DNA of 64,000 nt from Aureimonas sp. AU12 (GTDB lineage: Bacteria > Pseudomonadota > Alphaproteobacteria > Rhizobiales > Rhizobiaceae): assembly GCF_001463705.1 (NCBI RefSeq), contig NZ_BBWH01000022.1, positions 1 through 64,000 on the forward strand, read 5' to 3'. Positions 1 through 64,000 of the stretch are shown piece after piece. The translations under genes were made by a program, and so were the position numbers. The notes beneath the pieces were generated by a model. That model saw only the letters and a list, made by a program, of their open reading frames with translations. It did no database searches and was not told the origin of the DNA. Position 1 is the stretch's first letter. Each line of letters opens with the position of its first letter.

Positions 1-96
1 TTCGCCCGCCGCCATGGCGGGGCTGGCAAGGCCGGCGAGACCGAGCGATGCGGCAAGTGCCGCCTGATGAGCGAGCGGGCGTCGGGATCTGCGCAT
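1..96 (-). CDS. ABC transporter substrate-binding protein, N-terminal fragment (PotD-type by context)
   Basis: Only the first 32 codons are in the window. They read as an export signal: a basic start (MRRSRRP), a hydrophobic Ala/Leu-rich core, and an Ala-Met-Ala cleavage-like end. An AAGGAG ribosome site at 107-112 lies 10 nt before the ATG. The gene follows two PotB/PotC-type permeases and a PotA-type ATPase on the same strand, so the expected product is the periplasmic binding protein of that system. Family assignment rests on context, because the mature domain is off the edge. Confidence 0.7.
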   Translation of the reverse strand, partial: MRRSRRPLAHQAALAASLGLAGLASPAMAAGE

Positions 97-120
97 GGCC
101 GTCTGTCTCCTTGGAAGGGT

Positions 121-930
121 TCAGGATTTCTTGCGGGTGAGAAGGAAGATCACGGTGACGGCGGCGACCGAGAGCGCCAGCAGCATAGTCGAGATCGCGT
201 TCATCTCGGGCGTCAGGCCGCGGCGGGTCTGGCCGAGGAGATAGGTCGGGAGCGTTTCCTGCCCGGCCGATTTCACCAGCTCGGTGATGACGACGTCGTC
301 GAGCGAGATGACGAAGGCGAGCATCGCCCCGGCGACGACGCCCGGCGCCATCAAGGGCAGGGTCACGTGGCGGAAGGTGCGAAGGGGCGTCGCGTAGAGA
401 TCGGCCGCCGCGCGCTCCAGCGAGGCGTCCATCGACTGCAGCCGGGCGCGGATCGGCAGGTAGGCGAAGGGGATGCAGAAGGCCGTGTGGGCGGCGACGA
501 GATAGCCGAGCCCCTGATAACCGGTGGCGACCTTGATCGAGGCGAATACGATGAGGAGCGCGACGCCGGTGACGATCTCGGGCACCATCAGCGACTGGTT
601 GATAAGAGCGTAGATCGCCGTGCGGCCCCGAAAGGCGCGGCCCCGCGCGGTGGCGAGTGCGGCCAGCGTCGCACAGATCGTGGCGCCGGCGGAGGCCAGC
701 ACCGCCAGCCAGAGTGAGCGGATCGCTGCATCCTGCACCGCGGCGTTGGCGAGCGCGGCCCTGTACCAGCGCAGCGACAGCCCCTCCCAGATCGCCACCG
801 ACGACCCCGCATTGAAGGAATAGGCGACGAGGATCGCCAGCGGCGCATAGAGGAGGACGAAGGCGAGCGCCGCGGTGGCCCCGAAGCCCGGAATACGTCG
901 AACGTCGAACCCGGCCGCGCGCTCAGCCAT
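121..930 (-). CDS. ABC transporter permease, PotC/YdcV type
   Basis: A 269-residue inner-membrane permease of the spermidine/putrescine group. Five to six hydrophobic segments are visible, the first at about residues 17-37. The cytoplasmic coupling loop that docks on the ATPase lies near residues 170-200 (RAAADLYATPLRTFRHVTLP). It is followed by the MAPGVVAGAMLAFVISLDDVV stretch typical of PotC homologues. Its start overlaps the end of the upstream PotB-type gene by 8 bp, so the two are probably translated together. The substrate (polyamine, gamma-aminobutyrate or another small cationic amine) cannot be read from the permease. Confidence 0.9.
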   Translation of the reverse strand: MAERAAGFDVRRIPGFGATAALAFVLLYAPLAILVAYSFNAGSSVAIWEGLSLRWYRAALANAAVQDAAIRSLWLAVLASAGATICATLAALATARGRAFRGRTAIYALINQSLMVPEIVTGVALLIVFASIKVATGYQGLGYLVAAHTAFCIPFAYLPIRARLQSMDASLERAAADLYATPLRTFRHVTLPLMAPGVVAGAMLAFVISLDDVVITELVKSAGQETLPTYLLGQTRRGLTPEMNAISTMLLALSVAAVTVIFLLTRKKS

Positions 931-1879
931 GCGGGGCGCCCTCGCCGTCGCGGATCGAGCGCACGTAGACGAGCAGCGCTACCATCACCAGCGCCAGGAG
1001 CGTGATCGACAGCGCCGAGCCGAGCGGCCAGTTGCGGCCCTGCCCGAACTGCAGCTCGATGAGGTTGCCGAGCATCAGCTGGCGCCCACCGCCGAGGACA
1101 CGCGGCGTGACATAGGCGCCGAGCGAGGGGATGAAGACGAGGATGGCGCCGGCCACCAGCCCCGGCCGCACGATCGGCAGGGCCACGAAGCGAAGCGCCC
1201 GCCAGCGCGTGGCATAGAGGTCGTAGGCCGCCTCCATCAGGCGGAAGTCGAGCCGCTCGATCGTGGCATAGAGCGGCAGCACCATCAGTGGCAGGTAGAC
1301 ATAGGCCATGCCGATCATGATCGCGGTGTCGGTGAAGAGGATCTGGATCGGCTGGTCGATCAGCCCGAGCCGCAGCAGGATCGTGTTGAGGATGCCCTCG
1401 TTGCGGATCACCTCCATGATCGCGAAGGTGCGGATGAGGAGGTTGGTCCAGAAGGGAATGGTGACAAGGAAGAGGTAGAGATTGCGCTGCGAGGGCGCGC
1501 GCGTGGCGATGAACCAGGCGGTGGGAAAGCCGAGTACGAGCGTCACGACCGTGGTGGCGAACGAGAGCGTCAGCGAGCGGGCAAGGATCGAGAGATGCGC
1601 GTCGGCGAGCGACAGGCTGTCGTCGAAGATGTCGCGCTGCGCGACGACGCCGAGCCAGCCCTCCGTCGAGAACTGCCAGACGACGCCGCCATAGGCGCCC
1701 GGTGTCAGGAACGAATAGGCGATCACCACGAGAAGCGGACCGGCCGCGGCCAGCAGGATGACGAGGATCGCCGGGGAGGCGAGGAGCCAGCGCCCGCCGG
1801 CATGGTCGCTGCGCGGCGCCGCGCGCACCGCGTCCGGCGCGGTCGGGGTGGCGGGGCCGGCGGCGGCGATCTCGCTCAT
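923..1879 (-). CDS. ABC transporter permease, PotB/YdcU type
   Basis: A 318-residue partner of the PotC-type permease. It has a cytoplasmic N-terminal extension of about 35 residues, a first membrane segment near residues 33-57, and a periplasmic stretch before the transport core. The coupling loop ([19 protein letters not shown]) is followed by [20 protein letters not shown], a strong PotB signature. The ATG overlaps the stop of the upstream ATPase by 4 bp, and the 3' end overlaps the next permease by 8 bp. This is a tight A-B-C-D operon. Confidence 0.92.
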
Positions 1880-2997
1880 GCGCCCTCGCCGAGGAGCGTC
1901 GCGCCGCCGGGTGCGATGGCGAGCGCCACCGGCGAGCCCGGCGGCGGCACGCCGGCACAGTCCACCGAGGCCGGGCCGTTGGCGACGCGCACGCCGACCG
2001 GCGCGGCGCGGCCGGGGATCGCGACGAGAACGAGCGTGTCGGCGCCGGTGAAGGTGGTGGAGGCGATGGTGCCGGGTATCGCATCGGGCGTTCCCGCCGG
2101 CACGAGGCTCAGATGTTCGGGGCGCACCACGACGAGGGCCTGGGTGCTCGCGGCAAGGCTCGGGCGTGCGGCGGCACGCAGGGTGATGCCCGCCATACCG
2201 ACGGTGGCGAAGTCGCCCTCGCGCCCGTGGATCTCGGCCTCGAAGAAATTGGTCTCGCCGATGAAGTCGGCGACGAAGCGGCTTTCCGGCCGGTCGTAGA
2301 TGTCTCTGGGCGCGCCGACCTGATGGACGCGGCCGGCACTCATCACCGCCATCCGGTCGGACATGGCCATCGCCTCGTCCTGGTCGTGCGTCACGAAGAC
2401 GAAGGTGATGCCGGTCTCGCCCTGCAGGCGCTTCAGTTCCACCTGCATCTCGCGGCGCAGCTTGAGATCGAGGGCCGAGAGCGGCTCGTCGAGGAGGAGC
2501 ACCTTGGGGCGGGGCGCCAGCGCGCGGGCGAGCGCCACGCGCTGCTGCTGGCCGCCGGAGATCGCCGAGGTCATCCGGTCGCGCATCGGCTCCATGCGCA
2601 CCAGCCGCAGCATCTCGTCCACGCTCGCGGCGATCTCCGCCTTCGGACGCCCCAGCATCTTGAGGCCGAAGCCGATATTGTCGGCGACGCTCATGTGCGG
2701 GAACAGCGCGTAGTTCTGGAAGACGGTGTTGACCGGGCGCTTGAACGGCGGGAGCGCCGCGATGTCGGCGCCCTCCAGGCGGATTTCGCCGGCGGAGGGA
2801 AACTCGAAGCCGGCGATCAGCCGGAGGAGGGTGGTCTTGCCGCAGCCGGAGGGACCGAGCAGCGTGAAGAACTCGTTGCGGCGGATCGAGAGACTGACAT
2901 CGTCGAGCGCCGTGAAGGCCGCGCTGCCATAGCCGAAGGTCTTCGACACGCGCCGGATGTCCACGGCGACGGAGAGATGGGCGTCGATGGCGTTCAA
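1876..2997 (-). CDS. ABC transporter ATP-binding protein, PotA type
   Basis: The ATPase of the polyamine-type importer. It shows Walker A (GPSGCGKTT), Q-loop, signature ([14 protein letters not shown]), Walker B ([11 protein letters not shown]) and H-loop ([10 protein letters not shown]), then a C-terminal TOBE-like regulatory domain from about residue 245. The frame is open to a TTG at 3090, but that codon has no ribosome site. I chose TTG at 2997, preceded by GGAG at good spacing, which puts the ABC domain at the usual distance from the N-terminus and gives 373 residues. The start is uncertain; the function is firm. Confidence 0.9.
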
Positions 2998-3108
2998 AGG
3001 CCTCTCCACCGGGGAGCCAAGGCTTGCGCCCTGATCTCCTGCTTCAAAATGATGCACCCGCAGGCTAGGCACGAAATCTCGGCAACGCAAGTCGATCGAC
3101 CAAAAATC

Positions 3109-4779
3109 TCACACACTTGCGAGGTCTCCGGCCGTGACCCGGCCGTCGCAGATCGTCAGGGCGATGCCGAGGCGGCCGATCGCCGCGGAAGAGGCCGCCT
3201 CGATGTCGCCGCGGAGCACCACGAGATCGGCGAGGAAGCCGGGCTTGAGCAGGCCGGTCCGCGTCTCGGCAAAGCCGGCATAGGCACCGCCCGCGGTGTA
3301 GGCTTCGAGCGTTTCGTGAAGTGACAGCCGCTGGTCCGGCAGACCGGGCGCCCAGGGCTGGCGGGTCATCGCCGCCTCGATCGAGGCCAGCGGCGCCAGC
3401 GGCGAGACCGGCCAGTCGGTGGAGAAGGCGATCCGCGCACCGGCCTCCTTCAGGGTGCGCCAGGCATAAGCTTGCGCCCAGCGGGCGCGGCCGATGCGCG
3501 AGACCGTGGGCTCCAGCGGCAGGCCGGCGCTGCCAGGCGGATGGGGCGGCTGCATCGAGGCGACGACGCCGAGCGCGGCGAAGCGGGGAACGTCGTCGGG
3601 ATGAACGAGCTCGATATGTTCGATGCGATGGCGGCTGTCGCGCCGCCCGTTGGCGGCGATCGCCGCCTCGTAGCCGTCGAGAACGGTGCGCACCGCGCCG
3701 TCGCCGATCGCATGGACGGCGATCTGCAGTCCCCGCCGGTCGATCTCTACCGCCAGCGCCTTGAAGTCCTCGGCGCTGAACAGCGGGTCGCCGCGCGTCT
3801 CCGGCCGGTCGGCATAGGGATCCACCATGACGGCCGTCCAGCTGTCGAGGACGCCGTCGTAGAAAACCTTGACGAAGCCGCTGGCGAGCCGGTCGCCGCC
3901 ATAGTCTCGCGCTATGGCGCTGGCGAGTTCGAGATCGGCGAGCTTGCGGACGTTGCGGTAGTGGAAGGGCACGCGCACCCGGCAGGTCAGCTCGCCGGCA
4001 GCGTCGAGCCGCGCCAGGAGGTCCAGCGTGTAGCGGTTGCCGTCCATGTTGTGGATCGAGGTGATGCCCAGCGAGGCGGCGTAGGCGAGGCCCCGGCGTA
4101 GCGTGTCGAGATCGGCGTCGATGCCGGCCGCGTCCGGATAGGGATCGGGCTCGCCGCCTGTGGAGAGCCCGAGCGAGGCGCGTCCGCCGCCGCCCAGCGC
4201 GATCACCGGTTCGAACGCTTCGCGCTCGCGCAGCTCGCCCGCCGCCAGACCGTCGGCGCCCATGACGATCTCGTTGCCCGGCCCGAGGTCGCGCCCTTGC
4301 AAGAGGCCGGCCTGCTCCAGCGCGATCGTGTTGGCCCAGACCGTGTGATGGTCGGGCGCCACCAGCGCCAAAGGGCGGCCAGGCAGGATCGTGTCGAGAT
4401 GGGCGCGGGTCAGGCGCTCGGTGTCGGAGAGGATCGTGTAGTCGGCGCTCTGGCCGACGACGAGGGCAAGGCCTGAGCGCTCCGACGCATAGGCGCGAAC
4501 GGCCGACGCCAGCGCGTCGAAGCCCTTGACGCCGAGCAGGCTGAGGTTGGCCATTTCGACCGCGCCCGCAAAGAGATGGATGTGGCTTTCCACGAAGCCC
4601 GGCAGGACGCTCGCTCCGCCGGCATCGACGATGCGGGTGTCCGCCTCGGCGAGCGCGACGATCTCGGCCTCGACTCCGACGGCCTCGATGCGGTTTCCGC
4701 GCACGAAGACGGCCTCGGCATGCGGGCGCTCGGGGTCCATCGTGAGAACGCGGGCGTTGCGAATGAGCAGGGATGACAC
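3109..4779 (-). CDS. Amidohydrolase of the YtcJ type
   Basis: A 556-residue metal-dependent amidohydrolase. The N-terminus has the small beta-sandwich part (LLIRNARVLTMDPERP), then the metal motif HIHL at the first barrel strand, and the C-terminus has FSTDWPVSPLAPL with the catalytic Asp. The long insertion before the barrel and total length match YtcJ-like proteins, which include N-substituted formamide and other amide hydrolases. It lies upstream of the polyamine-type transporter with about 110 bp to the chosen ATPase start, and just downstream of a serine hydrolase. It may process the imported compound, but substrate is unknown. Confidence 0.88.
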   Translation of the reverse strand: MSSLLIRNARVLTMDPERPHAEAVFVRGNRIEAVGVEAEIVALAEADTRIVDAGGASVLPGFVESHIHLFAGAVEMANLSLLGVKGFDALASAVRAYASERSGLALVVGQSADYTILSDTERLTRAHLDTILPGRPLALVAPDHHTVWANTIALEQAGLLQGRDLGPGNEIVMGADGLAAGELREREAFEPVIALGGGGRASLGLSTGGEPDPYPDAAGIDADLDTLRRGLAYAASLGITSIHNMDGNRYTLDLLARLDAAGELTCRVRVPFHYRNVRKLADLELASAIARDYGGDRLASGFVKVFYDGVLDSWTAVMVDPYADRPETRGDPLFSAEDFKALAVEIDRRGLQIAVHAIGDGAVRTVLDGYEAAIAANGRRDSRHRIEHIELVHPDDVPRFAALGVVASMQPPHPPGSAGLPLEPTVSRIGRARWAQAYAWRTLKEAGARIAFSTDWPVSPLAPLASIEAAMTRQPWAPGLPDQRLSLHETLEAYTAGGAYAGFAETRTGLLKPGFLADLVVLRGDIEAASSAAIGRLGIALTICDGRVTAGDLASV

Positions 4780-4812
4780 GGGGGGAAGGCTCCGGATGGC
4801 GGTGCGGGTGGG

Positions 4813-5985
4813 TCAGAGCGCCCTTGCGATGACGCCGAAGCTGCGCACCGTGGCGAGCTTGATCGCATCGTCGAGCGGTAGGGCCTGCGAAGCCAGGCGC
4901 ACGATCACCGTCTCGCGGGCCGGGTTGATGAAGATCCACTGGCCGTGAATGCCGATGGCGCAGAGGCAGTCGTCGGGATCACCGACCGCGTACCATTGGC
5001 TGCGGTAGCGCGCGTCCGGCATGGACTCGAAGGGGTCGTTCGCCGCGAGCCACACCTCGCGGCTGCCGCCGCGCCAGAGATCCCCGACGAAGGCGGCCGG
5101 CACGATGCCCCCACCGCCGCGCCGCACGAGATCGCCGAGCCGGGCGAGATCGCGCGCGGTGGCCGAGACGCCGCCGGCCGCGCGCGCCGCACCGCGCCGG
5201 TCGAGCGTGACGAAAGCGTCGTCGCGAGCGCCCATCGGCTGCCAGAGTAGCGCCTGCAGAAGCGTCGCATAAGGCGCGCCGCCCGCCCGCTCGACGATGA
5301 TGCCGAGGAGGTCGGCGTTCGGCGAGGCATAGTGGTAGCGCATGCCATGAGGGTGGGCCTCGCGCGGCAGGGTGGCGAGGAAGGTCAGGAGATCGCCCTC
5401 GGCCGCACCGGGCGGACAGGGGTTCCAGAGCATCGCCCGGCGATAGCGAGCGAAGGCGCCGCCGGGATCGAGATAGCTTTCCTCGAACTCGAGGCTGACC
5501 GCCATGTCGAGCACGTCGCGCACGCTGGCCGACCCATAGGCCGGGGAGGCCGCCATCTCGGGAACGTAGGTCGTGACGGGGGCCTGTGGATCGAGGCGCC
5601 CTTGCCCTTCGAGGATGCCGGCAAGGAGGGCGGTGATCGACTTGGAGACGGAGAAGAGGAGATGCGGCTCGCGCGGATCGCTGTCCGGCGCCGTCCAATG
5701 ATAGGCCGGGCGCCCGCTCTTCCAGACGAGAAGCTCGTCGGCGCGGCTGGCGAAGAGGAGCGCGGCGAGATCGCTTCGCGCGCCGCCGGGGAGTTCGACC
5801 TCCAGCCCGTCCAGCGTCTTGGTTGGCGCATCCGGCTCGCTCTCGCTCTGGGCAGCGGCCCGGATCCGCGCCGACGGCACGAGTTCGCCGGCATGGCGGA
5901 AGGTCCATCGGTTCTGCGGCGCCTCCCGCCAGTTGGAAAGGTCGGTGCCGGCCGGCCGGCCGGGTTCGAAGGCGGATGTCGTCAA
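4813..5985 (-). CDS. Serine hydrolase of the beta-lactamase/6-aminohexanoate-dimer hydrolase family
   Basis: A 390-residue penicillin-binding-fold hydrolase. The SxxK motif SVSK is at residues 112-115 and the second motif, a Tyr in YASPN, lies near residue 219. The C-terminal HGQW takes the place of the KTG triad, as in EstB and NylB-like enzymes. The frame is open further upstream, but a TTG at 5985 with AAGAGGGA before it gives a natural start; upstream codons belong to a decayed gene in another frame. No signal peptide is visible, so it is probably cytoplasmic. It lies 33 bp upstream of the amidohydrolase, suggesting joint amide or ester breakdown. Confidence 0.85.
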   Translation of the reverse strand: MTTSAFEPGRPAGTDLSNWREAPQNRWTFRHAGELVPSARIRAAAQSESEPDAPTKTLDGLEVELPGGARSDLAALLFASRADELLVWKSGRPAYHWTAPDSDPREPHLLFSVSKSITALLAGILEGQGRLDPQAPVTTYVPEMAASPAYGSASVRDVLDMAVSLEFEESYLDPGGAFARYRRAMLWNPCPPGAAEGDLLTFLATLPREAHPHGMRYHYASPNADLLGIIVERAGGAPYATLLQALLWQPMGARDDAFVTLDRRGAARAAGGVSATARDLARLGDLVRRGGGGIVPAAFVGDLWRGGSREVWLAANDPFESMPDARYRSQWYAVGDPDDCLCAIGIHGQWIFINPARETVIVRLASQALPLDDAIKLATVRSFGVIARAL

Positions 5986-6026
5986 CGCATGTCCCTCTTC
6001 AGCATCGCCGCATTCGGGCAGGCCCA

Positions 6027-6308
6027 TCAGCGGACGCCTGCGACGAGATCGGCCGCCTTCATGATCTCCGCCTCCTGGTAGGGCTGGAGCGTCTGGCCCT
6101 CTTAGGTCTGGAAGACCGGCAGGAAGGGATCGTCGATCGGCGACCTCCAGCCGGAGAGTTGCTCCATGACGGCCAGTCCGCAATAGGGCACGTAGGAGGA
6201 CGAAGTATCCTGCGCCTGCGCCGACCCGTTCAGCCCGACCAGCATGGTGCCGGCCGCGTCGGCGTTTAGTGCGCCCTGAAGTATCGAACGTCTGCTGATC
6301 CCTGTCAT
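6027..6308 (-). pseudogene. Remnant of a Tat-exported protein gene
   Basis: From an ATG at 6308 the frame gives a twin-arginine signal (MTGISRRSIL, hydrophobic stretch, Ala-Gln-Ala). About 30 further residues follow before a TAA at 6102-6104. The same frame then runs on as EGQTLQPYQEAEIMKAADLV to a TGA at 6027. The piece has about 94 codons, far shorter than a usual exported protein, with an in-frame stop, so it looks like the two ends of a gene that lost its middle. The original family is not recognised. It lies between a damaged amidase and an intact serine hydrolase on the same strand. Confidence 0.55.
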
Positions 6309-6358
6309 GGCGCTTGTCTCCTCGGGTTCAAAACGATGGGTTGCGACGGTCGTCCGGC

Positions 6359-7316
6359 TCACGCCGGCAGGCCGGACAGGATGCGTTCGGTGGCGGCGCC
6401 GATGGCGAGGACCCTGGCGTCCTCGCCGCGCGCGCCCACGATCTGGAGCCCGACGGGCAGTCCGGTCCGTGTGACGCCGCAGGGAAGAACCAGCGCCGGC
6501 TGCTGGCTGAGATTGATTGGAAAGCTGAAGCTCGCCCATTCGGTCCATCGGCGGTAAGGGCCGTCGGCCGGGACTTCGAGGCCGGCGCCGAAGGCGGGAA
6601 TGGCGGCGCCGGGCGACAGCAATCCGTCAAGCCGCGCCAGAAGCCGGTCCATCGCCGCGCCGAACGCGGCGCGCTTGGCCTGCGCCGCCACGAGGTCGGC
6701 CGCTCCGAAGGCGGCGCCCTGGCGTGCGATGTCGAGAAAGCCCGGATCGATCGCGCGCCGCGCATCGTCGGGCACCTGCGCCCGTCGCCGCCGCGACCGC
6801 CGCGCCGCCGGACGATCCGCCCGGCGTCTTCGAGGGATCGTGCGGATTGCGCGTGATGCCGCAGAGCGCGCTGTCCGTGACGGCCTTCCAGCCGAATTCG
6901 GGTGTCGTGGTCTGCCCGATGAAGACGCAGCCGGCTTCGCGCAGCAGGCGGACCGCCGGTGCATCCGTCTCGCAGGGCTCGGGATCGGTCGTCGTGGAGC
7001 CGTAGCGCACGCTCCAGCTCTTCGCCCAGACGATGTCCTTCAGCGTCGTCGGGATGCCGTCGACGCTCGACAGCGGCGTGCCCCCGCGCCAGCGACTTTC
7101 GGAGGCCACGGCCGCTTCCAGCGCGCCGGCCCGGTCGATCCAGGTGAAGGTGTTGAAAGCCGGGCTTATCGCTTCTGCCCGGTCCAGCACCGCTTTGGCA
7201 ACCTCGACCGGGGAGATCGTGCCGTCCGCATAGCCCGTCCGAAGGGCGTCCGCGCCCAGCCGGGCCAGGTCGGACGCATCGGCGAGGGGATCGGCTGGCG
7301 GGGCGGCGAGAGGCAT
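6359..7316 (-). pseudogene. Amidase (amidase-signature family), internally deleted and frame-shifted
   Basis: The N-terminal half from ATG 7316 is a normal amidase start with the catalytic Lys region (GIPTTLKDIVW) and the Gly-Ser-Ser loop (PGGSSGGAAVAAATG). At about 6780 it jumps to another frame that carries the C-terminal third (QVPDDARRAIDPGF to TGLPVGLQIVGARGEDARVL). The segment between, which holds the nucleophilic Ser of the Lys-Ser-Ser triad, is missing. The two parts total about 310 codons against roughly 450-480 for the family. It should be inactive. It diverges from a LysR gene that may once have controlled it. Confidence 0.8.
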
Positions 7317-7458
7317 GCGGACGCATCCTTCACGAAGTCGGCACCGCTGGGAAATCAAAGCGGCTGACCGGTTCGAAGGCAGTGTGGCGTGGCTTCCATT
7401 TTTTCAGCAAATGTATTCTTTGGACGCTTCCCACCATAAAATGTTGGAAGCCTGGTCG

Positions 7459-8415
7459 ATGAACCTCACGATCCGCCACCTGCGCTACATCCAATGCGTC
7501 GCGCAGTCCGGCAGCGTGCAGGCGGCCTCGCGGCTTCTCAGCATTTCGCAGTCCTCGATCCTGGCGGCGATCGATTTGGCCGAAGGCGAAATCGGTGCCC
7601 GGATCTTCGACCGCCGCCCGGCGCGCGGCGCGACGGTGACGCCGGCCGGCGAGCGCTTCCTCGTCGCGGCGCAGCCCATGCTGCTCGCCGCGACCGAGTT
7701 CGATCGTGCCGTCGGCGATCTCGGCCAGCGGGTGCCGAAGGTGCTGCGCATCGGCTGCTTCGAACCGTTCGGCGCGCTGTTCATGCCGGACATGCTCCGC
7801 ACCTATGTCGAGAGCGTCGGCGACGTCGAGATCGCGCTTCTGGAGGGGGATCAGCTGCAGATCCAGGCCTGGCTTGCGGCGGGGCTGGTCGATCTCGCCA
7901 TCGTCTACGACATCGGCACCATCGAGGCGAACGGAGTGACGCCGATCTGCCGTGTGCCGGCCCATGCCATGCTGCATGCCGAGGATCCCTTGGCCGAGCG
8001 TGACGCGGTCTGGCTGGCGGACCTAGCCGAGCGGCCTCTCGTGCTCCTCGATCTGCCGCAGACGGCGACCTACCTGATGACGCTGTTCGACATCCTGGCC
8101 AAGCGACCCGAGGTGAAGTTCCGCACGCGGTCCTACGAGACGGTGCGATCGGCGGTGGCCTGCGGCTTCGGCGTTTCGATCCTCAACATGCGCCCCGTCG
8201 GCCGCGCCACGGCGGACGGCAAGCTGATCGCCCGGCGCCCGCTGCTCGACGAGCTGCCGATCCCGACGCTTCTCGTCATCGATATGTACGGCGCAGCCAA
8301 GCCGTTCTTCGTGCGCGTCTTCATCGAGACGGTCCGCCAGTTCTTCAGGACCGTCGGCCCTGCCGGCTTCTCCGTCACGACCCCGGAACTCGCACCGACG
8401 CTTCTCAGCCCGTAG
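7459..8415 (+). CDS. LysR-family transcriptional regulator
   Basis: A 318-residue regulator. The winged helix-turn-helix is at residues 1-60 (NLTIRHLRYIQCVAQSGSVQ, then SISQSSILAAIDLAEGEIG), followed by a periplasmic-binding-like effector domain. I chose ATG 7459 because GGAAG precedes it and the helix starts at once; in-frame codons further upstream have no family likeness. It is divergent from the broken amidase gene with about 140 bp between, the usual LysR arrangement. Its natural target may therefore be the amidase-hydrolase-transporter unit at 1-7316. Confidence 0.88.
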   Translation: MNLTIRHLRYIQCVAQSGSVQAASRLLSISQSSILAAIDLAEGEIGARIFDRRPARGATVTPAGERFLVAAQPMLLAATEFDRAVGDLGQRVPKVLRIGCFEPFGALFMPDMLRTYVESVGDVEIALLEGDQLQIQAWLAAGLVDLAIVYDIGTIEANGVTPICRVPAHAMLHAEDPLAERDAVWLADLAERPLVLLDLPQTATYLMTLFDILAKRPEVKFRTRSYETVRSAVACGFGVSILNMRPVGRATADGKLIARRPLLDELPIPTLLVIDMYGAAKPFFVRVFIETVRQFFRTVGPAGFSVTTPELAPTLLSP

Positions 8416-8965
8416 CGCTCGTGACTGCCGTCATCGAGAAACGGCGGTCTGGATCCCGCGGGGAAACCGCATGCCGGACCACGCCGCAGCATGCCAACCG
8501 GATCTGGCCGATAGCTCGGGTCGTTTCGACTGCGCTTGGCCATTCCGGGCCTTGGCAACCCCCTTCAGCAACGCATCGAGGTTGGATCAGGCTATTGGTG
8601 GACTATTGGATCCCCGTATCCGAGCCAGCCAATTGAGCGAAAGCCATCAGTCGGGAAATCGTCGTAAATCCGTCGCCGAGGCTGGCTAGTCGTTCACGGT
8701 GATGTGTGGGCGCAATCGCCTTTGCGGCTGCCGTGCGGTTGACGGCGCGATGAGGCGACGACACGTGTTCGGTCGGACGTGGGTCAGATGAACCGAGCCG
8801 ATGGTTCGAACGCTCGATCCGGCAGGCGAGTTGGGATTTTCGCGGCGTCCTCGGCGCGGCTTTGCGGGAACTGGCAGACGTCGTCCGGCAGCACGTCGGC
8901 CACGGGGACGCCCGTCGTCCCGAACCGACCCCGCGGCGTCCGCCCGCAACGGAGGCACGACACGA
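8416..8965. other. Gene-free stretch
   Basis: About 550 bases between the LysR gene and the DedA gene. Open frames here on both strands are short, lack a ribosome site and resemble no family I know. I see no tRNA or clear terminator. It could hold remnants of lost genes, but nothing specific supports that. Confidence 0.4.
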
Positions 8966-9622
8966 GTGGATGCGGTTCTGGCGGATATCGGGCAACTCAT
9001 CGAGACCCATCGCGCATGGGCGGGGCCGATCGTCGCCGCGATCGCGTTCGCCGAATCGCTGGTGCTCGTCGGTCTCCTGATGCCGGCGACGGCGCTGATG
9101 CTGCTACTCGGCGGGTTGGTGGGCTCCGGCGTCGTCGGCCCGGTTCCGGTTCTCGTCGGAGCGATCATCGGCGCCATTCTCGGCGACATCGTCTCCTATG
9201 TCATCGGTCGCTGGCTGGGGCCGGGCATCGTCCATCGCCGACCGCTGCGCCGCTACCGGCCCGCCGTCGCCAAGACCCGCCTGTTCTTTCGCAAATACGG
9301 GTTCGCGGCGGTGGTGATCGGGCGCTTCCTCGGCCCGATCCGCTCGACCGTGCCGCTCGTCGCCGGCATGATGCGGATGGACCACACGCGGTTCCAGGTG
9401 GCCAATGTCCTCTCCGCCATTCTCTGGGCGCCGCTGGTGATGGCGCCGGGCTGGCTGGGCGCGAGGGGCATGGCCGGGTTCGACGGGCTAGGCGGTGTCC
9501 ATGTCCTCGCCCTTCTGGCGGTGGTCCTCGCCGCCACGGCGATCGCGACCGTCCTCGGCGGACGTCATCTCGGCCGCAGGCGCGAGCGACCCCAGCGCCG
9601 GGACGCCGCATCCAAGACCTGA
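8966..9622 (+). CDS. DedA-family membrane protein
   Basis: A 218-residue integral membrane protein of the DedA/SNARE-associated (VTT) family. Family members act as undecaprenyl-phosphate or phospholipid translocases and support membrane homeostasis. The diagnostic elements are present: an acidic residue in the first membrane segment (AIAFAESLVLVGLLMPATAL), the GAIIGDI-like segment (GAIIGAILGDIVSYVIGRWLG), and the FxRxGxxxxxxxRFxGPIRSxVPLVAGM block (FRKYGFAAVVIGRFLGPIRS). I chose the GTG at 8966, 10 nt after GGAGG. The longer frame upstream is Arg/Pro-rich and unlikely to be coding. Confidence 0.9.
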   Translation: MDAVLADIGQLIETHRAWAGPIVAAIAFAESLVLVGLLMPATALMLLLGGLVGSGVVGPVPVLVGAIIGAILGDIVSYVIGRWLGPGIVHRRPLRRYRPAVAKTRLFFRKYGFAAVVIGRFLGPIRSTVPLVAGMMRMDHTRFQVANVLSAILWAPLVMAPGWLGARGMAGFDGLGGVHVLALLAVVLAATAIATVLGGRHLGRRRERPQRRDAASKT

Positions 9623-9708
9623 TCGCGACAGGCGTGAACGCGCGAGCAATGGCGGCGCGATGTCGGCCCGCGAAGACGGGCGAGGGCATACACCGTTCGA
9701 TGGCCTAA

Positions 9709-9726
9709 GCGTCATCCCCCTGTCAC
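9709..9726 (+). promoter_or_regulatory. Candidate Pho box (PhoB site)
   Basis: GCGTCATCCCCCTGTCAC holds two direct GTCA-type repeats 11 bp apart with a four-base spacer. The second half (CTGTCAC) is a full match to the PhoB half-site and the first (GCGTCAT) matches five of seven. It ends 51 bp before the GTG of a phytase-like secreted protein, a sensible target for phosphate control. The match was made by eye. Confidence 0.45.
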
Positions 9727-9777
9727 CTGCCTCTGCTTGGTCGCGGCGACCGACCAATCACAGGGATCGCCTCCACC

Positions 9778-11961
9778 GTGTTGACCCATCCGACGCTTCC
9801 CCTCGCAGCGGTTCTCCTGGCGTCCTCGTCGATGGCGGTTCAGGCCGAACCCGTGTTCAACCGCGTCTCGTCCTTCGCAGTGGCGCAGAACCTGCCGGCG
9901 GATGCCGATCCGAAGTCGCCGACCTCCGCCGAAATCGTCGCGGCCTCGCAGGACGGCAACACGCTGGTCTATTCCGACAGCCCGCATGGCGGCATCGGCT
10001 TCATCGACATCACCGATGCCAGGGCCCCGAAGGCCGGCGGATATCTTGCCTTCGACGGCGAGCCGACCTCGGTCGCGGTTGCCGGGGGGCAGGTGCTCGT
10101 CGGCGTCAACACGTCCGAGAGCTTCACCAAGCCCTCGGGCCGGCTGGCGGCGGTGGATCTCGCCACGAAGACCGTCGGGGCGTCCTGCGATCTCGGCGGG
10201 CAGCCCGATTCCGTCGCCGTCTCGCCCGACCTCACGCTCGCGGCGGTGGCGATCGAGAACGAGCGCGACGAGGACGCGAACGACGGCGCCCTGCCGCAGA
10301 TGCCGGCCGGCTTCGTCGTCCTCGTGCCGCTGAAGGACGGCGTGCCGGACTGCGCGGCGATGAAACGGGTGGACCTCACCGGCCTCGCGGCGGTCGGCGC
10401 GGAAGATCCCGAGCCCGAGTTCGTCGCCTTCAACACGCGCAACGAACTCGCGGTGACGATGCAGGAGAACAATCACGTCGTCCTCGTCGACGGTGCCAGC
10501 GCCAGAGTGATCGGCGATTTCAGCGCCGGTTCGGTGGCGCTCGACGGCGTGGATGCGCAGGACGACGGCAAGCTCGCCTTCACCGACGCGATCGAGGCGC
10601 GCCCGCGCGAGCCCGACGCCGTGAAGTGGCTGGGCACCGACCGGCTCGTGGTCGCCAACGAGGGCGACTGGAAGGGCGGCACTCGCGGCTTCACGATCTT
10701 CGAGCGCGACGGCACGGTGTCCTACGAATCCGGCCCCGCCTTCGAACGGCTGGCCGCGGCGGCCGGCCACTATCCCGACAAGCGCTCCGACGCCAAGGGC
10801 ATCGAGCCCGAGGGGCTGGAGGTGGCCAGCTTCGGCGAGGACCGGCTGATCTTCGTGCTCGCCGAACGCGCCTCGCTCGTCGGCGTCTACAAGGACACCG
10901 GCGCCGAGCCGCAATTCCTCCAGCTGCTGCCGTCCGGCATCTCGCCGGAAGGCGCGGTGGCGATCCCCGGCCGCAATCTGCTGGCCACTGCCAACGAGGC
11001 GGACCTCGTCGAGGACGGCGCGGCACGCAGCCACGTGATGCTCTTCGAGCGCAGCGAGGGCACGCCGGCCTATCCGCAGCTCGTCTCGGCCGAGGTGGAC
11101 GGCAAGCCGATCGGCTGGGGCGCGCTCTCGGGCCTCGCCGCCGACCCGGCCGACGCCGCGCGGCTCTTTGCCGTCAGCGACAGCGTCTACGGCAAGGCGC
11201 CGACGATCTTCACGATCGACGCCGGTCAAACGCCGGCCCGGATCACCGCCGCCCTGCCGGTGACGCAGGGCGGAAAAGCCGCCGCCAAGCTCGACCTCGA
11301 AGGCATCGCGCTCGACGGGCAGGGCGGCTTCTGGCTCGCCAGTGAGGGCAACCCGGAGAAGGAGATCCCCCACCGCCTCGTCCATGTCGATGCCGCCGGC
11401 GCCATCACCGAGGAGGTCGCTTTCCCGCAGGCGCTGCTCGCCTCGCAGACGCGCTTCGGCGCGGAGGGCATAACCAAGGTCGGCGACACGCTCTGGGTCG
11501 CCGTCCAGCGCCCGTGGAAGGACGACCCGAAGAACACCGCGAAGCTCCTCGCCTACGATCTGACCACCAAGACCTGGGGGGCGGTGCGCTATCCCCTCGA
11601 CGCCGCCCCGTCCGAGGGCGCCTGGGTCGGCCTGTCCGAGCTGACGGTCCACGGCGAGCACGCCTATCTCGTCGAGCGCGACAATCTCGTCGGAGCCGAC
11701 GCGCAGGTGAAGCGGCTGACGCGCGTCGCGCTGTCGGACTTGAAGCCGGCGCCGCTCGGCGGCGATCTGCCGCTGGTGACGAAGGAGACGGTCCGGGACC
11801 TCGTCCCCGACCTGAAGGCCGGCAACGGCTACGTCCTCGACAAGGTCGAGGGCTTCGCGATCGGCGCGGACGGCATCGGGCATGTCGTGACCGACAATGA
11901 CGGCGTCGACGACGCCTCGGGCGAGACGATGTTCTTCCCCATCGGCACGATCGCGAAATAA
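9778..11961 (+). CDS. Secreted esterase-like/phytase-family protein
   Basis: A 727-residue exported protein. Residues 1-23 form a signal peptide ending in VQA. The N-terminal half looks like a beta-propeller with repeated strands such as GGIGFIDITDARAPKAGGYL and LVVANEGDWKGGTRGFTIF. The C-terminal half matches the 'esterase-like activity of phytase' domain (KLDLEGIALDGQGGFWLASE, and GFAIGADGIGHVVTDNDGV near the end). Such proteins are periplasmic or secreted and linked to phosphoester hydrolysis. The start is GTG 9778, or the adjacent TTG. A candidate Pho box lies upstream and a strong hairpin follows. Confidence 0.85.
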   Translation: MLTHPTLPLAAVLLASSSMAVQAEPVFNRVSSFAVAQNLPADADPKSPTSAEIVAASQDGNTLVYSDSPHGGIGFIDITDARAPKAGGYLAFDGEPTSVAVAGGQVLVGVNTSESFTKPSGRLAAVDLATKTVGASCDLGGQPDSVAVSPDLTLAAVAIENERDEDANDGALPQMPAGFVVLVPLKDGVPDCAAMKRVDLTGLAAVGAEDPEPEFVAFNTRNELAVTMQENNHVVLVDGASARVIGDFSAGSVALDGVDAQDDGKLAFTDAIEARPREPDAVKWLGTDRLVVANEGDWKGGTRGFTIFERDGTVSYESGPAFERLAAAAGHYPDKRSDAKGIEPEGLEVASFGEDRLIFVLAERASLVGVYKDTGAEPQFLQLLPSGISPEGAVAIPGRNLLATANEADLVEDGAARSHVMLFERSEGTPAYPQLVSAEVDGKPIGWGALSGLAADPADAARLFAVSDSVYGKAPTIFTIDAGQTPARITAALPVTQGGKAAAKLDLEGIALDGQGGFWLASEGNPEKEIPHRLVHVDAAGAITEEVAFPQALLASQTRFGAEGITKVGDTLWVAVQRPWKDDPKNTAKLLAYDLTTKTWGAVRYPLDAAPSEGAWVGLSELTVHGEHAYLVERDNLVGADAQVKRLTRVALSDLKPAPLGGDLPLVTKETVRDLVPDLKAGNGYVLDKVEGFAIGADGIGHVVTDNDGVDDASGETMFFPIGTIAK

Positions 11962-12023
11962 TGGCGGGTTCTGCTTCGGCCCACGCCAGCGCCCTCGCGG
12001 GGGCAGCGGAGTTCGGCAGATGA

Positions 12024-12070
12024 AACGGAGCGAGGGGGCGGGGCTTGGGCTCGCGTCCCCTCGCTCCGTT
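12024..12070 (+). terminator. Stem-loop after the phytase-like gene
   Basis: A perfect 14-bp stem (AACGGAGCGAGGGG with its complement CCCCTCGCTCCGTT) closes a 19-base loop 62 bp after the stop codon. There is no T-run, so it is a likely terminator or 3'-end stabiliser rather than a classical intrinsic terminator. Confidence 0.6.
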
Positions 12071-12136
12071 CTGCGATCTGGACGTGCCGTCCGATGCCTG
12101 CCCGATCAACCTGTGCCTGAACACATGTTTTTTAGA

Positions 12137-12164
12137 TTGACAGAAAGTTCAGTCCGGCTATGAC
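12137..12164 (+). promoter_or_regulatory. Sigma-70-type promoter
   Basis: TTGACA at 12137-12142 and TATGAC at 12159-12164, separated by 16 bp, lie in a locally AT-rich patch. They are 78 bp before the start of the alpha/beta hydrolase gene, which they probably drive. Confidence 0.5.
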
Positions 12165-12241
12165 TGTCCATCATCGAGACTGCGGCTGAACGCAGCGAAG
12201 GACACGTCGGCACGACGCAGATCGTACCCGCGGGAGGACAC

Positions 12242-13156
12242 ATGGTTGAGATCTACGATCACGCCGGTCGACCGGTGAAGCACGGTCGTGCGCGGGTGAA
12301 CGGTCTGCGCATGCACTACGTGACCGCCGGCGCGGGCGAGCCGCTGCTGCTGATGCACGGGACGCCGAAGACGCACTATTACTGGGCCAAGCTGATGCCG
12401 CTCCTGACGGAGCACTTCACCGTGGTCGCCCCCGATCTGCGCGGCTTCGGCTACACCGACAAGCCGCCGGCGGAAGAGGGCTACGACTCGCTCACCAACG
12501 CCAACGACATGGCGGAGCTGATGACCCAGCTCGGTCACGAGCGCTTCCATCTTCATGGCGAGGACCGGGGCGCGGAATTCGCCTACGCGCTTGCCGCCAC
12601 GCAGCGCGACCGAGTGAAGACGCTGTCCTTCTGCGAGATGCTCCTGTCGGGGCAGGGGCTGGAGGAATGGTCGAACTTCACCCCGGACAACATCTCCGCG
12701 CAGTTCCGCCAGCAGGGCGTCTGGGTCTGGCACATCCCGTTCTTCTGGATTCCCCATCTGCCGGAAATGCTGATTCAGGGCCGCGAGCGCGAGTTCTGGG
12801 AGTTCTGGATCAAGGCGGAGACCTGGAACCCGACCGCGATCAGCGACGAGGCGATCAGCGAATGGATCGCGCGCCTGTCGGCGCCGGGCGGCCTGCGCGG
12901 CTGCCTCGAAACCTACCGCGCCGGCCTCAAGAACGGCCGCATCAACGACGAGCTGAAGCAGACGAAGCTGACCCTGCCGATCATGACGGTCGGGGCGCCG
13001 GAGTTCTTCGGGCCGCTGGTGCGCGACCAGATGCTCAAGGTCTCGAACGGCGTGGAGCGCTCCGAGATCTTCGAGGAATGCGGCCACAGCCTCGCCTGGG
13101 AGGCCGAGGAGCGCCTCGCCACCATGCTGCGCGAGTTCATGCTGAACCGCGGCTAG
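12242..13156 (+). CDS. Alpha/beta hydrolase of the haloacetate dehalogenase/epoxide hydrolase group
   Basis: A 304-residue cytoplasmic alpha/beta hydrolase. It has the oxyanion motif HGTPKTHYYW (39-48), the nucleophile elbow HGEDRG with Asp108 as nucleophile, a cap domain rich in Trp and Phe (about 140-215), and catalytic His282 (ECGHSLAW). The Asp-Arg pair is shared with fluoroacetate dehalogenases. However, the second carboxylate-binding Arg of that enzyme is Glu112 here, and the Trp after the pocket His is Ile165. Haloacetate is therefore doubtful; an epoxide or another halogenated or ester substrate fits as well. A good promoter lies upstream, and a sugar ABC operon begins 160 bp downstream. 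Confidence 0.85.
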   Translation: MVEIYDHAGRPVKHGRARVNGLRMHYVTAGAGEPLLLMHGTPKTHYYWAKLMPLLTEHFTVVAPDLRGFGYTDKPPAEEGYDSLTNANDMAELMTQLGHERFHLHGEDRGAEFAYALAATQRDRVKTLSFCEMLLSGQGLEEWSNFTPDNISAQFRQQGVWVWHIPFFWIPHLPEMLIQGREREFWEFWIKAETWNPTAISDEAISEWIARLSAPGGLRGCLETYRAGLKNGRINDELKQTKLTLPIMTVGAPEFFGPLVRDQMLKVSNGVERSEIFEECGHSLAWEAEERLATMLREFMLNRG

Positions 13157-13225
13157 ATCGTCGGGCGAGGCGGCACGCTTCGCCCCGGATGACACGGCCG
13201 GAACCATCGTTCGAAGGACCCTCGG

Positions 13226-13240
13226 TGAACCCACGGTTCA
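13226..13240. promoter_or_regulatory. Inverted repeat before the sugar ABC operon
   Basis: TGAACC-CAC-GGTTCA is a perfect 15-bp inverted repeat with 3-bp spacer, 76 bp before the binding-protein start. The size fits a repressor operator of the LacI, GntR or DeoR type, but no regulator gene is adjacent. Confidence 0.35.
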
Positions 13241-13316
13241 TCGTCGGCGCTTCGGAAAAAGCGACAAGCCGGAAAACCGGCACGACCTTCACAATTGTCC
13301 AACTGGGAGGACATCC

Positions 13317-14501
13317 ATGCGTATGCTCAAGCGGGCCGCCTTCGGTGCTGCCTTCACGATCCTGTCGGCCACGGCGCTGACCTCCGGGGTGTGGGCCGCC
13401 GACAACATCGCCCCCGATCTCGACCAGCCGCTCTGGTATCAGGCGCCCACCGAGAAGACGCTCGAACTCGCCAAGATCGACGATCTCTCCTCGACCGTCG
13501 TCAGCGACGGCCAGCGCGGCGAGAAGGGGGTTCTGGGATCCTCGATCCAGATCACGCCGGAGCAGGCGGAGAAGATCAAGGCTGGCAAGTTCAAGGCGGC
13601 GATCTCGCTCGGCTGGCTCGGCGACGACTGGGCGTCCGAGCAGCTGAACGGCCTGAAGGAGACCTTCGCCTCGCTCGGCATCGAGGTCGTGGCCGAGACC
13701 AACGCCAACTGGGACGACGCCCGGCAGATCTCCGATCTCGACTCGATCGCCATCCTGAAGCCCGATCTTCTCGTCTCCATCCCGCTGAACGGGCAGACCA
13801 CGGCCACCGCCTACAAGCGCATCGCCGAGGCCGGTACCAAGGTCGTCTTCATCGATCAGGCGGTGGACGGCATGGACCCCGGCAAGGACTACGCCTCGAT
13901 CGTCTCCTCCGACAATCTGGCGCTCGGCATGTACATCGCCGACGAACTGGCCAAGGCGATCGGCGGCAAGGGCGACGTTGCGGCCCTGTACTTCGCCAAC
14001 GACTTCTACGTCACGAACCTGCGCTACGAGGGCTTCGTCGCCCGCCTGATGGCCAAGTATCCCGACGTGAAACTCGTCGCCGTCGCCGGACACGACGACC
14101 CGAACAAGGGCCAGGAAGTGTCGCAGGCGCTGCTGGCCCGCTATCCCAACCTCAACGGTCTCTACGGCTCCTGGAGCATTCCGGCCATGGGGGCGGCCAC
14201 CTCGGCCGAGATCGCGGGACTGTCGCCCGAGACGTTCAAGATCGTCTGCGAGAACTTCGACCAGATCGTCGCGGCCAACATGGCCAAGAACGGCTTCATC
14301 GCCGGCATCTCCTCGCAACGTCCCTACGACCAGGGCACGGCCGAGGCCAAGATCGGTGCGCTCGCGCTGATCGGCGAGACGACCCCGCCCTACGTCGTGG
14401 TGCCGCCGCTGGCCGTGAACCGCGCCAACCTGCCGGCCTCCTACAAGACGATCTACCGGCACGACCTGCCGCCCGAGATGGCGGCCGCCCTGTCGAACTG
14501 A
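13317..14501 (+). CDS. Sugar ABC transporter substrate-binding protein
   Basis: A 394-residue periplasmic binding protein of the ribose/LacI-like fold. The signal peptide is at about residues 1-27 (ending WAADN). The domain begins near residue 95 (FKAAISLGWLGDDWASEQLN) and contains LKPDLLVSIPLNGQ and KVVFIDQAVDGMDPGKDYAS. An N-terminal insert of about 60 residues before the fold is longer than in RbsB. GGGAGG lies 6 nt before the ATG. It is the first gene of an SBP-ATPase-permease operon. The ligand is unknown; no catabolic enzyme accompanies it except the alpha/beta hydrolase upstream. Confidence 0.88.
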   Translation: MRMLKRAAFGAAFTILSATALTSGVWAADNIAPDLDQPLWYQAPTEKTLELAKIDDLSSTVVSDGQRGEKGVLGSSIQITPEQAEKIKAGKFKAAISLGWLGDDWASEQLNGLKETFASLGIEVVAETNANWDDARQISDLDSIAILKPDLLVSIPLNGQTTATAYKRIAEAGTKVVFIDQAVDGMDPGKDYASIVSSDNLALGMYIADELAKAIGGKGDVAALYFANDFYVTNLRYEGFVARLMAKYPDVKLVAVAGHDDPNKGQEVSQALLARYPNLNGLYGSWSIPAMGAATSAEIAGLSPETFKIVCENFDQIVAANMAKNGFIAGISSQRPYDQGTAEAKIGALALIGETTPPYVVVPPLAVNRANLPASYKTIYRHDLPPEMAAALSN

Positions 14502-14506
14502 CCAGA

Positions 14507-14553
14507 GGCCAGCCGGGCGGCGAAGTGGCGCGCCACCTGCCGTCCGGCTGGCC
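14507..14553 (+). terminator. Stem-loop between binding-protein and ATPase genes
   Basis: GGCCAGCCGG pairs perfectly with CCGGCTGGCC, and a nested GTGGCGCGCCAC palindrome sits inside the loop. It begins five bases after the binding-protein stop and ends 38 bp before the ATPase. Such hairpins usually stabilise the binding-protein mRNA or partly terminate it. Confidence 0.6.
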
Positions 14554-14591
14554 CATCGGCCGAGCCGGACGCTTCGAGGAGGGGTGCAGGG

Positions 14592-16071
<1,480 letters not shown>

Positions 16072-16088
<17 letters not shown>

Positions 16089-17070
16089 CGCATCGCCGGC
16101 TCCGGCCGCCCCCGTGCCCCGCCCGGCGGGTCTTCGCTCGAAGATCCAGTGGAGCGACTTCGTCGTCTATTTCTTCTTCGCGGCCGTGCTCCTGTTCTTC
16201 GCCGTCACCATCGGCGACAAGGGCTTCCTCACCACCGCCAACCTCTTCAACATCACGCGCACCACCTCGATGATCGCGGTGATGGCGATCGCCATGACCT
16301 TCGTGATCGCGGCGGGCGAGCTCGATCTCTCGATCGGATCGACGGCGGCGCTGTCGGCGCTCGTCGCGGCCCTGACGATGCAGGCGGGCTTCGGCGTCGT
16401 CGGCGGGGTCGTCGCGGCGATCCTGGCAGGCATGGCGGTGGGTGCGGTGAACGGCTTCTTCGTCACCGTCGTCAACATCCCGTCCTTCCTCGTCACGCTC
16501 GGCATGATGCAGTTCGTGCGCGGGCTCGACATGCGCCTGACCTACACCAAGCCGGTGCCGATCGCCGATACCGGCTTCACCGGCATCTTCGGCTCCGGCA
16601 ACGTCGCCGGCGTGCCCTCGCTCTTCATCTGGTCGCTGGTGGTGGCGGCCGCCGGCCACGTGGTGCTGCGCTACACGCCGTTCGGCCGGCAGGTGCTGGC
16701 GACCGGCGGCAACCGCATCGCCGCGCAATATTCCGGCGTGCCGACGAAGCGCATCAAGCTCTACTGCTTCCTCATCAGCGGCGCGGCCGGCGCCGTGGCG
16801 GGCATGCTCTACTCCGGCATGATGCAGACGGCCCGCTACAATTTCGGCACGGGTGCCGAGCTTGCCGCCATCGCCGCGGTGATCCTCGGGGGCACCAGCC
16901 TCTTCGGCGGCAAGGCCACGATCATCGGCACCTTCGTCGGCGCGCTTCTCATCGGCACGATCAACAACGGCCTCATCATCATGGGCCTCGACGTCAGCGA
17001 GCAGAACATGGTGGCCGGTGCGCTGATCGTGCTCGCTGTCGCCTTCGGCCGCAAGCGGGCCAGCAGCTGA
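16072..17070 (+). CDS. Sugar ABC transporter permease, RbsC type
   Basis: A 332-residue permease of the BPD_transp_2 family with about eight to ten membrane segments. The family block FVIAAGELDLSIGSTAALSA is near residues 80-100. The C-terminal AVILGGTSLFGGKATIIGT carries the conserved GG(T/S)S motif, and YSGVPTKRIKLYCFLISGAA is the ATPase-coupling region. It completes the transporter. A near-perfect hairpin (about 17103-17131) lies between this gene and the convergent ureohydrolase and may serve both as terminator. Confidence 0.92.
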
Positions 17071-17131
17071 AGCCGGCTTGCCCACCGGCGTTGTTGGGGA
17101 GCGTGGAAGGCGGCCTCCGGGCCGCTTCCCG

Positions 17132-18178
17132 TCATGCGGGTCTGCGGCTCACGCGGTCTGCGGCAAGGCAGAGAAGCTCGAACAGCATCTGCGCCCCGCA
17201 TTGCGCCGTGTTGGACGTGGCGTCGTATTGCGGCGCGACCTCCACGACGTCGCCGCCGACGAAGTCGATGCCGCGCAGGCCCCGCAGGATCTCCAGCACC
17301 TCGCGCGGCTGCAGGCCGCCGACCTCCGGCGTGCCCGTGCCCGGCGCAAAGCCAGGATCAAGGCTGTCGATGTCGAAGGAGACGTAGGTCGGGCCGTCGC
17401 CGACGATGGCGCGCGCCTTCGCGATGAGGGCTTCGAGCCCGATCTTCGGCACCTCCTCGGCGTGGATCACGGTCATGCCGGAGGCGTAGGAGAACTCCCA
17501 GAGATACTCGGCGCCGCCGCGAATGCCGATCTGGATGGTGCGGTCGGGGTCGAGCGTGCCCTCCAGCACCGCCTGGCGGAACGGCCCGCCATGGTGGAAC
17601 TTCGAGCCTTCGTAGAGGCCGCCGGTGTCGCAATGGGCGTCGATGTGGATCATGCCGACGGGGCGCTCGCGCCCGACTGCCGCCAGGATGGCGCGGCTGA
17701 TCGAATGGTCGCCGCCGACGGCGAGCGGGATGACCCCGGCCGCGACGATCCGGCCGAAGACGTCCTCGATGTCCTCATGGCAGGATTCGAGCGAGAAGCG
17801 CGAGCGGAAGGGCACGTCGCCGATGTCGGCGACGCGGCAGTCGGCCATCGGCGTCATCCGCAGCACGTGCTCGTAGGGGCCGATCCGCTCGACCGACCGC
17901 ACGGCGCGCGGTCCGAGGCGCGCCCCGGCGCGGTTGGTGACGCCGAGATCCATGGGCACGCCGATGAGCGCCACGTCGAGGCCGGCGAACCCCGTCTCGA
18001 CCGCATCCTGCCGGAACGGCGCGTCGAGAAGGGTCGCGGGATCGGCGAAGGGCCACTTGCGCCGGTCGCTCTCGGAGAACTGCTGGCGCGAGGCCTTGGC
18101 GAAGTCGGGATCGTCGATGTCGCCGCCGGTGGCATCCTGGTAGCGGGCCCGCAGGGCCTCGAGCTTCGTCCTGTCCAT
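17132..18178 (-). CDS. Ureohydrolase (agmatinase/guanidino-acid hydrolase or formimidoylglutamase family)
   Basis: A 348-residue binuclear-metal ureohydrolase. Metal ligands are visible in GGDHS (His158), HIDAHCD (Asp180, His182, Asp184) and SFDIDSLDP (Asp269, Asp271), with the GTGTPEVGGL end motif. The N-terminal 60-residue extension and LFELLCL tail resemble guanidinobutyrase/guanidinopropionase-type members more than classical agmatinase. The ATG at 18178 has GGAAGGA at good spacing. It lies 187 bp downstream of hutH on the same strand. That placement would also fit a formimidoylglutamase, although the window already encodes the HutF-HutG route. Substrate is open. Confidence 0.88.
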   Translation of the reverse strand: MDRTKLEALRARYQDATGGDIDDPDFAKASRQQFSESDRRKWPFADPATLLDAPFRQDAVETGFAGLDVALIGVPMDLGVTNRAGARLGPRAVRSVERIGPYEHVLRMTPMADCRVADIGDVPFRSRFSLESCHEDIEDVFGRIVAAGVIPLAVGGDHSISRAILAAVGRERPVGMIHIDAHCDTGGLYEGSKFHHGGPFRQAVLEGTLDPDRTIQIGIRGGAEYLWEFSYASGMTVIHAEEVPKIGLEALIAKARAIVGDGPTYVSFDIDSLDPGFAPGTGTPEVGGLQPREVLEILRGLRGIDFVGGDVVEVAPQYDATSNTAQCGAQMLFELLCLAADRVSRRPA

Positions 18179-18365
18179 GGCGGATCGTCCTTCCCTCAAA
18201 GCATCGGTCTTCGGCGAATCTCGCAGGCCATCGAGTTTGCCGGCTTCAGGAGGAGGGCCGATCTCGGCGCCGGTGACAAGCCGGTCGCCGGCTTTCCCGT
18301 TGGGCGTCGCCCGAAACCTCGACAACCGATGGACCTCGTGCCGCCTTTTCGAAGCGGCCGACCGG

Positions 18366-19898
18366 TCAGCCGAGCGCGGGGAGGGGGATGGCGGACGCGG
18401 CCTCCACGACGGCGCCGGAGCGGACGAGTTCGAGCGCGGCCTCGATGTCGGGATGGAAGTGCCGGTCGTCGGTGAGGGTCGGGACGCGCGAGCGCAGAAG
18501 GCGCCGCACGGCTTCCAGTGCGGGGCTGGAGGCGAGCGCCGGGCCGAGGTCGCAGCCCTGCGCCCCCGCCAGAAGCTCGATGGCGATGACGCCGTAGGCG
18601 TTGTCCACCATGGCCAGGAGCCGGCGCGCGCCATGGGCGGCCATGGAGACGTGATCTTCCTGGTTGGCGGAGGTCGGGATGGAATCGACGCTGGCGGGCA
18701 TCGCCCGCTGCTTGTTCTCCGACACGAGCGCCGCCGCGGTGACCTGCGGGATCATGAAACCGGAGTTGAGGCCCGGGCGCGGCGTCAGGAAGGCCGGCAG
18801 GCCGGAGAGGGCGGGATCGACGAGCATGGCGACGCGGCGCTCGGCGATCGATCCGATCTCGCAGACGGCCATGGCGATCATGTCGGCGGCGAACGCCACG
18901 GGTTCGGCGTGGAAATTGCCGCCCGACAGCGCCTCGTCCGTATCGGTGAAGATCAGCGGATTGTCGGAGACACCGTTGGCCTCCGTCTCTAAGGTCGCAG
19001 CGGCCTGGCGCAGGAGGTCGAGAACGGCGCCCATCACCTGCGGCTGGCAGCGCAGGCAGTAGGGGTCCTGAACCCGCGGATCACCGACGCGGTGGGAGTC
19101 GCGGATGGCAGAGCCCGCCATCAGCGCCCGCAGCGCCGCGGCCGTCTCGATCTGTCCGCGATGCCGGCGCAGCGCGTGGATGCGCGGGTCGAAGGGCGTG
19201 TCGGAGCCGCGCGCGGCGTCGGTCGAGAGCGCCCCGGTGATCAGCGCGCCCTGAAACAGGCGCTCGGCCTCGAACAGGCCGGCCAGCGCGTTGGCGGTGG
19301 AGAACTGCGTGCCGTTGAGCAGCGCCAGCCCCTCCTTGGCCGACAGTTCGAGCGGGCGAAGGCCGGCCTGCGCCAGTGCGTCCTGTGCGGGAACGCGCCG
19401 GCCGTCCACGAGAAACTCCCCGACGCCGATCATCGCGGCCGTCATATGCGCGAGCGGCGCCAGATCGCCGGATGCGCCGACCGAGCCCTGGCACGGCACG
19501 ACCGGCACGAGATCCCGCTCTATCAGCGCGCCGAGGAGGTCGACCGTGGCGCGGGTGACGCCCGAGGCGCCCTGTCCGAGGCTCACCAGCTTCAGCGCCA
19601 TCATCAGGCGGCAGACGGCGGCGGGCATGGGGTCGCCGACCCCGGCCGCGTGGCTGAGCACGATGTTGCGCTGGAGCGTGGCGAGGTCTTGCGTGCCGAT
19701 GCGCACGCTCGCGAGTTTTCCAAATCCCGTGTTGATGCCGTAGACCGGCTCGCCCCGCGCCAGGATGCGCGAAACCGCCGCCGCCGCCGCCTCGACCGCC
19801 GGCAGGCAGGCGGGATCGAGCCTCGGCACGGCGCCGCGATAAACGGCGCGCCAGTCGGCGAGGGTGACATGGCCGGGGGTGAGGAGGAGCGGGGTCAT
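18366..19898 (-). CDS. hutH: Histidine ammonia-lyase
   Basis: Deaminates L-histidine to urocanate, the first step of histidine degradation. The 510-residue protein has the MIO-forming Ala-Ser-Gly at 142-144 within [12 protein letters not shown], the start motif [22 protein letters not shown], and the NQEDHVSM block, all diagnostic. The frame is open 26 codons upstream, but ATG 19898 aligns with the family start. It is separated from the other hut enzymes by a transporter and an oxidative operon. A HutC-like box at 20040-20049 lies upstream, so it is probably induced by urocanate. Confidence 0.96.
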
Positions 19899-20039
19899 GG
19901 GTCTCTCCGGACGGAGCAGGGCGAGGGGATGCTGTGGGATCGCCGCCCTTGGCGGGCCGACATCGTCGCGGTCCATCCTCTCGGCACGGGTCCCCGGCAG
20001 CCCGGGTGGAAGCGAAAGGCTATGTCAGGATTTCCATCA

Positions 20040-20049
20040 TGTATAGACA
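20040..20049. promoter_or_regulatory. HutC-type operator upstream of hutH
   Basis: TGTATAGACA matches the core of the HutC operators described in enteric bacteria and pseudomonads (TTGTATAGACAA). It stands about 140 bp upstream of hutH and about 310 bp upstream of the divergent ABC operon, so it may serve hutH chiefly. A related sequence, TGTATAGGCA, occurs before hutF. Confidence 0.65.
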
Positions 20050-20257
20050 TAATCCGCATCGAGGTCGTCGCCTGTGGTGTGTCGGGCACCCCAAAGGGTG
20101 GAACGACAAGGCGTACGGTCCTGATTATGTTAGACCTTGGATCACGATCGATGTCGTCACGAATGGCCCCTGCGGAGTCGCCAGCCGTTCCATCCCCCGT
20201 TGCCGGAATGCGGGCGCAGCTGCCCAGTCGTTGGGCGAAAATTGTTTTGCACAGCAA

Positions 20258-20295
20258 TTGACACTCATGGCCCGAATGGCTGTTATGTCTAGGCT
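20258..20295 (+). promoter_or_regulatory. Promoter with a partial HutC half-site before the amino-acid ABC operon
   Basis: TTGACA at 20258-20263 is followed after about 19 bp by TTATGT, a plausible but loosely spaced -10. Overlapping it, TGTCTAGGCT (20286-20295) matches seven of ten bases of the inverted HutC core TGTCTATACA. It lies 64 bp before the binding-protein gene. The rest of the 19899-20358 gap shows no gene. Confidence 0.4.
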
Positions 20296-20358
20296 TATCG
20301 CCGGCGACGACGCGTGTCGCGCGGCCCTTCGATTTTCAGTTCCCAACGGGAGACCGGC

Positions 20359-21189
20359 ATGAACAAACGCTCGCTTCTCAAGGTCGTCTTCGGGCTGACC
20401 CTGTCGCTTGGCCTGCCGTTGTCGGCCCATGCCGAGGATGCGCTGGCCCGCGTGAAGGCGGCGGGCGTCCTCAAGGTCGGCACCGAGACGGCCTTCGCGC
20501 CGTTCGACTTCATCGACGAGGCGGGCGAGCATGCCGGCCTCAACGTCGATGCCTTCGCGGAGATCGGCAAGGAACTGGGCGTCAAGGTCGAGTGGGTCGA
20601 GCTGCCCTGGGACGGCGTCCTGCCGGGTCTCGAAGCCGGTCAGTTCGACGTCGTCGCCGGTCCCGCCACGATCACCAAGGCCCGTCTCGAGCGCTACCGC
20701 TTCCTGTCGCCGGTGGCCGAAGCCACGGTCGCCCTCCTCAAGGCCAAGGGCGACGAGACCATCACCAAGCCCGAGGACATTGCCGGCAAGCTGGTGGGCG
20801 CCGGCAAGGCGACCTCGCAGCTCGCGCAGGTCCAGGCCTACGGCAAGACGCTGCCGACGCCCGTCGAGACGCGCGAATATGTCGGCTTTAACGAAGCCTA
20901 TGCCGATCTCGCCGCCGGTCGCATCGCGGCCGTCGCCAACTCGCTCCCCAACATCTCCTATGTCGCCGAGAAGCAGCCCGACATCTTCGCGGTGGTGACG
21001 CCGCCCTTCGGCCAGAAGAGCTATTTCGGCTTCATCGGCACCAAGAAGGCCGACGACCAGCCGCTGCTCGACGCGATGCAGGCCGCCCTCGTCAAGATGA
21101 AGGGCGACGGACGCCTCGCCGACATGCAGACGAAGTGGTTCGGCGTCAGCTTCGACACGCCCGACGTCGCTCCCGAACCCGCATTCTGA
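20359..21189 (+). CDS. Amino-acid ABC transporter substrate-binding protein
   Basis: A 276-residue periplasmic binding protein of the polar amino-acid family (SBP_bac_3). The signal peptide is at residues 1-27 (LSAHAED). The fold starts with VLKVGTETAFAPFDFIDEAG and contains WDGVLPGLEAGQFDVVAGPATIT, with a GFNEAYADLAAGRIAAVANS hinge region. GGGAGA sits 6 nt before the ATG. It heads the operon SBP-permease-permease-ATPase-HutC, next to hutH and under a likely HutC-type site, so histidine or urocanate is the probable ligand. Confidence 0.9.
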   Translation: MNKRSLLKVVFGLTLSLGLPLSAHAEDALARVKAAGVLKVGTETAFAPFDFIDEAGEHAGLNVDAFAEIGKELGVKVEWVELPWDGVLPGLEAGQFDVVAGPATITKARLERYRFLSPVAEATVALLKAKGDETITKPEDIAGKLVGAGKATSQLAQVQAYGKTLPTPVETREYVGFNEAYADLAAGRIAAVANSLPNISYVAEKQPDIFAVVTPPFGQKSYFGFIGTKKADDQPLLDAMQAALVKMKGDGRLADMQTKWFGVSFDTPDVAPEPAF

Positions 21190-21197
21190 TCGAGGAT

Positions 21198-21228
21198 CGG
21201 GCCGCGTCCTTCACCGGGGCGCGGCCCG
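21198..21228 (+). terminator. Stem-loop between binding-protein and permease genes
   Basis: CGGGCCGCG pairs with CGCGGCCCG around a 13-base loop and is followed by TTTC. It starts nine bases after the binding-protein stop. It probably protects or attenuates the transcript so that more binding protein than permease is made. Confidence 0.6.
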
Positions 21229-21250
21229 TTTCGCCGTCAAGGATAGTGTC

Positions 21251-21892
21251 ATGTCGATGAGGCTCTTCGAGCTGATGCTGTGGGCGGCGGGAAACACCCT
21301 GCTCCTCAGCCTCGTGTCGATCGCGATCGGCCTTGCGATCGGGCTTCTGGTCTGCGCCGCCCGCCTCTCGCCGAGCGCAGCTTTGCGCTGGCCGGCGGTC
21401 GCCTTCATCAGCTTCTTCCGGGGCGTGCCGCTCCTCGTGCAGCTTCTCCTGATCTACAATCTCCTGCCGGTGCTCGGGCTGATGGTGCCGAGCACCGTCG
21501 CGGCGCTGATCGGCCTGTCGCTCTGCACCGCCGCCTATCAGGCCGAGAACCTTCGCGGCGGCTTCGCCTCCGTGCCCCGAGGCCTTCTCGAGGCCGCCGA
21601 CATGGTGGGCCTCGGCGCCTGGCAGCAGTTCCGCCGGATCCGCGCGCCGATCGCGCTGCGTCTGACCCTGCCCGCCCTCGTCAACGAGGCCATCCTCATT
21701 CTCAAGGCCTCCTCGCTCGTCTCGGTGGTCGGCGTCATCGAGCTGACGCGCATGGCGCAGAACCTCTCGGCCAGCACCTATCGCCCGCTTCTCTTCTACG
21801 CCGTCGCCGGCGGGCTCTATCTGGCGATGAACTGGACCCTGGCCGGCGCCGGTTCGCTCACCGAGCGCCTCGTGAAGACGGGCCGCACATGA
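21251..21892 (+). CDS. Amino-acid ABC transporter permease, HisQ type
   Basis: A 213-residue inner-membrane permease. Its N-terminal region (NTLLLSLVSIAIGLAIGLLV) and RGVPLLVQLLLIYNLLP mark the polar amino-acid HisM/HisQ family. The EAA coupling loop reads EAADMVGLGAWQQFRRIRAP. It ends in an ATGA overlap with the second permease, so the two are translationally coupled and form the membrane heterodimer of the histidine-type importer. Confidence 0.92.
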   Translation: MSMRLFELMLWAAGNTLLLSLVSIAIGLAIGLLVCAARLSPSAALRWPAVAFISFFRGVPLLVQLLLIYNLLPVLGLMVPSTVAALIGLSLCTAAYQAENLRGGFASVPRGLLEAADMVGLGAWQQFRRIRAPIALRLTLPALVNEAILILKASSLVSVVGVIELTRMAQNLSASTYRPLLFYAVAGGLYLAMNWTLAGAGSLTERLVKTGRT

Positions 21893-22551
21893 ATTTCGAC
21901 GTCGCTCTCATCCTCGGCCAGCTGCCCGCCATCCTCTCGGGCCTCTGGCTGACCGTCGGCATCTGGGCCGCCTCGACGATCGGTGGTCTGGTGCTCGGCT
22001 TTCTCGTCGCCACCGTGCGCCAGTTCGGTCCGGGCTGGGCGGGCGCGGCCCTTCGCATCGTCGTCGAGATCCTGCGCGGCACGCCCTTCCTCGTGCAGAT
22101 CTTCCTTCTCTATTTCGGCGGGCCGGCCATCGGCCTGCGGCTCGACCCGATCCCCGCCGGGCTGATCGGCCTGACGATCTACGGCGCGGCCTATTTCTCC
22201 GAGATCTTCCGGGCCGGCTTTCGCGCCATCCCGCCCGGCCATGTCGAGGCCGCCGAGTGCGTCGGCCTCACCCGCAGCCAGATCGTCCTGCGCATTCTCC
22301 TGCCGGAAATGACCATGCTGGTCCTGCCGCAATGCGTGAACATGACCATCCTTCTGGTGAAGGAGACGGCCGTCCTGTCGATCATCACCGTGCCGGAAAT
22401 GACCATGGTGATCGGCGCGATCGGCTCGCAGCAATATGCGTTCGTCGAGGCGATGTTTCTCCTCGCCCTCTTCTACTGGCTCCTGGTGGAGATCTGCGGG
22501 TGGCTCGGCCGCTTCAGCGAACGCCGGCTTTCCAAGTTCAGGTTCTCATGA
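21889..22551 (+). CDS. Amino-acid ABC transporter permease, HisM type
   Basis: A 220-residue permease, the second membrane subunit of the importer. It has the RGTPFLVQIFLLYFGGP motif and coupling loop EAAECVGLTRSQIVLRILLP, with about five hydrophobic segments. The ATG at 21889 overlaps the previous stop. Its own stop overlaps the ATPase start in the same ATGA manner. Confidence 0.92.
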   Translation: MNFDVALILGQLPAILSGLWLTVGIWAASTIGGLVLGFLVATVRQFGPGWAGAALRIVVEILRGTPFLVQIFLLYFGGPAIGLRLDPIPAGLIGLTIYGAAYFSEIFRAGFRAIPPGHVEAAECVGLTRSQIVLRILLPEMTMLVLPQCVNMTILLVKETAVLSIITVPEMTMVIGAIGSQQYAFVEAMFLLALFYWLLVEICGWLGRFSERRLSKFRFS

Positions 22552-23354
22552 CGACGAGCACTCCCGCCATCGCGGTCCGCAACCTCACCAAGCGCTTCGG
22601 CGCGACCGAGGTTCTGAAGGGGCTGGACCTCGAGATCCAGCGCGGCGCCACCACCTGTCTCGTCGGCCCCTCCGGCTCCGGCAAGTCGACGCTGCTGCGC
22701 TGCATGGCCTTCCTCGAGGAGGCGACGAGCGGCACGATCCATGTCAACGGCGCGCCGCTCGGCTTCACCGAGGATGGCAGCGGCCGGCGCGTGCGCCTGC
22801 CGCAATCGAGCATCCGCGAGGTGCGCGGCCATATCGGCATGGTGTTCCAGCAGTTCAATCTCTGGCCGCACATGACGGCGCTCGGCAATGTCTGCGAGGC
22901 GCTGAAGCGGGTGCGCGGGCTGAAGCGCGACGAGGCGGAGGCCAAGGGCATAGAGCAGCTGCGCCATGTCGGCCTCGCCGACCGCGCCGGCCATTATCCC
23001 TCGCAGCTCTCGGGCGGCCAGCAGCAGCGCGTCGCCATCGCCCGGGCCCTGGCGCTGTCGCCGGCCATCATGCTCTTCGACGAGCCGACCTCCTCGCTCG
23101 ACCCGGAGCTGACGGGCGAGGTGCTGAACGTCATGCGCGATCTCGCGACTGAGGGCATGACGATGGTGGTGGTGACGCACGAGATCGGCTTTGCCGCCTC
23201 GGTCGGCCAGAAGATCGCCTTCCTCGACGGCGGCAAGCTGCTGCTCGTCGGGCCGCCCTCGGAGGTCTTCGCCCATCCGCGTCATCCCCGCCTGACGCAG
23301 TTCCTCGAAACCTATCTCGATCGCGGCGCAGCCATGCTGCTCCAGTCCCCGTGA
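22548..23354 (+). CDS. Amino-acid ABC transporter ATP-binding protein, HisP/GlnQ type
   Basis: A 268-residue ATPase with Walker A GPSGSGKST, MVFQQFNLWPHMT (the amino-acid-type Q-loop), signature [15 protein letters not shown] and Walker B IMLFDEPTSSLD. A small insert between Walker A and the Q-loop (GFTEDGSGRRVRLP) is like HisP. It completes the importer and is followed 25 bp later by a HutC-type repressor gene, tying the transporter to histidine control. Confidence 0.93.
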   Translation: MTTSTPAIAVRNLTKRFGATEVLKGLDLEIQRGATTCLVGPSGSGKSTLLRCMAFLEEATSGTIHVNGAPLGFTEDGSGRRVRLPQSSIREVRGHIGMVFQQFNLWPHMTALGNVCEALKRVRGLKRDEAEAKGIEQLRHVGLADRAGHYPSQLSGGQQQRVAIARALALSPAIMLFDEPTSSLDPELTGEVLNVMRDLATEGMTMVVVTHEIGFAASVGQKIAFLDGGKLLLVGPPSEVFAHPRHPRLTQFLETYLDRGAAMLLQSP

Positions 23355-23379
23355 GCGCCGCGACGCGCTGAAGCCACTC

Positions 23380-24105
23380 ATGACATCGCCCGTACGCCCT
23401 TCGCTGCACCAGACGATCCTGGCGGATCTGCGCGGCCGCATCCTGTCGGGCGAGTGGCCGCCGGGCACGCAGATCCCGTTCGAGCAGGCGCTCGCCACCC
23501 GGTTCGGCTGCTCGCGCATGACGGTCAACAAGGTGATGGGCGAGCTCGTCTCGGCCGGGCTGATCGAGCGCCGGCGCAAGGCCGGCAGCTTCGTGCGCCG
23601 GCCCCAGTCCTATTCCGCGGTGATGGAGATCGCCGACATCCGCCGCGAGGTGGAGACGCTCGGCCTCGCCTACGGGTTCGAGCTGGTGCGCCAGGAGCGT
23701 CGCGAGGCCGGTCCCGCCGACCAGAAGCGGCTGGGCCTGTCGGAGCCCCACCCGATCCTCGCCATCCTCTGCCGCCACTTCGCCGCGCGCCAGCCCTTCT
23801 GCGTCGAGAACCGGCTGATCGACCTCACCGTCGTGCCCGATGCCGCGCAGACGGATTTCGCGGTGGAATCGCCGGGCGCCTGGCTGATGGCGCGCGTGCC
23901 CTGGACGAGCGCCGAGCACACGATCCGGGCGGCGGGCGCCGACAAGCTCGTCGCCTCCGCGCTGCTCGTCGCGCCCGGCACGCCCTGCCTCGTCATCGAC
24001 CGGCGCACCTGGAACTCCGCCAGCAGCGTCACCGCCGTGGAGCTCACCTATCTCGGCGAGGCGCACGAACTCGTCGCCCGCTTCACGCCTTCGCCGGGCG
24101 GCTGA
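23380..24105 (+). CDS. hutC: GntR-family repressor, HutC type (first copy)
   Basis: A 241-residue regulator. The N-terminal GntR winged helix is at about 8-72 (ILSGEWPPGTQIPFEQALAT, then SRMTVNKVMGELVSAGLIER). The UTRA ligand domain follows (PILAILCRHFAARQPFCVEN, VTAVELTYLGEAHELVARFT). The SRMTVNKVM recognition helix and the C-terminal VELTYLG are close to known HutC proteins, which are released from DNA by urocanate. It is the last gene of the amino-acid transporter operon. A second HutC-like gene lies at 29927-30667. Confidence 0.88.
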   Translation: MTSPVRPSLHQTILADLRGRILSGEWPPGTQIPFEQALATRFGCSRMTVNKVMGELVSAGLIERRRKAGSFVRRPQSYSAVMEIADIRREVETLGLAYGFELVRQERREAGPADQKRLGLSEPHPILAILCRHFAARQPFCVENRLIDLTVVPDAAQTDFAVESPGAWLMARVPWTSAEHTIRAAGADKLVASALLVAPGTPCLVIDRRTWNSASSVTAVELTYLGEAHELVARFTPSPGG

Positions 24106-24109
24106 AGCC

Positions 24110-25513
24110 TCAACGCCGCACGATGACGCCCGGGTTCATCGTGCCGTGCGGATCGAGGCTGGCCTTGACCAGCCGGATGAGCGCGAGCTTGCCCGGATCC
24201 GCGGTCGCCTCCAGCGGTCCGATGCGCTGGCTGCCGACGCCGTGTTCGGCCGAGAACGAGCCGCCGCGTTCGCGGATGTCGCGGTAGACGGCGGTCTCGA
24301 CCTTCGCCGCGACATCGGGTTCGAGCGGTCCCGGCCGGTTGAGGATGATGTGCAGATTGCCGTCGGCGAGATGGCCGAAGATCAGCGGCTCGAACGCACC
24401 GTCGATGCGGGCGAGCTCGGGCAGCAGGCGGCCGAGATAGGCGGGGATCTCCGACTGCGGCAGCGACACGTCGAAGGACGGGGCGGCGGGATAGGCATGG
24501 TAGACGAGGTCGGTGTCCTCGCGCAGGCGCCAGAGTTCGCGCTCCTGCCGGCTGGACTGGGCGATGAGGCCGGTCGCTTGTGGAAACCGCTCCAGCACCG
24601 TCTCGAACAGCGTTTCGAAGGCGGCCGGCAGGCTGGCGTCCTCGGCGCCGCCGATCGACAGGAGACCATAGACGGGAGCCGAGCGGTCGATCGCCTCGCT
24701 CCGCCAGCCCAGCGCCTCGGCCGTCAGGTCGAGAAAGGGCCGCCACATCGCCTCGGCGGCGCGCAGGGTCACGCCGGGAAGCGCCAGCGCCAGCTGAATC
24801 ACCTCCAGCACCGCCTCGACCGAGGGCAGGCCGAACAGGGCGGTGGCGCTCGCCTGCGGCAGCGGGTCGAGCTTGAGAACGGCGCGCGTGACGATGCCGA
24901 GCGTGCCCTCGGCGCCGATGACGAGATGCTTGAGGTCGTAGCCCGCCGCGGTCTTCACGACGCGGGTGCAGTCGCTCATCACCGTGCCGTCCGGCAGCAC
25001 GGCCTCCAGCCCGAGGATGCGATGGCGCATGACGCCGTTGCGGAAGGCCATGATGCCACCGGCATTGGTGGAGATCATGCCCCCGATCGTCGCCGTGCCG
25101 CGCGAGGGCAGATCGATGCCGGGCTCCAGACCATGGGCGGCCGCGGCCTCCTGCACTGATTGCAGGCTCGCGCCCGCTCCGGCCGTGACGGTGCGCTCGA
25201 TGGGGTCGAGCCGCTCCACCGCGTTCAATCGCGCCGTCGAGACCACGAGCTGCCCCGGCGCCGAGACCGAGCCGCCGACGAGGCCGGTGCGCCCGCCCTG
25301 CGGGACGATCGAAACGCCCGCTTCGCGGCAGAGGCGTACCAGTGAGGCGACCTCTTCGGTCGAGCCGGGCAGGGCGAGGAGGCCGCTCTTCAGGTTGTTG
25401 CGGTTCCAGCCGGGATCGATCGCGTCCAGGGCGTCGCCGGACTTGACGTGAGCCTGCCCCAAAAGCTGGCGCAGCCGATCCTCGAAGCCGGCGGGAAGCG
25501 GCAGGGCGGTCAT
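24110..25513 (-). CDS. FAD-linked 2-hydroxyacid dehydrogenase (GlcD/D-lactate dehydrogenase family)
   Basis: A 467-residue flavoprotein of the FAD_binding_4 plus FAD-oxidase C-terminal type. The FAD-binding PP-loop is VSIVPQGGRTGLVGGSV, and RGTATIGGMISTNAGGIMAF and HLVIGAEGTLGIVT are typical. The C-terminal GHLADGNLHIILN and SFSAEHGVGSQRIG carry the catalytic/metal His residues. It oxidises a D-2-hydroxyacid to the 2-oxoacid and passes electrons to the membrane chain. It is the last gene of the Rieske-reductase-aminotransferase operon, overlapping the aminotransferase stop by 4 bp. With that enzyme it could convert imidazole-lactate to histidine (inference). Confidence 0.88.
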   Translation of the reverse strand: MTALPLPAGFEDRLRQLLGQAHVKSGDALDAIDPGWNRNNLKSGLLALPGSTEEVASLVRLCREAGVSIVPQGGRTGLVGGSVSAPGQLVVSTARLNAVERLDPIERTVTAGAGASLQSVQEAAAAHGLEPGIDLPSRGTATIGGMISTNAGGIMAFRNGVMRHRILGLEAVLPDGTVMSDCTRVVKTAAGYDLKHLVIGAEGTLGIVTRAVLKLDPLPQASATALFGLPSVEAVLEVIQLALALPGVTLRAAEAMWRPFLDLTAEALGWRSEAIDRSAPVYGLLSIGGAEDASLPAAFETLFETVLERFPQATGLIAQSSRQERELWRLREDTDLVYHAYPAAPSFDVSLPQSEIPAYLGRLLPELARIDGAFEPLIFGHLADGNLHIILNRPGPLEPDVAAKVETAVYRDIRERGGSFSAEHGVGSQRIGPLEATADPGKLALIRLVKASLDPHGTMNPGVIVRR

Positions 25514-26637
25514 CGGGCGGCGCGCCAGCGAACGAGCGCGTCGAGGAACCGTTCGCCGTCGCCCTGCGAGCCGATGGTCACGCGCAGGGAGCGCTCGAAG
25601 CCGCTCTCGCGCCACGGCTTGACGATGATCCCCTCCGCCAGCAGCGCCTCGGCGGCCGCGGCGCTGTCGCCGCCGCAATCGACGAACAGGAAGTTGGTGC
25701 GCGAGGGCGCGGTGCGAAAGCCCGCCGCCGCAAGGCCTTGGGCGAGCGCGGCGCGGCGTGCTTCGAGGCGGCTTACAGAGGCGCGCATCCAGTCCTGGTC
25801 CGCCAGCGCCGCGATCGCGGCGATCTGCGCCGCGCCGTTGACGTTGAACGGCGTCTTGGCCGCGGCAATCGTGCGGGCGAGAGCGGCGTCCGAGGCGATG
25901 GCGTAGCCGACGCGCAGCCCTGCGAGACCGTAGGCCTTGGAGAAGGTGCGCAGGATCACGAAGGGCAGGCCGGCATCGGACAGGATCTGCAAGGCGTCCG
26001 GCAGGGCGCCGCCGCCATATTCGAAATAGGCTTCGTCGAGCACGAAGAGCGTGCCGCGCCCGCATGCCGCCTCGGCGAGCCGCGTCAAGCCGGCTTCATT
26101 CAGTGCGGGGCCGACCGGGTTCCAAGGCGAGGAGAGGAAGACGAGGGCGGGGCCCGTCTCGATCGCCGTGGCCAGCGCGTCGAGGTCGAAGCCGAAATCG
26201 GGCAGCATCGCGATCTTGCGCACCCGCGCCCCGGTGGCGAGCGGCTCGATCTCGTGCAGGCCGAAGCTCGGGGCGACGGTGAGCACCTCGCGTCCCGGCT
26301 CGAGCGCGGCCCGCGAGATGGCGGCGATCATCTCCTCCGACCCGTTGCCGCAAACGATCCGATCGGGCGCAACGTCCAGAAACGAACCGAGCGCGGCGCG
26401 CAGCGCGGTGCAGGCGGGATCGGCGTAGCGCGAGGGATCGTAGCCGGCGAGGGCTTCGAGGACGCGGGGCGAGCAGCCGTCGGGGTTCTCGTTGCTGGCG
26501 AGGCGGGCGATGTCGTGGCGCCCGCTCACGCGCCGCGCGGTTTCGACGCTGAGGCCGGCATTGTAGGCCGGCAAGGCCGCGACGTGGGGATTGAGGCGAA
26601 GGGCGGCACGGGCCGTGGGTTCGAGGACGTCGCTCAC
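25510..26637 (-). CDS. Aminotransferase, class I/II, histidinol-phosphate aminotransferase-like
   Basis: A 375-residue PLP enzyme with the HisC pattern: SNENPDGCSPRVLEAL at the start, FLSSPWNPVG (Asn for PLP), VLDEAYFEYGG, the Lys-bearing RTFSKAYGLAGLRVGY, and C-terminal RVTIGSQGDGERFLDAL. It resembles HisC but sits in a catabolic operon with a 2-hydroxyacid dehydrogenase and an oxygenase. It is therefore more likely a catabolic or salvage transaminase, perhaps acting on imidazole-pyruvate or an aromatic oxoacid, than the biosynthetic enzyme. It lies 45 bp downstream of the reductase gene. Confidence 0.85.
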   Translation of the reverse strand: MSDVLEPTARAALRLNPHVAALPAYNAGLSVETARRVSGRHDIARLASNENPDGCSPRVLEALAGYDPSRYADPACTALRAALGSFLDVAPDRIVCGNGSEEMIAAISRAALEPGREVLTVAPSFGLHEIEPLATGARVRKIAMLPDFGFDLDALATAIETGPALVFLSSPWNPVGPALNEAGLTRLAEAACGRGTLFVLDEAYFEYGGGALPDALQILSDAGLPFVILRTFSKAYGLAGLRVGYAIASDAALARTIAAAKTPFNVNGAAQIAAIAALADQDWMRASVSRLEARRAALAQGLAAAGFRTAPSRTNFLFVDCGGDSAAAAEALLAEGIIVKPWRESGFERSLRVTIGSQGDGERFLDALVRWRAAR

Positions 26638-26682
26638 GGGAGGGCTCCGGTCGGTGGGGTTCGGGAGGATGGCGGGGCGCCA

Positions 26683-27807
26683 TCAGATGTCGAGCGTGAC
26701 GTCGCCTCGCGGGCGCGTGCAGCAGAGGAGGACCTGGCCCGGCGCGGGCTCGTCCAGCGGCTCCTCGGTATAATCCACCTCGCCCGAGAGAAGCGTCGCG
26801 CTGCAGGTCATGCAGACGCCCGAACGGCAGCTGAAGGCCGGCGACAGGCCGGCCGCCTCGGCCAGCTCCAGAAGCGAGCCGGCGCTTGGCGTGAACAGTG
26901 CGGCGCTGCCCGAGCGCGCGAACGCCACCACCGGGCCCGAAGCCGGCTCCGGCTCCGTCATGGTGAGGGCAACCGGTTCGGGTGCCGCCGGGGGCGGCGG
27001 CGATGGGCTGCCGAGAAGCGAGGCGGGACCGAAGAACTCGTAGGCGATGCGCTCCGGCCGGATGCCGAGGCCGAGCAGCGTCTCGTGGAGGGCGCGCATG
27101 AAGGGCGGTGGCCCGCAGAGATAGACGTCGTAGTCGTCGAGCGGCAGGAGCGACTGGAGCACCGCGCGCGTGACGAGACCCGAGGTGGCGTGGCGGGCGC
27201 GCACCTCGTCCTCCGCCGTCGGATTGCGGTAGACGAAGGCGGTGCGGATGCCCGGCCGCTTCGCCGCCAGCGCGTCAACCTCGTCGCCGAGCGCATGGCT
27301 GCGCCCGTCTTCGCAGGCGTGGACGAAATGCACGGGGCGTCCCGGTCGCTCGGCCAACCGGTGCAGCATCGCCAGAAGCGGCGTGATCCCGACGCCGCCC
27401 GACAGGAGAAGCACGGCGCGTTCGCTCGTCTCGTCGAACACGAACTCGCCGCGCGGCGCGCTCGCCCAGACCACGTCGCCGGGCTGGAGCCGATGGTGAA
27501 AGTGGCCCGAGCCCAGCCCCGTGCCGTCCGGCCTCTCCTCGCAGGGCTCGCGCTTGACCGAGATGCGGTAGGTCCGCCCGTCGGAGGGCCCGGAGATCGA
27601 ATAGTTGCGCAAGGCCCAGCCGCCCGGCGAGGCGGCGTCGGGCACGCGGACCGCGAGGAACTGGCCCGGCCGGAACGGGGTCCAGCCGTCCGGCTCGCCC
27701 GGTTCGAGGAGAAAGGAGGTGATGGCCTCGCTTTCGCGCCGGGCCTCGATCAGGCGCAGGCGCCGGAAGCCGGCCGGCCCCACCGGCGTCAACGCCGGAT
27801 CGCTCAT
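26683..27807 (-). CDS. Oxygenase reductase component (PDR/VanB type, FNR plus 2Fe-2S)
   Basis: A 374-residue electron-transfer protein. The N-terminal flavin domain (FRPGQFLAVRVPDAA, LRNYSISGPSDGRTYRISVK) is followed by the NAD domain (LLSGGVGITPLLAMLHRL, VYLCGPPPFMRAL). After a Pro-rich linker comes a plant-type ferredoxin domain with Cys327, Cys332, Cys335 and Cys363 (CRSGVCMTC). It feeds electrons from NAD(P)H to the Rieske oxygenase encoded just upstream, whose 3' end it overlaps by 4 bp. Confidence 0.92.
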   Translation of the reverse strand: MSDPALTPVGPAGFRRLRLIEARRESEAITSFLLEPGEPDGWTPFRPGQFLAVRVPDAASPGGWALRNYSISGPSDGRTYRISVKREPCEERPDGTGLGSGHFHHRLQPGDVVWASAPRGEFVFDETSERAVLLLSGGVGITPLLAMLHRLAERPGRPVHFVHACEDGRSHALGDEVDALAAKRPGIRTAFVYRNPTAEDEVRARHATSGLVTRAVLQSLLPLDDYDVYLCGPPPFMRALHETLLGLGIRPERIAYEFFGPASLLGSPSPPPPAAPEPVALTMTEPEPASGPVVAFARSGSAALFTPSAGSLLELAEAAGLSPAFSCRSGVCMTCSATLLSGEVDYTEEPLDEPAPGQVLLCCTRPRGDVTLDI

Positions 27808-28856
27808 TCCGCGGCGATCGAGGCGGTGGGCGCGAGGGTTGCCCGCTCGGCCTCGATCATCTGCTGCAGCCGCCGCCGGAAGCGCAGCGGGCCGACGTCG
27901 ATCTTCAGGTCGAGATGGGGGGTCTGCCTGTTCGCCATGCCCTGATTGACAGCTTCGAGGACGACGCGGTCCTCCTCGAAGGCACCGCGCACGGAACTGG
28001 CGAACCGCGCCGAGACCTCGGCATCGTCGGGCGCGAAGTTGCGCATCTGGAACCAGTAATATTTCGTGTGGTTCTCGTCGACGGGCGTCATGAAGTTGTA
28101 GCTGTCCATCAGGAACACGTCCTCGTGCAGCGGCTCGCCCTCGCGGTGGCTGTTGGCCGGCACGAAGATCGCCTTGATGATGGCGTTCGAGGGATAGCGC
28201 ACCTCGTAGTGCTGCTTGCGGTCGCAGGGACCAGAGAACTTGAGGAAGGGCGCGTAGAAGGGGGCGGGCTCGGAATCGATCATCCAGCGCCAGACCGTGA
28301 CGCCGTCAGGGGCCACCGTCGTTTCCAGCGGCGTCTCCTCGCAGGCGGAACTGGCGAACGAGCTCTGGTGGACCCAGGCGACGTGCGAGGGGTCGAGCAG
28401 GTTGTCGGTCATGTAGAGATAGTTGCAGGCGAGCACCATCGACTCGCCGCGATTGATCCCCCAGGCCGGGTCGCCCCAGTGGTCGACGGCGAAGATCTCG
28501 GCGGGATCGGCCTTCTCGGCCTCGCCCATCCAGATCCAGAGCAGGCCGTAGCGTTCGTGGATGGGATAGGCGCGCACCCGCGCCACATGCGGAATGCGCT
28601 CGGCGCCGGGCACGCGGGTGCAGGCCCCCGTGCCGTCGAAGGTGAGGCCGTGATAGCCGCACTCGACGTCGTCGCCCTTGATGCGGCCCATGGAGAGCGG
28701 CAGCTTGCGGTGCGGGCAGGCATCCTCGAGGGCCGCCACCGAGCCGTCGCGGCGGCGGTAGAGGACGATGCTCTCGCCGAGCACTCGCACGGGCATGAGA
28801 CCCTCGGCGACCTCGTGCTCCCAAGCCGCGACATACCATGCGTTTCGCAGAAACAT
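27804..28856 (-). CDS. Rieske non-haem iron oxygenase, VanA-like
   Basis: A 350-residue oxygenase. The Rieske ligands are Cys47-x-His49 and Cys66-x2-His69 (ACPHR, ECGYHG). The mononuclear iron motif is LLDPSHVAWVH with His158 and His163. Length and C-terminus fit single-component-alpha demethylases such as vanillate O-demethylase and N-demethylases, not the alpha-beta ring dioxygenases. It is the first gene of a four-gene operon divergent from a LysR regulator. Set inside a histidine-degradation region, it could demethylate or hydroxylate a modified imidazole, but the substrate is not known. Confidence 0.9.
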   Translation of the reverse strand: MFLRNAWYVAAWEHEVAEGLMPVRVLGESIVLYRRRDGSVAALEDACPHRKLPLSMGRIKGDDVECGYHGLTFDGTGACTRVPGAERIPHVARVRAYPIHERYGLLWIWMGEAEKADPAEIFAVDHWGDPAWGINRGESMVLACNYLYMTDNLLDPSHVAWVHQSSFASSACEETPLETTVAPDGVTVWRWMIDSEPAPFYAPFLKFSGPCDRKQHYEVRYPSNAIIKAIFVPANSHREGEPLHEDVFLMDSYNFMTPVDENHTKYYWFQMRNFAPDDAEVSARFASSVRGAFEEDRVVLEAVNQGMANRQTPHLDLKIDVGPLRFRRRLQQMIEAERATLAPTASIAAE

Positions 28857-28936
28857 CGGTCCATCCTCGCTCTTGAATTCAGGCCATTGTCGAAACTTTC
28901 CGCACTGGGGACAACCGGTCGAAAACTGTGCTATCG

Positions 28937-28951
28937 TTTAGTTATTCTAAA
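28937..28951. promoter_or_regulatory. Candidate LysR binding site between divergent genes
   Basis: TTTAG-TTATT-CTAAA is a perfect 15-bp inverted repeat with a T-N11-A core, the standard LysR-box form. It lies 81 bp upstream of the Rieske gene and 30 bp upstream of the LysR gene, placed to control both. Confidence 0.5.
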
Positions 28952-28980
28952 TCCAAACTGCAGCCGATCGACGAGGGTGC

Positions 28981-29907
28981 ATGGCGGGGATCCCGCATCT
29001 CAAGGCTCTACAGGCCTTCGCGGCCTTCGGGACGCAGGGCAGCGTCAGCGGCGCGGCGCGCGAACTCGGCGTCTCGCCGGGCGCCGTCACGCAGCAGCTC
29101 CAGAAGCTGGAAGAGCATCTGGGCCTGGCCCTGATCGAGCGGCAGGGCCGCCACATGGAACTGACGCGCTGGGGCCGGCTGTACCATGCCGAAATCCATG
29201 CGGGGTTCGAGCGGCTGTCCGGGGCAAGCGAGATCGTGCGCCGGGCGCGCGGCGACACGGCGCTCAGCCTCAGCGCGCTCACCTCCGTCCTCGGCAAGTG
29301 GATCGGGCGCGAGATCTTCGAGTGGCGGGCGCTCTGCCCCGGCTCGGTCGTCCAGCTCGTCGGCACGGAGCAGGAGCCGGACCTCGAACGCGACGGGATC
29401 GACTTTCGCATCTGCTACGGGCCGCAGGCGCGCTATCCCCACGCCGTCGACCTCTTTACCGACTGGGCGGTGCCCGCCTGCTCGCCGCGACTGATCGAAG
29501 GACGGCGGCCGACGGAGGGCGCCGACATTTTCGGCTTCCCGCTTCTTCATATCGTCTGGGCCGGCGCGGCCTCGCTGGCGCCGAGCTGGGAGGACTGGGC
29601 GGCGCTGATCGGCGCGCCGCCGGGCCCGATCCCCTGCGATCTCTCCACCATGCTCTCGTCCAGCGCCATCGACGCGGCGGTGGCCGGGCGGGGCTTCGTG
29701 CTGGCGCAGATGTCGATGATCGCCGACGAACTGGACGCGGGCCGGCTCGTCATCCCCTTCGACCATCGGCTGCGGCTGGCCGCGCCCTACCGGCTGGCCT
29801 GGAGCGCGGCCTCGCTGGACAAGCCCTTCGCGCGGGACTTCCATCGCTGGCTGCTCGCCAAGGGCCGCCGGCAGGGCGTCCTCTCGGCGCCCGCACCAAG
29901 CGCCTGA
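28981..29907 (+). CDS. LysR-family regulator (GcvA-like)
   Basis: A 308-residue regulator with the GcvA-subgroup start (IPHLKALQAFAAFGTQGSVS, then ARELGVSPGAVTQQLQKLEE) at residues 3-45 and a substrate-binding-like effector domain containing DFRICYGPQARYPHAV. It is divergent from the Rieske operon across 124 bp that contain a LysR-type palindrome. It probably controls that operon and itself. Its 3' end faces the second HutC gene 20 bp away. Confidence 0.9.
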   Translation: MAGIPHLKALQAFAAFGTQGSVSGAARELGVSPGAVTQQLQKLEEHLGLALIERQGRHMELTRWGRLYHAEIHAGFERLSGASEIVRRARGDTALSLSALTSVLGKWIGREIFEWRALCPGSVVQLVGTEQEPDLERDGIDFRICYGPQARYPHAVDLFTDWAVPACSPRLIEGRRPTEGADIFGFPLLHIVWAGAASLAPSWEDWAALIGAPPGPIPCDLSTMLSSSAIDAAVAGRGFVLAQMSMIADELDAGRLVIPFDHRLRLAAPYRLAWSAASLDKPFARDFHRWLLAKGRRQGVLSAPAPSA

Positions 29908-29926
29908 CGCGGCGGCAAGCGATCCG

Positions 29927-30667
29927 TCAGGACTCGCTTTCCAGACGATAGCGCGTGCCGGGATAGAGCAGCCGGACGAAGGAGACGACCTGTCCGCCGG
30001 ACCAGGTGCGGCGGCGCACGAGGAGGCACGGTTCGCTGCGCGCGATCGACAGCATCCGGCATTCCCAGGGCTGCGCGGTCACCGCCTCGATGAACTGCTC
30101 GGCCCGCTCGATCGGGGCAAGGGCAGACAGGTAGCCGTTGGGCGTCGCCGTCGTGAAATCCTGCCCGGCATAGTCGGGAGCGAGCGCCGGGTTGACGAAG
30201 CGGTCCTCGATCTGGATCGGCAGGTCGCCTTCGCGGTGGACGATGATCGAATGGACGGCGATCGCGCCGAGCGGCAGGTCGAGCGCATCGGCGAGTTCGG
30301 GCCCGCAGGCCTCGCTCTGCAGGAGAAGCACGCTCGCGCCGTGCGCGCCGCCGCGGGCGCGGATCTCGTCGGCGATGTTGGGAACGCTCTGGAACTGCGA
30401 GCTTCGCTTGCGGGCCGCGACGAACGAGCCCTTGCCGCGAATGCGCGTGATGAGCCCCTCGGCCGCCAGCTCGCGCAGCGCCCGGTTCGCCGTCATCCGG
30501 CTGACGCCGAGCGACTTCACCAGTTCGTTCTCGGAGGGGACGCGGTGGCCGGGCGGCCATTCCCCGCTCTCGACGCGCGAGCGCACGTGACGCTTGAGGC
30601 GCGCATAGAGCGGCGCGGACGCATCGGCCGCGTCCGGGGAAGAGGGCTCGGGCGCGCTCGGCGACAT
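29927..30667 (-). CDS. hutC: GntR-family repressor, HutC type (second copy)
   Basis: A 246-residue GntR/UTRA regulator. The helix region is RVESGEWPPGHRVPSENELV and SRMTANRALRELAAEGLITR. The effector domain contains PIQIEDRFVNPALAPDY, QPWECRMLSIARSEPCLLVRRRTW and the C-terminal VSFVRLLYPGTRYRL, all close to HutC. ATG 30667 has AAAGGA five bases before it; the longer frame upstream is not supported. It diverges from hutF with a HutC box between, so it most likely represses hutFIGUD and its own gene until urocanate appears. It is the better candidate for the true HutC. Confidence 0.92.
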   Translation of the reverse strand: MSPSAPEPSSPDAADASAPLYARLKRHVRSRVESGEWPPGHRVPSENELVKSLGVSRMTANRALRELAAEGLITRIRGKGSFVAARKRSSQFQSVPNIADEIRARGGAHGASVLLLQSEACGPELADALDLPLGAIAVHSIIVHREGDLPIQIEDRFVNPALAPDYAGQDFTTATPNGYLSALAPIERAEQFIEAVTAQPWECRMLSIARSEPCLLVRRRTWSGGQVVSFVRLLYPGTRYRLESES

Positions 30668-30685
30668 GCGGTCCTTTGGTGATTG

Positions 30686-30709
30686 GGGGGACAATGGGGG
30701 ACAATGGGG
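30686..30709. repeat. Short tandem repeat in the hutC leader
   Basis: Two copies of GGGGGACAAT (30686-30695 and 30696-30705) plus a partial GGGG form a tiny tandem repeat 19 bp upstream of the second HutC gene, within its untranslated leader. G-runs can slip in replication. Its function, if any, is unknown. Confidence 0.5.
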
Positions 30710-30793
30710 TGCGATGCGGGCGACGATCCGACGAGCGGTTCGCGGTCGAACCTGCCCGATCCCGGCTTGCAATTCCAGAGGTCTTCGTCAATG

Positions 30794-30805
30794 TTGTATA
30801 GGCAA
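30794..30805. promoter_or_regulatory. HutC operator between hutC and hutF
   Basis: TTGTATAGGCAA differs at one position from the HutC core TTGTATAGACAA. It lies 20 bp upstream of hutF and about 127 bp upstream of the divergent hutC, so it should control both. At this distance it would cover the start region of the hutF transcript. Confidence 0.7.
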
Positions 30806-30825
30806 CTTGATCGGAGACGCCGAGA

Positions 30826-32199
30826 ATGCCCCCCCATCGCCGCCGCCTCTTCTGCCCGGTCGCGCTTCTCGCCGATGGCTGGGCGCGGGAGGTCGTGCTG
30901 GAGTTGGACGGGCAGGGCCGCATCGCCTCGATCGACCTCTCGGGCGATGCGGGAGGCTCCGAACGCCTGTCCGGCCCAGTCGTGCCAGCTCTGACGAACC
31001 TTCACTCCCATGCCTTCCAGCGCGCCATGGCGGGGCTGGCGGAAGTGGCGGGCACGGGCGAGGACAGTTTCTGGACGTGGCGCACGGAGATGTACCGCAT
31101 CCTGGCGCTGATGGGGCCGGACGATATCGAGGCGATCGCCGCCAAGCTCTATATGGAACTTCTGAAGGGCGGCTTCGGGCGCGTCGCCGAGTTTCACTAT
31201 CTCCATCACGGACCGGACGGCACGCCCTATGCCGACGCCGCCGAGACCTCGCGGCGCATTCTTGTCGCCGCCGGACGCACCGGCATCGGCCTGACCCATC
31301 TTCCGGTCTTCTACGCCCACGCCAATTTCGGCGGCGCGGCGCCCGGCGAGGGGCAGCGCCCCTTCCTGCACGATGTCGACGGGTTCCTCGCGCTGCTGGA
31401 CGCGCTGGCGCCGGCGTGCCGCGAAGCGGGCGCGACGCTGGGGCTCGCCATCCATTCGCTGCGGGCCGCGACGCCGGGCGAGATGCATGCGATCCTCGGC
31501 CATGAGCGCACGGGCGGGCCGATCCACATCCACGTCGCCGAGCAGGAGCGCGAACTCGCCGACTGCCTCGCCTGGAGCGGACGCCGCCCGGTCGAATGGC
31601 TGCTCGACGAGATGCCGGTGGACGCCCGCTGGTGCGCCATTCACGCCACGCAGATGGACGAGGCCGAGACGGTTCGTCTCGCCCGCTCCGGTGCGGTCGC
31701 CGGCCTCTGCCCGGCGACGGAGGCCAATCTCGGCGACGGTCTCTTTCCGGCGACGGGGTTCCTGGCCGCCGGCGGGCGGTTCGGTATCGGCACCGACAGC
31801 CATGTCGCCACGAGCGTCGCGCAGGAGCTTCGGCTGCTCGAATACGGCCAGAGGCTGCGCGATCGGCGTCGCAACCGGCTGGCCGCCGCGCCGGGTGCCT
31901 CGGTCGGCCGCTCGCTTCTGGACGGCGCGCTCGCCGGCGGGGCGCAGGCGGCGGGTCAGTTCACCCACGGGCTCGGGATCGGCGCCCCCGCAGATCTCCT
32001 CGTTCTCGACGGCACGGAGCCGTTCCTCGCCATGGCGGAGGGGGACGCGATCCTCGATCGCTGGATCTTCGCGCTCGGTGACGGTGCGGTGCGCGACGTG
32101 ATCATCGGCGGGCGCTTCGTCATTCGCGACCACACCCATTCGGCCGAGGCGGAGATCGATGCCGCCTTCGCGCGCACCCTGGCCAAGCTGCGGGCCTGA
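30826..32199 (+). CDS. hutF: Formimidoylglutamate deiminase
   Basis: Converts N-formimino-L-glutamate to N-formyl-L-glutamate and ammonia, a step of the five-enzyme histidine route. The 457-residue amidohydrolase has [18 protein letters not shown] (metal His pair), [35 protein letters not shown] and the catalytic Asp in GTDSHVATS, all specific to HutF. It is the first gene after the HutC operator and leads hutI, hutG, hutU and hutD on the same strand. Confidence 0.95.
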
Positions 32200-32234
32200 C
32201 GGCTCGCCAGTACCTTTCCATCGAGGACACCGGC

Positions 32235-33446
32235 ATGAAACGACTTCTGACCCATGCGCGCCTCGCGACCCTTGCGGAGGGGACGCAGGGTCTCGGGATC
32301 GTCGAGGACGGCGCGATCCTGATCGAGGCCGGGCGCATCGCCTATGCCGGGCCACGCGCCGGCTTGCCGGCGGTGGAGGGGGCCGAGACGGTGGACCTCG
32401 GCGGCCGCTGGGTGACGCCGGCCCTCATCGACTGCCACACCCATCTCGTGCATGGCGGCAACCGGGCCCGCGAGTTCGAGATGCGCTTGTCGGGCGCGAG
32501 CTACGAGGAGATCGCGCGGGCGGGCGGCGGCATCGTCGCCTCGCTCGCCGCGACACGCGCCCTCTCGGTTCGGGATCTCGCGGACACCGCGCTGCCGCGC
32601 CTCGACGCGCTGCTGGCCGAGGGTGTCTCGACGGTGGAGATCAAGTCCGGCTACGGGCTGGAGATCGAAGCCGAATGCCGGATGCTGGAAGCCGCGCGCC
32701 TCTTGGCGACCCTGCGCCCGGTGCGGATCGCGACGAGCTGGCTCGCCGCCCACGCGACCCCCGCCGAGTACAAGGGCCGCAATGCCGACTATCTCGCCGA
32801 GGTGGCGATCCCCGGCCTTCGCGAGGCGCATCGGCGCGGCCTCGTCGATGCCGTGGACGGGTTCTGCGAGGGCATCGCCTTTTCCGCTGCCGAGATGGAG
32901 GCCGTCTTCGAAGCGGCGCGCGCGCTCGGTCTGCCAGTGAAGCTCCATGCCGAGCAGCTGTCGCATGCCGGCGGCGCGGCGCTGGCGGCCCGCTACGGCG
33001 CGCTCTCGGCCGACCATCTGGAATATGCCGACGCCGAGGATGCCGCGGCCATGGCCGCGTCGGGAACGGTGGCCGTGCTCCTGCCGGGCGCCTACTATTT
33101 CATCCGCGAGACGAAGGCGCCTCCCGTCGAGCTTTTCCGCCGGGCGGGCGTGCCGATGGCGCTGGCGACCGACTGCAACCCCGGTACCTCGCCGCTCACC
33201 TCGCTGCTCCTGACGATGAACATGGGTGCGACGCTCTTCCGCATGACCGTGGAGGAGTGCCTGGCCGCCACGACCCGCGAGGCCGCCCGCGCCCTCGGGC
33301 TCCTGGCCGAGACCGGCACGATCGAGACGGCCAAGTCCGCCGATCTCGCGGTCTGGGATATCGCAAGCCCGGCCGAACTCGTCTACCGCATCGGCTTCAA
33401 CCCATTGCACGCCCGCTACTTCCAGGGAGAGAGAACCGGCCGATGA
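32235..33446 (+). CDS. hutI: Imidazolonepropionase
   Basis: Opens the imidazolone ring of 4-imidazolone-5-propionate to give formiminoglutamate. The 403-residue amidohydrolase shows the metal motif [39 protein letters not shown], the stretch [18 protein letters not shown] and the Asp-bearing [20 protein letters not shown], as in HutI. It starts 36 bp after hutF and overlaps hutG by 4 bp. Confidence 0.96.
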
Positions 33447-34258
33447 CCGTCTTCGAGCTGCACCGGGGCACATCGCCCATCATCCTCGCCTTCCCCCATA
33501 CGGGCACGTTCGTTCCGCCCGAGATCGAGGCACGGCTGAGCGAGGAGGGCCGCGTCCTTCGCGACACCGACTGGCACATCCACCGCCTCTATGACGGGCT
33601 GCTGCCGGGGGCGAGCATCGTGCGCGCCACCTTCCACCGCTACTGCATCGACGCTAACCGCGATCCGGCGGGTGCCAGCCTCTATCCCGGCCAGAACACG
33701 ACGGGGCTGGTGCCCATCACGAATTTTGACGGCGTGTCGATCTGGCGCGAGGGCGAGGAGCCCACCGAGGCCGACATCGCGGAGCGCCTCGCGCGGTTCC
33801 ACGCGCCCTACCACGCGGCGCTGCGAGCCGAGATCGCGCGGGTGCGGGAGGAACACGGCGTCGCCGTGGTCTACGACTGCCATTCCATCCGCGCGCGCGT
33901 GCCGTTCCTCTTCGATGGGCAGCTGCCCGATCTCAACATCGGCACGGATGGCGGGAAGACCTGCGATCCCGCCATCGAGCGCGCCGTGCTGGAAGCCTGC
34001 GTTGATGCGACGGGCTACTCCCACGTCCTGAACGGGCGCTTTCGCGGCGGCTGGACGACGCGGGTCTATGGCGAGCCCGCGCGCGGGGTGAATGCCGTTC
34101 AGATGGAACTCGCGCAGATCTCCCATCTGGCAACGGAGACGCCGCCCTTCGCGCTCGACGAGGTGCGCGCCGCGCGGCTTCGCCCCGTTCTCCAAGCCGT
34201 TTTGACGCGCCTCGAAGCCGTCGCCCTTTCCCTTGCCTTGAAGGACCGTTCCGCATGA
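33443..34258 (+). CDS. hutG: N-formylglutamate deformylase
   Basis: Hydrolyses N-formyl-L-glutamate to glutamate and formate, the last step of the route. The 271-residue protein has [17 protein letters not shown], the [13 protein letters not shown] metal region, [18 protein letters not shown] and [19 protein letters not shown], typical of HutG of the FGase family. This is not the ureohydrolase-fold formimidoylglutamase that shares the hutG name in other bacteria. It is coupled by ATGA overlaps to hutI before and hutU after. Confidence 0.95.
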
Positions 34259-35925
34259 GCAACCCCCGCCACAACATCCGCGAGGTCCGGGCGGCCCGTG
34301 GGACCCAGTTGACGGCCAAGAGCTGGCTGACGGAAGCGCCGCTGCGGATGCTGATGAACAATCTCGACCCCGAGGTCGCCGAGAACCCGAACGAACTGGT
34401 GGTCTACGGCGGCATCGGTCGGGCCGCGCGGACCTGGGACGATTTCGACCGCATCGTCGCAAGCCTTCGCGATCTCGACGAGGACCAGACGCTGCTCGTC
34501 CAGTCCGGCAAGCCGGTCGGCGTCTTCCGCACCCACAGGGACGCCCCCCGCGTCCTCATCGCCAATTCCAACCTCGTGCCGCACTGGGCGACCTGGGACC
34601 ATTTCAACGAACTGGATAAGAAGGGTCTGGCCATGTACGGCCAGATGACCGCCGGATCGTGGATCTATATCGGTACGCAAGGCATCGTGCAGGGCACCTA
34701 TGAGACCTTCGTGGAGGCCGGGCGCCAGCATTACGGCGGCAGCCTGAAGGGCCGCTGGATCCTCACCGGCGGCCTCGGCGGCATGGGCGGCGCGCAGCCG
34801 CTCGCCGCCGTCATGGCCGGGGCGTGCTGCCTCGCCGTCGAGTGCAATCCGGATTCGATCGAGTTTCGCCTGCGCACCCGCTATGTCGACGAGAAGGCCG
34901 AGACGCTCGACGAGGCGCTGGCGATGATCGAGCGCTGGACGGCGGCGGGTGAGGCGAAATCCGTCGGGCTGCTGGGCAACGCCGCCGAGATCCTGCCCGA
35001 GATGGTCCGGCGCGGCATCCGGCCCGACATGGTCACCGACCAGACCTCGGCGCACGACCCGATCAACGGCTACCTGCCCGCCGGCTGGACGATGGCCGAG
35101 TGGAAGGCCAGGCGCGAGAGCGATCCGAAGGCGGTTGAGCGCGCCGCGCGCGCCTCGATGCGCACCCATGTCGAGGCCATGCTGGCCTTCCACGCCGCCG
35201 GCGTGCCGACCCTCGACTACGGCAACAACATCCGGCAGGTGGCCAAGGACGAGGGACTGGAGAACGCCTTCGACTTCCCCGGCTTCGTGCCCGCCTATAT
35301 CCGGCCGCTCTTCTGCCGGGGCATCGGCCCGTTCCGCTGGGCGGCGCTCTCGGGCGACCCGGAGGATATCTACAGGACCGACGCCAAGGTTAGGGAACTC
35401 ACCCCCGGCAACGCCCATCTGCACAACTGGCTCGACATGGCGCGCGAGCGCATCGCCTTTCAAGGCTTGCCGGCGCGCATCTGCTGGGTGGGGCTCGGCG
35501 ACCGCCACCGCCTCGGTCTCGCCTTCAACGAGATGGTGCGCACCGGCGAGCTGAAGGCGCCCGTCGTCATCGGCCGCGACCATCTGGATTCGGGCTCCGT
35601 CGCCTCGCCGAACCGCGAGACGGAGGCGATGAGGGACGGCTCGGACGCCGTCTCCGACTGGCCGCTACTCAACGCGCTGCTCAATTGCGCGTCGGGCGCG
35701 ACCTGGGTGTCGCTCCACCACGGCGGCGGCGTCGGCATGGGCTTCTCCCAGCATTCCGGCATGGTGGTCTGCGCCGACGGCACCGACGATGCGGCGCGCC
35801 GGCTCGCCAACGTCCTGTGGAACGACCCGGCCACCGGTGTCATGCGCCATGCCGATGCCGGCTACGAGATCGCCCTCGACTGCGCCCGCGAGCAGGGGCT
35901 CGACCTGCCCGCCATCCTGCGGTGA
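34255..35925 (+). CDS. hutU: Urocanate hydratase
   Basis: Adds water to urocanate to form imidazolonepropionate, using tightly bound NAD+. The 556-residue sequence is full length, with [20 protein letters not shown] near the start, the nucleotide-binding [18 protein letters not shown] at about 177-194, the [18 protein letters not shown] block and the C-terminal [19 protein letters not shown]. It overlaps hutG by 4 bp, and its stop is nested in the GTGA start of hutD. Confidence 0.97.
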
Positions 35926-36509
35926 GCCGTGGCCGGCTCCTGCGCGCGAGTGATCACCGGCGCATGCTTTGGAAGAACGGCGGCGGCGAGACGATCGAGA
36001 TCGCCGTCCATCCGCCGGGCGCCGACCTTGCCGGGTTCGACTGGCGGATCAGCATGGCGAGCGTCGCCCATGACGGCCCGTTCTCGCGGTTCGAGGGCGT
36101 CGACCGCACGCTCGCCGTTCTCACCGGACACGGAATGGATCTCGAGATCGAAGGGATGGGGCGACGGAGCCTGACGGCGGGGTCCGACCCGCTGGCGTTT
36201 CCGGCGGACGCACCGACGGGCGCCCGGCTTCATGACGGGGCAATTACCGATCTCAACGTGATGACGCGGCGCGGCGTCTGCCGCCATCGTGTTGCGCTGG
36301 CAGAGCTTCGAGCCGGCGTCATCGAGCTTCGCGGTCGCTGGTGCTTCGTGATCCCCCTGCGGGCCTGCCGGATCGCTGTCGATGAGGCGGTGATCGAAGC
36401 CGGCCCCGGCGACGCCGTCGCGTTCGAGGCGCCGGACGGGCGGCCCATCGTCATCGGGGCGGAGGCGCTGGCGGCCTACCTCATCGAGATCGATCCCTCG
36501 GGAGACTGA
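35922..36509 (+). CDS. hutD: HutD-family protein (histidine utilisation governor)
   Basis: A 195-residue cupin-fold protein. HutD is thought to buffer hut expression, perhaps by binding formylglutamate, and is not an enzyme of the route. The family signature [20 protein letters not shown] is at residues 14-34, followed by [21 protein letters not shown] chose GTG 35922, whose GTGA overlaps the hutU stop. It ends the hutFIGUD operon and faces the ABC1 kinase gene tail to tail. Confidence 0.88.
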
Positions 36510-36542
36510 CGGATGCCCGGAGGGTCCCGCGCTCGCGGAGCT

Positions 36543-37865
36543 TCAGAGATACCGCGCGACAAGCGTCTTCACGTCGACGCGCGCCTTGAGGCGGGCGGCG
36601 AGGAGATAGGTTCCCCCGACCTTGCGCTGGAGGAACAGCGCGTCGGTCGGCGGCAGGCGCCAGCCGTCGCGCTCGCCGGCAAATTCCATGCCTTGCTCGC
36701 GAAGCCGGCCGAGGATCGTCGTGTCGGCGAAATCGAAGACGTCCGAGCGCAGGACCGACGCCCTCACCATGTCGAACATCGCCATGACCTTGTCCTGATG
36801 GCGCTGCGGCACGCTCTCGTCGATGAGGCCCATCACTGTGAGCGCCGACCGCACGCCCGGCCGGTCGTTGCCGAGGCCCGCCGCCGCCAGCCGACGGCAA
36901 TCCTCGGCGAAGGCTGCGGGAAACGCCCGAGTCGCGCCGAAGTCGAGAAGGACGATGCGCCCGCTCGTCGGCTCGTAGCGGTAGTTCGCGAGGTTCGGGT
37001 CGGTCTGCATCAGCTGGAACGTGAAGAGTTCGCGCAGGACAAGATCGATCAGACGCGCCGCCACGCGATCGCGCTCGGCCTGCGAAGCCTGCTCCAGCGT
37101 CTCGATCGGCACGCTGTCGAGATAGGTCATCGCAAGGACGTTCTCGCCCGTGAGATCGCGGTGGACGAGGGGGATGACGAAGTCCGGGTCGTCCTTCAGA
37201 AGAACGGCGAAGCGCTCGATGCAGTCGGCTTCGCGCCGGTAGTCGGCCTCCTCGCGCAACTGCCGCTTGGCTTCGCCGAGAAGCGGCGCCACATCGAGAT
37301 GCCGCGGCACGATGCCCGACATCCTCAGGAGCGTCGCGACATTGTCGACATCGCTGTCGATCGAACGCCGGACGCCGGGATACTGGATCTTGATCGCGAT
37401 GTCCCGCCCGTCTCTCGTCAGGGCTCGATGCACCTGCCCGATCGAGGCGGCGGCGACCGGCCGGAACGAGAAGCTCTCGAACCGCGCCAGCCAGCCCGGC
37501 CCCCATTCCCGGTCGAGCACGGCCTGGATCTGGTGGCGTGGCATCGGCTCGGCGTCGGCGCGAAGGCGCGCCATGATCGATGCGAGTTCGGGCGGCAGGA
37601 CGTCGCCGGCCTCCATCGAGATCAGCTGACCCATCTTCATCGCCGCGCCGCGCAGATGGGCGAGCTGGCCGGTCACCCGCAGCACGTTGGCAGGGGTCAG
37701 CAGCAGGTCCTCGACACGCGGTCGCTCGCCGCGCGCCAGACGACCGGCACCCTCGATCAGCATGCCGCCCGCCACGCCCGCCGCCATGCCGCCGAGCCTT
37801 GCGAGCCGCGACAGGCGGCGACTGGGGACCGAGGAACCGTCGGAACGGGGATTGCGTGGCGCCAA
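36543..37865 (-). CDS. ABC1/AarF (UbiB-like) atypical kinase
   Basis: A 440-residue atypical kinase-like protein. It has the family KxGQ motif (AAMKMGQLISMEAGDVLPPE), the Ala-rich loop AAASIGQVHRALTRDG in place of a Gly-rich loop, the Lys in IAIKIQYPG, and the metal-binding TDPNLANYRY and LLDFGATRAF. Such proteins support quinone biosynthesis or lipid handling. I chose TTG 37865, with GAAGGA seven bases upstream, because codons before it show no likeness to the family. There is no C-terminal membrane anchor as in UbiB itself. Confidence 0.85.
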   Translation of the reverse strand: MAPRNPRSDGSSVPSRRLSRLARLGGMAAGVAGGMLIEGAGRLARGERPRVEDLLLTPANVLRVTGQLAHLRGAAMKMGQLISMEAGDVLPPELASIMARLRADAEPMPRHQIQAVLDREWGPGWLARFESFSFRPVAAASIGQVHRALTRDGRDIAIKIQYPGVRRSIDSDVDNVATLLRMSGIVPRHLDVAPLLGEAKRQLREEADYRREADCIERFAVLLKDDPDFVIPLVHRDLTGENVLAMTYLDSVPIETLEQASQAERDRVAARLIDLVLRELFTFQLMQTDPNLANYRYEPTSGRIVLLDFGATRAFPAAFAEDCRRLAAAGLGNDRPGVRSALTVMGLIDESVPQRHQDKVMAMFDMVRASVLRSDVFDFADTTILGRLREQGMEFAGERDGWRLPPTDALFLQRKVGGTYLLAARLKARVDVKTLVARYL

Positions 37866-38114
37866 GGGAGGATCCTTCGATGGGCGCGCCGGGAGATATG
37901 TATGGCACGCGGCTCGTCGCCCCAGACCTGCGTCCACCCGCGCCGAAGGCAACGCCCGGCGCCTGCGACCCATCGTCTGGCATGGGGACCCCGCACGCCG
38001 GACGCGATCCGCGACCCCTCGGACATCAGCGTGATCGCGTGGAACGGCTTGTCGTTCGCATCACAATCTTCATGCGGGCCTGGCTATCCTCTTCTCGACA
38101 ATTTGGAGCATCGC

Positions 38115-38447
38115 ATGCCGTTCGTCGCCGCGTATTTCGTGATCGTCAACATCGCGGCCTACGGCGCGATGGCGCTCGACAAGGCGAAGGCCGAAGCCGG
38201 CCACCGCCGGATCCCGGAGCGCAAGCTGCTCGGGCTCGCCCTGATCGGCGGCTCGATCGGCACGGTCCTCGCGCAGCGGATGGTTCGCCACAAGACGCGC
38301 AAGGAGCCGTTCCGCTCGCGCCTCATCGGGATCGTCGTGTTGCAGATCGGGCTTCTGGCCGTGGCAGCTGTTGCCGGTCCGGACCGCATCATCGCCGGCT
38401 TCACGGCGCTGACGGAAACGCCTGTTGCCGGCCAAGCCGGCCGCTGA
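38115..38447 (+). CDS. DUF1294 small membrane protein
   Basis: A 110-residue protein with two to three membrane segments (residues 3-20 and about 75-92). It carries the DUF1294 signature: a membrane helix ending in MALDKAKA, then RIPERKLLGLALIGGSIGT and RHKTRKEPFR. Function is unknown; in some proteins this domain is fused to a cold-shock domain. It stands alone, with a 249-bp gap to the upstream kinase gene in which I see no gene. Confidence 0.85.
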   Translation: MPFVAAYFVIVNIAAYGAMALDKAKAEAGHRRIPERKLLGLALIGGSIGTVLAQRMVRHKTRKEPFRSRLIGIVVLQIGLLAVAAVAGPDRIIAGFTALTETPVAGQAGR

Positions 38448-38488
38448 GATCGAGGTGTCGGCGGCCGGCCGCCGCCCCGTCGTCGCCC

Positions 38489-39460
38489 TCAAGCGACCTG
38501 CGCGTGAGCGGTCGGCGCCTGCAGCTTCGTCGGCCGCCGGGTGAAGGCCAGCGTCTCCTCGAAGCTCGTGACGCCCGCCTGGCTGCCGAGGCCGGTGGCG
38601 TTGAGCGCGGAGGTCGCCTGCGCGAAGCGGACCATGCTTTCGGGGTCCATTCCGCGCACGATCCCGGTCGCGATGCCGGCGTTGAAGGCGTCGCCGCAGC
38701 CGCAGGAGCAGATCATCTCGATGTCGAAGGCCGGCATCAGGAAGCGGTCGCCGTTCGAGTGCCGGTAGTAGGCGCCGTTCTCGCCGAGCGTCAGGATGCA
38801 GCAGGTCACGCCCTTGTCGAGGAAGAAGCGGGCGACGTCGTCGATGTCCTCCAGCCCCGACAGAACGCGGGCCTCCTCGATCGAGGGCAGGAAATAGTCG
38901 GTGTGGGGGAGGAGCCCCGCGACGTTGGCGAGGTCCTTTTCCGTGGCGGCGAAGACGTCCACCGTCGTGACGGCGCCGCGCCGCTGCGCCTCGGCGAAGA
39001 GGCGGGCCGAGGGTTCGCCGTCCATGCGATCCATCAGGCCGACGCCGCCGATATGGACGACTTTGGCGTCCAGCACCTGATCGACGGCGCTCTCGGGAAT
39101 GACGAAGGCGCCGGTGGCGCCGCGCATGTGCAGCGCCGGGCGCGATCCGTCCGCGCGCGTCAGCACGATCGAGGACGAGGTGCCGACGCCGCTCAGGCGT
39201 TGCATCGTCGAGACGTCGACGCCGAAATGCTGCAGGCGCTGGAGCACCCAGTCGGCCATCAGGTCGTCGCCGACGCCGCCGACCGCCAGGCACGACAGCC
39301 CATGCTTGGCGGCGGCGATGACGGCCGCGCCCGCCGCGCCCGACACCGCCATGGCGATCTCGTCGATGAACAGGGTTCCCCCGCCGGGCGGAATGGCGCC
39401 GACGGGGCGGCCGAGGCAGTCGAACGTGTAGAAGCCGATCGACGTGTAGTCGTAGCGCAT
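38489..39460 (-). CDS. PfkB-family carbohydrate kinase
   Basis: A 323-residue ribokinase-like sugar kinase. The N-terminal GG motif region is AVGGVGDDLMADWVLQRL, and the C-terminal anion-hole/catalytic motif is CSCGCGDAFNAGIATG with Asp as base. Cys replaces the usual Ala in GAGD. It is the last gene of a three-gene minus-strand unit with a GlpD-like flavoprotein and a zinc dehydrogenase, opposite a ribose-type transporter. It should phosphorylate the imported sugar, polyol or ketose derived from it; which one is not known. Confidence 0.9.
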   Translation of the reverse strand: MRYDYTSIGFYTFDCLGRPVGAIPPGGGTLFIDEIAMAVSGAAGAAVIAAAKHGLSCLAVGGVGDDLMADWVLQRLQHFGVDVSTMQRLSGVGTSSSIVLTRADGSRPALHMRGATGAFVIPESAVDQVLDAKVVHIGGVGLMDRMDGEPSARLFAEAQRRGAVTTVDVFAATEKDLANVAGLLPHTDYFLPSIEEARVLSGLEDIDDVARFFLDKGVTCCILTLGENGAYYRHSNGDRFLMPAFDIEMICSCGCGDAFNAGIATGIVRGMDPESMVRFAQATSALNATGLGSQAGVTSFEETLAFTRRPTKLQAPTAHAQVA

Positions 39461-39524
39461 GGTGGTTCCCTCCCAGAAATCTCGGATCCCTTCCCGATCC
39501 GTCTCTCAGATCCCCGCGCGCGCC

Positions 39525-41150
39525 TCAGGGCGACGGCGAGGCCGTCTTGATCTCGCATCCGGCCCGGATCGCCTCGATCTCGGCCCGCGCCTCGGCGCTC
39601 GCGAGGCCCCGCAGCGCGATGTCGGTGCGCCGGCGCAGGATGTCGTCGCCCGTGCGAACGCGCTCGTTCGAGGCGATCCAGGCGATCTCCGCGACATGAT
39701 AGTCCCGCAGGCTGGCCAGCGTCTCGCCGTCCGATCCGCCGATCGCCGCGGCGACCGCTCGGGCGCGCGTGCCGTAGCGCGAGAGAAGCCGCTCGCCGAC
39801 ATCGGCGTCGGCGTTCGCCGAGCCCGCCAGTTCGGCGACGAGGCGCGCGCGCTCCGGCGCGGTGCGCGGAAAACCGCGCCCCCCGCCGATGGGCAGTTCG
39901 GCGGTGGAGGCCAGGCGCGGGCGACCGAGACGGGCGAGGATGCGATCCGTCACCTCTTCCGAGAAGCCGCGATAGGTCGTCCACTTGCCGCCGATCAGCG
40001 ACAGGACGGGGATCTCGGTGCCCGGCAGCTTGTCCTCGGCGATCGAATGATCGCGGCTGATGGCGCCGGGATCGGAAACATCGGCACGCGGCAGAGGGCG
40101 AACGCCGCAGAAGGCGAAGACGACATCCTCGCGGCTGAGCTGGATGGCGGGAAACACCTCGGCCACGACCGCGATGAGATAGTCGGTCTCGGCCCGGCTC
40201 GCTTGCGCCTCGTCGGGATCGCCGACGGGAATGTCGGTGGAGCCGATCAGCACCTTGCCCTTGAACGGGTAGAGGAGGTTCACGCGCCCGTCGGCCGAGC
40301 CGAAATAGACCATGCGCCCGCCAAGCGCCGCCAGAAGCGCGGGGCTGTCCACCACCACGTGCGAGCCCTTCGTGCCGCCCATGTAGCGACTGTTCAGGCC
40401 GAGCGCGGCGTTGACGCCGTCGATCCAGGCGCCGCCCGCGTTGACGACGACATCCGCGGTGAACCGGCTGGTCTCGCCCGTCAGCGTATCGGCGATCTCG
40501 ATGACGCCGCCGGCCGTGCCGCGAACGCTGGCATAGGTGCGAACCACGCTCGCGGAATGGTCGGCGAGGGCATCCTCCACGAGTTCGAAGCCGAGCCGTT
40601 CGGCATGGTCGAGCCGGGCTTCGTAATAGAGGCCGACGGCTGATATCGTGGGGTCGAGCCCCGGCAGTTCGGCCTGCGCCTGGCGCCGTCCGATGAAGCG
40701 ATGCACCGGCATGGCGCGGAACCGCCGTCCGAAGACGTCGTAGAGCGTCAGCCCGAGCTTGGTGATGAGGACGCCGCGGTCGTTGAGCCTGGCGGACAGG
40801 CCGAGGAAGCGGCGGATCGAGGGCACGATGCCGCCGAACCAGGACCGGATCGGCAGGGCGGTCTCCAGCGGGGTCACGACATGCGGCGCGTTGCGCAGGA
40901 GAATGTTGCGCTCCTCGGCGGACTGGCGCACCAGCCGGAACTCGCCGGTCTCCAAATATTTGAGCCCGCCATGCATGAGGCGCGACGAGGCCTCGCTCGC
41001 ACCCGAGCAGATGTCGGCGCGGTCGATCAGCAGACAGTCGACACCCTGCAGGCAGAGGTCGCGGAACGTGCCGACGCCGTTGATGCCCGCGCCGATGATG
41101 GCGACGCTGACATGCCGGGGCGTGACGGGGAGCGGTTCGAACGCGGTCAT
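39525..41150 (-). CDS. FAD-dependent glycerol-3-phosphate dehydrogenase-like protein (GlpD/EryB type)
   Basis: A 541-residue flavoprotein. The FAD dinucleotide motif is VAIIGAGINGVGTFRDL at about 16-32. It is followed by SRLMHGGLKYLE, the HGG block shared by GlpD and the erythritol-phosphate dehydrogenase EryB, and GGKWTTYRGFSEEVTDRIL. The C-terminal DAO_C-like domain is present. It oxidises a polyol phosphate and gives electrons to quinone. Its neighbours (PfkB kinase, zinc dehydrogenase, sugar ABC, SorC regulator) point to a polyol other than glycerol. Confidence 0.88.
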   Translation of the reverse strand: MTAFEPLPVTPRHVSVAIIGAGINGVGTFRDLCLQGVDCLLIDRADICSGASEASSRLMHGGLKYLETGEFRLVRQSAEERNILLRNAPHVVTPLETALPIRSWFGGIVPSIRRFLGLSARLNDRGVLITKLGLTLYDVFGRRFRAMPVHRFIGRRQAQAELPGLDPTISAVGLYYEARLDHAERLGFELVEDALADHSASVVRTYASVRGTAGGVIEIADTLTGETSRFTADVVVNAGGAWIDGVNAALGLNSRYMGGTKGSHVVVDSPALLAALGGRMVYFGSADGRVNLLYPFKGKVLIGSTDIPVGDPDEAQASRAETDYLIAVVAEVFPAIQLSREDVVFAFCGVRPLPRADVSDPGAISRDHSIAEDKLPGTEIPVLSLIGGKWTTYRGFSEEVTDRILARLGRPRLASTAELPIGGGRGFPRTAPERARLVAELAGSANADADVGERLLSRYGTRARAVAAAIGGSDGETLASLRDYHVAEIAWIASNERVRTGDDILRRRTDIALRGLASAEARAEIEAIRAGCEIKTASPSP

Positions 41151-41152
41151 TG

Positions 41153-42187
41153 TCAGGATACGATGGCGACCTTGATGGCGTCGCCGCGTGCCGCCGTCGC
41201 CAGTGCCTCCGAGATCGCCGGCAGGGCGAAGCGGTGGGTGAGGAAGGGTTTGGTATCGAGCTGGCCGGAGGCGATCAGGTTCAGCGATTGTTCGAACTGA
41301 AGCCGCGACAGGCCGAAGGATCCGGTGACGATCAACTCGTTGTAGTGGATGGCGTTGACGTCGAGCGCGGCCATCTCGCCCTTCGAGAAGCCCGCAAAGA
41401 GACTGACGCGGCCACGAAGGCGCGCGAGCCCCAGCGCATCGTTGGCGAGCGAGGGCACGCCGATGGCGACGATCACGACATCGGCGCCGATGCCCCCGGA
41501 CTCAGCCCGCACGATCGCCGAGAGGTCCTCTGCGACGGGATCGACCACGATGTCGGCGCCGGCCGCGAGCGCTGCGGCGCGCCGGCCGGCATTGGGCTCG
41601 GACACGATGATGCGGCGCGCGCCCGACAGGCGGGCGACCTTGACGTGGAGCAGGCCGATCGGGCCGGAGCCAAGAATGGCGACGACATCGCCGCGCTCGA
41701 CGCCGACCCGTTCCTGCCCGTTGATCACGCAGGCCAGCGGCTCGGCGAGCGCCGCCTCCTCGAAGCTGATGCCCGCGGGCATGGGAAAGACGTTGCCGGT
41801 CTCGAGCGCCCGTCCGGGAATGCGAACGTATTCGGCAAACGCCCCGTCGACCTCGTAGCCGATGGCGGTAAGGTTTGCACAAAGGTTCTCGGCGCCGCGC
41901 CGGCAATAGGCGCAATGTCCGCAGGCGATGGCGGGATCGACGCAGATGGCGTCGCCGACCTTGAAGCGGGTCGATCCGCCGTTGTCGACGATCTCGCCGG
42001 AAAATTCGTGGCCGAGGACGCTGGGATAGCGCACGCCCATGGTCTTGCGCCCGGTGACGATGCGGATGTCGGTGCCGCAGATCGTGGCGGCGCGAACGCG
42101 CAGCACAAGGTCGCCGCGCTCGGGGACGGGGTCCGCGATATCGTCGAAGAGCACGTCGTTGGGGGCACGCAGGAGGGCGGCTTTCAT
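41153..42187 (-). CDS. Zinc-dependent alcohol/polyol dehydrogenase
   Basis: A 344-residue medium-chain dehydrogenase. The catalytic zinc region is CGTDIRIVTG and GHEFSGEIVDNG. The structural zinc loop holds CGHCAYCRRGAENLC. The nucleotide fold begins VVAILGSGPIGLLHVKVARL. It resembles sorbitol/L-threonine-type dehydrogenases. ATG 42187 has AGGGA nine bases upstream; the longer open frame reaches into the divergent gene and is not real. It is first in the minus-strand unit and may oxidise the transported polyol to a ketose for the kinase. Confidence 0.9.
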   Translation of the reverse strand: MKAALLRAPNDVLFDDIADPVPERGDLVLRVRAATICGTDIRIVTGRKTMGVRYPSVLGHEFSGEIVDNGGSTRFKVGDAICVDPAIACGHCAYCRRGAENLCANLTAIGYEVDGAFAEYVRIPGRALETGNVFPMPAGISFEEAALAEPLACVINGQERVGVERGDVVAILGSGPIGLLHVKVARLSGARRIIVSEPNAGRRAAALAAGADIVVDPVAEDLSAIVRAESGGIGADVVIVAIGVPSLANDALGLARLRGRVSLFAGFSKGEMAALDVNAIHYNELIVTGSFGLSRLQFEQSLNLIASGQLDTKPFLTHRFALPAISEALATAARGDAIKVAIVS

Positions 42188-42253
42188 GGATCGGATCCCT
42201 CGAACCAGGACGCTGGGCAGCGCGGTTTGGCAGGGGTAGGCCGATTTTATGTG

Positions 42254-42449
42254 ATTTGCAAATGTAAAATGTTCAGATGCTTGATGGGGCTTGGACGCAG
42301 TGCAAGCTGCCAAGTTTACAGCAGAAACTCGCACCCACATCAAAGATATTCGACCATGCACGCGTAGAGCATTCGGCCAAGCCGGTGCAAAAACGATCGG
42401 CGATGAACAAATGTGTTGACGAACATCTGCCGTTCGGTTGATCATTTGT
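42254..42449. promoter_or_regulatory. Divergent control region with CAAATG-type half sites
   Basis: The 355-bp gap between the dehydrogenase and the binding-protein gene has an AT-rich patch with the perfect palindrome ATTTGCAAAT (42254-42263). Further on is the inverted pair ACAAATG (42407-42413) and CATTTGT (42443-42449). A possible promoter lies between the pair (TTGACG at 42416-42421 and TGATCA at 42439-42444, 17 bp apart). The repeated RCAAATG halves suggest one regulator, most simply the SorC protein encoded at 46263. These sites were found by eye. Confidence 0.45.
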
Positions 42450-42542
42450 GCGTCAAGGGCCGCGGGAGACGGTCGCCGCAAGGCTGGATGGCGACCATCC
42501 GCTGACGTCAGGGCCTTGGCCCGCTTCGGGAGGAAATCGAAC

Positions 42543-43490
42543 ATGCGGAATGGAACTCTGTCGGCCGTCCTCATCGGCTGCACGCTGATCGGCACGGCAC
42601 TGCCGGCGCTGGCCCAGAGCCAGCAGGACCTGATCAAGCCGATCGACAAGGAGCTGACCTTCGTCTTCATCCCGAAGGTCATCCATCCCTGGTACGACGT
42701 GGTGCGCCAGGGCGGCCAGTTCGCGGTGGACGAGTTCGCCAAGGAGGGCATCAAGATCAACATGATCTGGGATCAGCCGCCGCAGGCCGACGTCGCCGAC
42801 CAGAACCAGCGCATCGAGGCCAATATCGGCCGCAAGCCCGACGGCCTCGCCGTCGCGTGTCTCGATCAGGCCACCAACGTCCAGCTCCTGGGCGAGGCGC
42901 GCGAGGCCGGCGTCAACACGATTACGTTCAACTCGTTCTGCTCGCCGGACTTCGCCTTCGTCGGCCAGAAGGACAGCTTCGGCGACGGCTACGATCTCGG
43001 CAAGTTCCTCGCCGAGCATATCGGCGGCGAGGGCAATGTCGGCGTCCTCTCGGGTTCGCTCACCGCCACCGACCATGTCGAGCGCATCAAGGGCTTCAAG
43101 AAGGCGCTCGAGGAGTTCCCGAAGGTCAAGATCGTCTTCGAGCAGCCCGACGACGACGTTCTCGAGAATGCCGTGTCGCTGACCGAGAACGCGCTGCAGG
43201 CCCATCCCGACATCAAGGGCTTCTTCGGCTGCAACGCCTCCAACCCGATCGGCATCGCGCGCGCCGTGCAGAACGCCGGCAAGGCGGGCACCGTCGCCGT
43301 GGTCGGCATGGACGATCTGCCCGAGGCCGTGGATTTCGTGAAGGAGGGCGTCATCACCGCGCTGAAGGCCCAGCGCCAGTGGGACATCGGCTACTGGGCG
43401 GTCAAGTACATGGTCGCCATGAACCAGAACCACACGATCCCGATGGACCACAACACCGGCTCGCGGCTGATCACCAAGGACTCGATGTAA
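42543..43490 (+). CDS. Sugar ABC transporter substrate-binding protein, ribose type
   Basis: A 315-residue periplasmic binding protein. The signal peptide runs to about residue 24 (LPALAQS). The fold starts FVFIPKVIHPWYDVVRQGGQ and contains GLAVACLDQA, GNVGVLSGSLTATDHVERIK and a terminal DHNTGSRLITKDS. GGGAGGA precedes the ATG by eight bases. It is first in an SBP-ATPase-permease-regulator series. The ligand, probably a pentose or polyol, cannot be read from the sequence. Confidence 0.92.
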   Translation: MRNGTLSAVLIGCTLIGTALPALAQSQQDLIKPIDKELTFVFIPKVIHPWYDVVRQGGQFAVDEFAKEGIKINMIWDQPPQADVADQNQRIEANIGRKPDGLAVACLDQATNVQLLGEAREAGVNTITFNSFCSPDFAFVGQKDSFGDGYDLGKFLAEHIGGEGNVGVLSGSLTATDHVERIKGFKKALEEFPKVKIVFEQPDDDVLENAVSLTENALQAHPDIKGFFGCNASNPIGIARAVQNAGKAGTVAVVGMDDLPEAVDFVKEGVITALKAQRQWDIGYWAVKYMVAMNQNHTIPMDHNTGSRLITKDSM

Positions 43491-43502
43491 CGTCGGGCGG
43501 GA

Positions 43503-43524
43503 CCGGGCGCGCCAGCGCGCCCGG
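43503..43524 (+). terminator. Stem-loop after the binding-protein gene
   Basis: CCGGGCGCG and CGCGCCCGG form a perfect 9-bp stem with a CCAG loop, 12 bases after the stop codon and 23 before the ATPase start. It has the same place and likely role (mRNA protection or partial termination) as the hairpins in the other two ABC operons. Confidence 0.6.
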
Positions 43525-43547
43525 CCGCTGGCCAAGGAGGGATCTCG

Positions 43548-45038
43548 ATGGACGCCATCGCCACCGCCTTCGAGGCGCGCAGCGTATCCAAGAGCTTCGG
43601 CGTGGTGCAGGCGCTTCGCGACGTCAGCGTCTCGATCCGGGCCGGCGAGGTCCATGCGATCATCGGCGAGAACGGCGCCGGCAAGTCGACCCTGATGAAC
43701 GTCATCTGCGGACGAATGCGCCCGACCGCCGGCACGCTGCACGTCGACGGCGCCGAGGCGCAGTTCCATTCGCCGGGCGAGGCGCAGCGCGCCGGCATCG
43801 CCATCGCGCCGCAGGAGATTAACCTCGTGCCGGCGCTCAGCGTCTGCGAGAACATCCTGCTCGGCGCCGAGGTGACGCGCGGCCTTCGCATCGACTGGCG
43901 CGCCACGCGCGAGGAGGCGCTGACCCACCTCCATGCCGTCGACGATACGATCGACGGCGAGGCACGCGTCGAAACCTTGTCGAAGGCGCAGCAGCAACTC
44001 GTCCAGATCGCCCGCGCCGTCGCCACGAAGGCGCGAATCCTCATCTTCGACGAGCCGACCGCGGCGCTGACGATGCGCGAAACCGAGAAGCTCTACGCCT
44101 TCATCCGGCGCTTTCGCGAGGGCGGCGGCGCGGTCTTCTACATCTCGCACCGGCTCGACGAGATCCTGATGCTCGCCGACCGCATCACCGTGCTGCGCGA
44201 CGGCGCCTTCGTCGGCGAACTCGACCCCAGGCGTGCGACGAAGGGGGAGATGGTGTCCCTGATGGCGGGGCGCGACGTCGTCCTCTCGCATCACATGCCG
44301 CGCCGCCTCGAAGACCGGCCAGTGGTGCTCAAGGTGTCCGGCCTGACGCGCGCCGGCGAGTTCGAGGACGTCTCGTTCGAGCTGCACGAGGGGGAGGTCC
44401 TCGGCATGTCCGGCCTGATCGGCGCCGGCCGCACCGAAGTCGCCAAATGCCTCTTCGGGCTGACGCGGCCGCAGGCGGGAACGGTCGAAATCTTCGGCGA
44501 CGCGCGCCCCGTCGCGGATCCCGCCGATGCCATCGCGCGCGGCCTCGTCTACCTGCCGGAGGAGCGCAAGCAGGAGGGGATCTTCCCGCTGCTCTCGATC
44601 GCCGAGAACCTCACCATCGCCACGCTCGACCGGTTTCGAAGGCCCGCCTGGATGGATTTCGCGGCGATGGGGCGCACCGTCGAGGATTATGTCGACAAGC
44701 TGCGCATCAAGATCGGTTCGCCGGGCGACCCCATCACCAGCCTGTCGGGCGGCAACCAGCAGAAGGTCATTCTCGCCCGCTGGCTCTCGAAGAATTCGCG
44801 CATCCTCATCCTCGACGAGCCGACCCGCGGCATCGACGTCGCCGCCAAATCCGAGATCCAGGGCGTCCTCGACGTTCTGACCGCGCAGGGGCTGTCGATC
44901 ATCTACATCTCGTCCGAGCTCGAGGAGGTCCTCAACGTCTCCGACCGGATCGTCGTGATGCACGAAGGCCGGGTGAAGGGCACGCCGCGCACCGAGGACA
45001 TGACCCAGGAAGCGCTGCTGCAGCTCGCCATGAGTTGA
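43548..45038 (+). CDS. Sugar ABC transporter ATP-binding protein, RbsA type
   Basis: A 496-residue double ATPase. Domain one has GENGAGKST and LIFDEPTAALT, and its signature loop is the weak LSKAQQQLVQIARA. Domain two has the degenerate Walker A GLIGAGRTE, signature LSGGNQQKVILARWL and LILDEPTRGIDVAAKSE. It powers the permease that follows after 106 bp. Confidence 0.93.
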   Translation: MDAIATAFEARSVSKSFGVVQALRDVSVSIRAGEVHAIIGENGAGKSTLMNVICGRMRPTAGTLHVDGAEAQFHSPGEAQRAGIAIAPQEINLVPALSVCENILLGAEVTRGLRIDWRATREEALTHLHAVDDTIDGEARVETLSKAQQQLVQIARAVATKARILIFDEPTAALTMRETEKLYAFIRRFREGGGAVFYISHRLDEILMLADRITVLRDGAFVGELDPRRATKGEMVSLMAGRDVVLSHHMPRRLEDRPVVLKVSGLTRAGEFEDVSFELHEGEVLGMSGLIGAGRTEVAKCLFGLTRPQAGTVEIFGDARPVADPADAIARGLVYLPEERKQEGIFPLLSIAENLTIATLDRFRRPAWMDFAAMGRTVEDYVDKLRIKIGSPGDPITSLSGGNQQKVILARWLSKNSRILILDEPTRGIDVAAKSEIQGVLDVLTAQGLSIIYISSELEEVLNVSDRIVVMHEGRVKGTPRTEDMTQEALLQLAMS

Positions 45039-45144
45039 GCCGCGCTCCGGCCGGCATGTCCTCAAAGACCGACAGTCGCGGGCGAGAGGCGAACGGCCGG
45101 CCCGCTCTCCTTTCGACCCGATCCCATTTCCAAGAGGCATCGTC

Positions 45145-46137
45145 ATGACCAACACCGTTCTGGCCGAAGGTCGCAGGCGACGGGCCGCCGCACCATCCCT
45201 CCTGTCCCGGTTCAAGTCCTGGGAGGCGAGCGGCATCCTCATCGCGCTCGTCGCCTTCACGATCCTCCTGTCGATCGCGGCGCCGAACTTCCTGTCGAGC
45301 TACAATCTCACCGTGGTCGCACGCGCCGCCGCCTTCGTCGGTCTCGTCGCCCTCGGGCAGACGCTCGTGCTGCTCCTCGGCGGCATCGACCTGTCGGTGG
45401 GCACGTCGGCGGGGCTCTCGGCGATCATCGGCTCGCTGCTGCTGACGGCGGTCGGCGTCCATCCCTATCTGGTGCTGCCGCTGGCGGCCGGTTTCGGGAT
45501 GTGCCTCGGCCTCGTCAACGGCTTCCTCATCGCCTATCTCAGGCTAAACCCGTTCATCGTGACGCTGGCGACCGGCGAGATCTTCGCCGGCCTCACCCTC
45601 GTCATCACCGAAGGCTATCCGATCCGCCCGCTCGGCGCGCAGTTCCGCGTCTTCGGCCAGGGCGAACTTCTCGGCCTGCCGGTGCCCGTCTGGTTCTTCC
45701 TCGTCGCCTCCGCGATCCTGATCTGGATGCTGCGGCACACCAAGTTCGGCCGAAACATCTTCGCCATCGGCGGCAACCGCGACGCCGCGACGCTGGTGGG
45801 CATCCGCATCCGCCGCGTCGAGCTGCTCGTCTACGGACTGGCCGGCATGTTCGCGGCGCTGGCGGGCATGCTCTATGCCAGCCGCATGGACGCCGGCCAG
45901 CCCTCGGTCGGCGAGGGCTGGATGCTCCAGGCGATCACCGCCGCGATCATCGGCGGTACCAGCCTTCGCGGCGGGCAGGGCACGATCGTGGGAACCGTTC
46001 TCGGCGCCCTGCTCCTGGCGATGCTCGCCAACGGCACCGTGCTCCTCAACGTCTCCGGCTTCTGGCAGCGGGTGATCGTCGGCCTCGTCGTTCTCGTCGC
46101 CATTCTCGTCGACCTCGCACGCCGCCATCGCAGCTGA
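45145..46137 (+). CDS. Sugar ABC transporter permease, RbsC type
   Basis: A 330-residue permease of the BPD_transp_2 family with about eight to ten membrane segments. It has LVLLLGGIDLSVGTSAGLSA (family motif), RHTKFGRNIFAIGGNRDAAT, and AAIIGGTSLRGGQGTIVGT near the C-terminus. It completes the transporter and is followed after 125 bp by the SorC-type regulator. Confidence 0.92.
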   Translation: MTNTVLAEGRRRRAAAPSLLSRFKSWEASGILIALVAFTILLSIAAPNFLSSYNLTVVARAAAFVGLVALGQTLVLLLGGIDLSVGTSAGLSAIIGSLLLTAVGVHPYLVLPLAAGFGMCLGLVNGFLIAYLRLNPFIVTLATGEIFAGLTLVITEGYPIRPLGAQFRVFGQGELLGLPVPVWFFLVASAILIWMLRHTKFGRNIFAIGGNRDAATLVGIRIRRVELLVYGLAGMFAALAGMLYASRMDAGQPSVGEGWMLQAITAAIIGGTSLRGGQGTIVGTVLGALLLAMLANGTVLLNVSGFWQRVIVGLVVLVAILVDLARRHRS

Positions 46138-46262
46138 ACCGAGACACCGCATCCCGAGCGGGCCCGCCCGCCCGGGCATCGTGGACGAGGAAGGGGCTGT
46201 CGGAACCGGGCGCGGACGCTTTATCACCGCACGATCGGTTCTCTCCCAGCGAAAGGCTCTTC

Positions 46263-47201
46263 GTGTCCAACGAAAGCGAAGACATCAAGGCGCGGGCCGC
46301 CTGGCTCTACTACATGGAGGGGCTGACGCAGGATCAGGTGGCCCAGATCCTGAACCTCACGCGCACGAAGGTGCTGCGCATGCTGGCGGCTGCCCGCGAG
46401 GACGGCACCGTGCAGATCCGGGTCACCTCGCCGATCGCCCATTGCGCGCGGCTCGAGCGCGAGGTGCGCGCGCGCTTCTCCATGGAGCGCGTCGTCGTGG
46501 TGCCGAACCCGCAGGACGAGGCCAAGGTCCCCTCCGTCATCGGCGCGGCGCTCGGCCAGCTTCTGCCCGACCTCCTCGTGGACGGCATGACGATCGGGCT
46601 CGGCTGGGGGCGCACGCTCTCCTCCAGCCTGCCTTTCCTCCTGCCGATGGGCCATGCCCGCTCCACCACCATCTCGATGCTCGGCGGGCTGACCCATGTC
46701 AGCTCCTCCAACCCCTCCGAGTTCGCCTGGCGCTTCGCCGACCGGCTGGGCGGCGACTGCTACATGCTGGCCGGCCCGGTCTTCGCGCCCGATCGCGCGA
46801 CGCGCGACGCGCTCGTCGGCCATCGCGGCATCGCCGAGGTGTTCCGGCGCACCGACCGGCTGGATCTCGCCATCTGCAGCGTCGGCGACTTCACGCGCGA
46901 CTCGATCTTCGTCCAGTACGGGCTGCTGGAGCGCGCCGACCTCGATTCGCTGGAGCGCGCCGGGGCGGTGGGCGACATTCTCTGCCGGTTCATCGATGCC
47001 GACGGTGCCGTCCTCGACCATTTCGTCAACGACCGCGTGCTCGCCGTCGATCCGCGCCAGCTGACGCAGGCCCGCCGCACGATCCTGGCGTCCGGCGGCT
47101 GGTCGAAGTTTCCCGCCATCAAGGCCGCGATGACCCTGCTGCAGCCCGACATCCTCGTCACCGACGAGCGGACCGCCGAACGGCTTCTCGACGGCGCCTG
47201 A
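46263..47201 (+). CDS. SorC-family transcriptional regulator
   Basis: A 312-residue sugar-responsive regulator. The N-terminal helix-turn-helix is WLYYMEGLTQDQVAQILNLT with RTKVLRMLAAAREDG (residues 13-50). The C-terminal sugar-binding domain (putative SorC/DeoR-like effector domain) includes TIGLGWGRTLSSSL and DILVTDERTAERLL. I chose GTG 46263, preceded by AAGG at six bases; the longer open frame runs through the permease and is a shadow. It likely controls both sides of the polyol module through the CAAATG-type sites. Confidence 0.9.
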   Translation: MSNESEDIKARAAWLYYMEGLTQDQVAQILNLTRTKVLRMLAAAREDGTVQIRVTSPIAHCARLEREVRARFSMERVVVVPNPQDEAKVPSVIGAALGQLLPDLLVDGMTIGLGWGRTLSSSLPFLLPMGHARSTTISMLGGLTHVSSSNPSEFAWRFADRLGGDCYMLAGPVFAPDRATRDALVGHRGIAEVFRRTDRLDLAICSVGDFTRDSIFVQYGLLERADLDSLERAGAVGDILCRFIDADGAVLDHFVNDRVLAVDPRQLTQARRTILASGGWSKFPAIKAAMTLLQPDILVTDERTAERLLDGA

Positions 47202-47298
47202 CGGGAGCCCGCCTTGCGATGCCGCGGGGGCCTGTAAACGGCGATCCATGCTATGGGCGACGTCGAAGCCACTTCGGCGCATCGGGAGTTTGAGGAAC

Positions 47299-47625
47299 AT
47301 GGCGCGCAAGATCCGGGATGAGAGCTGGAACACCGACGAGCCCGCCGAGAGCGCGCCGGCCGAGCTGTGCTGGCTTTGCGGGCGACCGCTCGGCAAGACC
47401 GTGGACCGCTTCCACCCCATCCCGAAGAGCCGGGGTGGGCGCGACACCGTGCCGGTCCATCCGATCTGCCGCGAGACGATCGACGCCAACTTCTCGGCCG
47501 GCGAACTCGTCCGCCACGCCGAAAACTCCATCCCGCTCAGCGACAACGAGACGGTCGCGCGCTTCATCAAATGGGTCGCCAACAAACCCGCCGACTTCCA
47601 CTCCGCGACGAAGGCGGGCCGATAG
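47299..47625 (+). CDS. Small HNH-like zinc protein
   Basis: A 108-residue protein with Cys24-x2-Cys27, then DRFHPIPKSRGGRDTVPVHP with His39, and His54-x2-Cys57. This is an HNH-endonuclease-like layout (CxxC, central His, HxxC). The family is common as 'HNH endonuclease' or hypothetical proteins in alphaproteobacteria. Whether it cuts DNA is unknown. ATG 47299 has GAGG just before it; an upstream in-frame TTG is less likely. It lies between the SorC gene and a convergent efflux gene. Confidence 0.75.
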   Translation: MARKIRDESWNTDEPAESAPAELCWLCGRPLGKTVDRFHPIPKSRGGRDTVPVHPICRETIDANFSAGELVRHAENSIPLSDNETVARFIKWVANKPADFHSATKAGR

Positions 47626-47647
47626 CGCCTTCACGCGCAAGGCGGCG

Positions 47648-49228
47648 TCACGCGGCATGCGGCGAGGGCCCACTCGCTGGCGGACTGGCGCGAAGCAGCG
47701 GCACGAGGCAGAGGGCCGCCGCCGTCAGGGCGGCGATCAGCGCCCAGGCGAGATCCGTGGTCTCGACGAGGGCGAGGACCCGGATGCGCGGCTCCACCAG
47801 GGAATGCAGGGCGTGGTCGCCGATCGTCACGCCCGAACCGCTGGTGAAAAAATCGGGAAGACGCAGCGTTGCCAGGGTCTGGGCATCGCCGGCCTTAAGG
47901 CGCTCCGCGATCGCCTGCCCATAGGACGGTCCGAGCCCGTAGAGGATGGTGTCGATGGCGGCGATGCCGATCGCCCCGCCGAGATTGCGCATGAGATTGA
48001 AGAGGGCGCTGGCATCGGCGACACGCGCGGCCGGGAGATGGCCGAGCGCGAGGCGCGTCGGCGGCAGCAGACAGAACATGAAGGCGGCGCCCCGCAGCAG
48101 CTGTGGCAACAGCATTTCGGCCGCATCGGTCTCGGCGCTCTGAAATGCGCCGAGACCGCAGCCGAGCGCCAGCAGCGCGAAGCCGAAGGCGCTGAGCCAG
48201 CGCGCGTCCACCCGCCGCTCCAGGAACACTGCGACGGGCGCCGCGACGAGTTGCGCCAGCCCCGTCGCCAGCATGATCCGGCCGATCTCAAGCGCGTCGT
48301 GGCCGCGCACATAGGCCAGAAACACCGGCATCAGGTAGACCGAGCCGAACAGGGCGATGCCGAGCAGGAAGCTGAAGGCGGAGCCGACCGCAAAGTCGCG
48401 GTCCCGTAGAAGCGATAGGTCGAGAAGCGGCTGCGTTGCGCGCCGGCACCGCGCGAACAGGCCGGCGCCCGCACCGGCGGACAGCGCGAGAAGCAGCGTC
48501 ACGGGCGCCGAGCCCCAGCCGCGATGCGGCGCTTCCTTCAGCCCGATCACCAGCGCTGCGAGCCCGCCCGCCAGGAGCACGACGGCGACCGGATCGGGCC
48601 ATCCCGTCTCCCTGTCTCGCCCGCCGCCCGGCAGCAGCGCGAGCCCGCCGATCACGGCCAGGACACCCGGTGCCACATTGACGAGGAACAGCCAGTGCCA
48701 GGAATAGGTACCGGTGATCCAGCCACCGAAGATCGGGCCGACCGTCGGCGCGAGAACGGCGAGAACGCCGGCAATGGTGGTCGCCGCCGTCTGGTGACGC
48801 TCGGGAAAGAGAAGGAAGACCGCCGCGAAGACGGACGGGATCAGCGTTCCCCCGGCAAAGCCCTGCACCACGCGCCAGGCGACGAGCGGCGCGAAGCTCT
48901 GGCTGGCGGCGCATCCGCAGGAGGCCAGCGTGAAGGCCAGCACCGCCGTGCCGAACAGCCATCGAAGGCCGAAGCGGCGCAGGAGGAAGCCGGTGAGGGG
49001 GATCGCGACGATCTCGGCGATGAGATAGGCGGTCTGCATCCAGCTCGCATCCTCCGGCGCGATGGCGAGCTGGGCCTGGATCGTGGGAAGCGAGGTGGCG
49101 ACGATCTGAATGTCGAGGATCGCCATGAACATGGCGAGGCACATGGCGCCGAACCCGGCGAAGAGCCGCCAGCTCGTGGCCTCCGATGCCAGACCATCGC
49201 CGTGCCGAGCCGCAGGTTCCACGCTCAT
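47648..49228 (-). CDS. DHA2-family MFS efflux transporter (EmrB/QacA type)
   Basis: A 526-residue drug/H+ antiporter with about 14 membrane segments. The DHA2 motifs are visible: LDIQIVATSLPTIQAQL in the first helix, WMQTAYLIAEIVAIPLTGFL, the RVVQGFAGGTLIPSVFA motif B region and LAPTVGPIFGGWIT (motif C). ATG 49228 was chosen because upstream codons read as unstructured Arg/Gly-rich sequence. No membrane-fusion partner is next to it, unlike the second DHA2 gene at 57835. Confidence 0.9.
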   Translation of the reverse strand: MSVEPAARHGDGLASEATSWRLFAGFGAMCLAMFMAILDIQIVATSLPTIQAQLAIAPEDASWMQTAYLIAEIVAIPLTGFLLRRFGLRWLFGTAVLAFTLASCGCAASQSFAPLVAWRVVQGFAGGTLIPSVFAAVFLLFPERHQTAATTIAGVLAVLAPTVGPIFGGWITGTYSWHWLFLVNVAPGVLAVIGGLALLPGGGRDRETGWPDPVAVVLLAGGLAALVIGLKEAPHRGWGSAPVTLLLALSAGAGAGLFARCRRATQPLLDLSLLRDRDFAVGSAFSFLLGIALFGSVYLMPVFLAYVRGHDALEIGRIMLATGLAQLVAAPVAVFLERRVDARWLSAFGFALLALGCGLGAFQSAETDAAEMLLPQLLRGAAFMFCLLPPTRLALGHLPAARVADASALFNLMRNLGGAIGIAAIDTILYGLGPSYGQAIAERLKAGDAQTLATLRLPDFFTSGSGVTIGDHALHSLVEPRIRVLALVETTDLAWALIAALTAAALCLVPLLRASPPASGPSPHAA

Positions 49229-49711
49229 CTCCCGGCCCCACACCCGCCCGGTGCTCGCGCGCCGCAACCACTGCCCGGCTCGAACCACCGGACCGCGCGA
49301 CGCATCCGGTCGGACCATCGGCCCCGCCGCTCGGCCTCGTCAATGCGGTCCCGTCCGCCCTCCGATCTGCACGTCCTCGAATCGACTGGTCGCGTTCGCC
49401 TTCACGTCGCGAGCGCGACGGTGCCGACATCCGGCTGATGCCCGGAAAGCGGAAGAACTGCCGTCGGATGGGTTTGTCCAGCGCTCGTCTCGCGCCGCAG
49501 GTCGTCAAAGTCTCACGTCGACAGCGCCGACGAATGCTCGTCCGAACAACGAGAGTCGGGCTGACTTAGCCTCCACCGTTGCAGGACTGCGAAGTCCACG
49601 GCGAAGCCATCGAAATCGCACGGGAACGCGATCGAGACTAGGATGAAACTGTTCGAAAGTCTCGGACACTCGCGCCAGATGGAGTTGTCACAATCTGGCA
49701 GATGTGTCGAA
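49229..49711. other. Gene-free stretch
   Basis: About 480 bases between the efflux gene and tRNA-Arg, upstream of one and downstream of the other. Short open frames here have no ribosome site or recognisable sequence. I see no att-like duplication of the tRNA end and no integrase. Confidence 0.4.
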
Positions 49712-49788
49712 TGGTGCGCCCGAAGAGATTCGAACTCCTGACCCCCAGATTCGTAGTCTGGTGCTCTATCCAGCTGAGCTACGGGCGC
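49712..49788 (-). tRNA. tRNA-Arg (anticodon ACG)
   Basis: On the minus strand the sequence starts GCGCCCGTAGCTCAG and pairs with the 3' CGGGCGC, with A as discriminator and an encoded CCA end. The anticodon arm is CCAGA-CTACGAA-TCTGG, giving anticodon ACG (read as ICG after deamination). The T arm contains GGTTCGAAT-like bases (AGTTCGAAT). The whole is 77 nt. Confidence 0.95.
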
Positions 49789-49991
49789 ATCCATGAAGCG
49801 GTTGAGGCGGTTGGCCTCGGCCGTTCGTGAGCGCTTACTAGCTGCCCCCCGGGGCGATTGCAAGCGCCGTTTGTCGCAAAAGCGTCGTCGTCTCCGCCCG
49901 TGCGGAAGGTCGGGCAGCGGAGGTCAGTGCAAGGCGTTGATTGCAAAGGCCGCATGCCGGAATGACCGCTCGCAGGCTTGGACGAACGGCG

Positions 49992-51455
49992 TCAGTCGTC
50001 AGTGCGAACGGGGGCGGGGGAGGGGAGGTCGACCTCAAATCGGGCGCCCGCCAGCGTCTCGTCGGACAGCCGGATCCGGCCGCCGTGGGCGGCGACGATC
50101 TCGGCGGCGATGGCCAGCCCGAGGCCGGTACCGCCGGCGCGCGTCGAACCGCGGAAGGCCTTGAAGAGGTGGGCGCGCGCGGGTTCGCTGAGGCCCGGCC
50201 CCGTGTCCTCGACTGACAGCCTCACCCCGGCGTCGCCGGTGCGCTCGGCGAGAACGCTGACGCGGCGCACGATGGCCTGCGAATCGTCGCCCTCCAGCGC
50301 CTGGACCGCGTTGCGCACGAGATTGGACAGGGCGCGAAACATCTGCTCGGGATCGACCTCGACCTCGAAGCGCTCGGGAACGGCATTGACGAGCTCGATC
50401 CCGCCGTCGGGCGGTAGCAGCTGCATCTCGAAGACCTCGTCGACAAGCCGCCGCAGCAGGATGTGCCGGCGCGTCGGCAGGCTTTCGGTGGCTTGGCCGT
50501 AGGCGAGGACCGACTGGGTGTAGACGAGGGCGCGGTCGAGCGAACGGATGAGGATGGGGGCGAAGCGCTGCACCTGCGCGTCCGGCAGGTCGGAGAGGCG
50601 GTCGGAGACGAGCTGGGCGGACGCCAGGATGTTGCGCAGGTCATGATTGATCTTCGACACCGCAAGGCCGAGATCGGCGAGGTGGCGCTGCTCGCGCAGC
50701 GTGCGGGCGAGCGCGCTCTGCATGCCCGCCAGTTCGCGCTCGGCCATGCCGAGTTCGTCCCGGCGCCGGCTCGGCGCGATGATGCGGGAGGGATCTTCCG
50801 GATCGGCGGCAAAGCGCACCATCGCCTGCGTCATCCGGCGGATCGGACCGAGCAGCGCCAGATTGATCGCGCCGAAGACGAGGGCCCCGGCAAAGCTGGC
50901 GATCGACAGGGAGAGAAGCAGGATGTTGCGCGAGGAGGCGAGCATGGCCCGGCGCAGCGGTCGCTCCTCGATGACGATCTCGCCGGTGATCGACCCGTCG
51001 CCGATCGGCCCGACCAGCCGGATCAGCCGCTCGCCGCCGAAGGCGAGCGTGTCGAAGGCGGCAGCGACGGCGGCGAAGGGGCCCTCGCTTTCGAGTTCCA
51101 CCATCAGGTCGACGCCGCCGACATCGGGCGCCCGCGCCAGGAGCTTGGTGACGCCGGGCTCTCGGATGGCGATGAGGCGGGCATCGAGCGCGCGCAGGAG
51201 TTCGGCCTCCTGCTCGGGCGAGAGAAGCACGCCGCCCTCGCCGAATTCGGAGACGAGAGTGGCGACCGACACGGTCTCGAGCTTCGATTCCAGCCAGTCG
51301 CGCCGGAAGTTGGCGATCGAGGGCACGAAGATCAGGACCTCGGCCGACATCACGGCGAGGGCGGTGATGGCGAAGAGGCGAATCGACAGGCGGCTGGACA
51401 GGGACGGGCGTCCCGCCGGGCCCGCCCCCGTCCCCTCGCCGTCCCGTTCCCTCAT
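49992..51455 (-). CDS. Membrane sensor histidine kinase
   Basis: A 487-residue sensor kinase. Two membrane segments (about residues 20-45 and 180-205) flank a periplasmic sensor domain. A HAMP-like linker (GPIRRMTQAMVRFAADPED) is next, then the phospho-acceptor H-box KINHDLRNILASAQ. The ATPase domain has ALSNLVRNAVQAL (N box), DTGPGLS (G1) and GGTGLGLAIAAEIVAAHGG (G2). I prefer ATG 51455, with GAGGA six bases upstream, over ATG 51482. No response regulator is adjacent. It is divergent from rpmH. Confidence 0.9.
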   Translation of the reverse strand: MRERDGEGTGAGPAGRPSLSSRLSIRLFAITALAVMSAEVLIFVPSIANFRRDWLESKLETVSVATLVSEFGEGGVLLSPEQEAELLRALDARLIAIREPGVTKLLARAPDVGGVDLMVELESEGPFAAVAAAFDTLAFGGERLIRLVGPIGDGSITGEIVIEERPLRRAMLASSRNILLLSLSIASFAGALVFGAINLALLGPIRRMTQAMVRFAADPEDPSRIIAPSRRRDELGMAERELAGMQSALARTLREQRHLADLGLAVSKINHDLRNILASAQLVSDRLSDLPDAQVQRFAPILIRSLDRALVYTQSVLAYGQATESLPTRRHILLRRLVDEVFEMQLLPPDGGIELVNAVPERFEVEVDPEQMFRALSNLVRNAVQALEGDDSQAIVRRVSVLAERTGDAGVRLSVEDTGPGLSEPARAHLFKAFRGSTRAGGTGLGLAIAAEIVAAHGGRIRLSDETLAGARFEVDLPSPAPVRTDD

Positions 51456-51666
51456 CGATCGTCCTCGAACCTTGGATGACATCGCTCGTCACGCACTGGT
51501 GAAGATGGAGGAACGGGACGGGATCGACAGGGCCGCAGCGATCGGGCGTCCGATATTTTGCGCGCGAGCTTTGTGGGGTGCGCGCGAGGGCTAAGCCACG
51601 ACGACTGTCGTCTCGGGCGGGTGCGGCTTGTGGGAGGGGACGGCACAGGAGGATGGGGCGCCCGGA

Positions 51667-51696
51667 TTGACTTTGCGTCCCGTCCTTTCCTATAAG
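51667..51696 (+). promoter_or_regulatory. Promoter for rpmH-rnpA-yidC
   Basis: TTGACT (51667-51672) and TATAAG (51691-51696) are separated by 18 bp. They lie 124 bp before rpmH in a leader with a GC-rich hairpin (CCTGCGGGCAATCCCGCGGG). The match to the housekeeping consensus is good. The rest of the 51456-51820 gap holds no gene. Confidence 0.6.
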
Positions 51697-51820
51697 CGCG
51701 TCCAAGAGCGGATGCCGTGTCGCCTGGGAGGTCCCGTGCGACGATTTCGTGCGTTCGCGCGGCGACCCGAACCCTAACCGATTTGAGAAGGCCTGCGGGC
51801 AATCCCGCGGGAGTTGAACA

Positions 51821-51955
51821 ATGAAGCGCACTTATCAGCCGTCCAAGCTCGTCCGCAAGCGTCGCCATGGCTTCCGCTCGCGCATGGCCACCGTCGGCGG
51901 CCGCAACGTGATCGCCTCGCGCCGCGCCAAGGGCCGCAAGCGCCTGTCGGCCTGA
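51821..51955 (+). CDS. rpmH: 50S ribosomal protein L34
   Basis: A 44-residue, very basic ribosomal protein. The sequence [18 protein letters not shown] and the end [13 protein letters not shown] are classic L34. It is too short for usual open-frame cut-offs but certain. It is followed 56 bp later by rnpA, the standard gene pair. Conserved core gene, cytoplasmic, in the large subunit. Confidence 0.97.
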
Positions 51956-52011
51956 GCCCCGTCCCGGACGCGGCCCGCAACGGGCGGGAGGCGAGTCCGA
52001 TCGTCGCTCGC

Positions 52012-52365
52012 ATGACATCACGCGCCGAGTTTCTTGCGGCGCGGCGGGGCCGTCGTCTGAACGGCCCCTTCTTCTTTATCGAGGCGCTCGATCGGGCCGA
52101 CGGTGGCGTCGCCCGGCTCGGGCTGACCGTGACCCGCAAGGTCGGCAATGCCGTCGAGCGCAATCGCATCCGGCGCCGTCTTCGCGAGGCCGTCCGGGTG
52201 ACGTGCCGGGCTGACATGACGCCCGGCTTCGACTATGTCGTCGTCGCGCGGCGCGAACTCCTCAACCTGCCTTTCGACACGCTGACCGTCGAACTTTCGC
52301 GACGCCTCGCGAAGGTCAAGCCGACGGGTCGGCCGGCCGCACGGCCTCCCTCGGGGACTGAATGA
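52012..52365 (+). CDS. rnpA: Ribonuclease P protein component
   Basis: A 117-residue basic protein that assists the RNase P RNA in tRNA 5' processing. The family core RLGLTVTRKVGNAVERNRIR with RRRLREAVR (about 43-72) is present, and the start RAEFLAARRGRRLNGPFFF fits. The frame is open earlier through rpmH; ATG 52012 is the only sensible start codon in the gap, though its ribosome site is weak. It overlaps yidC by 4 bp. Confidence 0.93.
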   Translation: MTSRAEFLAARRGRRLNGPFFFIEALDRADGGVARLGLTVTRKVGNAVERNRIRRRLREAVRVTCRADMTPGFDYVVVARRELLNLPFDTLTVELSRRLAKVKPTGRPAARPPSGTE

Positions 52366-54173
52366 TGGAAAACAGCCGGAATTTCCTGATCGCCATGGCG
52401 CTGTCGCTCGCCGTCCTGATCGGGTGGCAGTTCCTGGTGGTCAACCCGCGCGTCGAGGCCCAGCGGCAGGCCGAGGTGACCCGTCAGGGTTCGCTGCAGA
52501 CGCCGACGACCCCGGCCGGCACGGCGCAGGATCAGGTGGTGGCGCCCGCGGGCCGCGAAAGCGTCGTCCCGACGTCGGGCACGCCAGCGATCACCGGTCA
52601 GACCCGTGACGCCGCACTCGCCGCCTCGCCGCGCGTTCCCATCGATACGCCGGCGCTGTCGGGCTCGATCAACCTGCAGGGCGCGCGTCTCGACGATCTG
52701 CGCCTCAAGGGCTACCACGAGACCGTCGACGACAGCTCGCCGACCATCGTTCTCCTCTCGCCCGAGACGATCGGCTCGAACGCCTATTTCGCCGAATTCG
52801 GCTATTCCGGCCAGGGTGCCGGCGACCTGCCGGGCCCCGGCACGATGTGGCAGGCCGCGGCCGGCCAGACGCTCTCGCCGCAGACGCCTGTCACGCTTAC
52901 CTACACCAATCCGCAGGGCACGGTGTTCACACGCACCCTCTCGGTCGACGCGAACTACATGTTCACCGTCGCCGACAGCGTCCAGAACGCAGGATCGGCG
53001 CCGATCACCATCTCGCCCTATGGCCGCGTCGTGCGCTTCTCCAAGCCCGAGGTCGCCGCGGCCTACGTGCTGTTCGAAGGGCTTCTCGGCGTCTTCGGCG
53101 ACGAGGGCCTGCAGGAGGTCAAGTACCACGCGATCGAGGAGGACGGCCGCGTATCGCCGCCCAAGGTCTCGACAGGCTGGCTCGGCATCACCGACAAGTA
53201 CTGGGCGACCGCCCTCGTGCCCGCCGCCGGCGTCGGCCAGTTCCAGCCGAACTTCCGCTATTCCGCCGAGGGCCGCGCCTTCTACCAGTCGGACTATCTG
53301 GCCGATCCCATCACGATCGAGCCCGGCGCGACCGCCGAGACCACCAACCGGGTCTTTGCCGGCGCCAAGGTCGTCGATCTCATCAACAGCTACGAGCAGA
53401 GCCTCGCCATCCCGCATTTCGGGCAGCTGATCGACTGGGGCTGGTTCTACTTCATCACCAAGCCGATGTTCTGGTTCATCGACCATCTCTACGGTCTGAC
53501 CGGCAATTTCGGCGTCGCCATCCTGCTCGTCACCGTCACGCTCAAGCTCGCCTTCTTTCCGCTCGCCTCGAAGTCGTACAAGTCGATGGCGAAGATGAAG
53601 ATGGCGCAGCCCAAGATCGCGGAGCTGCGCGAGAAATACGCCGACGACAAGATGAAGCAGCAGCAGGAGATGATGCGCATCTACAAGGAGGAGAAGATCA
53701 ATCCGGCGGCGGGCTGCTGGCCCGTTCTGATCCAGATTCCGGTCTTCTTCGCCCTCTACAAGGTGCTCTACATCACCATCGAAATGCGGCACGCGCCGTT
53801 CTTCGGCTGGATCCAGGATCTGGCGGCGCCCGATCCGACGAGCGTCTTCAACCTCTTCGGGCTGATCCCACTGACGCTGCCGCACCTGCTGATGGTAGGC
53901 ATCTGGCCGATCCTTATGGGCATCACGATGTTCGTGCAGATGCGCCTGAACCCGACGCCGCCCGACCCGGCGCAGCAGATGATCTTCACCTGGATGCCGG
54001 TGATCTTCACCTTCATGCTGGCTTCGTTCCCCGCAGGTCTCGTGATCTACTGGACCTGGAACAACACGCTCTCGATCGCCCAGCAGACCCTGATCATGAA
54101 GCGCAACGGCGCCAAGATCGAGTTGTGGGACAATCTTCGCGACACGTTCAAGCGGAAGAAGAAAGAGGCCTGA
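52362..54173 (+). CDS. yidC: Membrane protein insertase
   Basis: Inserts and folds proteins in the inner membrane, alone or with Sec. The 603-residue protein has an N-terminal membrane segment (NFLIAMALSLAVLIGWQFLV), a large periplasmic beta-domain (about 95-355) and the conserved C-terminal five-helix core: WGWFYFITKPMFWFIDHL, NFGVAILLVTVTLKLAFFPL, MRIYKEEKINPAAGCWPVLI and WMPVIFTFMLASFPAGLVIYW. The Arg of the hydrophilic groove is also expected in this core. It begins at the ATGATG overlapping rnpA and is followed by a strong terminator. Confidence 0.97.
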   Translation: MMENSRNFLIAMALSLAVLIGWQFLVVNPRVEAQRQAEVTRQGSLQTPTTPAGTAQDQVVAPAGRESVVPTSGTPAITGQTRDAALAASPRVPIDTPALSGSINLQGARLDDLRLKGYHETVDDSSPTIVLLSPETIGSNAYFAEFGYSGQGAGDLPGPGTMWQAAAGQTLSPQTPVTLTYTNPQGTVFTRTLSVDANYMFTVADSVQNAGSAPITISPYGRVVRFSKPEVAAAYVLFEGLLGVFGDEGLQEVKYHAIEEDGRVSPPKVSTGWLGITDKYWATALVPAAGVGQFQPNFRYSAEGRAFYQSDYLADPITIEPGATAETTNRVFAGAKVVDLINSYEQSLAIPHFGQLIDWGWFYFITKPMFWFIDHLYGLTGNFGVAILLVTVTLKLAFFPLASKSYKSMAKMKMAQPKIAELREKYADDKMKQQQEMMRIYKEEKINPAAGCWPVLIQIPVFFALYKVLYITIEMRHAPFFGWIQDLAAPDPTSVFNLFGLIPLTLPHLLMVGIWPILMGITMFVQMRLNPTPPDPAQQMIFTWMPVIFTFMLASFPAGLVIYWTWNNTLSIAQQTLIMKRNGAKIELWDNLRDTFKRKKKEA

Positions 54174-54204
54174 CCGCCTCATCGCCTGCCACATCGATTC
54201 TATG

Positions 54205-54247
54205 GGCCCGGTCTCAGGCAGATCCTGAGACCGGGCCTTTTCGTTTT
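54205..54247 (+). terminator. Intrinsic terminator after yidC
   Basis: GGCCCGGTCTCAGG and CCTGAGACCGGGCC form a perfect 14-bp stem around CAGAT, followed by TTTTCGTTTT. It is the strongest classical terminator in the window and closes the rpmH-rnpA-yidC unit 32 bp after the stop. Confidence 0.88.
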
Positions 54248-54330
54248 GCCTCGACCGCTCCGGCGGTTCTTCGGGCGCTCTTGGTGCCTGCCGGTTGGAC
54301 GCTGGGCGCCAGCCCATGTTAGGGACGCCC

Positions 54331-54972
54331 ATGCCCCAAGGTCCTGATCCCCGCATGATCCATCCGGTGCCCGAGCACCAGCGGATCGTCTTCCTCAAGC
54401 CGCTGATCGATAGCCCGCGCATCGAGATTGGCGAGTACACCTATTACGACGACCCCGAGGATGCGCTTGATTTCGAGAAGCGCAACATCCTCCATCATTA
54501 CGAGTTCCTCGGCGACAAGCTGATCATCGGGCGGTTCTGCGCGCTGGCGACCGGCGCCTGCTTCGTGATGAACGGCGCCAACCATGCGATGACCGGGCTC
54601 TCGACCTACCCGTTCAACATCTTCCGCTTCGGCTGGGAGGAAGGGTTCGATTTCGAGACCATCCGCGCCGGGCTGAAGGGGGATACGGTGGTCGGCAACG
54701 ACGTCTGGATCGGCTCGGATGTCACGATCATGCCGGGCGTTCGCATCGGCGACGGGGCGCTGATCGCGGCCAAAAGCGTGGTGACGCGGGACGTCGCGCC
54801 TTACGCGGTCGTCGGCGGCAATCCGGCGGAGGAGCACCGCATGCGCTTTGCCCCCGAGATCGTCGAGCGGCTGCTGGCGCTCGCCTGGTGGAACTGGCCG
54901 ATCGACAAGGTCTCGGCCAACCTCGCCGCCATTCGCGGCGGCGATATCGACGCGCTGGAGAGAGCGGCATGA
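54331..54972 (+). CDS. CatB/Vat-like hexapeptide acetyltransferase
   Basis: A 213-residue left-handed beta-helix O-acetyltransferase (xenobiotic acetyltransferase subfamily). Markers are [32 protein letters not shown], the [14 protein letters not shown] loop with the catalytic His, and [20 protein letters not shown] with [13 protein letters not shown]. Relatives acetylate chloramphenicol or streptogramin A, but most chromosomal copies have unknown substrates. ATG 54331 has AGGGA five bases upstream. It lies after the yidC terminator and overlaps engB by 4 bp, an unusual insertion in this core block. Confidence 0.87.
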
Positions 54973-55655
54973 CCGAACGCAGGATTTCCGCCATTCCCGG
55001 TCCCGAGGACCCGCAGGCCGACACGCGCCTGTTCTTCGCGCGTCCCTGGGTCTTCATCCGCGGCGTGCCGTCGATGAAGTTCCTGCCGCCGGAGGGGCCG
55101 CCCGAGGTGGCGTTCGCGGGCCGCTCCAATGTCGGCAAGTCGTCGCTGATCAACGGCATCGTCGGTCAGAAGGGGCTGGCGCGCACGTCGAACACGCCGG
55201 GCCGCACGCAGGAACTCAACTATTTCGTGCCGGACGGCTACACGGGCGAGGGCGACGACATGCCGCCGATCGCGCTCGTCGACATGCCCGGCTACGGCTA
55301 CGCCAAGGCGCCGAAGGACCAGGTCGACGCCTGGACGAAGCTCGTCTTCGACTACCTGCGCGGTCGCGCCACGCTGAAGCGCGTCTTCGTGCTGATCGAT
55401 GCCCGCCACGGTATCAAGGCCAACGACCAGGAGGTGCTGTCGCTGCTCGACAAGGCGGCGGTCTCCTATCAGATCGTGCTGACGAAGGCCGACAAGATCT
55501 CGGCGCTGGCACTCCCCAAGCTCGAGGCGGCGACGCGCGAACTGATCCGCAAGCGGCCCGCCGCCTTCCCCGAAATCATCGCCACCTCGTCGGAGAAGGT
55601 CGAGGGGCTGGATCAGGTCCAGTCCGTCATCGCCGACTTCGCCCGCGAGGGCTGA
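54969..55655 (+). CDS. engB: Ribosome biogenesis GTP-binding protein YihA/YsxC/EngB
   Basis: A 228-residue GTPase for large-subunit assembly. G1 is [16 protein letters not shown], switch I is [14 protein letters not shown]3 is [14 protein letters not shown]4 is LTKADKI and G5 is ATSSEK. A 50-residue N-terminal extension ([20 protein letters not shown]) is typical of alphaproteobacteria. The ATG overlaps the acetyltransferase stop, so the two are coupled. The 3' end faces a TetR gene. Confidence 0.95.
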
Positions 55656-55674
55656 AAGGCGACGGGCCCGCCGA

Positions 55675-56376
55675 TCAGCGCTTCGGCCCGTATCCGCTCA
55701 TGAACAGGGTGACGGCCGCATCCACCGTGCGTGCGATGTCCTCGGACGTCGCCGGCGGGGCCTCGTCGTCGAAGAATCGGCGCCGCAGCAGGCCGGCTGT
55801 GGTCAGTTCGATGAACTGCGCGGCGGCAAGCGGCACGTCGTCGATGGCGAGCGTCCCGGCCTCGCAGGCGCGCGTCAGGTAGTCCGATACGAGGGCGAGG
55901 CCGCGCGCCGGCCCATGCCGGTAGAACTCGCGGCCGAGATGCGGCATGCGAGAGGCGACCGCGATCACGGTGCGCTTGGCGTGCATGGCCGCCGGGGAGA
56001 GCACCATCGTCGCCAGCCGCGTGCCGAAGAGCGTCAACGTCTCCGCCGGGTGGTCGGCGTCGCCGAGCAGCGCCTCGACCTCCGCGAAATAGCGCTCGCG
56101 CTCCTCCTCGATCAGCGCGTGGAAGAGATCTTCCTTCGAGCGGAAATAGACGTAGAGCGTCGATTTCGAGACGCCGCTCTCGCGCACGATGTCGTTCATC
56201 GACGCCGCATCGAAGCCCACGGAGACGAAGATCTGGCGCGCGCCCTCCAAAATCTGCCGACGCTTGGCGGGATCCTCGCCCGCTGCGCTCCGCCCGTCGG
56301 GAGCGGACGGCGCCTTGCAGACCGGGATCGGATAAAGCGTCGCGGATGGAGGCACCGGTGAAACTTTCCTAAGCAT
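55675..56376 (-). CDS. TetR-family transcriptional regulator
   Basis: A 233-residue repressor-type regulator. The helix-turn-helix (ILEGARQIFVSVGFDAASMN, VRESGVSKSTLYVYFRSKED) is at about 40-90, after a 35-residue N-terminal extension. The C-terminal ligand domain resembles the AefR/AcrR-like group. It diverges from the HlyD/EmrB efflux genes, with a 25-bp palindrome between them, so it almost certainly represses them until an inducer binds. Confidence 0.92.
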   Translation of the reverse strand: MLRKVSPVPPSATLYPIPVCKAPSAPDGRSAAGEDPAKRRQILEGARQIFVSVGFDAASMNDIVRESGVSKSTLYVYFRSKEDLFHALIEEERERYFAEVEALLGDADHPAETLTLFGTRLATMVLSPAAMHAKRTVIAVASRMPHLGREFYRHGPARGLALVSDYLTRACEAGTLAIDDVPLAAAQFIELTTAGLLRRRFFDDEAPPATSEDIARTVDAAVTLFMSGYGPKR

Positions 56377-56443
56377 CGCAAATTATTGTGAGGGTCGGCG
56401 TGATCGACGTCTTGCACTGCACCCACACTCCCGCTAAGTCAAC

Positions 56444-56468
56444 ATCGAACCGAACGGTTCGGTTCGAT
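56444..56468. promoter_or_regulatory. TetR operator palindrome
   Basis: ATCGAACCGAAC and its exact complement GTTCGGTTCGAT flank one central G, a perfect 25-bp inverted repeat. It lies 67 bp upstream of the tetR-type gene and 14 bp before the HlyD ATG, ideally placed to block the efflux operon. Size and symmetry fit TetR-family operators. Confidence 0.8.
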
Positions 56469-56482
56469 TGAGGTCCCGTGTC

Positions 56483-57751
56483 ATGCTGAAGTCCGTTCCC
56501 AAGACCGACAGTGCCACCGATGCGACGGAGGCGTCTTTGCCCTCGGGCGAGACCGCCAAATCCGAACGGGACGCACTCAAGCTTGAAGTGATCGCGCGCA
56601 AGGGCAGCGAGGCTGAGGCGAAGGCGCCGTCGCCCCCGGCCGCCGCTCCGATCACGCAGGCCCCGGCCAAGACCACGAAGAAGGGCGGCGGGCTCAAGAA
56701 ACTGGTGCTCTCCTGCGTGCTGCTTGCGGCGATCGGCGGCGGCGCCTGGTATGGCCATCACTGGTGGGTGGACGGGCGCTTCCTCGTGACGACCGACGAC
56801 GCCTATGTCTCCGCCGACATGGCGATCATGACGCCGAAGGTCACTGGCTATGTCGCCAGCGTGCCCGTGGTCGAGAACCAGACGGTCAAGGCCGGCCAGC
56901 CCATCGTCGAGATCGATCCCGGCGACTATGCGCTCGCGCTGCGCTCGGCCGAGGCCAAGATCGACACGCAGAGCGCCACGATCGAGCGCATCCGCGCCGA
57001 GCGCGCCGCCGCGGACGAGGCGGTCGCGGAAGCGCAGGCCAACAAGGTCGCGGCCGAGGCGGCACAGGCGCAAGCCGATCTCGACCTGCAGCGGGCCCAG
57101 AGCCTCGTGCGCTCCGGTGCGGGCGCGCAGGCCCCGCTCGACAGCGCCCGGTCGGCCCAGGCCGAAGCCAACGCCAAGGTCGCCGGCACGAATGCCGCCA
57201 TCGCCTCGGCCCGCGCGCAGGGCACCGTCCTCGACGCGCAGATCAAGGAAGCCGAGGCGACGGGGCGCGAACTGGCGGTGGACCGGGACGTGGCGGCGCG
57301 TAACCTTTCGTTTACGACGCTGCGCGCGCCCTATGACGGCGTCATCGGCAATCTCGCGGTGCAGCCGGGCGACCTTGTCTCGTCGTCGCGCCGTCTCGCC
57401 GCGATCGTGCCGCTCGACAAGGTGTTCGTCGACGCGAACTTCAAGGAAACGCAGGTCCACGAGATCGTGGCGGGCGAGAAGGCCCGCATCGAGGTGGACG
57501 CGCTGCCCGGCGTCGAGGTGTCGGGCACGGTGGTCTCGATCTCGCCGGCGTCCGGCTCGGTCTTCTCCCTGCTGCCCGCCGACAACGCCACCGGCAACTT
57601 CACGAAGATCGTGCAGCGCGTGCCCGTGCGCATCGCCATCGATCCGGCGGACGCCCATTCCGGCAAGCTGCGGCCGGGCCTGTCGGTGACGGTCTCGGTG
57701 GACCAGCGCACCGCACCGGGCGCCGCCGCCACGACGGCCGCCGCCGAGTAG
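56483..57751 (+). CDS. HlyD/EmrA-family membrane fusion protein
   Basis: A 422-residue periplasmic adaptor for an MFS exporter. It has a cytoplasmic N-terminal part rich in Lys, Ala and Pro and a single membrane anchor at about 73-91. The lipoyl-like half is TDDAYVSADMAIMTPKVTGY, then a coiled-coil hairpin of Ala/Glu repeats (about 155-270), and the second half FTTLRAPYDGVIGNLAVQPG. ATG 56483 follows GAGG; an upstream in-frame TTG lies inside the operator and is unlikely. The EmrB-type partner follows 83 bp later. Confidence 0.93.
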   Translation: MLKSVPKTDSATDATEASLPSGETAKSERDALKLEVIARKGSEAEAKAPSPPAAAPITQAPAKTTKKGGGLKKLVLSCVLLAAIGGGAWYGHHWWVDGRFLVTTDDAYVSADMAIMTPKVTGYVASVPVVENQTVKAGQPIVEIDPGDYALALRSAEAKIDTQSATIERIRAERAAADEAVAEAQANKVAAEAAQAQADLDLQRAQSLVRSGAGAQAPLDSARSAQAEANAKVAGTNAAIASARAQGTVLDAQIKEAEATGRELAVDRDVAARNLSFTTLRAPYDGVIGNLAVQPGDLVSSSRRLAAIVPLDKVFVDANFKETQVHEIVAGEKARIEVDALPGVEVSGTVVSISPASGSVFSLLPADNATGNFTKIVQRVPVRIAIDPADAHSGKLRPGLSVTVSVDQRTAPGAAATTAAAE

Positions 57752-57834
57752 GACCTGCGGGCGCGTCCCACGCGCGCTCGCCCTTACGCTCCATCGAACG
57801 CCGGCCCGACCGCGACCGGGAAGGTTCCGCGCCC

Positions 57835-59424
57835 ATGTCCAGCACAACAGCCGGTTCGACCCCTGCCGCCAGCGCCGCTCCCCCGATCGGCGACACCATT
57901 CCCATGCGCCGGATGCTGGCCTTCATGGCCATGGTGTTCGGCATGTTCATGGCGATCCTCGACATCCAGATCGTCTCGGCCTCGCTGGCCGAGATCCAGG
58001 CGGGCCTTTCGGCCTCGACCGACGAGATCGCCTGGGTGCAGACGGCCTATCTCATCGCCGAAGTCATCATGATCCCGCTCTCCGGGTTCCTCGCCCGGAT
58101 GCTGTCGACCCGCGTCCTCTTCACGCTGGCGGCGGCAGGCTTCACAGCGTCGTCGGCGCTCTGCGCCACCGCCACCAACATCGACCAGATGATCCTCTAC
58201 CGGGCGCTGCAGGGTTTCATCGGCGGCGGCATGATCCCGAGCGTCTTCGCGGCGGCCTTCACGATCTTTCCGCCCTCCAAGCGCGCCATCGTCTCGCCGA
58301 TGATCGGCCTCGTCGCGACACTCGCCCCGACGATCGGCCCGACCGTCGGCGGCTATCTCAGCCACGCCCTGTCCTGGCACTGGCTGTTCCTCGTCAACGT
58401 GCCCTTCGGCATCCTGGTGACGATCGCGGTCTGGAACCTCGTCGACTTCGACAAGCCGGACCTGTCCTTGTTCAAGAAGTTCGACTGGTTCGGCCTTCTC
58501 GGCATGGCCGCCTTCCTCGGTTCGCTCGAATACGTGCTGGAGGAGGGGCCTCTCGACGACTGGTTCGAGGACCGGGTGATCGTGGTGCTCAGCGTCGTGC
58601 TCGTGCTGGGAGCGATGCTCTTCCTGTGGCGGGCCTTCACGGCCAAGGAGCCGATCGTCGATCTCACCGCCTTCGCCAACCGCAACTTCGCCTTCGGCTC
58701 GCTCTTCTCCTTCGTCATGGGCGTTGGGCTCTACGGGCTCACCTACCTCTATCCCGTCTATCTCGGTCGCATCCGCGGCTACGATTCGCTGATGATCGGC
58801 GAGACGATGTTCGTCTCGGGCCTCGCCATGTTCTTCACCGCGCCGCTGTCGGGCATCCTCTCGAAGAAGCTCGACCCGCGCGCGATGATGGCGATCGGCT
58901 TCGTCTCCTTCGGCCTCGGCACGTGGCTGATGAGCGGTATCACCCACGACTGGGACTTTCGCGAACTGTTCATCCCGCAGATCCTGCGTGGCTTCGGGCT
59001 GATGATGGCGATGGTGCCGATCAACAACATCGCGCTCGGCACCCTGTCGCCGCAGAAGATGAAGGGTGCGTCCGGCCTCTATAATCTCACCCGCAATCTC
59101 GGCGGCGCGGTGGGCCTCGCCGTCATCAACACGATGATCAGCGACCGCACGGCGCTGCATTACGACCGTCTGGCCGAGCGCGTCTCGTGGGGCCGGCAGG
59201 TCGCCGAGGACCGGCTCGACGACATGGCGGCGACCTTCTCGGCGCGCGGTCTCGACGGGGCGGATGCGGCGATCGGGCAGATGGTGGCGCTGGTGCGGCG
59301 CGAGGCCAGCGTCATGGCCTTTTCCGACGTCTTCCTGGCGCTGACAGTCCTGTTCGTCGGGCTCTGCGCCCTGTCGATCTTCATCCGCAAGCCCGAGAGC
59401 GGCGTGAAGGTCGACGCCCACTGA
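57835..59424 (+). CDS. DHA2-family MFS efflux transporter, EmrB type
   Basis: A 529-residue 14-helix antiporter. Motifs are LDIQIVSASLAEIQAGL, WVQTAYLIAEVIMIPLSGFL, RALQGFIGGGMIPSVFAAAF and LAPTIGPTVGGYLSHALSW. With the HlyD protein it forms an EmrAB-like exporter that passes compounds across the inner membrane and periplasm to an outer-membrane channel, which is not encoded here. It is under the TetR palindrome upstream. It is clearly related to the DHA2 protein at 47648. Confidence 0.93.
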   Translation: MSSTTAGSTPAASAAPPIGDTIPMRRMLAFMAMVFGMFMAILDIQIVSASLAEIQAGLSASTDEIAWVQTAYLIAEVIMIPLSGFLARMLSTRVLFTLAAAGFTASSALCATATNIDQMILYRALQGFIGGGMIPSVFAAAFTIFPPSKRAIVSPMIGLVATLAPTIGPTVGGYLSHALSWHWLFLVNVPFGILVTIAVWNLVDFDKPDLSLFKKFDWFGLLGMAAFLGSLEYVLEEGPLDDWFEDRVIVVLSVVLVLGAMLFLWRAFTAKEPIVDLTAFANRNFAFGSLFSFVMGVGLYGLTYLYPVYLGRIRGYDSLMIGETMFVSGLAMFFTAPLSGILSKKLDPRAMMAIGFVSFGLGTWLMSGITHDWDFRELFIPQILRGFGLMMAMVPINNIALGTLSPQKMKGASGLYNLTRNLGGAVGLAVINTMISDRTALHYDRLAERVSWGRQVAEDRLDDMAATFSARGLDGADAAIGQMVALVRREASVMAFSDVFLALTVLFVGLCALSIFIRKPESGVKVDAH

Positions 59425-59427
59425 GGG

Positions 59428-59559
59428 CTACGGCATGATCGCGGAGCGGATCGCGTAGGCGACGGCCGAGAGGGCGACGAGCCCGGCGCACCACAGGAAC
59501 ACGAACCAGAGGATCTGGCGCAGGCGCAGCGGCAGGCGCTGGAACCGGTCGGTGAGCAT
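59428..59559 (-). CDS. DUF2474 small membrane protein of the bd-type oxidase
   Basis: A 43-residue protein (start MLTDRFQRLPLRLRQILWFV) with one membrane helix at about 16-38. It is encoded 17 bp downstream of the CydB-type gene, with GGAAGGG eight bases before its ATG. Position and sequence match DUF2474 proteins that accompany cyanide-insensitive bd oxidases and probably stabilise the complex as CydX does. It is below most gene-finding length limits. Confidence 0.8.
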   Translation of the reverse strand: MLTDRFQRLPLRLRQILWFVFLWCAGLVALSAVAYAIRSAIMP

Positions 59560-59576
59560 GGCGATGACCCTTCCTG

Positions 59577-60593
59577 TCAGTGCGAGTGGTGCTGGTGGTA
59601 GCCTTCGCCCTCGATCACCTTGCCGCGGAACACCCAGTAGGCGTAGCCGGTATAGGCGAGGATCACGGGGATGAGCACGGAGGCCCCGACGAGCAGGAAG
59701 ACGAGGCTGGTGTCGGGTGCGGCGGCCTGCCAGATCGTCAGCTCGGGTGGCAGGATGTTCGGGTAGAACGAGATGCCGATGCCGATGAAGGACAGGACGA
59801 AGAGCGTCAGCGCCGCGAAGAACGGCCGGTAGCTCGAGACGTGGTCGCGCAGCGCCGTGAACAGGCTCCAGGCCGCGAAGGCCAGGACGAGCGGGATCGG
59901 CGCCACCAGGAAGATCTGCGGAAAGCTCAGCCAGCGCGAATAGAAGGTCGGCTGCAGGAAGGGCATCCAGGCGCTGACCACGACGATCGCCAGGAGCGTC
60001 GCCACCGCCAGACCGCCGGCATAGCGAGCGGCCATCCGGTTGAGCGGACCCTCGGTCTTCACGATCAGCCATGTCGCGCCGAGCAACGCGTAGCCGACCA
60101 CGACCGCCAGCCCCGTGGTCATCGAGAAGGGTGTCGCCCAGTCGAACCATCCGCCGGCATAGGCGCGCCCCGAGATCTCGATGCCCTGCACGATCGTGCC
60201 GAGCGAGACGCCCTGCGCGAAGGCCGCGATCAGCGACCCCGCGAAGAAGGCCATGTCCCAGACGCCGCGCCAGCGCACCGTGCGGAAGCGGAACTCGAAG
60301 GCGACGCCGCGAAAGACCAGCGCCAGCAGCATCGCGATGATCGGCGCGTAGAGCGCCGGCATGACGATGGCATAGGCCAGCGGAAAGACCGCGAAGAGGC
60401 CGCCGCCGCCGAGGATCAGCCACGTCTCGTTGCCGTCCCAGAAGGGGGCGATCGTGTTGATCGCCGTGTCGCGGTTCTCGTGTCGCTTCAGGAAGGGGAA
60501 GAGGATGCCGATGCCGAGGTCGAACCCGTCGAGCACGACATAGGCGAGAACCGCGAAGGCCAGGATGAAGGCCCAGATGAGGGGAAGGTCCAT
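59577..60593 (-). CDS. cydB: Cytochrome bd-type quinol oxidase subunit II (CioB/CydB)
   Basis: A 338-residue subunit with eight to nine membrane helices. The first helix reads WAFILAFAVLAYVVLDGFDL with GIGILFPF, and DGNETWLILGGGGLFAVFP is the subunit II signature. It binds no haem but is needed for assembly and haem insertion. The His-rich C-terminus (YHQHHSH) is a local feature. It lies 11 bp after subunit I and before the DUF2474 gene. Confidence 0.95.
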   Translation of the reverse strand: MDLPLIWAFILAFAVLAYVVLDGFDLGIGILFPFLKRHENRDTAINTIAPFWDGNETWLILGGGGLFAVFPLAYAIVMPALYAPIIAMLLALVFRGVAFEFRFRTVRWRGVWDMAFFAGSLIAAFAQGVSLGTIVQGIEISGRAYAGGWFDWATPFSMTTGLAVVVGYALLGATWLIVKTEGPLNRMAARYAGGLAVATLLAIVVVSAWMPFLQPTFYSRWLSFPQIFLVAPIPLVLAFAAWSLFTALRDHVSSYRPFFAALTLFVLSFIGIGISFYPNILPPELTIWQAAAPDTSLVFLLVGASVLIPVILAYTGYAYWVFRGKVIEGEGYHQHHSH

Positions 60594-60604
60594 GGCGCGC
60601 TCCT

Positions 60605-62026
60605 TCAGATCGTCTGCGTCGGCGCGTCGTCGGGCGCCATGTGCGGTCCCGGCGTGATGCCGGCGGTGCGGATCGGCTCGCGCGGGTTGAGGCCCTCTTC
60701 AAAGACGTTCGGCGCATGGCGCATGTGGCGCAGGATGTAGTAGGTGCCGGCGCCGAAGACGACGAAGTAGACCACGATGAAGGCGATGAGCGAGGTGCCG
60801 ACGGCCGAGGCCGCGATCGGCGAGTGGCTCTCGGAGGTCCGCAGCAGGCCGTAGACGGTGAAGGGCTGGCGCCCGACCTCGGTGGTGATCCAGCCGCAGA
60901 GCACGGCCACGAAGCCCATCGGCCCCATCGCCACCATCGCCCGCTGCAGCCAGGGCGCGTCGTAGATCGAGCCCTTGTAGCGGCGCCACAGGCTCCAGAC
61001 GCCGATGCCGAGCATGGCGAAGCCGATCGCCACCATGATGCGGAAGGTGAAGAAGACGATCCAGACGTTCGGCCAGTCCTCGCGCGGGAACTCGTTGAGG
61101 CCCTTCACCTCGCCGTCGAGCGAGTGGGTGAGGATGAGCGAGCCGATCCGCGGAATGGCGATGGCCGACCGCATCGTGCCCGCTTCCATGTCGGGAATGC
61201 CGAACAGCGTCAGCGGCATGCCGCCGTCGCGATTGGTCTCGAAATGGCCCTCCATCGCCGCGACCTTGGCGGGCTGGTGCTCCAGCGTGTTGAGGCCGTG
61301 GGCATCGCCCGCGAAGATCTGGATCGGGGCGATCACGGTGGCCATCCACAGCGCCATCGAGAACATCAGCCGCGCCGAGGCGTTGCCGCGATCGCGCAGG
61401 AGATGGAACGCCCCGACTGCGCCCACCACGAAGGCGGTCGTGAGATAGGCGGCCAGCACCATGTGGACGAGGCGGTAGGGGAAGGACGGGTTGAAGACGA
61501 TCGCCCACCAGTCCTCGGGAATGAACTGCCCGTTGGCAGCGATCGCGTAGCCCGCCGGGGTCTGCATCCAGGAATTGACCGAGAGGATCCAGAAGGCCGA
61601 GCCGAGCGTGCCCACCGCCACCATCAGCGTGGCGAAGAAGTGCAGGCCCTTGCCGACCCGGTTGAGCCCGAACAGCATGACGCCGAGGAACCCGGCTTCG
61701 AGGAAGAAGGCCGAGAGCACCTCGTAGGCCATCATCGGCCCGAGGATCGGCCCGGTCTTGTCGGCATAGACTGACCAGTTGGTGCCGAACTGGTAGCTCA
61801 TGACGATGCCCGAGACGACGCCCATGGCGAAGGACACGGCGAAGATCTTCAGCCAGTACTGGAAGGTCGTGAGGTAGACGCGCCGGCCGGTCGCCAGCCA
61901 AAGGCCGTTGAGCACCGCCAGATAGGAGGCGAGGCCGATCGTGAAGGCGGGAAAGATGATGTGGAAGGAGATCGTGAACCCGAACTGGATGCGGGCCAGA
62001 AGCACCGGATCGAAGCCTTCGAACAT
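60605..62026 (-). CDS. cydA: Cytochrome bd-type quinol oxidase subunit I (CioA/CydA)
   Basis: Oxidises quinol and reduces oxygen to water at the inner membrane. The 473-residue protein has the haem ligand His22 (FTISFHIIFPAF), ILSVNSWMQTPAGY, the quinol motif GRQPFTVYGLLRT (the usual GRQPW with Phe), and nine or so helices. The short Q-loop and length put it in the CIO (cyanide-insensitive) branch. ATG 62026 aligns with the family start; the long upstream frame is not coding. It leads the cydA-cydB-DUF2474 operon. The 330-bp gap upstream shows TTGCGGCGCAA (62172-62182) but no gene. Confidence 0.95.
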   Translation of the reverse strand: MFEGFDPVLLARIQFGFTISFHIIFPAFTIGLASYLAVLNGLWLATGRRVYLTTFQYWLKIFAVSFAMGVVSGIVMSYQFGTNWSVYADKTGPILGPMMAYEVLSAFFLEAGFLGVMLFGLNRVGKGLHFFATLMVAVGTLGSAFWILSVNSWMQTPAGYAIAANGQFIPEDWWAIVFNPSFPYRLVHMVLAAYLTTAFVVGAVGAFHLLRDRGNASARLMFSMALWMATVIAPIQIFAGDAHGLNTLEHQPAKVAAMEGHFETNRDGGMPLTLFGIPDMEAGTMRSAIAIPRIGSLILTHSLDGEVKGLNEFPREDWPNVWIVFFTFRIMVAIGFAMLGIGVWSLWRRYKGSIYDAPWLQRAMVAMGPMGFVAVLCGWITTEVGRQPFTVYGLLRTSESHSPIAASAVGTSLIAFIVVYFVVFGAGTYYILRHMRHAPNVFEEGLNPREPIRTAGITPGPHMAPDDAPTQTI

Positions 62027-62357
62027 GGGACCGTCACCTTCGCATGGACCGCGAGCCGGCAAAGGCGGCGGTCTCGTCTCTCGTGCCTGACATAGCGGGG
62101 CCGGCGCCCGGAACAAACGTCTCGCGACCATTTGCGCGCCGGGGCGCTCCTTCCCTGCCGAGCCGTGACTTTTGCGGCGCAACATTGCAGGCTTGGACGA
62201 CATCTGGGCTGTCGGTCGCCGCGCGGCAACGCGCGTTTTGTCCAAGCGGTACGGCGGTTCGTCTGTACCTGCGCGTCCGAGCCGTCCGTGATAGAGCGGA
62301 AAAGGCATGGCCGCCTCGCCGGCGAGCGGCCGCCGGACCTTGGGAGGAGGACCCCGC

Positions 62358-63044
62358 ATGAAGCGTTCCCGCGTCAACGAGCTCCTGCGATCGGGCGAGG
62401 CGTTCATCCGTTCGTTCGGCTATGCGCTGCCGCCCTTCGCCGCTTGGTCGCCGGCCGAGATGCGAGCGCGGCGCGACGCCGCCGGGATGATCGTCGAGCG
62501 GGGGCTGGGCTGGGACGTCACCGATTTCGGCGGCGGCGATTTCGACCGGCTCGGCCTGTTCCTCTTCACGACCCGCAACGGCCATGCTGCCGATCTCAAG
62601 TCGGGCCGCGGCATGCTCTATGCCGAGAAGATCATGATTGCTCGCCGCGACCAGCTGACGCCGATGCATCGCCACGACCTCAAGGCCGAAGACATCGTCA
62701 ACCGCGGCGGCGCGACGCTGGCGTTGCAGCTCTTCACCGCCGCGCCCGACGGCGCGATCGACGAGGCTCTGCCGGTGCGGGTCGTGGCGGACGGTCTTGC
62801 CCGCACGATGAAGGGCGGCGACATCCTGACCCTCTCGCCCGGCGAAAGCGTCACGCTGATGCCCCGCGTCGACTGGCATGCCTTCTGGGGCGAGGGCGGC
62901 GACGTGCTGATCGGCGAGGTCTCGACGGTCAACGACGACCAGGGCGACAATGTCTTCCGCGACCCCGTCGGTCGCTTCGCTGAGATCGAAGAGGACGACG
63001 AGCCGCGGCGCCTCCTCGTCTCCGACTACGAGAGATGGCTGTGA
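62358..63044 (+). CDS. D-lyxose/D-mannose-type sugar isomerase (cupin)
   Basis: A 228-residue cupin isomerase of the D-lyxose ketol-isomerase family. The metal ligands read His104, His106, Glu111 ([11 protein letters not shown]) and His174 ([20 protein letters not shown]), as in EcLI and related enzymes that interconvert D-lyxose and D-xylulose. The ATG follows GGGAGGAGGACCCCGC, a strong ribosome site. It has no sugar-pathway partner next to it. It is divergent from the cytochrome operon. Confidence 0.85.
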
Positions 63045-63082
63045 GGCGCCGATCGGCCACGGGACGAAGGGAGCCCGCGAGG

Positions 63083-63535
63083 ATGACGGGATCGACGATC
63101 GAGGGCCGGTGCCGCTGCGAGCGAACGCGGTTTCGTGTCTCCGGCGCGCCGCTGATGACGATGGCCTGCCATTGCACGGGCTGCCGGAAGATGACGGCGA
63201 GCGCCTTTTCGCTGTCCTCGCTCTTTGCAAGCGAGGCTTTCGCGGTGACGGAAGGCGAGCCCGCGATCGGCGGCCTGCACGGCGCGACGCGGCACTTCTT
63301 CTGCCCGCACTGCATGAGCTGGCTCTTCACCCGGCCCGAGGGCCTGGACGATTTCGTCATGGTGCGTGCCGCGATGCTGGACGATGCCGGCACCTACCGG
63401 CCCTTCGCCGAGACCTTCACGAGCGAGAAGCTGCCCTGGGTCTCGACACCGGCCGTCCACAGCTTCGAGCGGTTTCCGGCGCCCGAGGCTTTTCCGGCGC
63501 TGCTGGAGGACTATGCCCGGCGCGCCGGACCCTGA
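63083..63535 (+). CDS. GFA-family (glutathione-dependent formaldehyde-activating type) zinc protein
   Basis: A 150-residue zinc-binding protein. Cys residues sit at 10, 12, 29, 31, 34, 74 and 77 ([19 protein letters not shown]), the two-site pattern of the GFA/CENP-V fold. Despite the name, most members have no shown activity on formaldehyde. ATG 63083 aligns with the start of the fold. It begins 38 bp after the isomerase gene, so the two may share a transcript. Confidence 0.88.
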
Positions 63536-63571
63536 ACTCGGTGCCGCTCCGGATCGGCGCCCCGAACGAAA

Positions 63572-63608
63572 CGATGCGGCGAGCCCCGCAAGGGAACGCG
63601 CCGCATCG
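63572..63608. terminator. Bidirectional stem-loop between convergent genes
   Basis: CGATGCGGCG and CGCCGCATCG form a perfect 10-bp stem with a 17-base loop, midway between the GFA gene and the convergent chemotaxis receptor gene. It can serve either transcript. A T-run is lacking on both sides. Confidence 0.6.
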
Positions 63609-63633
63609 AACGGTTCGATCGAGGCCGAAAGGC

Positions 63634-64000
63634 TCAGGCGCTCATCTTCTCGAAGCTCTGGTCCAGATCGAGGGCGAAGCCGCCGTCGCGGGTCTTACCG
63701 ACGGGAGCGACGGGGGCAGGCTTGGTGGGCGCCGTGAAGCTCTGCGCGCGGGCCTGGAGGGTGCGCACGTCGGACCGGGCCGGGGCCGGGGCCGGCGTCG
63801 CGCTCTTGCGCGAGGACGTCGTCTTGGCGGGCAGGGCGACGACCTTGGCGGTGCCGAGATCGAAGAAGCCGGCCCGCTCCTCGAGGCGGATCGCCTCGGC
63901 CGAGAGCTGCTCGGCGGTGGCCGACATCTCGTTGGCGGCGCCGCTGTTGGCCTGCGTCACCTCGTCGAGCTGGGTGATGGCGTTGACCGTCTGCTGCGTA
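63634..64000 (-). CDS. Methyl-accepting chemotaxis protein, C-terminal fragment
   Basis: The gene enters from the right edge. The visible part starts in the signalling coiled coil (TVNAITQLDEVTQANSGAAN, then EMSATAEQLSAEA), a standard receptor sequence with methylation-helix character. A poorly conserved tail of about 85 residues rich in Ala, Pro and Thr ends in SFEKMSA. No CheR-binding pentapeptide is visible at the end. Sensor and membrane parts are outside the window. Confidence 0.88.
   Translation of the reverse strand, partial: TQQTVNAITQLDEVTQANSGAANEMSATAEQLSAEAIRLEERAGFFDLGTAKVVALPAKTTSSRKSATPAPAPARSDVRTLQARAQSFTAPTKPAPVAPVGKTRDGGFALDLDQSFEKMSA

Follow-up and report, generated by a model that had tools for sequence, protein, structure and literature searches.

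A compact minus-strand operon at positions 24110-28856 encodes a Rieske oxygenase, a reductase, an aminotransferase and a GlcD-type flavoprotein, and it probably serves the oxidative N-demethylation of a methylated histidine-type compound that feeds the histidine utilisation (hut) pathway. On this reading the GlcD-like protein and the aminotransferase recover hydroxy and oxo acids, and a hydrolase frees conjugates at related loci elsewhere. It is supported by hut neighbourhoods, a HutC-like operator, a Rieske-hutU overlap at locus L133, formaldehyde genes nearby and a basic residue specific to the clade. We infer what the substrate is, in which order the steps run and what each accessory enzyme does. 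The window is the whole 64,000-nucleotide stretch of Aureimonas sp. AU12 DNA that was analysed. The operon and its divergent regulator are as follows:

24110..25513, minus strand, GlcD-like FAD-linked protein (PF01565 FAD_binding_4, PF02913 FAD-oxidase_C)
25510..26637, minus strand, HisC-like class I/II aminotransferase (PF00155)
26683..27807, minus strand, FAD-NAD-[2Fe-2S] reductase (PF00970, PF00175, PF00111)
27804..28856, minus strand, Rieske non-heme iron oxygenase, VanA/DdmC type (PF00355, PF19112 VanA_C)
28937..28951, no strand, putative LysR box TTTAG-N5-CTAAA in the divergent promoter (motif)
28981..29907, plus strand, divergent LysR-type regulator, GcvA-like (PF00126, PF03466)

The Rieske and reductase reading frames overlap by 4 bp, as do the aminotransferase and GlcD-like genes, and 45 bp separate the reductase from the aminotransferase. 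A hutC-linked amino-acid transporter lies on one side of the operon and hutC-hutFIGUD on the other. The earlier note had described exactly this layout, four tightly spaced minus-strand genes between transporter/hutC and hutC-hutFIGUD with a divergent LysR gene, and every gene it named is present. The operon is not a chance set, since the same genes recur in many genomes, sometimes rearranged. The surrounding features are listed below:

18366..19898, minus strand, hutH histidine ammonia-lyase (TIGR01225, 676.7 bits, cut-off 539)
20039..20050, no strand, HutC-like site ATGTATAGACAT between hutH and the transporter, predicted from the motif
20359..23354, plus strand, polar amino-acid ABC transporter with binding protein, two permeases and ATPase (best binding-protein family TIGR01096, below cut-off)
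23380..24105, plus strand, hutC repressor 1 (TIGR02018, 279.9 bits, cut-off 220)
29927..30667, minus strand, hutC repressor 2 (TIGR02018, 289.2 bits, cut-off 220; scanned as the longer ORF 29927-30772)
30794..30805, no strand, HutC-like site TTGTATAGGCAA between hutC repressor 2 and hutF, predicted from the motif
30826-32199, plus strand, hutF (HutF_N Pfam match)
32235-33446, plus strand, hutI (match to the annotated hutI at locus L123)
33443-34258, plus strand, hutG (FGase Pfam match)
34255-35925, plus strand, hutU (TIGR01228)
35964-36509, plus strand, hutD (HutD Pfam match)

TIGR01225 matches hutH and no other gene of the 4.67 Mb assembly; hutH was absent from the earlier description of the locus. 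Ergothioneine, which the earlier note gave as an alternative source of imidazoles, and hercynine may be considered as other substrates, and for these the TIGR01225 scan yielded no second hutH-type gene. The transporter is probably of the histidine type, and the transporter unit and hutC were also found together at L036 and L042. The HutC consensus is given in one source as TGTA-N2-TACA (PMC12977541). At two mismatches or fewer, the HutC-like motif matched the window twice (0.12 expected), both times at hut/transporter promoters, and the same scan found no such site upstream of the window's Rieske gene. The sequence TTTAG-N5-CTAAA has a single exact match in the entire 4.67 Mb assembly, the copy in the divergent promoter. 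LysR and HutC are the predicted regulators.

The Rieske clade (at least 56% identity) was sampled at 106 loci, mainly from Alpha- and Betaproteobacteria. These comprised 80 genome-contig relatives, the best of at least 541 confirmed; 14 plasmid regions out of 160 matching records; and 12 loci from an order sample, for which 56 of the 62 matches listed besides the window's own were retrieved, the other six being weaker. The same order sample supplied 40 VanA-type paralogues as controls. Neighbours were sought within ~10 kb around the Rieske gene, with window or reference genes only and with identity thresholds set by hand after the arrangements were known. For the reductase, LysR and aminotransferase, these thresholds count close relatives of the reference genes only; distant reductase matches (25-28% identity) do occur at control loci.

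Hut enzymes were found within ~10 kb of the Rieske gene at 24 of the 106 clade loci (17/80 best genome-contig relatives, 3/14 plasmid loci and 4/12 order-sample loci) compared with 0/40 paralogues. Five further clade loci and no paralogue had a hutC-type regulator without hut enzymes; at one of the five, L125, the match is to a GntR/UTRA regulator and not to the window's HutC. At 58 other loci a DUF2817/AstE-type hydrolase lay near the Rieske gene (0/40 paralogues), and 19 loci, several of them on short contigs, were without hut, hutC or hydrolase. At the same thresholds, none of the control paralogues had hut, hutC, aminotransferase, GlcD, reductase, LysR, DUF2817/AstE, frmA or gfa, and a CaiB match lay near one of the 40. 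A chance neighbourhood was therefore rejected, because no paralogue keeps such company, a count that rests on hand-set thresholds and reference genes.

Hut linkage is spread across the clade. Mapped on the tree, linkage requires 17 changes, of which well-supported branches force at least 12, and it occurs in most subclades, being absent from the L138-L145 group, the L070/L077 pair and L136. At four loci, L133-L135 and L141, hut genes surround a Rieske gene that comes directly or indirectly after the transporter; in L133 the Rieske stop codon and the hutU start codon share the sequence ATGA. The Pseudorhodobacter locus L075 holds hutFIHGU, frmA, gfa, LysR, Rieske, reductase, aminotransferase, GlcD, DUF2817 and transporter genes within 19 kb. 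At the genome level, hutU was present in 13 of 14 clade genomes versus 142 of 283 others, a comparison that ignores relatedness and in which the single clade genome with no hutU match is 61% complete.

Promoters were compared across the same sample, with L110 (142 bp upstream sequence) left out of the count. The LysR box, at one mismatch or fewer, preceded the Rieske gene in 78/106 clade rows, 1/4 deeper rows and 1/40 controls. An exact TTGTMTAGACAA stood before the Rieske gene in 8/106 clade rows, which are all eight loci of one betaproteobacterial subclade, seven of them titled Comamonas, Comamonadaceae or Rhodoferax. This subclade is without the LysR box, and in three of its loci the motif also occurs, at one mismatch, upstream of hutC/hutU. 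Before control Rieske genes, the HutC-like motif was found in 0/40 exactly, 1/40 at one mismatch and 5/40 at two.

These results bear on a different explanation, in which the operon demethylates an unrelated aromatic compound or amino acid (vanillate-like or O-methyltyrosine-like, at O or N) and stands beside hut by chance in this genome, its usual place being away from hut. Consistent with it, 29 of the 38 loci with reductase, aminotransferase and GlcD lack both hut enzymes and a hutC-type regulator within ~10 kb. HisC-type aminotransferases also take aromatic amino acids, and at Paralcaligenes L121 the place of the usual pair beside the Rieske-hut unit is taken by an aromatic aminotransferase together with a distant homologue of GlcD. 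We consider this explanation improbable, given that hut linkage recurs in most subclades and in no paralogue, that the Rieske gene overlaps hutU in L133 and that the exact predicted HutC-like operator marks 8/8 loci of one subclade. Of the 29 hut-less loci, 25 carry a DUF2817/AstE-type hydrolase, usually plus an amino-acid transporter, and in our reading these loci hold the same pathway in self-contained form. The proposal of the earlier note that the operon may funnel modified imidazoles into hut held in part. The neighbourhoods, the operator of one subclade, the hutU overlap, the formaldehyde genes and the basic residue favour it for an inferred substrate, while the 29 sets away from hut count against it and agree in part with the outcome that the earlier note had named as refuting.

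The oxygenase contains a Rieske domain (PF00355, 76.4 bits) and VanA_C (PF19112, 159.7 bits), which place it in the VanA/DdmC type. Residues H158, H163, D296 and D155 are invariant in the alignment of 106 clade rows and 40 controls; by alignment to DdmC, we take the first three to be the mononuclear iron ligands and D155 the bridging Asp. The AF2 model aligned to dicamba O-demethylase (3gke_A) with Z 38.7 and rmsd 1.9 Å over 333 residues. The nearest solved folds were dicamba and guaiacol O-demethylases, followed by SxtT/GxtA and NdmA/NdmB. The earlier assignment to VanA-like enzymes was borne out by domains, iron-ligand positions and fold alike. Against NCBIfam, five families matched at E up to 0.001 and none above its curated cut-off, the best being 4beta-methylsterol monooxygenase (94.9 bits, cut-off 600).

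Position 228 is K or R in 106/106 clade rows, in hut-linked and hydrolase-linked members alike, and D in 40/40 VanA-type controls. L137 was left out of the residue analysis and the tree, its reading frame being interrupted by a stop. In one gapped HMM alignment, position 228 aligns with N230 of the dicamba pocket of DdmC, which presumably contacts the substrate carboxylate. We propose that the Rieske gene product is an N-methylhistidine (imidazole N-methyl) demethylase. It is highly unlikely that, in place of demethylation, the enzyme adds a hydroxyl group to a histidine derivative, either on the imidazole ring or on the side chain. SxtT and GxtA, Rieske hydroxylases that act on C-H bonds, do match the model as well as NdmA does, but the very nearest folds are O-demethylases, and the formaldehyde-detoxification genes frmA and/or gfa are neighbours of the Rieske gene at 12/106 clade loci (both in 8) and at none of the 40 controls.

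The reductase is proposed as the electron donor of the oxygenase; 73 same-strand adjacent Rieske-reductase pairs occur among the sampled clade loci, with a median gap of 1 bp. The aminotransferase and the GlcD-like protein are the proposed (methyl)imidazolepyruvate aminotransferase and (methyl)imidazolelactate dehydrogenase, respectively. Both had been named HisC-like and GlcD-like in the earlier note, and in both cases the fold family or domains agreed but the NCBIfam cut-off was missed. The aminotransferase scored 275.9 bits to TIGR01141 (HisC), marginally below the cut-off of 276.55, and the GlcD-like protein 212.4 bits to TIGR00387 (glycolate oxidase GlcD), far under 567.9. A biosynthetic HisC duplicate was ruled out, because a separate gene of the assembly exceeds the TIGR01141 cut-off (286.4 bits) and the operon aminotransferase is only 34% identical to each of the genome's two other best TIGR01141 matches. 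An aminotransferase near the Rieske gene is 42-85% identical to the window's in 55 clade loci, at least 56% in 52 of these. Reductase, aminotransferase or GlcD was not found at many sampled clade loci.

The hydrolases of the relatives are DUF2817 or AstE-type proteins. DUF2817, a family of unknown function in Pfam, has a weak AstE_AspA match and AstE/M14-type fold matches at low TM scores (0.29-0.51). The AstE-type protein of L126 scored 227 bits to DoeB (N-acetyl-diaminobutanoate deacetylase; cut-off 403). A DUF2817 search gave no match in the window's own genome and none in control genomes either, so the family may still be present there. These hydrolases and the amino-acid ABC transporters of many relatives suggest an amino acid or N-acyl form as substrate. 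They speak against another methylated or oxidisable histidine relative that ends in hut (N-methylurocanate, methylated imidazolepropionate or imidazolelactate itself), with methylhistidine no real substrate. Hut linkage and the demethylase fold would fit such a compound equally well, GlcD and the aminotransferase would be central if a hydroxy acid were the main food, and CoA-transferase plus acyl-CoA dehydrogenase genes near the Rieske gene at six loci hint at imidazolepropionate-like acids. However, the search detected neither the aminotransferase nor GlcD at many Burkholderia-type loci and on the two Pseudomonas plasmids that keep Rieske, reductase and DUF2817, and we regard this alternative as unlikely.

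In the favoured pathway, the operon would extend histidine utilisation upstream to methylated histidine-type compounds. Driven by the reductase, the Rieske oxygenase would hydroxylate an N-methyl group, most probably that of a methylhistidine carrying it on a nitrogen of the imidazole ring (N-tau or N-pi), and the product would break down to formaldehyde and histidine, which would enter HutH and the rest of hut. The GlcD-like flavoprotein may oxidise (methyl)imidazolelactate, the corresponding 2-hydroxy acid, and amination of the 2-oxo acid by the HisC-like enzyme may yield (methyl)histidine, which would open the route to deaminated forms as well. In many relatives, the DUF2817/AstE-type zinc hydrolase and the transporter would supply substrate from N-acylated or dipeptide-bound forms, with N-acetyl-methylhistidine and anserine-like dipeptides as candidate conjugates.

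The Rieske clade also occurs on plasmids, among them one of a Pseudomonas fragi strain isolated from meat. More tentatively, the clade may represent a pathway, widespread and in many cases carried by plasmids, that consumes methylhistidine along with natural conjugates of it (N-acetyl-methylhistidine, anserine-type dipeptides, methylimidazolelactate). Its oxygenase would be the first Rieske demethylase to act on an amino acid N-methylated at the imidazole ring, and DUF2817 would be the deconjugating hydrolase. In the open-licence literature, judged by listings, we found no report of a bacterial enzyme or pathway that removes the ring methyl of methylhistidine. If this proposal is true, hut acquires an oxidative entry step through the clade, DUF2817 gains a testable role and methylhistidine use becomes a trait also carried on plasmids. 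Methylhistidines and anserine-type dipeptides are generally taken to stem from animal muscle and protein turnover (PMC6271292, in part).

Among known systems, dicamba O-demethylase DdmC (3gke) and guaiacol O-demethylase (7qwt) share their fold with the clade model (Z 38.7 and 36.4, respectively) at ~32% identity. The DdmC profile alignment spans nearly the whole chain and its iron-ligand positions are conserved, whereas the clade enzyme has a basic residue at the N230 position and is placed with hut and amino-acid genes. NdmA and NdmB are Rieske methylxanthine N-demethylases that strip N-methyl groups from a nitrogen heterocycle. They match the model with Z 29.8 and 29.1 at 24% and 21% identity, respectively, and their substrates are purines, unlike the one proposed here. 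The hut pathway is the presumed entry point of the clade product, and in one betaproteobacterial subclade the Rieske gene itself is preceded by a HutC-like site; the available part of a HutC regulon survey names hut enzymes, transporters and the histidine biosynthesis operon, and no Rieske enzyme (PMC5343134). AstE/aspartoacylase and M14 zinc hydrolases resemble the DUF2817/AstE-type protein, which belongs to the relatives and not to the window. The GlcD-like protein has FAD_binding_4 and FAD-oxidase_C in common with GlcD, and no GlcE/GlcF is among the operon's four genes. The operon aminotransferase shares its fold family with HisC and differs from it by recurring with the Rieske gene.

The earlier note had described a compact four-gene operon set between a transporter/hutC unit and hutC-hutFIGUD, with a divergent LysR gene, and both the operon and its setting were found as described. 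The genes are tightly packed on the minus strand, and their domains were identified as follows:

27804-28856, minus strand, Rieske/VanA_C oxygenase, first of the four genes
26683-27807, minus strand, FAD-NAD-[2Fe-2S] reductase
25510-26637, minus strand, class I/II aminotransferase
24110-25513, minus strand, GlcD-like FAD protein

The Rieske and reductase genes overlap by 4 bp, as do the aminotransferase and GlcD-like genes. The LysR gene diverges from position 28981. One flank holds an amino-acid ABC transporter (20359-23354) and then hutC; the opposite flank holds a second hutC with hutF-I-G-U-D. The hutH gene (18366-19898) is the sole TIGR01225 match in the whole assembly. It is adjoined by a gene (17132-18178) related to an Aureimonas gene annotated as agmatinase speB, and relatives of this speB-like gene lie near hut at four Rieske-bearing loci from elsewhere (L036, L104, L133, and L141).

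Neighbors of the Rieske gene were searched over about 10 kb with 38 reference proteins and thresholds set by hand. The clade set comprised 106 loci at ≥56% identity (80 genome-contig loci, the best 80 of 541 confirmed relatives, 14 plasmid loci, and 12 order-sample loci); 4 deeper loci and a control of 40 VanA-type paralogues at ≤43% identity were also sampled. Within this range, a hut enzyme was near the Rieske gene at 24/106 clade loci versus 0/40 controls. Against the co-occurrence proposed in the note, only 9 of the 38 loci carrying reductase, aminotransferase, and GlcD-like genes were linked to hut (hut enzymes in 6, a hutC-type regulator alone in 3). The remaining 29 included 25 with a DUF2817 or AstE-type hydrolase. 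Five further clade loci had a hutC-type regulator without a hut enzyme (controls 0/40), and a DUF2817 or AstE-type hydrolase was near the Rieske gene at 62/106 clade loci and in no control. Any of these three was present at 87/106 clade loci, and at 47 of the 51 genome-contig loci with 8 kb on either side, compared with 0/30 full-flank controls. Adjacent Rieske-reductase pairs (n = 73) showed a median gap of 1 bp, aminotransferase and GlcD-like genes were both nearby at 35 of the 80 genome-contig loci, and frmA and/or gfa at 12/106 clade loci.

Other genes accompany the Rieske gene at particular loci. CaiB-type CoA transferase and acyl-CoA dehydrogenase genes occur in L049 and L053 (amid hut genes), L039 and L069 (with hutC), L073, and L041; the pair could be an imidazolepropionate-to-urocanate route through CoA esters. 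A PhyH-family 2-oxoglutarate oxygenase, perhaps acting on another methyl isomer, occurs in L091, L092, L093, L097, L098, L099, L102, L108, L109, L111, L112, L117, L122, and L135, in the last within a hut cluster between transporter and Rieske genes. DUF2817 is fused to an ABC transporter ATPase (~650 aa) in L039, L043, L054, L064, L075, and L080. A small stand-alone [2Fe-2S] ferredoxin gene is present in L088 (10071-10325), with its Fer2 domain confirmed by Pfam, and a putative one in L112 (9456-9719); no reductase was detected at either locus. L040 and L127, on Pseudomonas plasmids of isolates from meat and spinach salad wash, have a common cassette of transporter, DUF2817, Rieske, and reductase genes with mostly identical protein accessions.

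We read the Rieske operon as an extension of hut, despite the many reductase-aminotransferase-GlcD sets away from hut, because, on the Rieske tree, hut as a label is scattered: it needs 17 changes, of which at least 12 are forced, and it is seen in most subclades. The label is absent from the L138-L145 group, the L070/L077 pair, and L136, and in a Burkholderia/Pseudomonas-type group of 20 it appears solely as hutC in L117. The same reading is supported by L133 (hutC-I-H-G-F-transporter-Rieske-hutU-hutD), whose Rieske gene sits inside the hut cluster and overlaps hutU as ATGA. It is also supported by loci where operon genes adjoin hut. Pseudorhodobacter L075 holds hut, formaldehyde genes, the complete operon, hydrolase, and transporter within 19 kb; Mameliella L123 and Pseudohalocynthiibacter L126 have the operon genes in changed order; and Paralcaligenes L121 has Rieske, reductase, and hut next to an aromatic aminotransferase and a distant homologue of GlcD. 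Finally, hutU is commoner in clade genomes (13/14) than in others of the same draw (142/283), in counts that ignore relatedness.

Rieske position 228 aligns with N230 of the dicamba O-demethylase DdmC, which presumably touches the dicamba carboxylate. This position is Lys or Arg in 106/106 clade rows, Lys in 4/4 deeper rows, and Asp in 40/40 controls. All clade rows share Y217, E218, S252, F255, and Q270, and 105/106 keep Y253; controls mostly carry other residues. Since these pocket residues agree in hut-linked and hydrolase-linked members, the two probably share one substrate.

The palindrome TTTAG-N5-CTAAA (≤1 mismatch) lies upstream of the Rieske gene in 78/106 clade rows versus 1/40 controls and in 0.4% of mononucleotide shuffles; its single exact match in the whole assembly is at 28937-28951. 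The palindrome is missing from one subclade of 8 betaproteobacterial loci, whose Rieske genes are preceded by an exact TTGTMTAGACAA, with a one-mismatch copy upstream of hutC/hutU in 3 of the 8. A copy with one mismatch likewise stands ahead of hutC, hut, or transporter genes in L084, L112, L121, L133, L134, L135, and L141. At one mismatch, no copy was found in 16/32 loci scanned, including L036 and L042, the loci most closely related to the window; 0.63 Mb of shuffled sequence gave one site, and control Rieske genes gave 1/40 at one mismatch and 5/40 at two. In the window, the motif type occurs at the hutH/transporter and hutC2/hutF promoters (hutC2 being the second hutC) and not at the Rieske promoter. 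The published consensus for HutC is TGTA-N2-TACA (PMC12977541). We infer that LysR and HutC bind these putative promoter sites.

On balance, we favor N-demethylation of a methylated histidine. Electrons would pass from NADH through the reductase and the Rieske cluster to the mononuclear iron, where O2-dependent hydroxylation of the N-methyl group would be followed by loss of formaldehyde, and the resulting histidine would enter hut. Where frmA/gfa are adjacent, they would deal with the formaldehyde; in this genome a class III formaldehyde dehydrogenase is encoded elsewhere (616.5 bits). The GlcD-like and aminotransferase enzymes may recover 2-hydroxy and 2-oxo acids, and DUF2817 may cleave N-acyl or dipeptide forms to free the amino acid. 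Its H67, E70, H222, and E298, which we take to be zinc/catalytic residues after AstE-type enzymes, are invariant, and its fold matches are of AstE/M14 type with low TM scores. According to PMC6271292, fish anserinase accepts both N-acetylhistidine and anserine, which shows no more than that one enzyme can take both kinds of substrate.

Among the families listed, none of the four operon proteins reached a named equivalog cut-off: the Rieske protein scored 94.9 of 600 bits against its top model, the aminotransferase fell just below that of HisC (275.9 versus 276.55), the GlcD-like protein scored 212 versus 568, and the reductase was also under its family cut-offs. The aminotransferase is 34% identical to the other two best HisC-type proteins of the genome and 42-85% identical to the Rieske-adjacent aminotransferases of 55 clade loci. 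The closest Rieske proteins among the matches listed are from an Aureimonas sp. AU20 plasmid (95%) and A. ureilytica (92%). No report of a methylhistidine-demethylation route to hut was found in the open-licence papers searched. An AF2 model of the Rieske protein, with a pLDDT of 87.6, matched dicamba O-demethylase (Z 38.7) and guaiacol O-demethylase (36.4), followed by SxtT/GxtA (30.6) and by NdmA and NdmB (29.8 and 29.1). The enzyme is predicted to be a Rieske demethylase of known type, with a substrate class and an operon type that would both be new.
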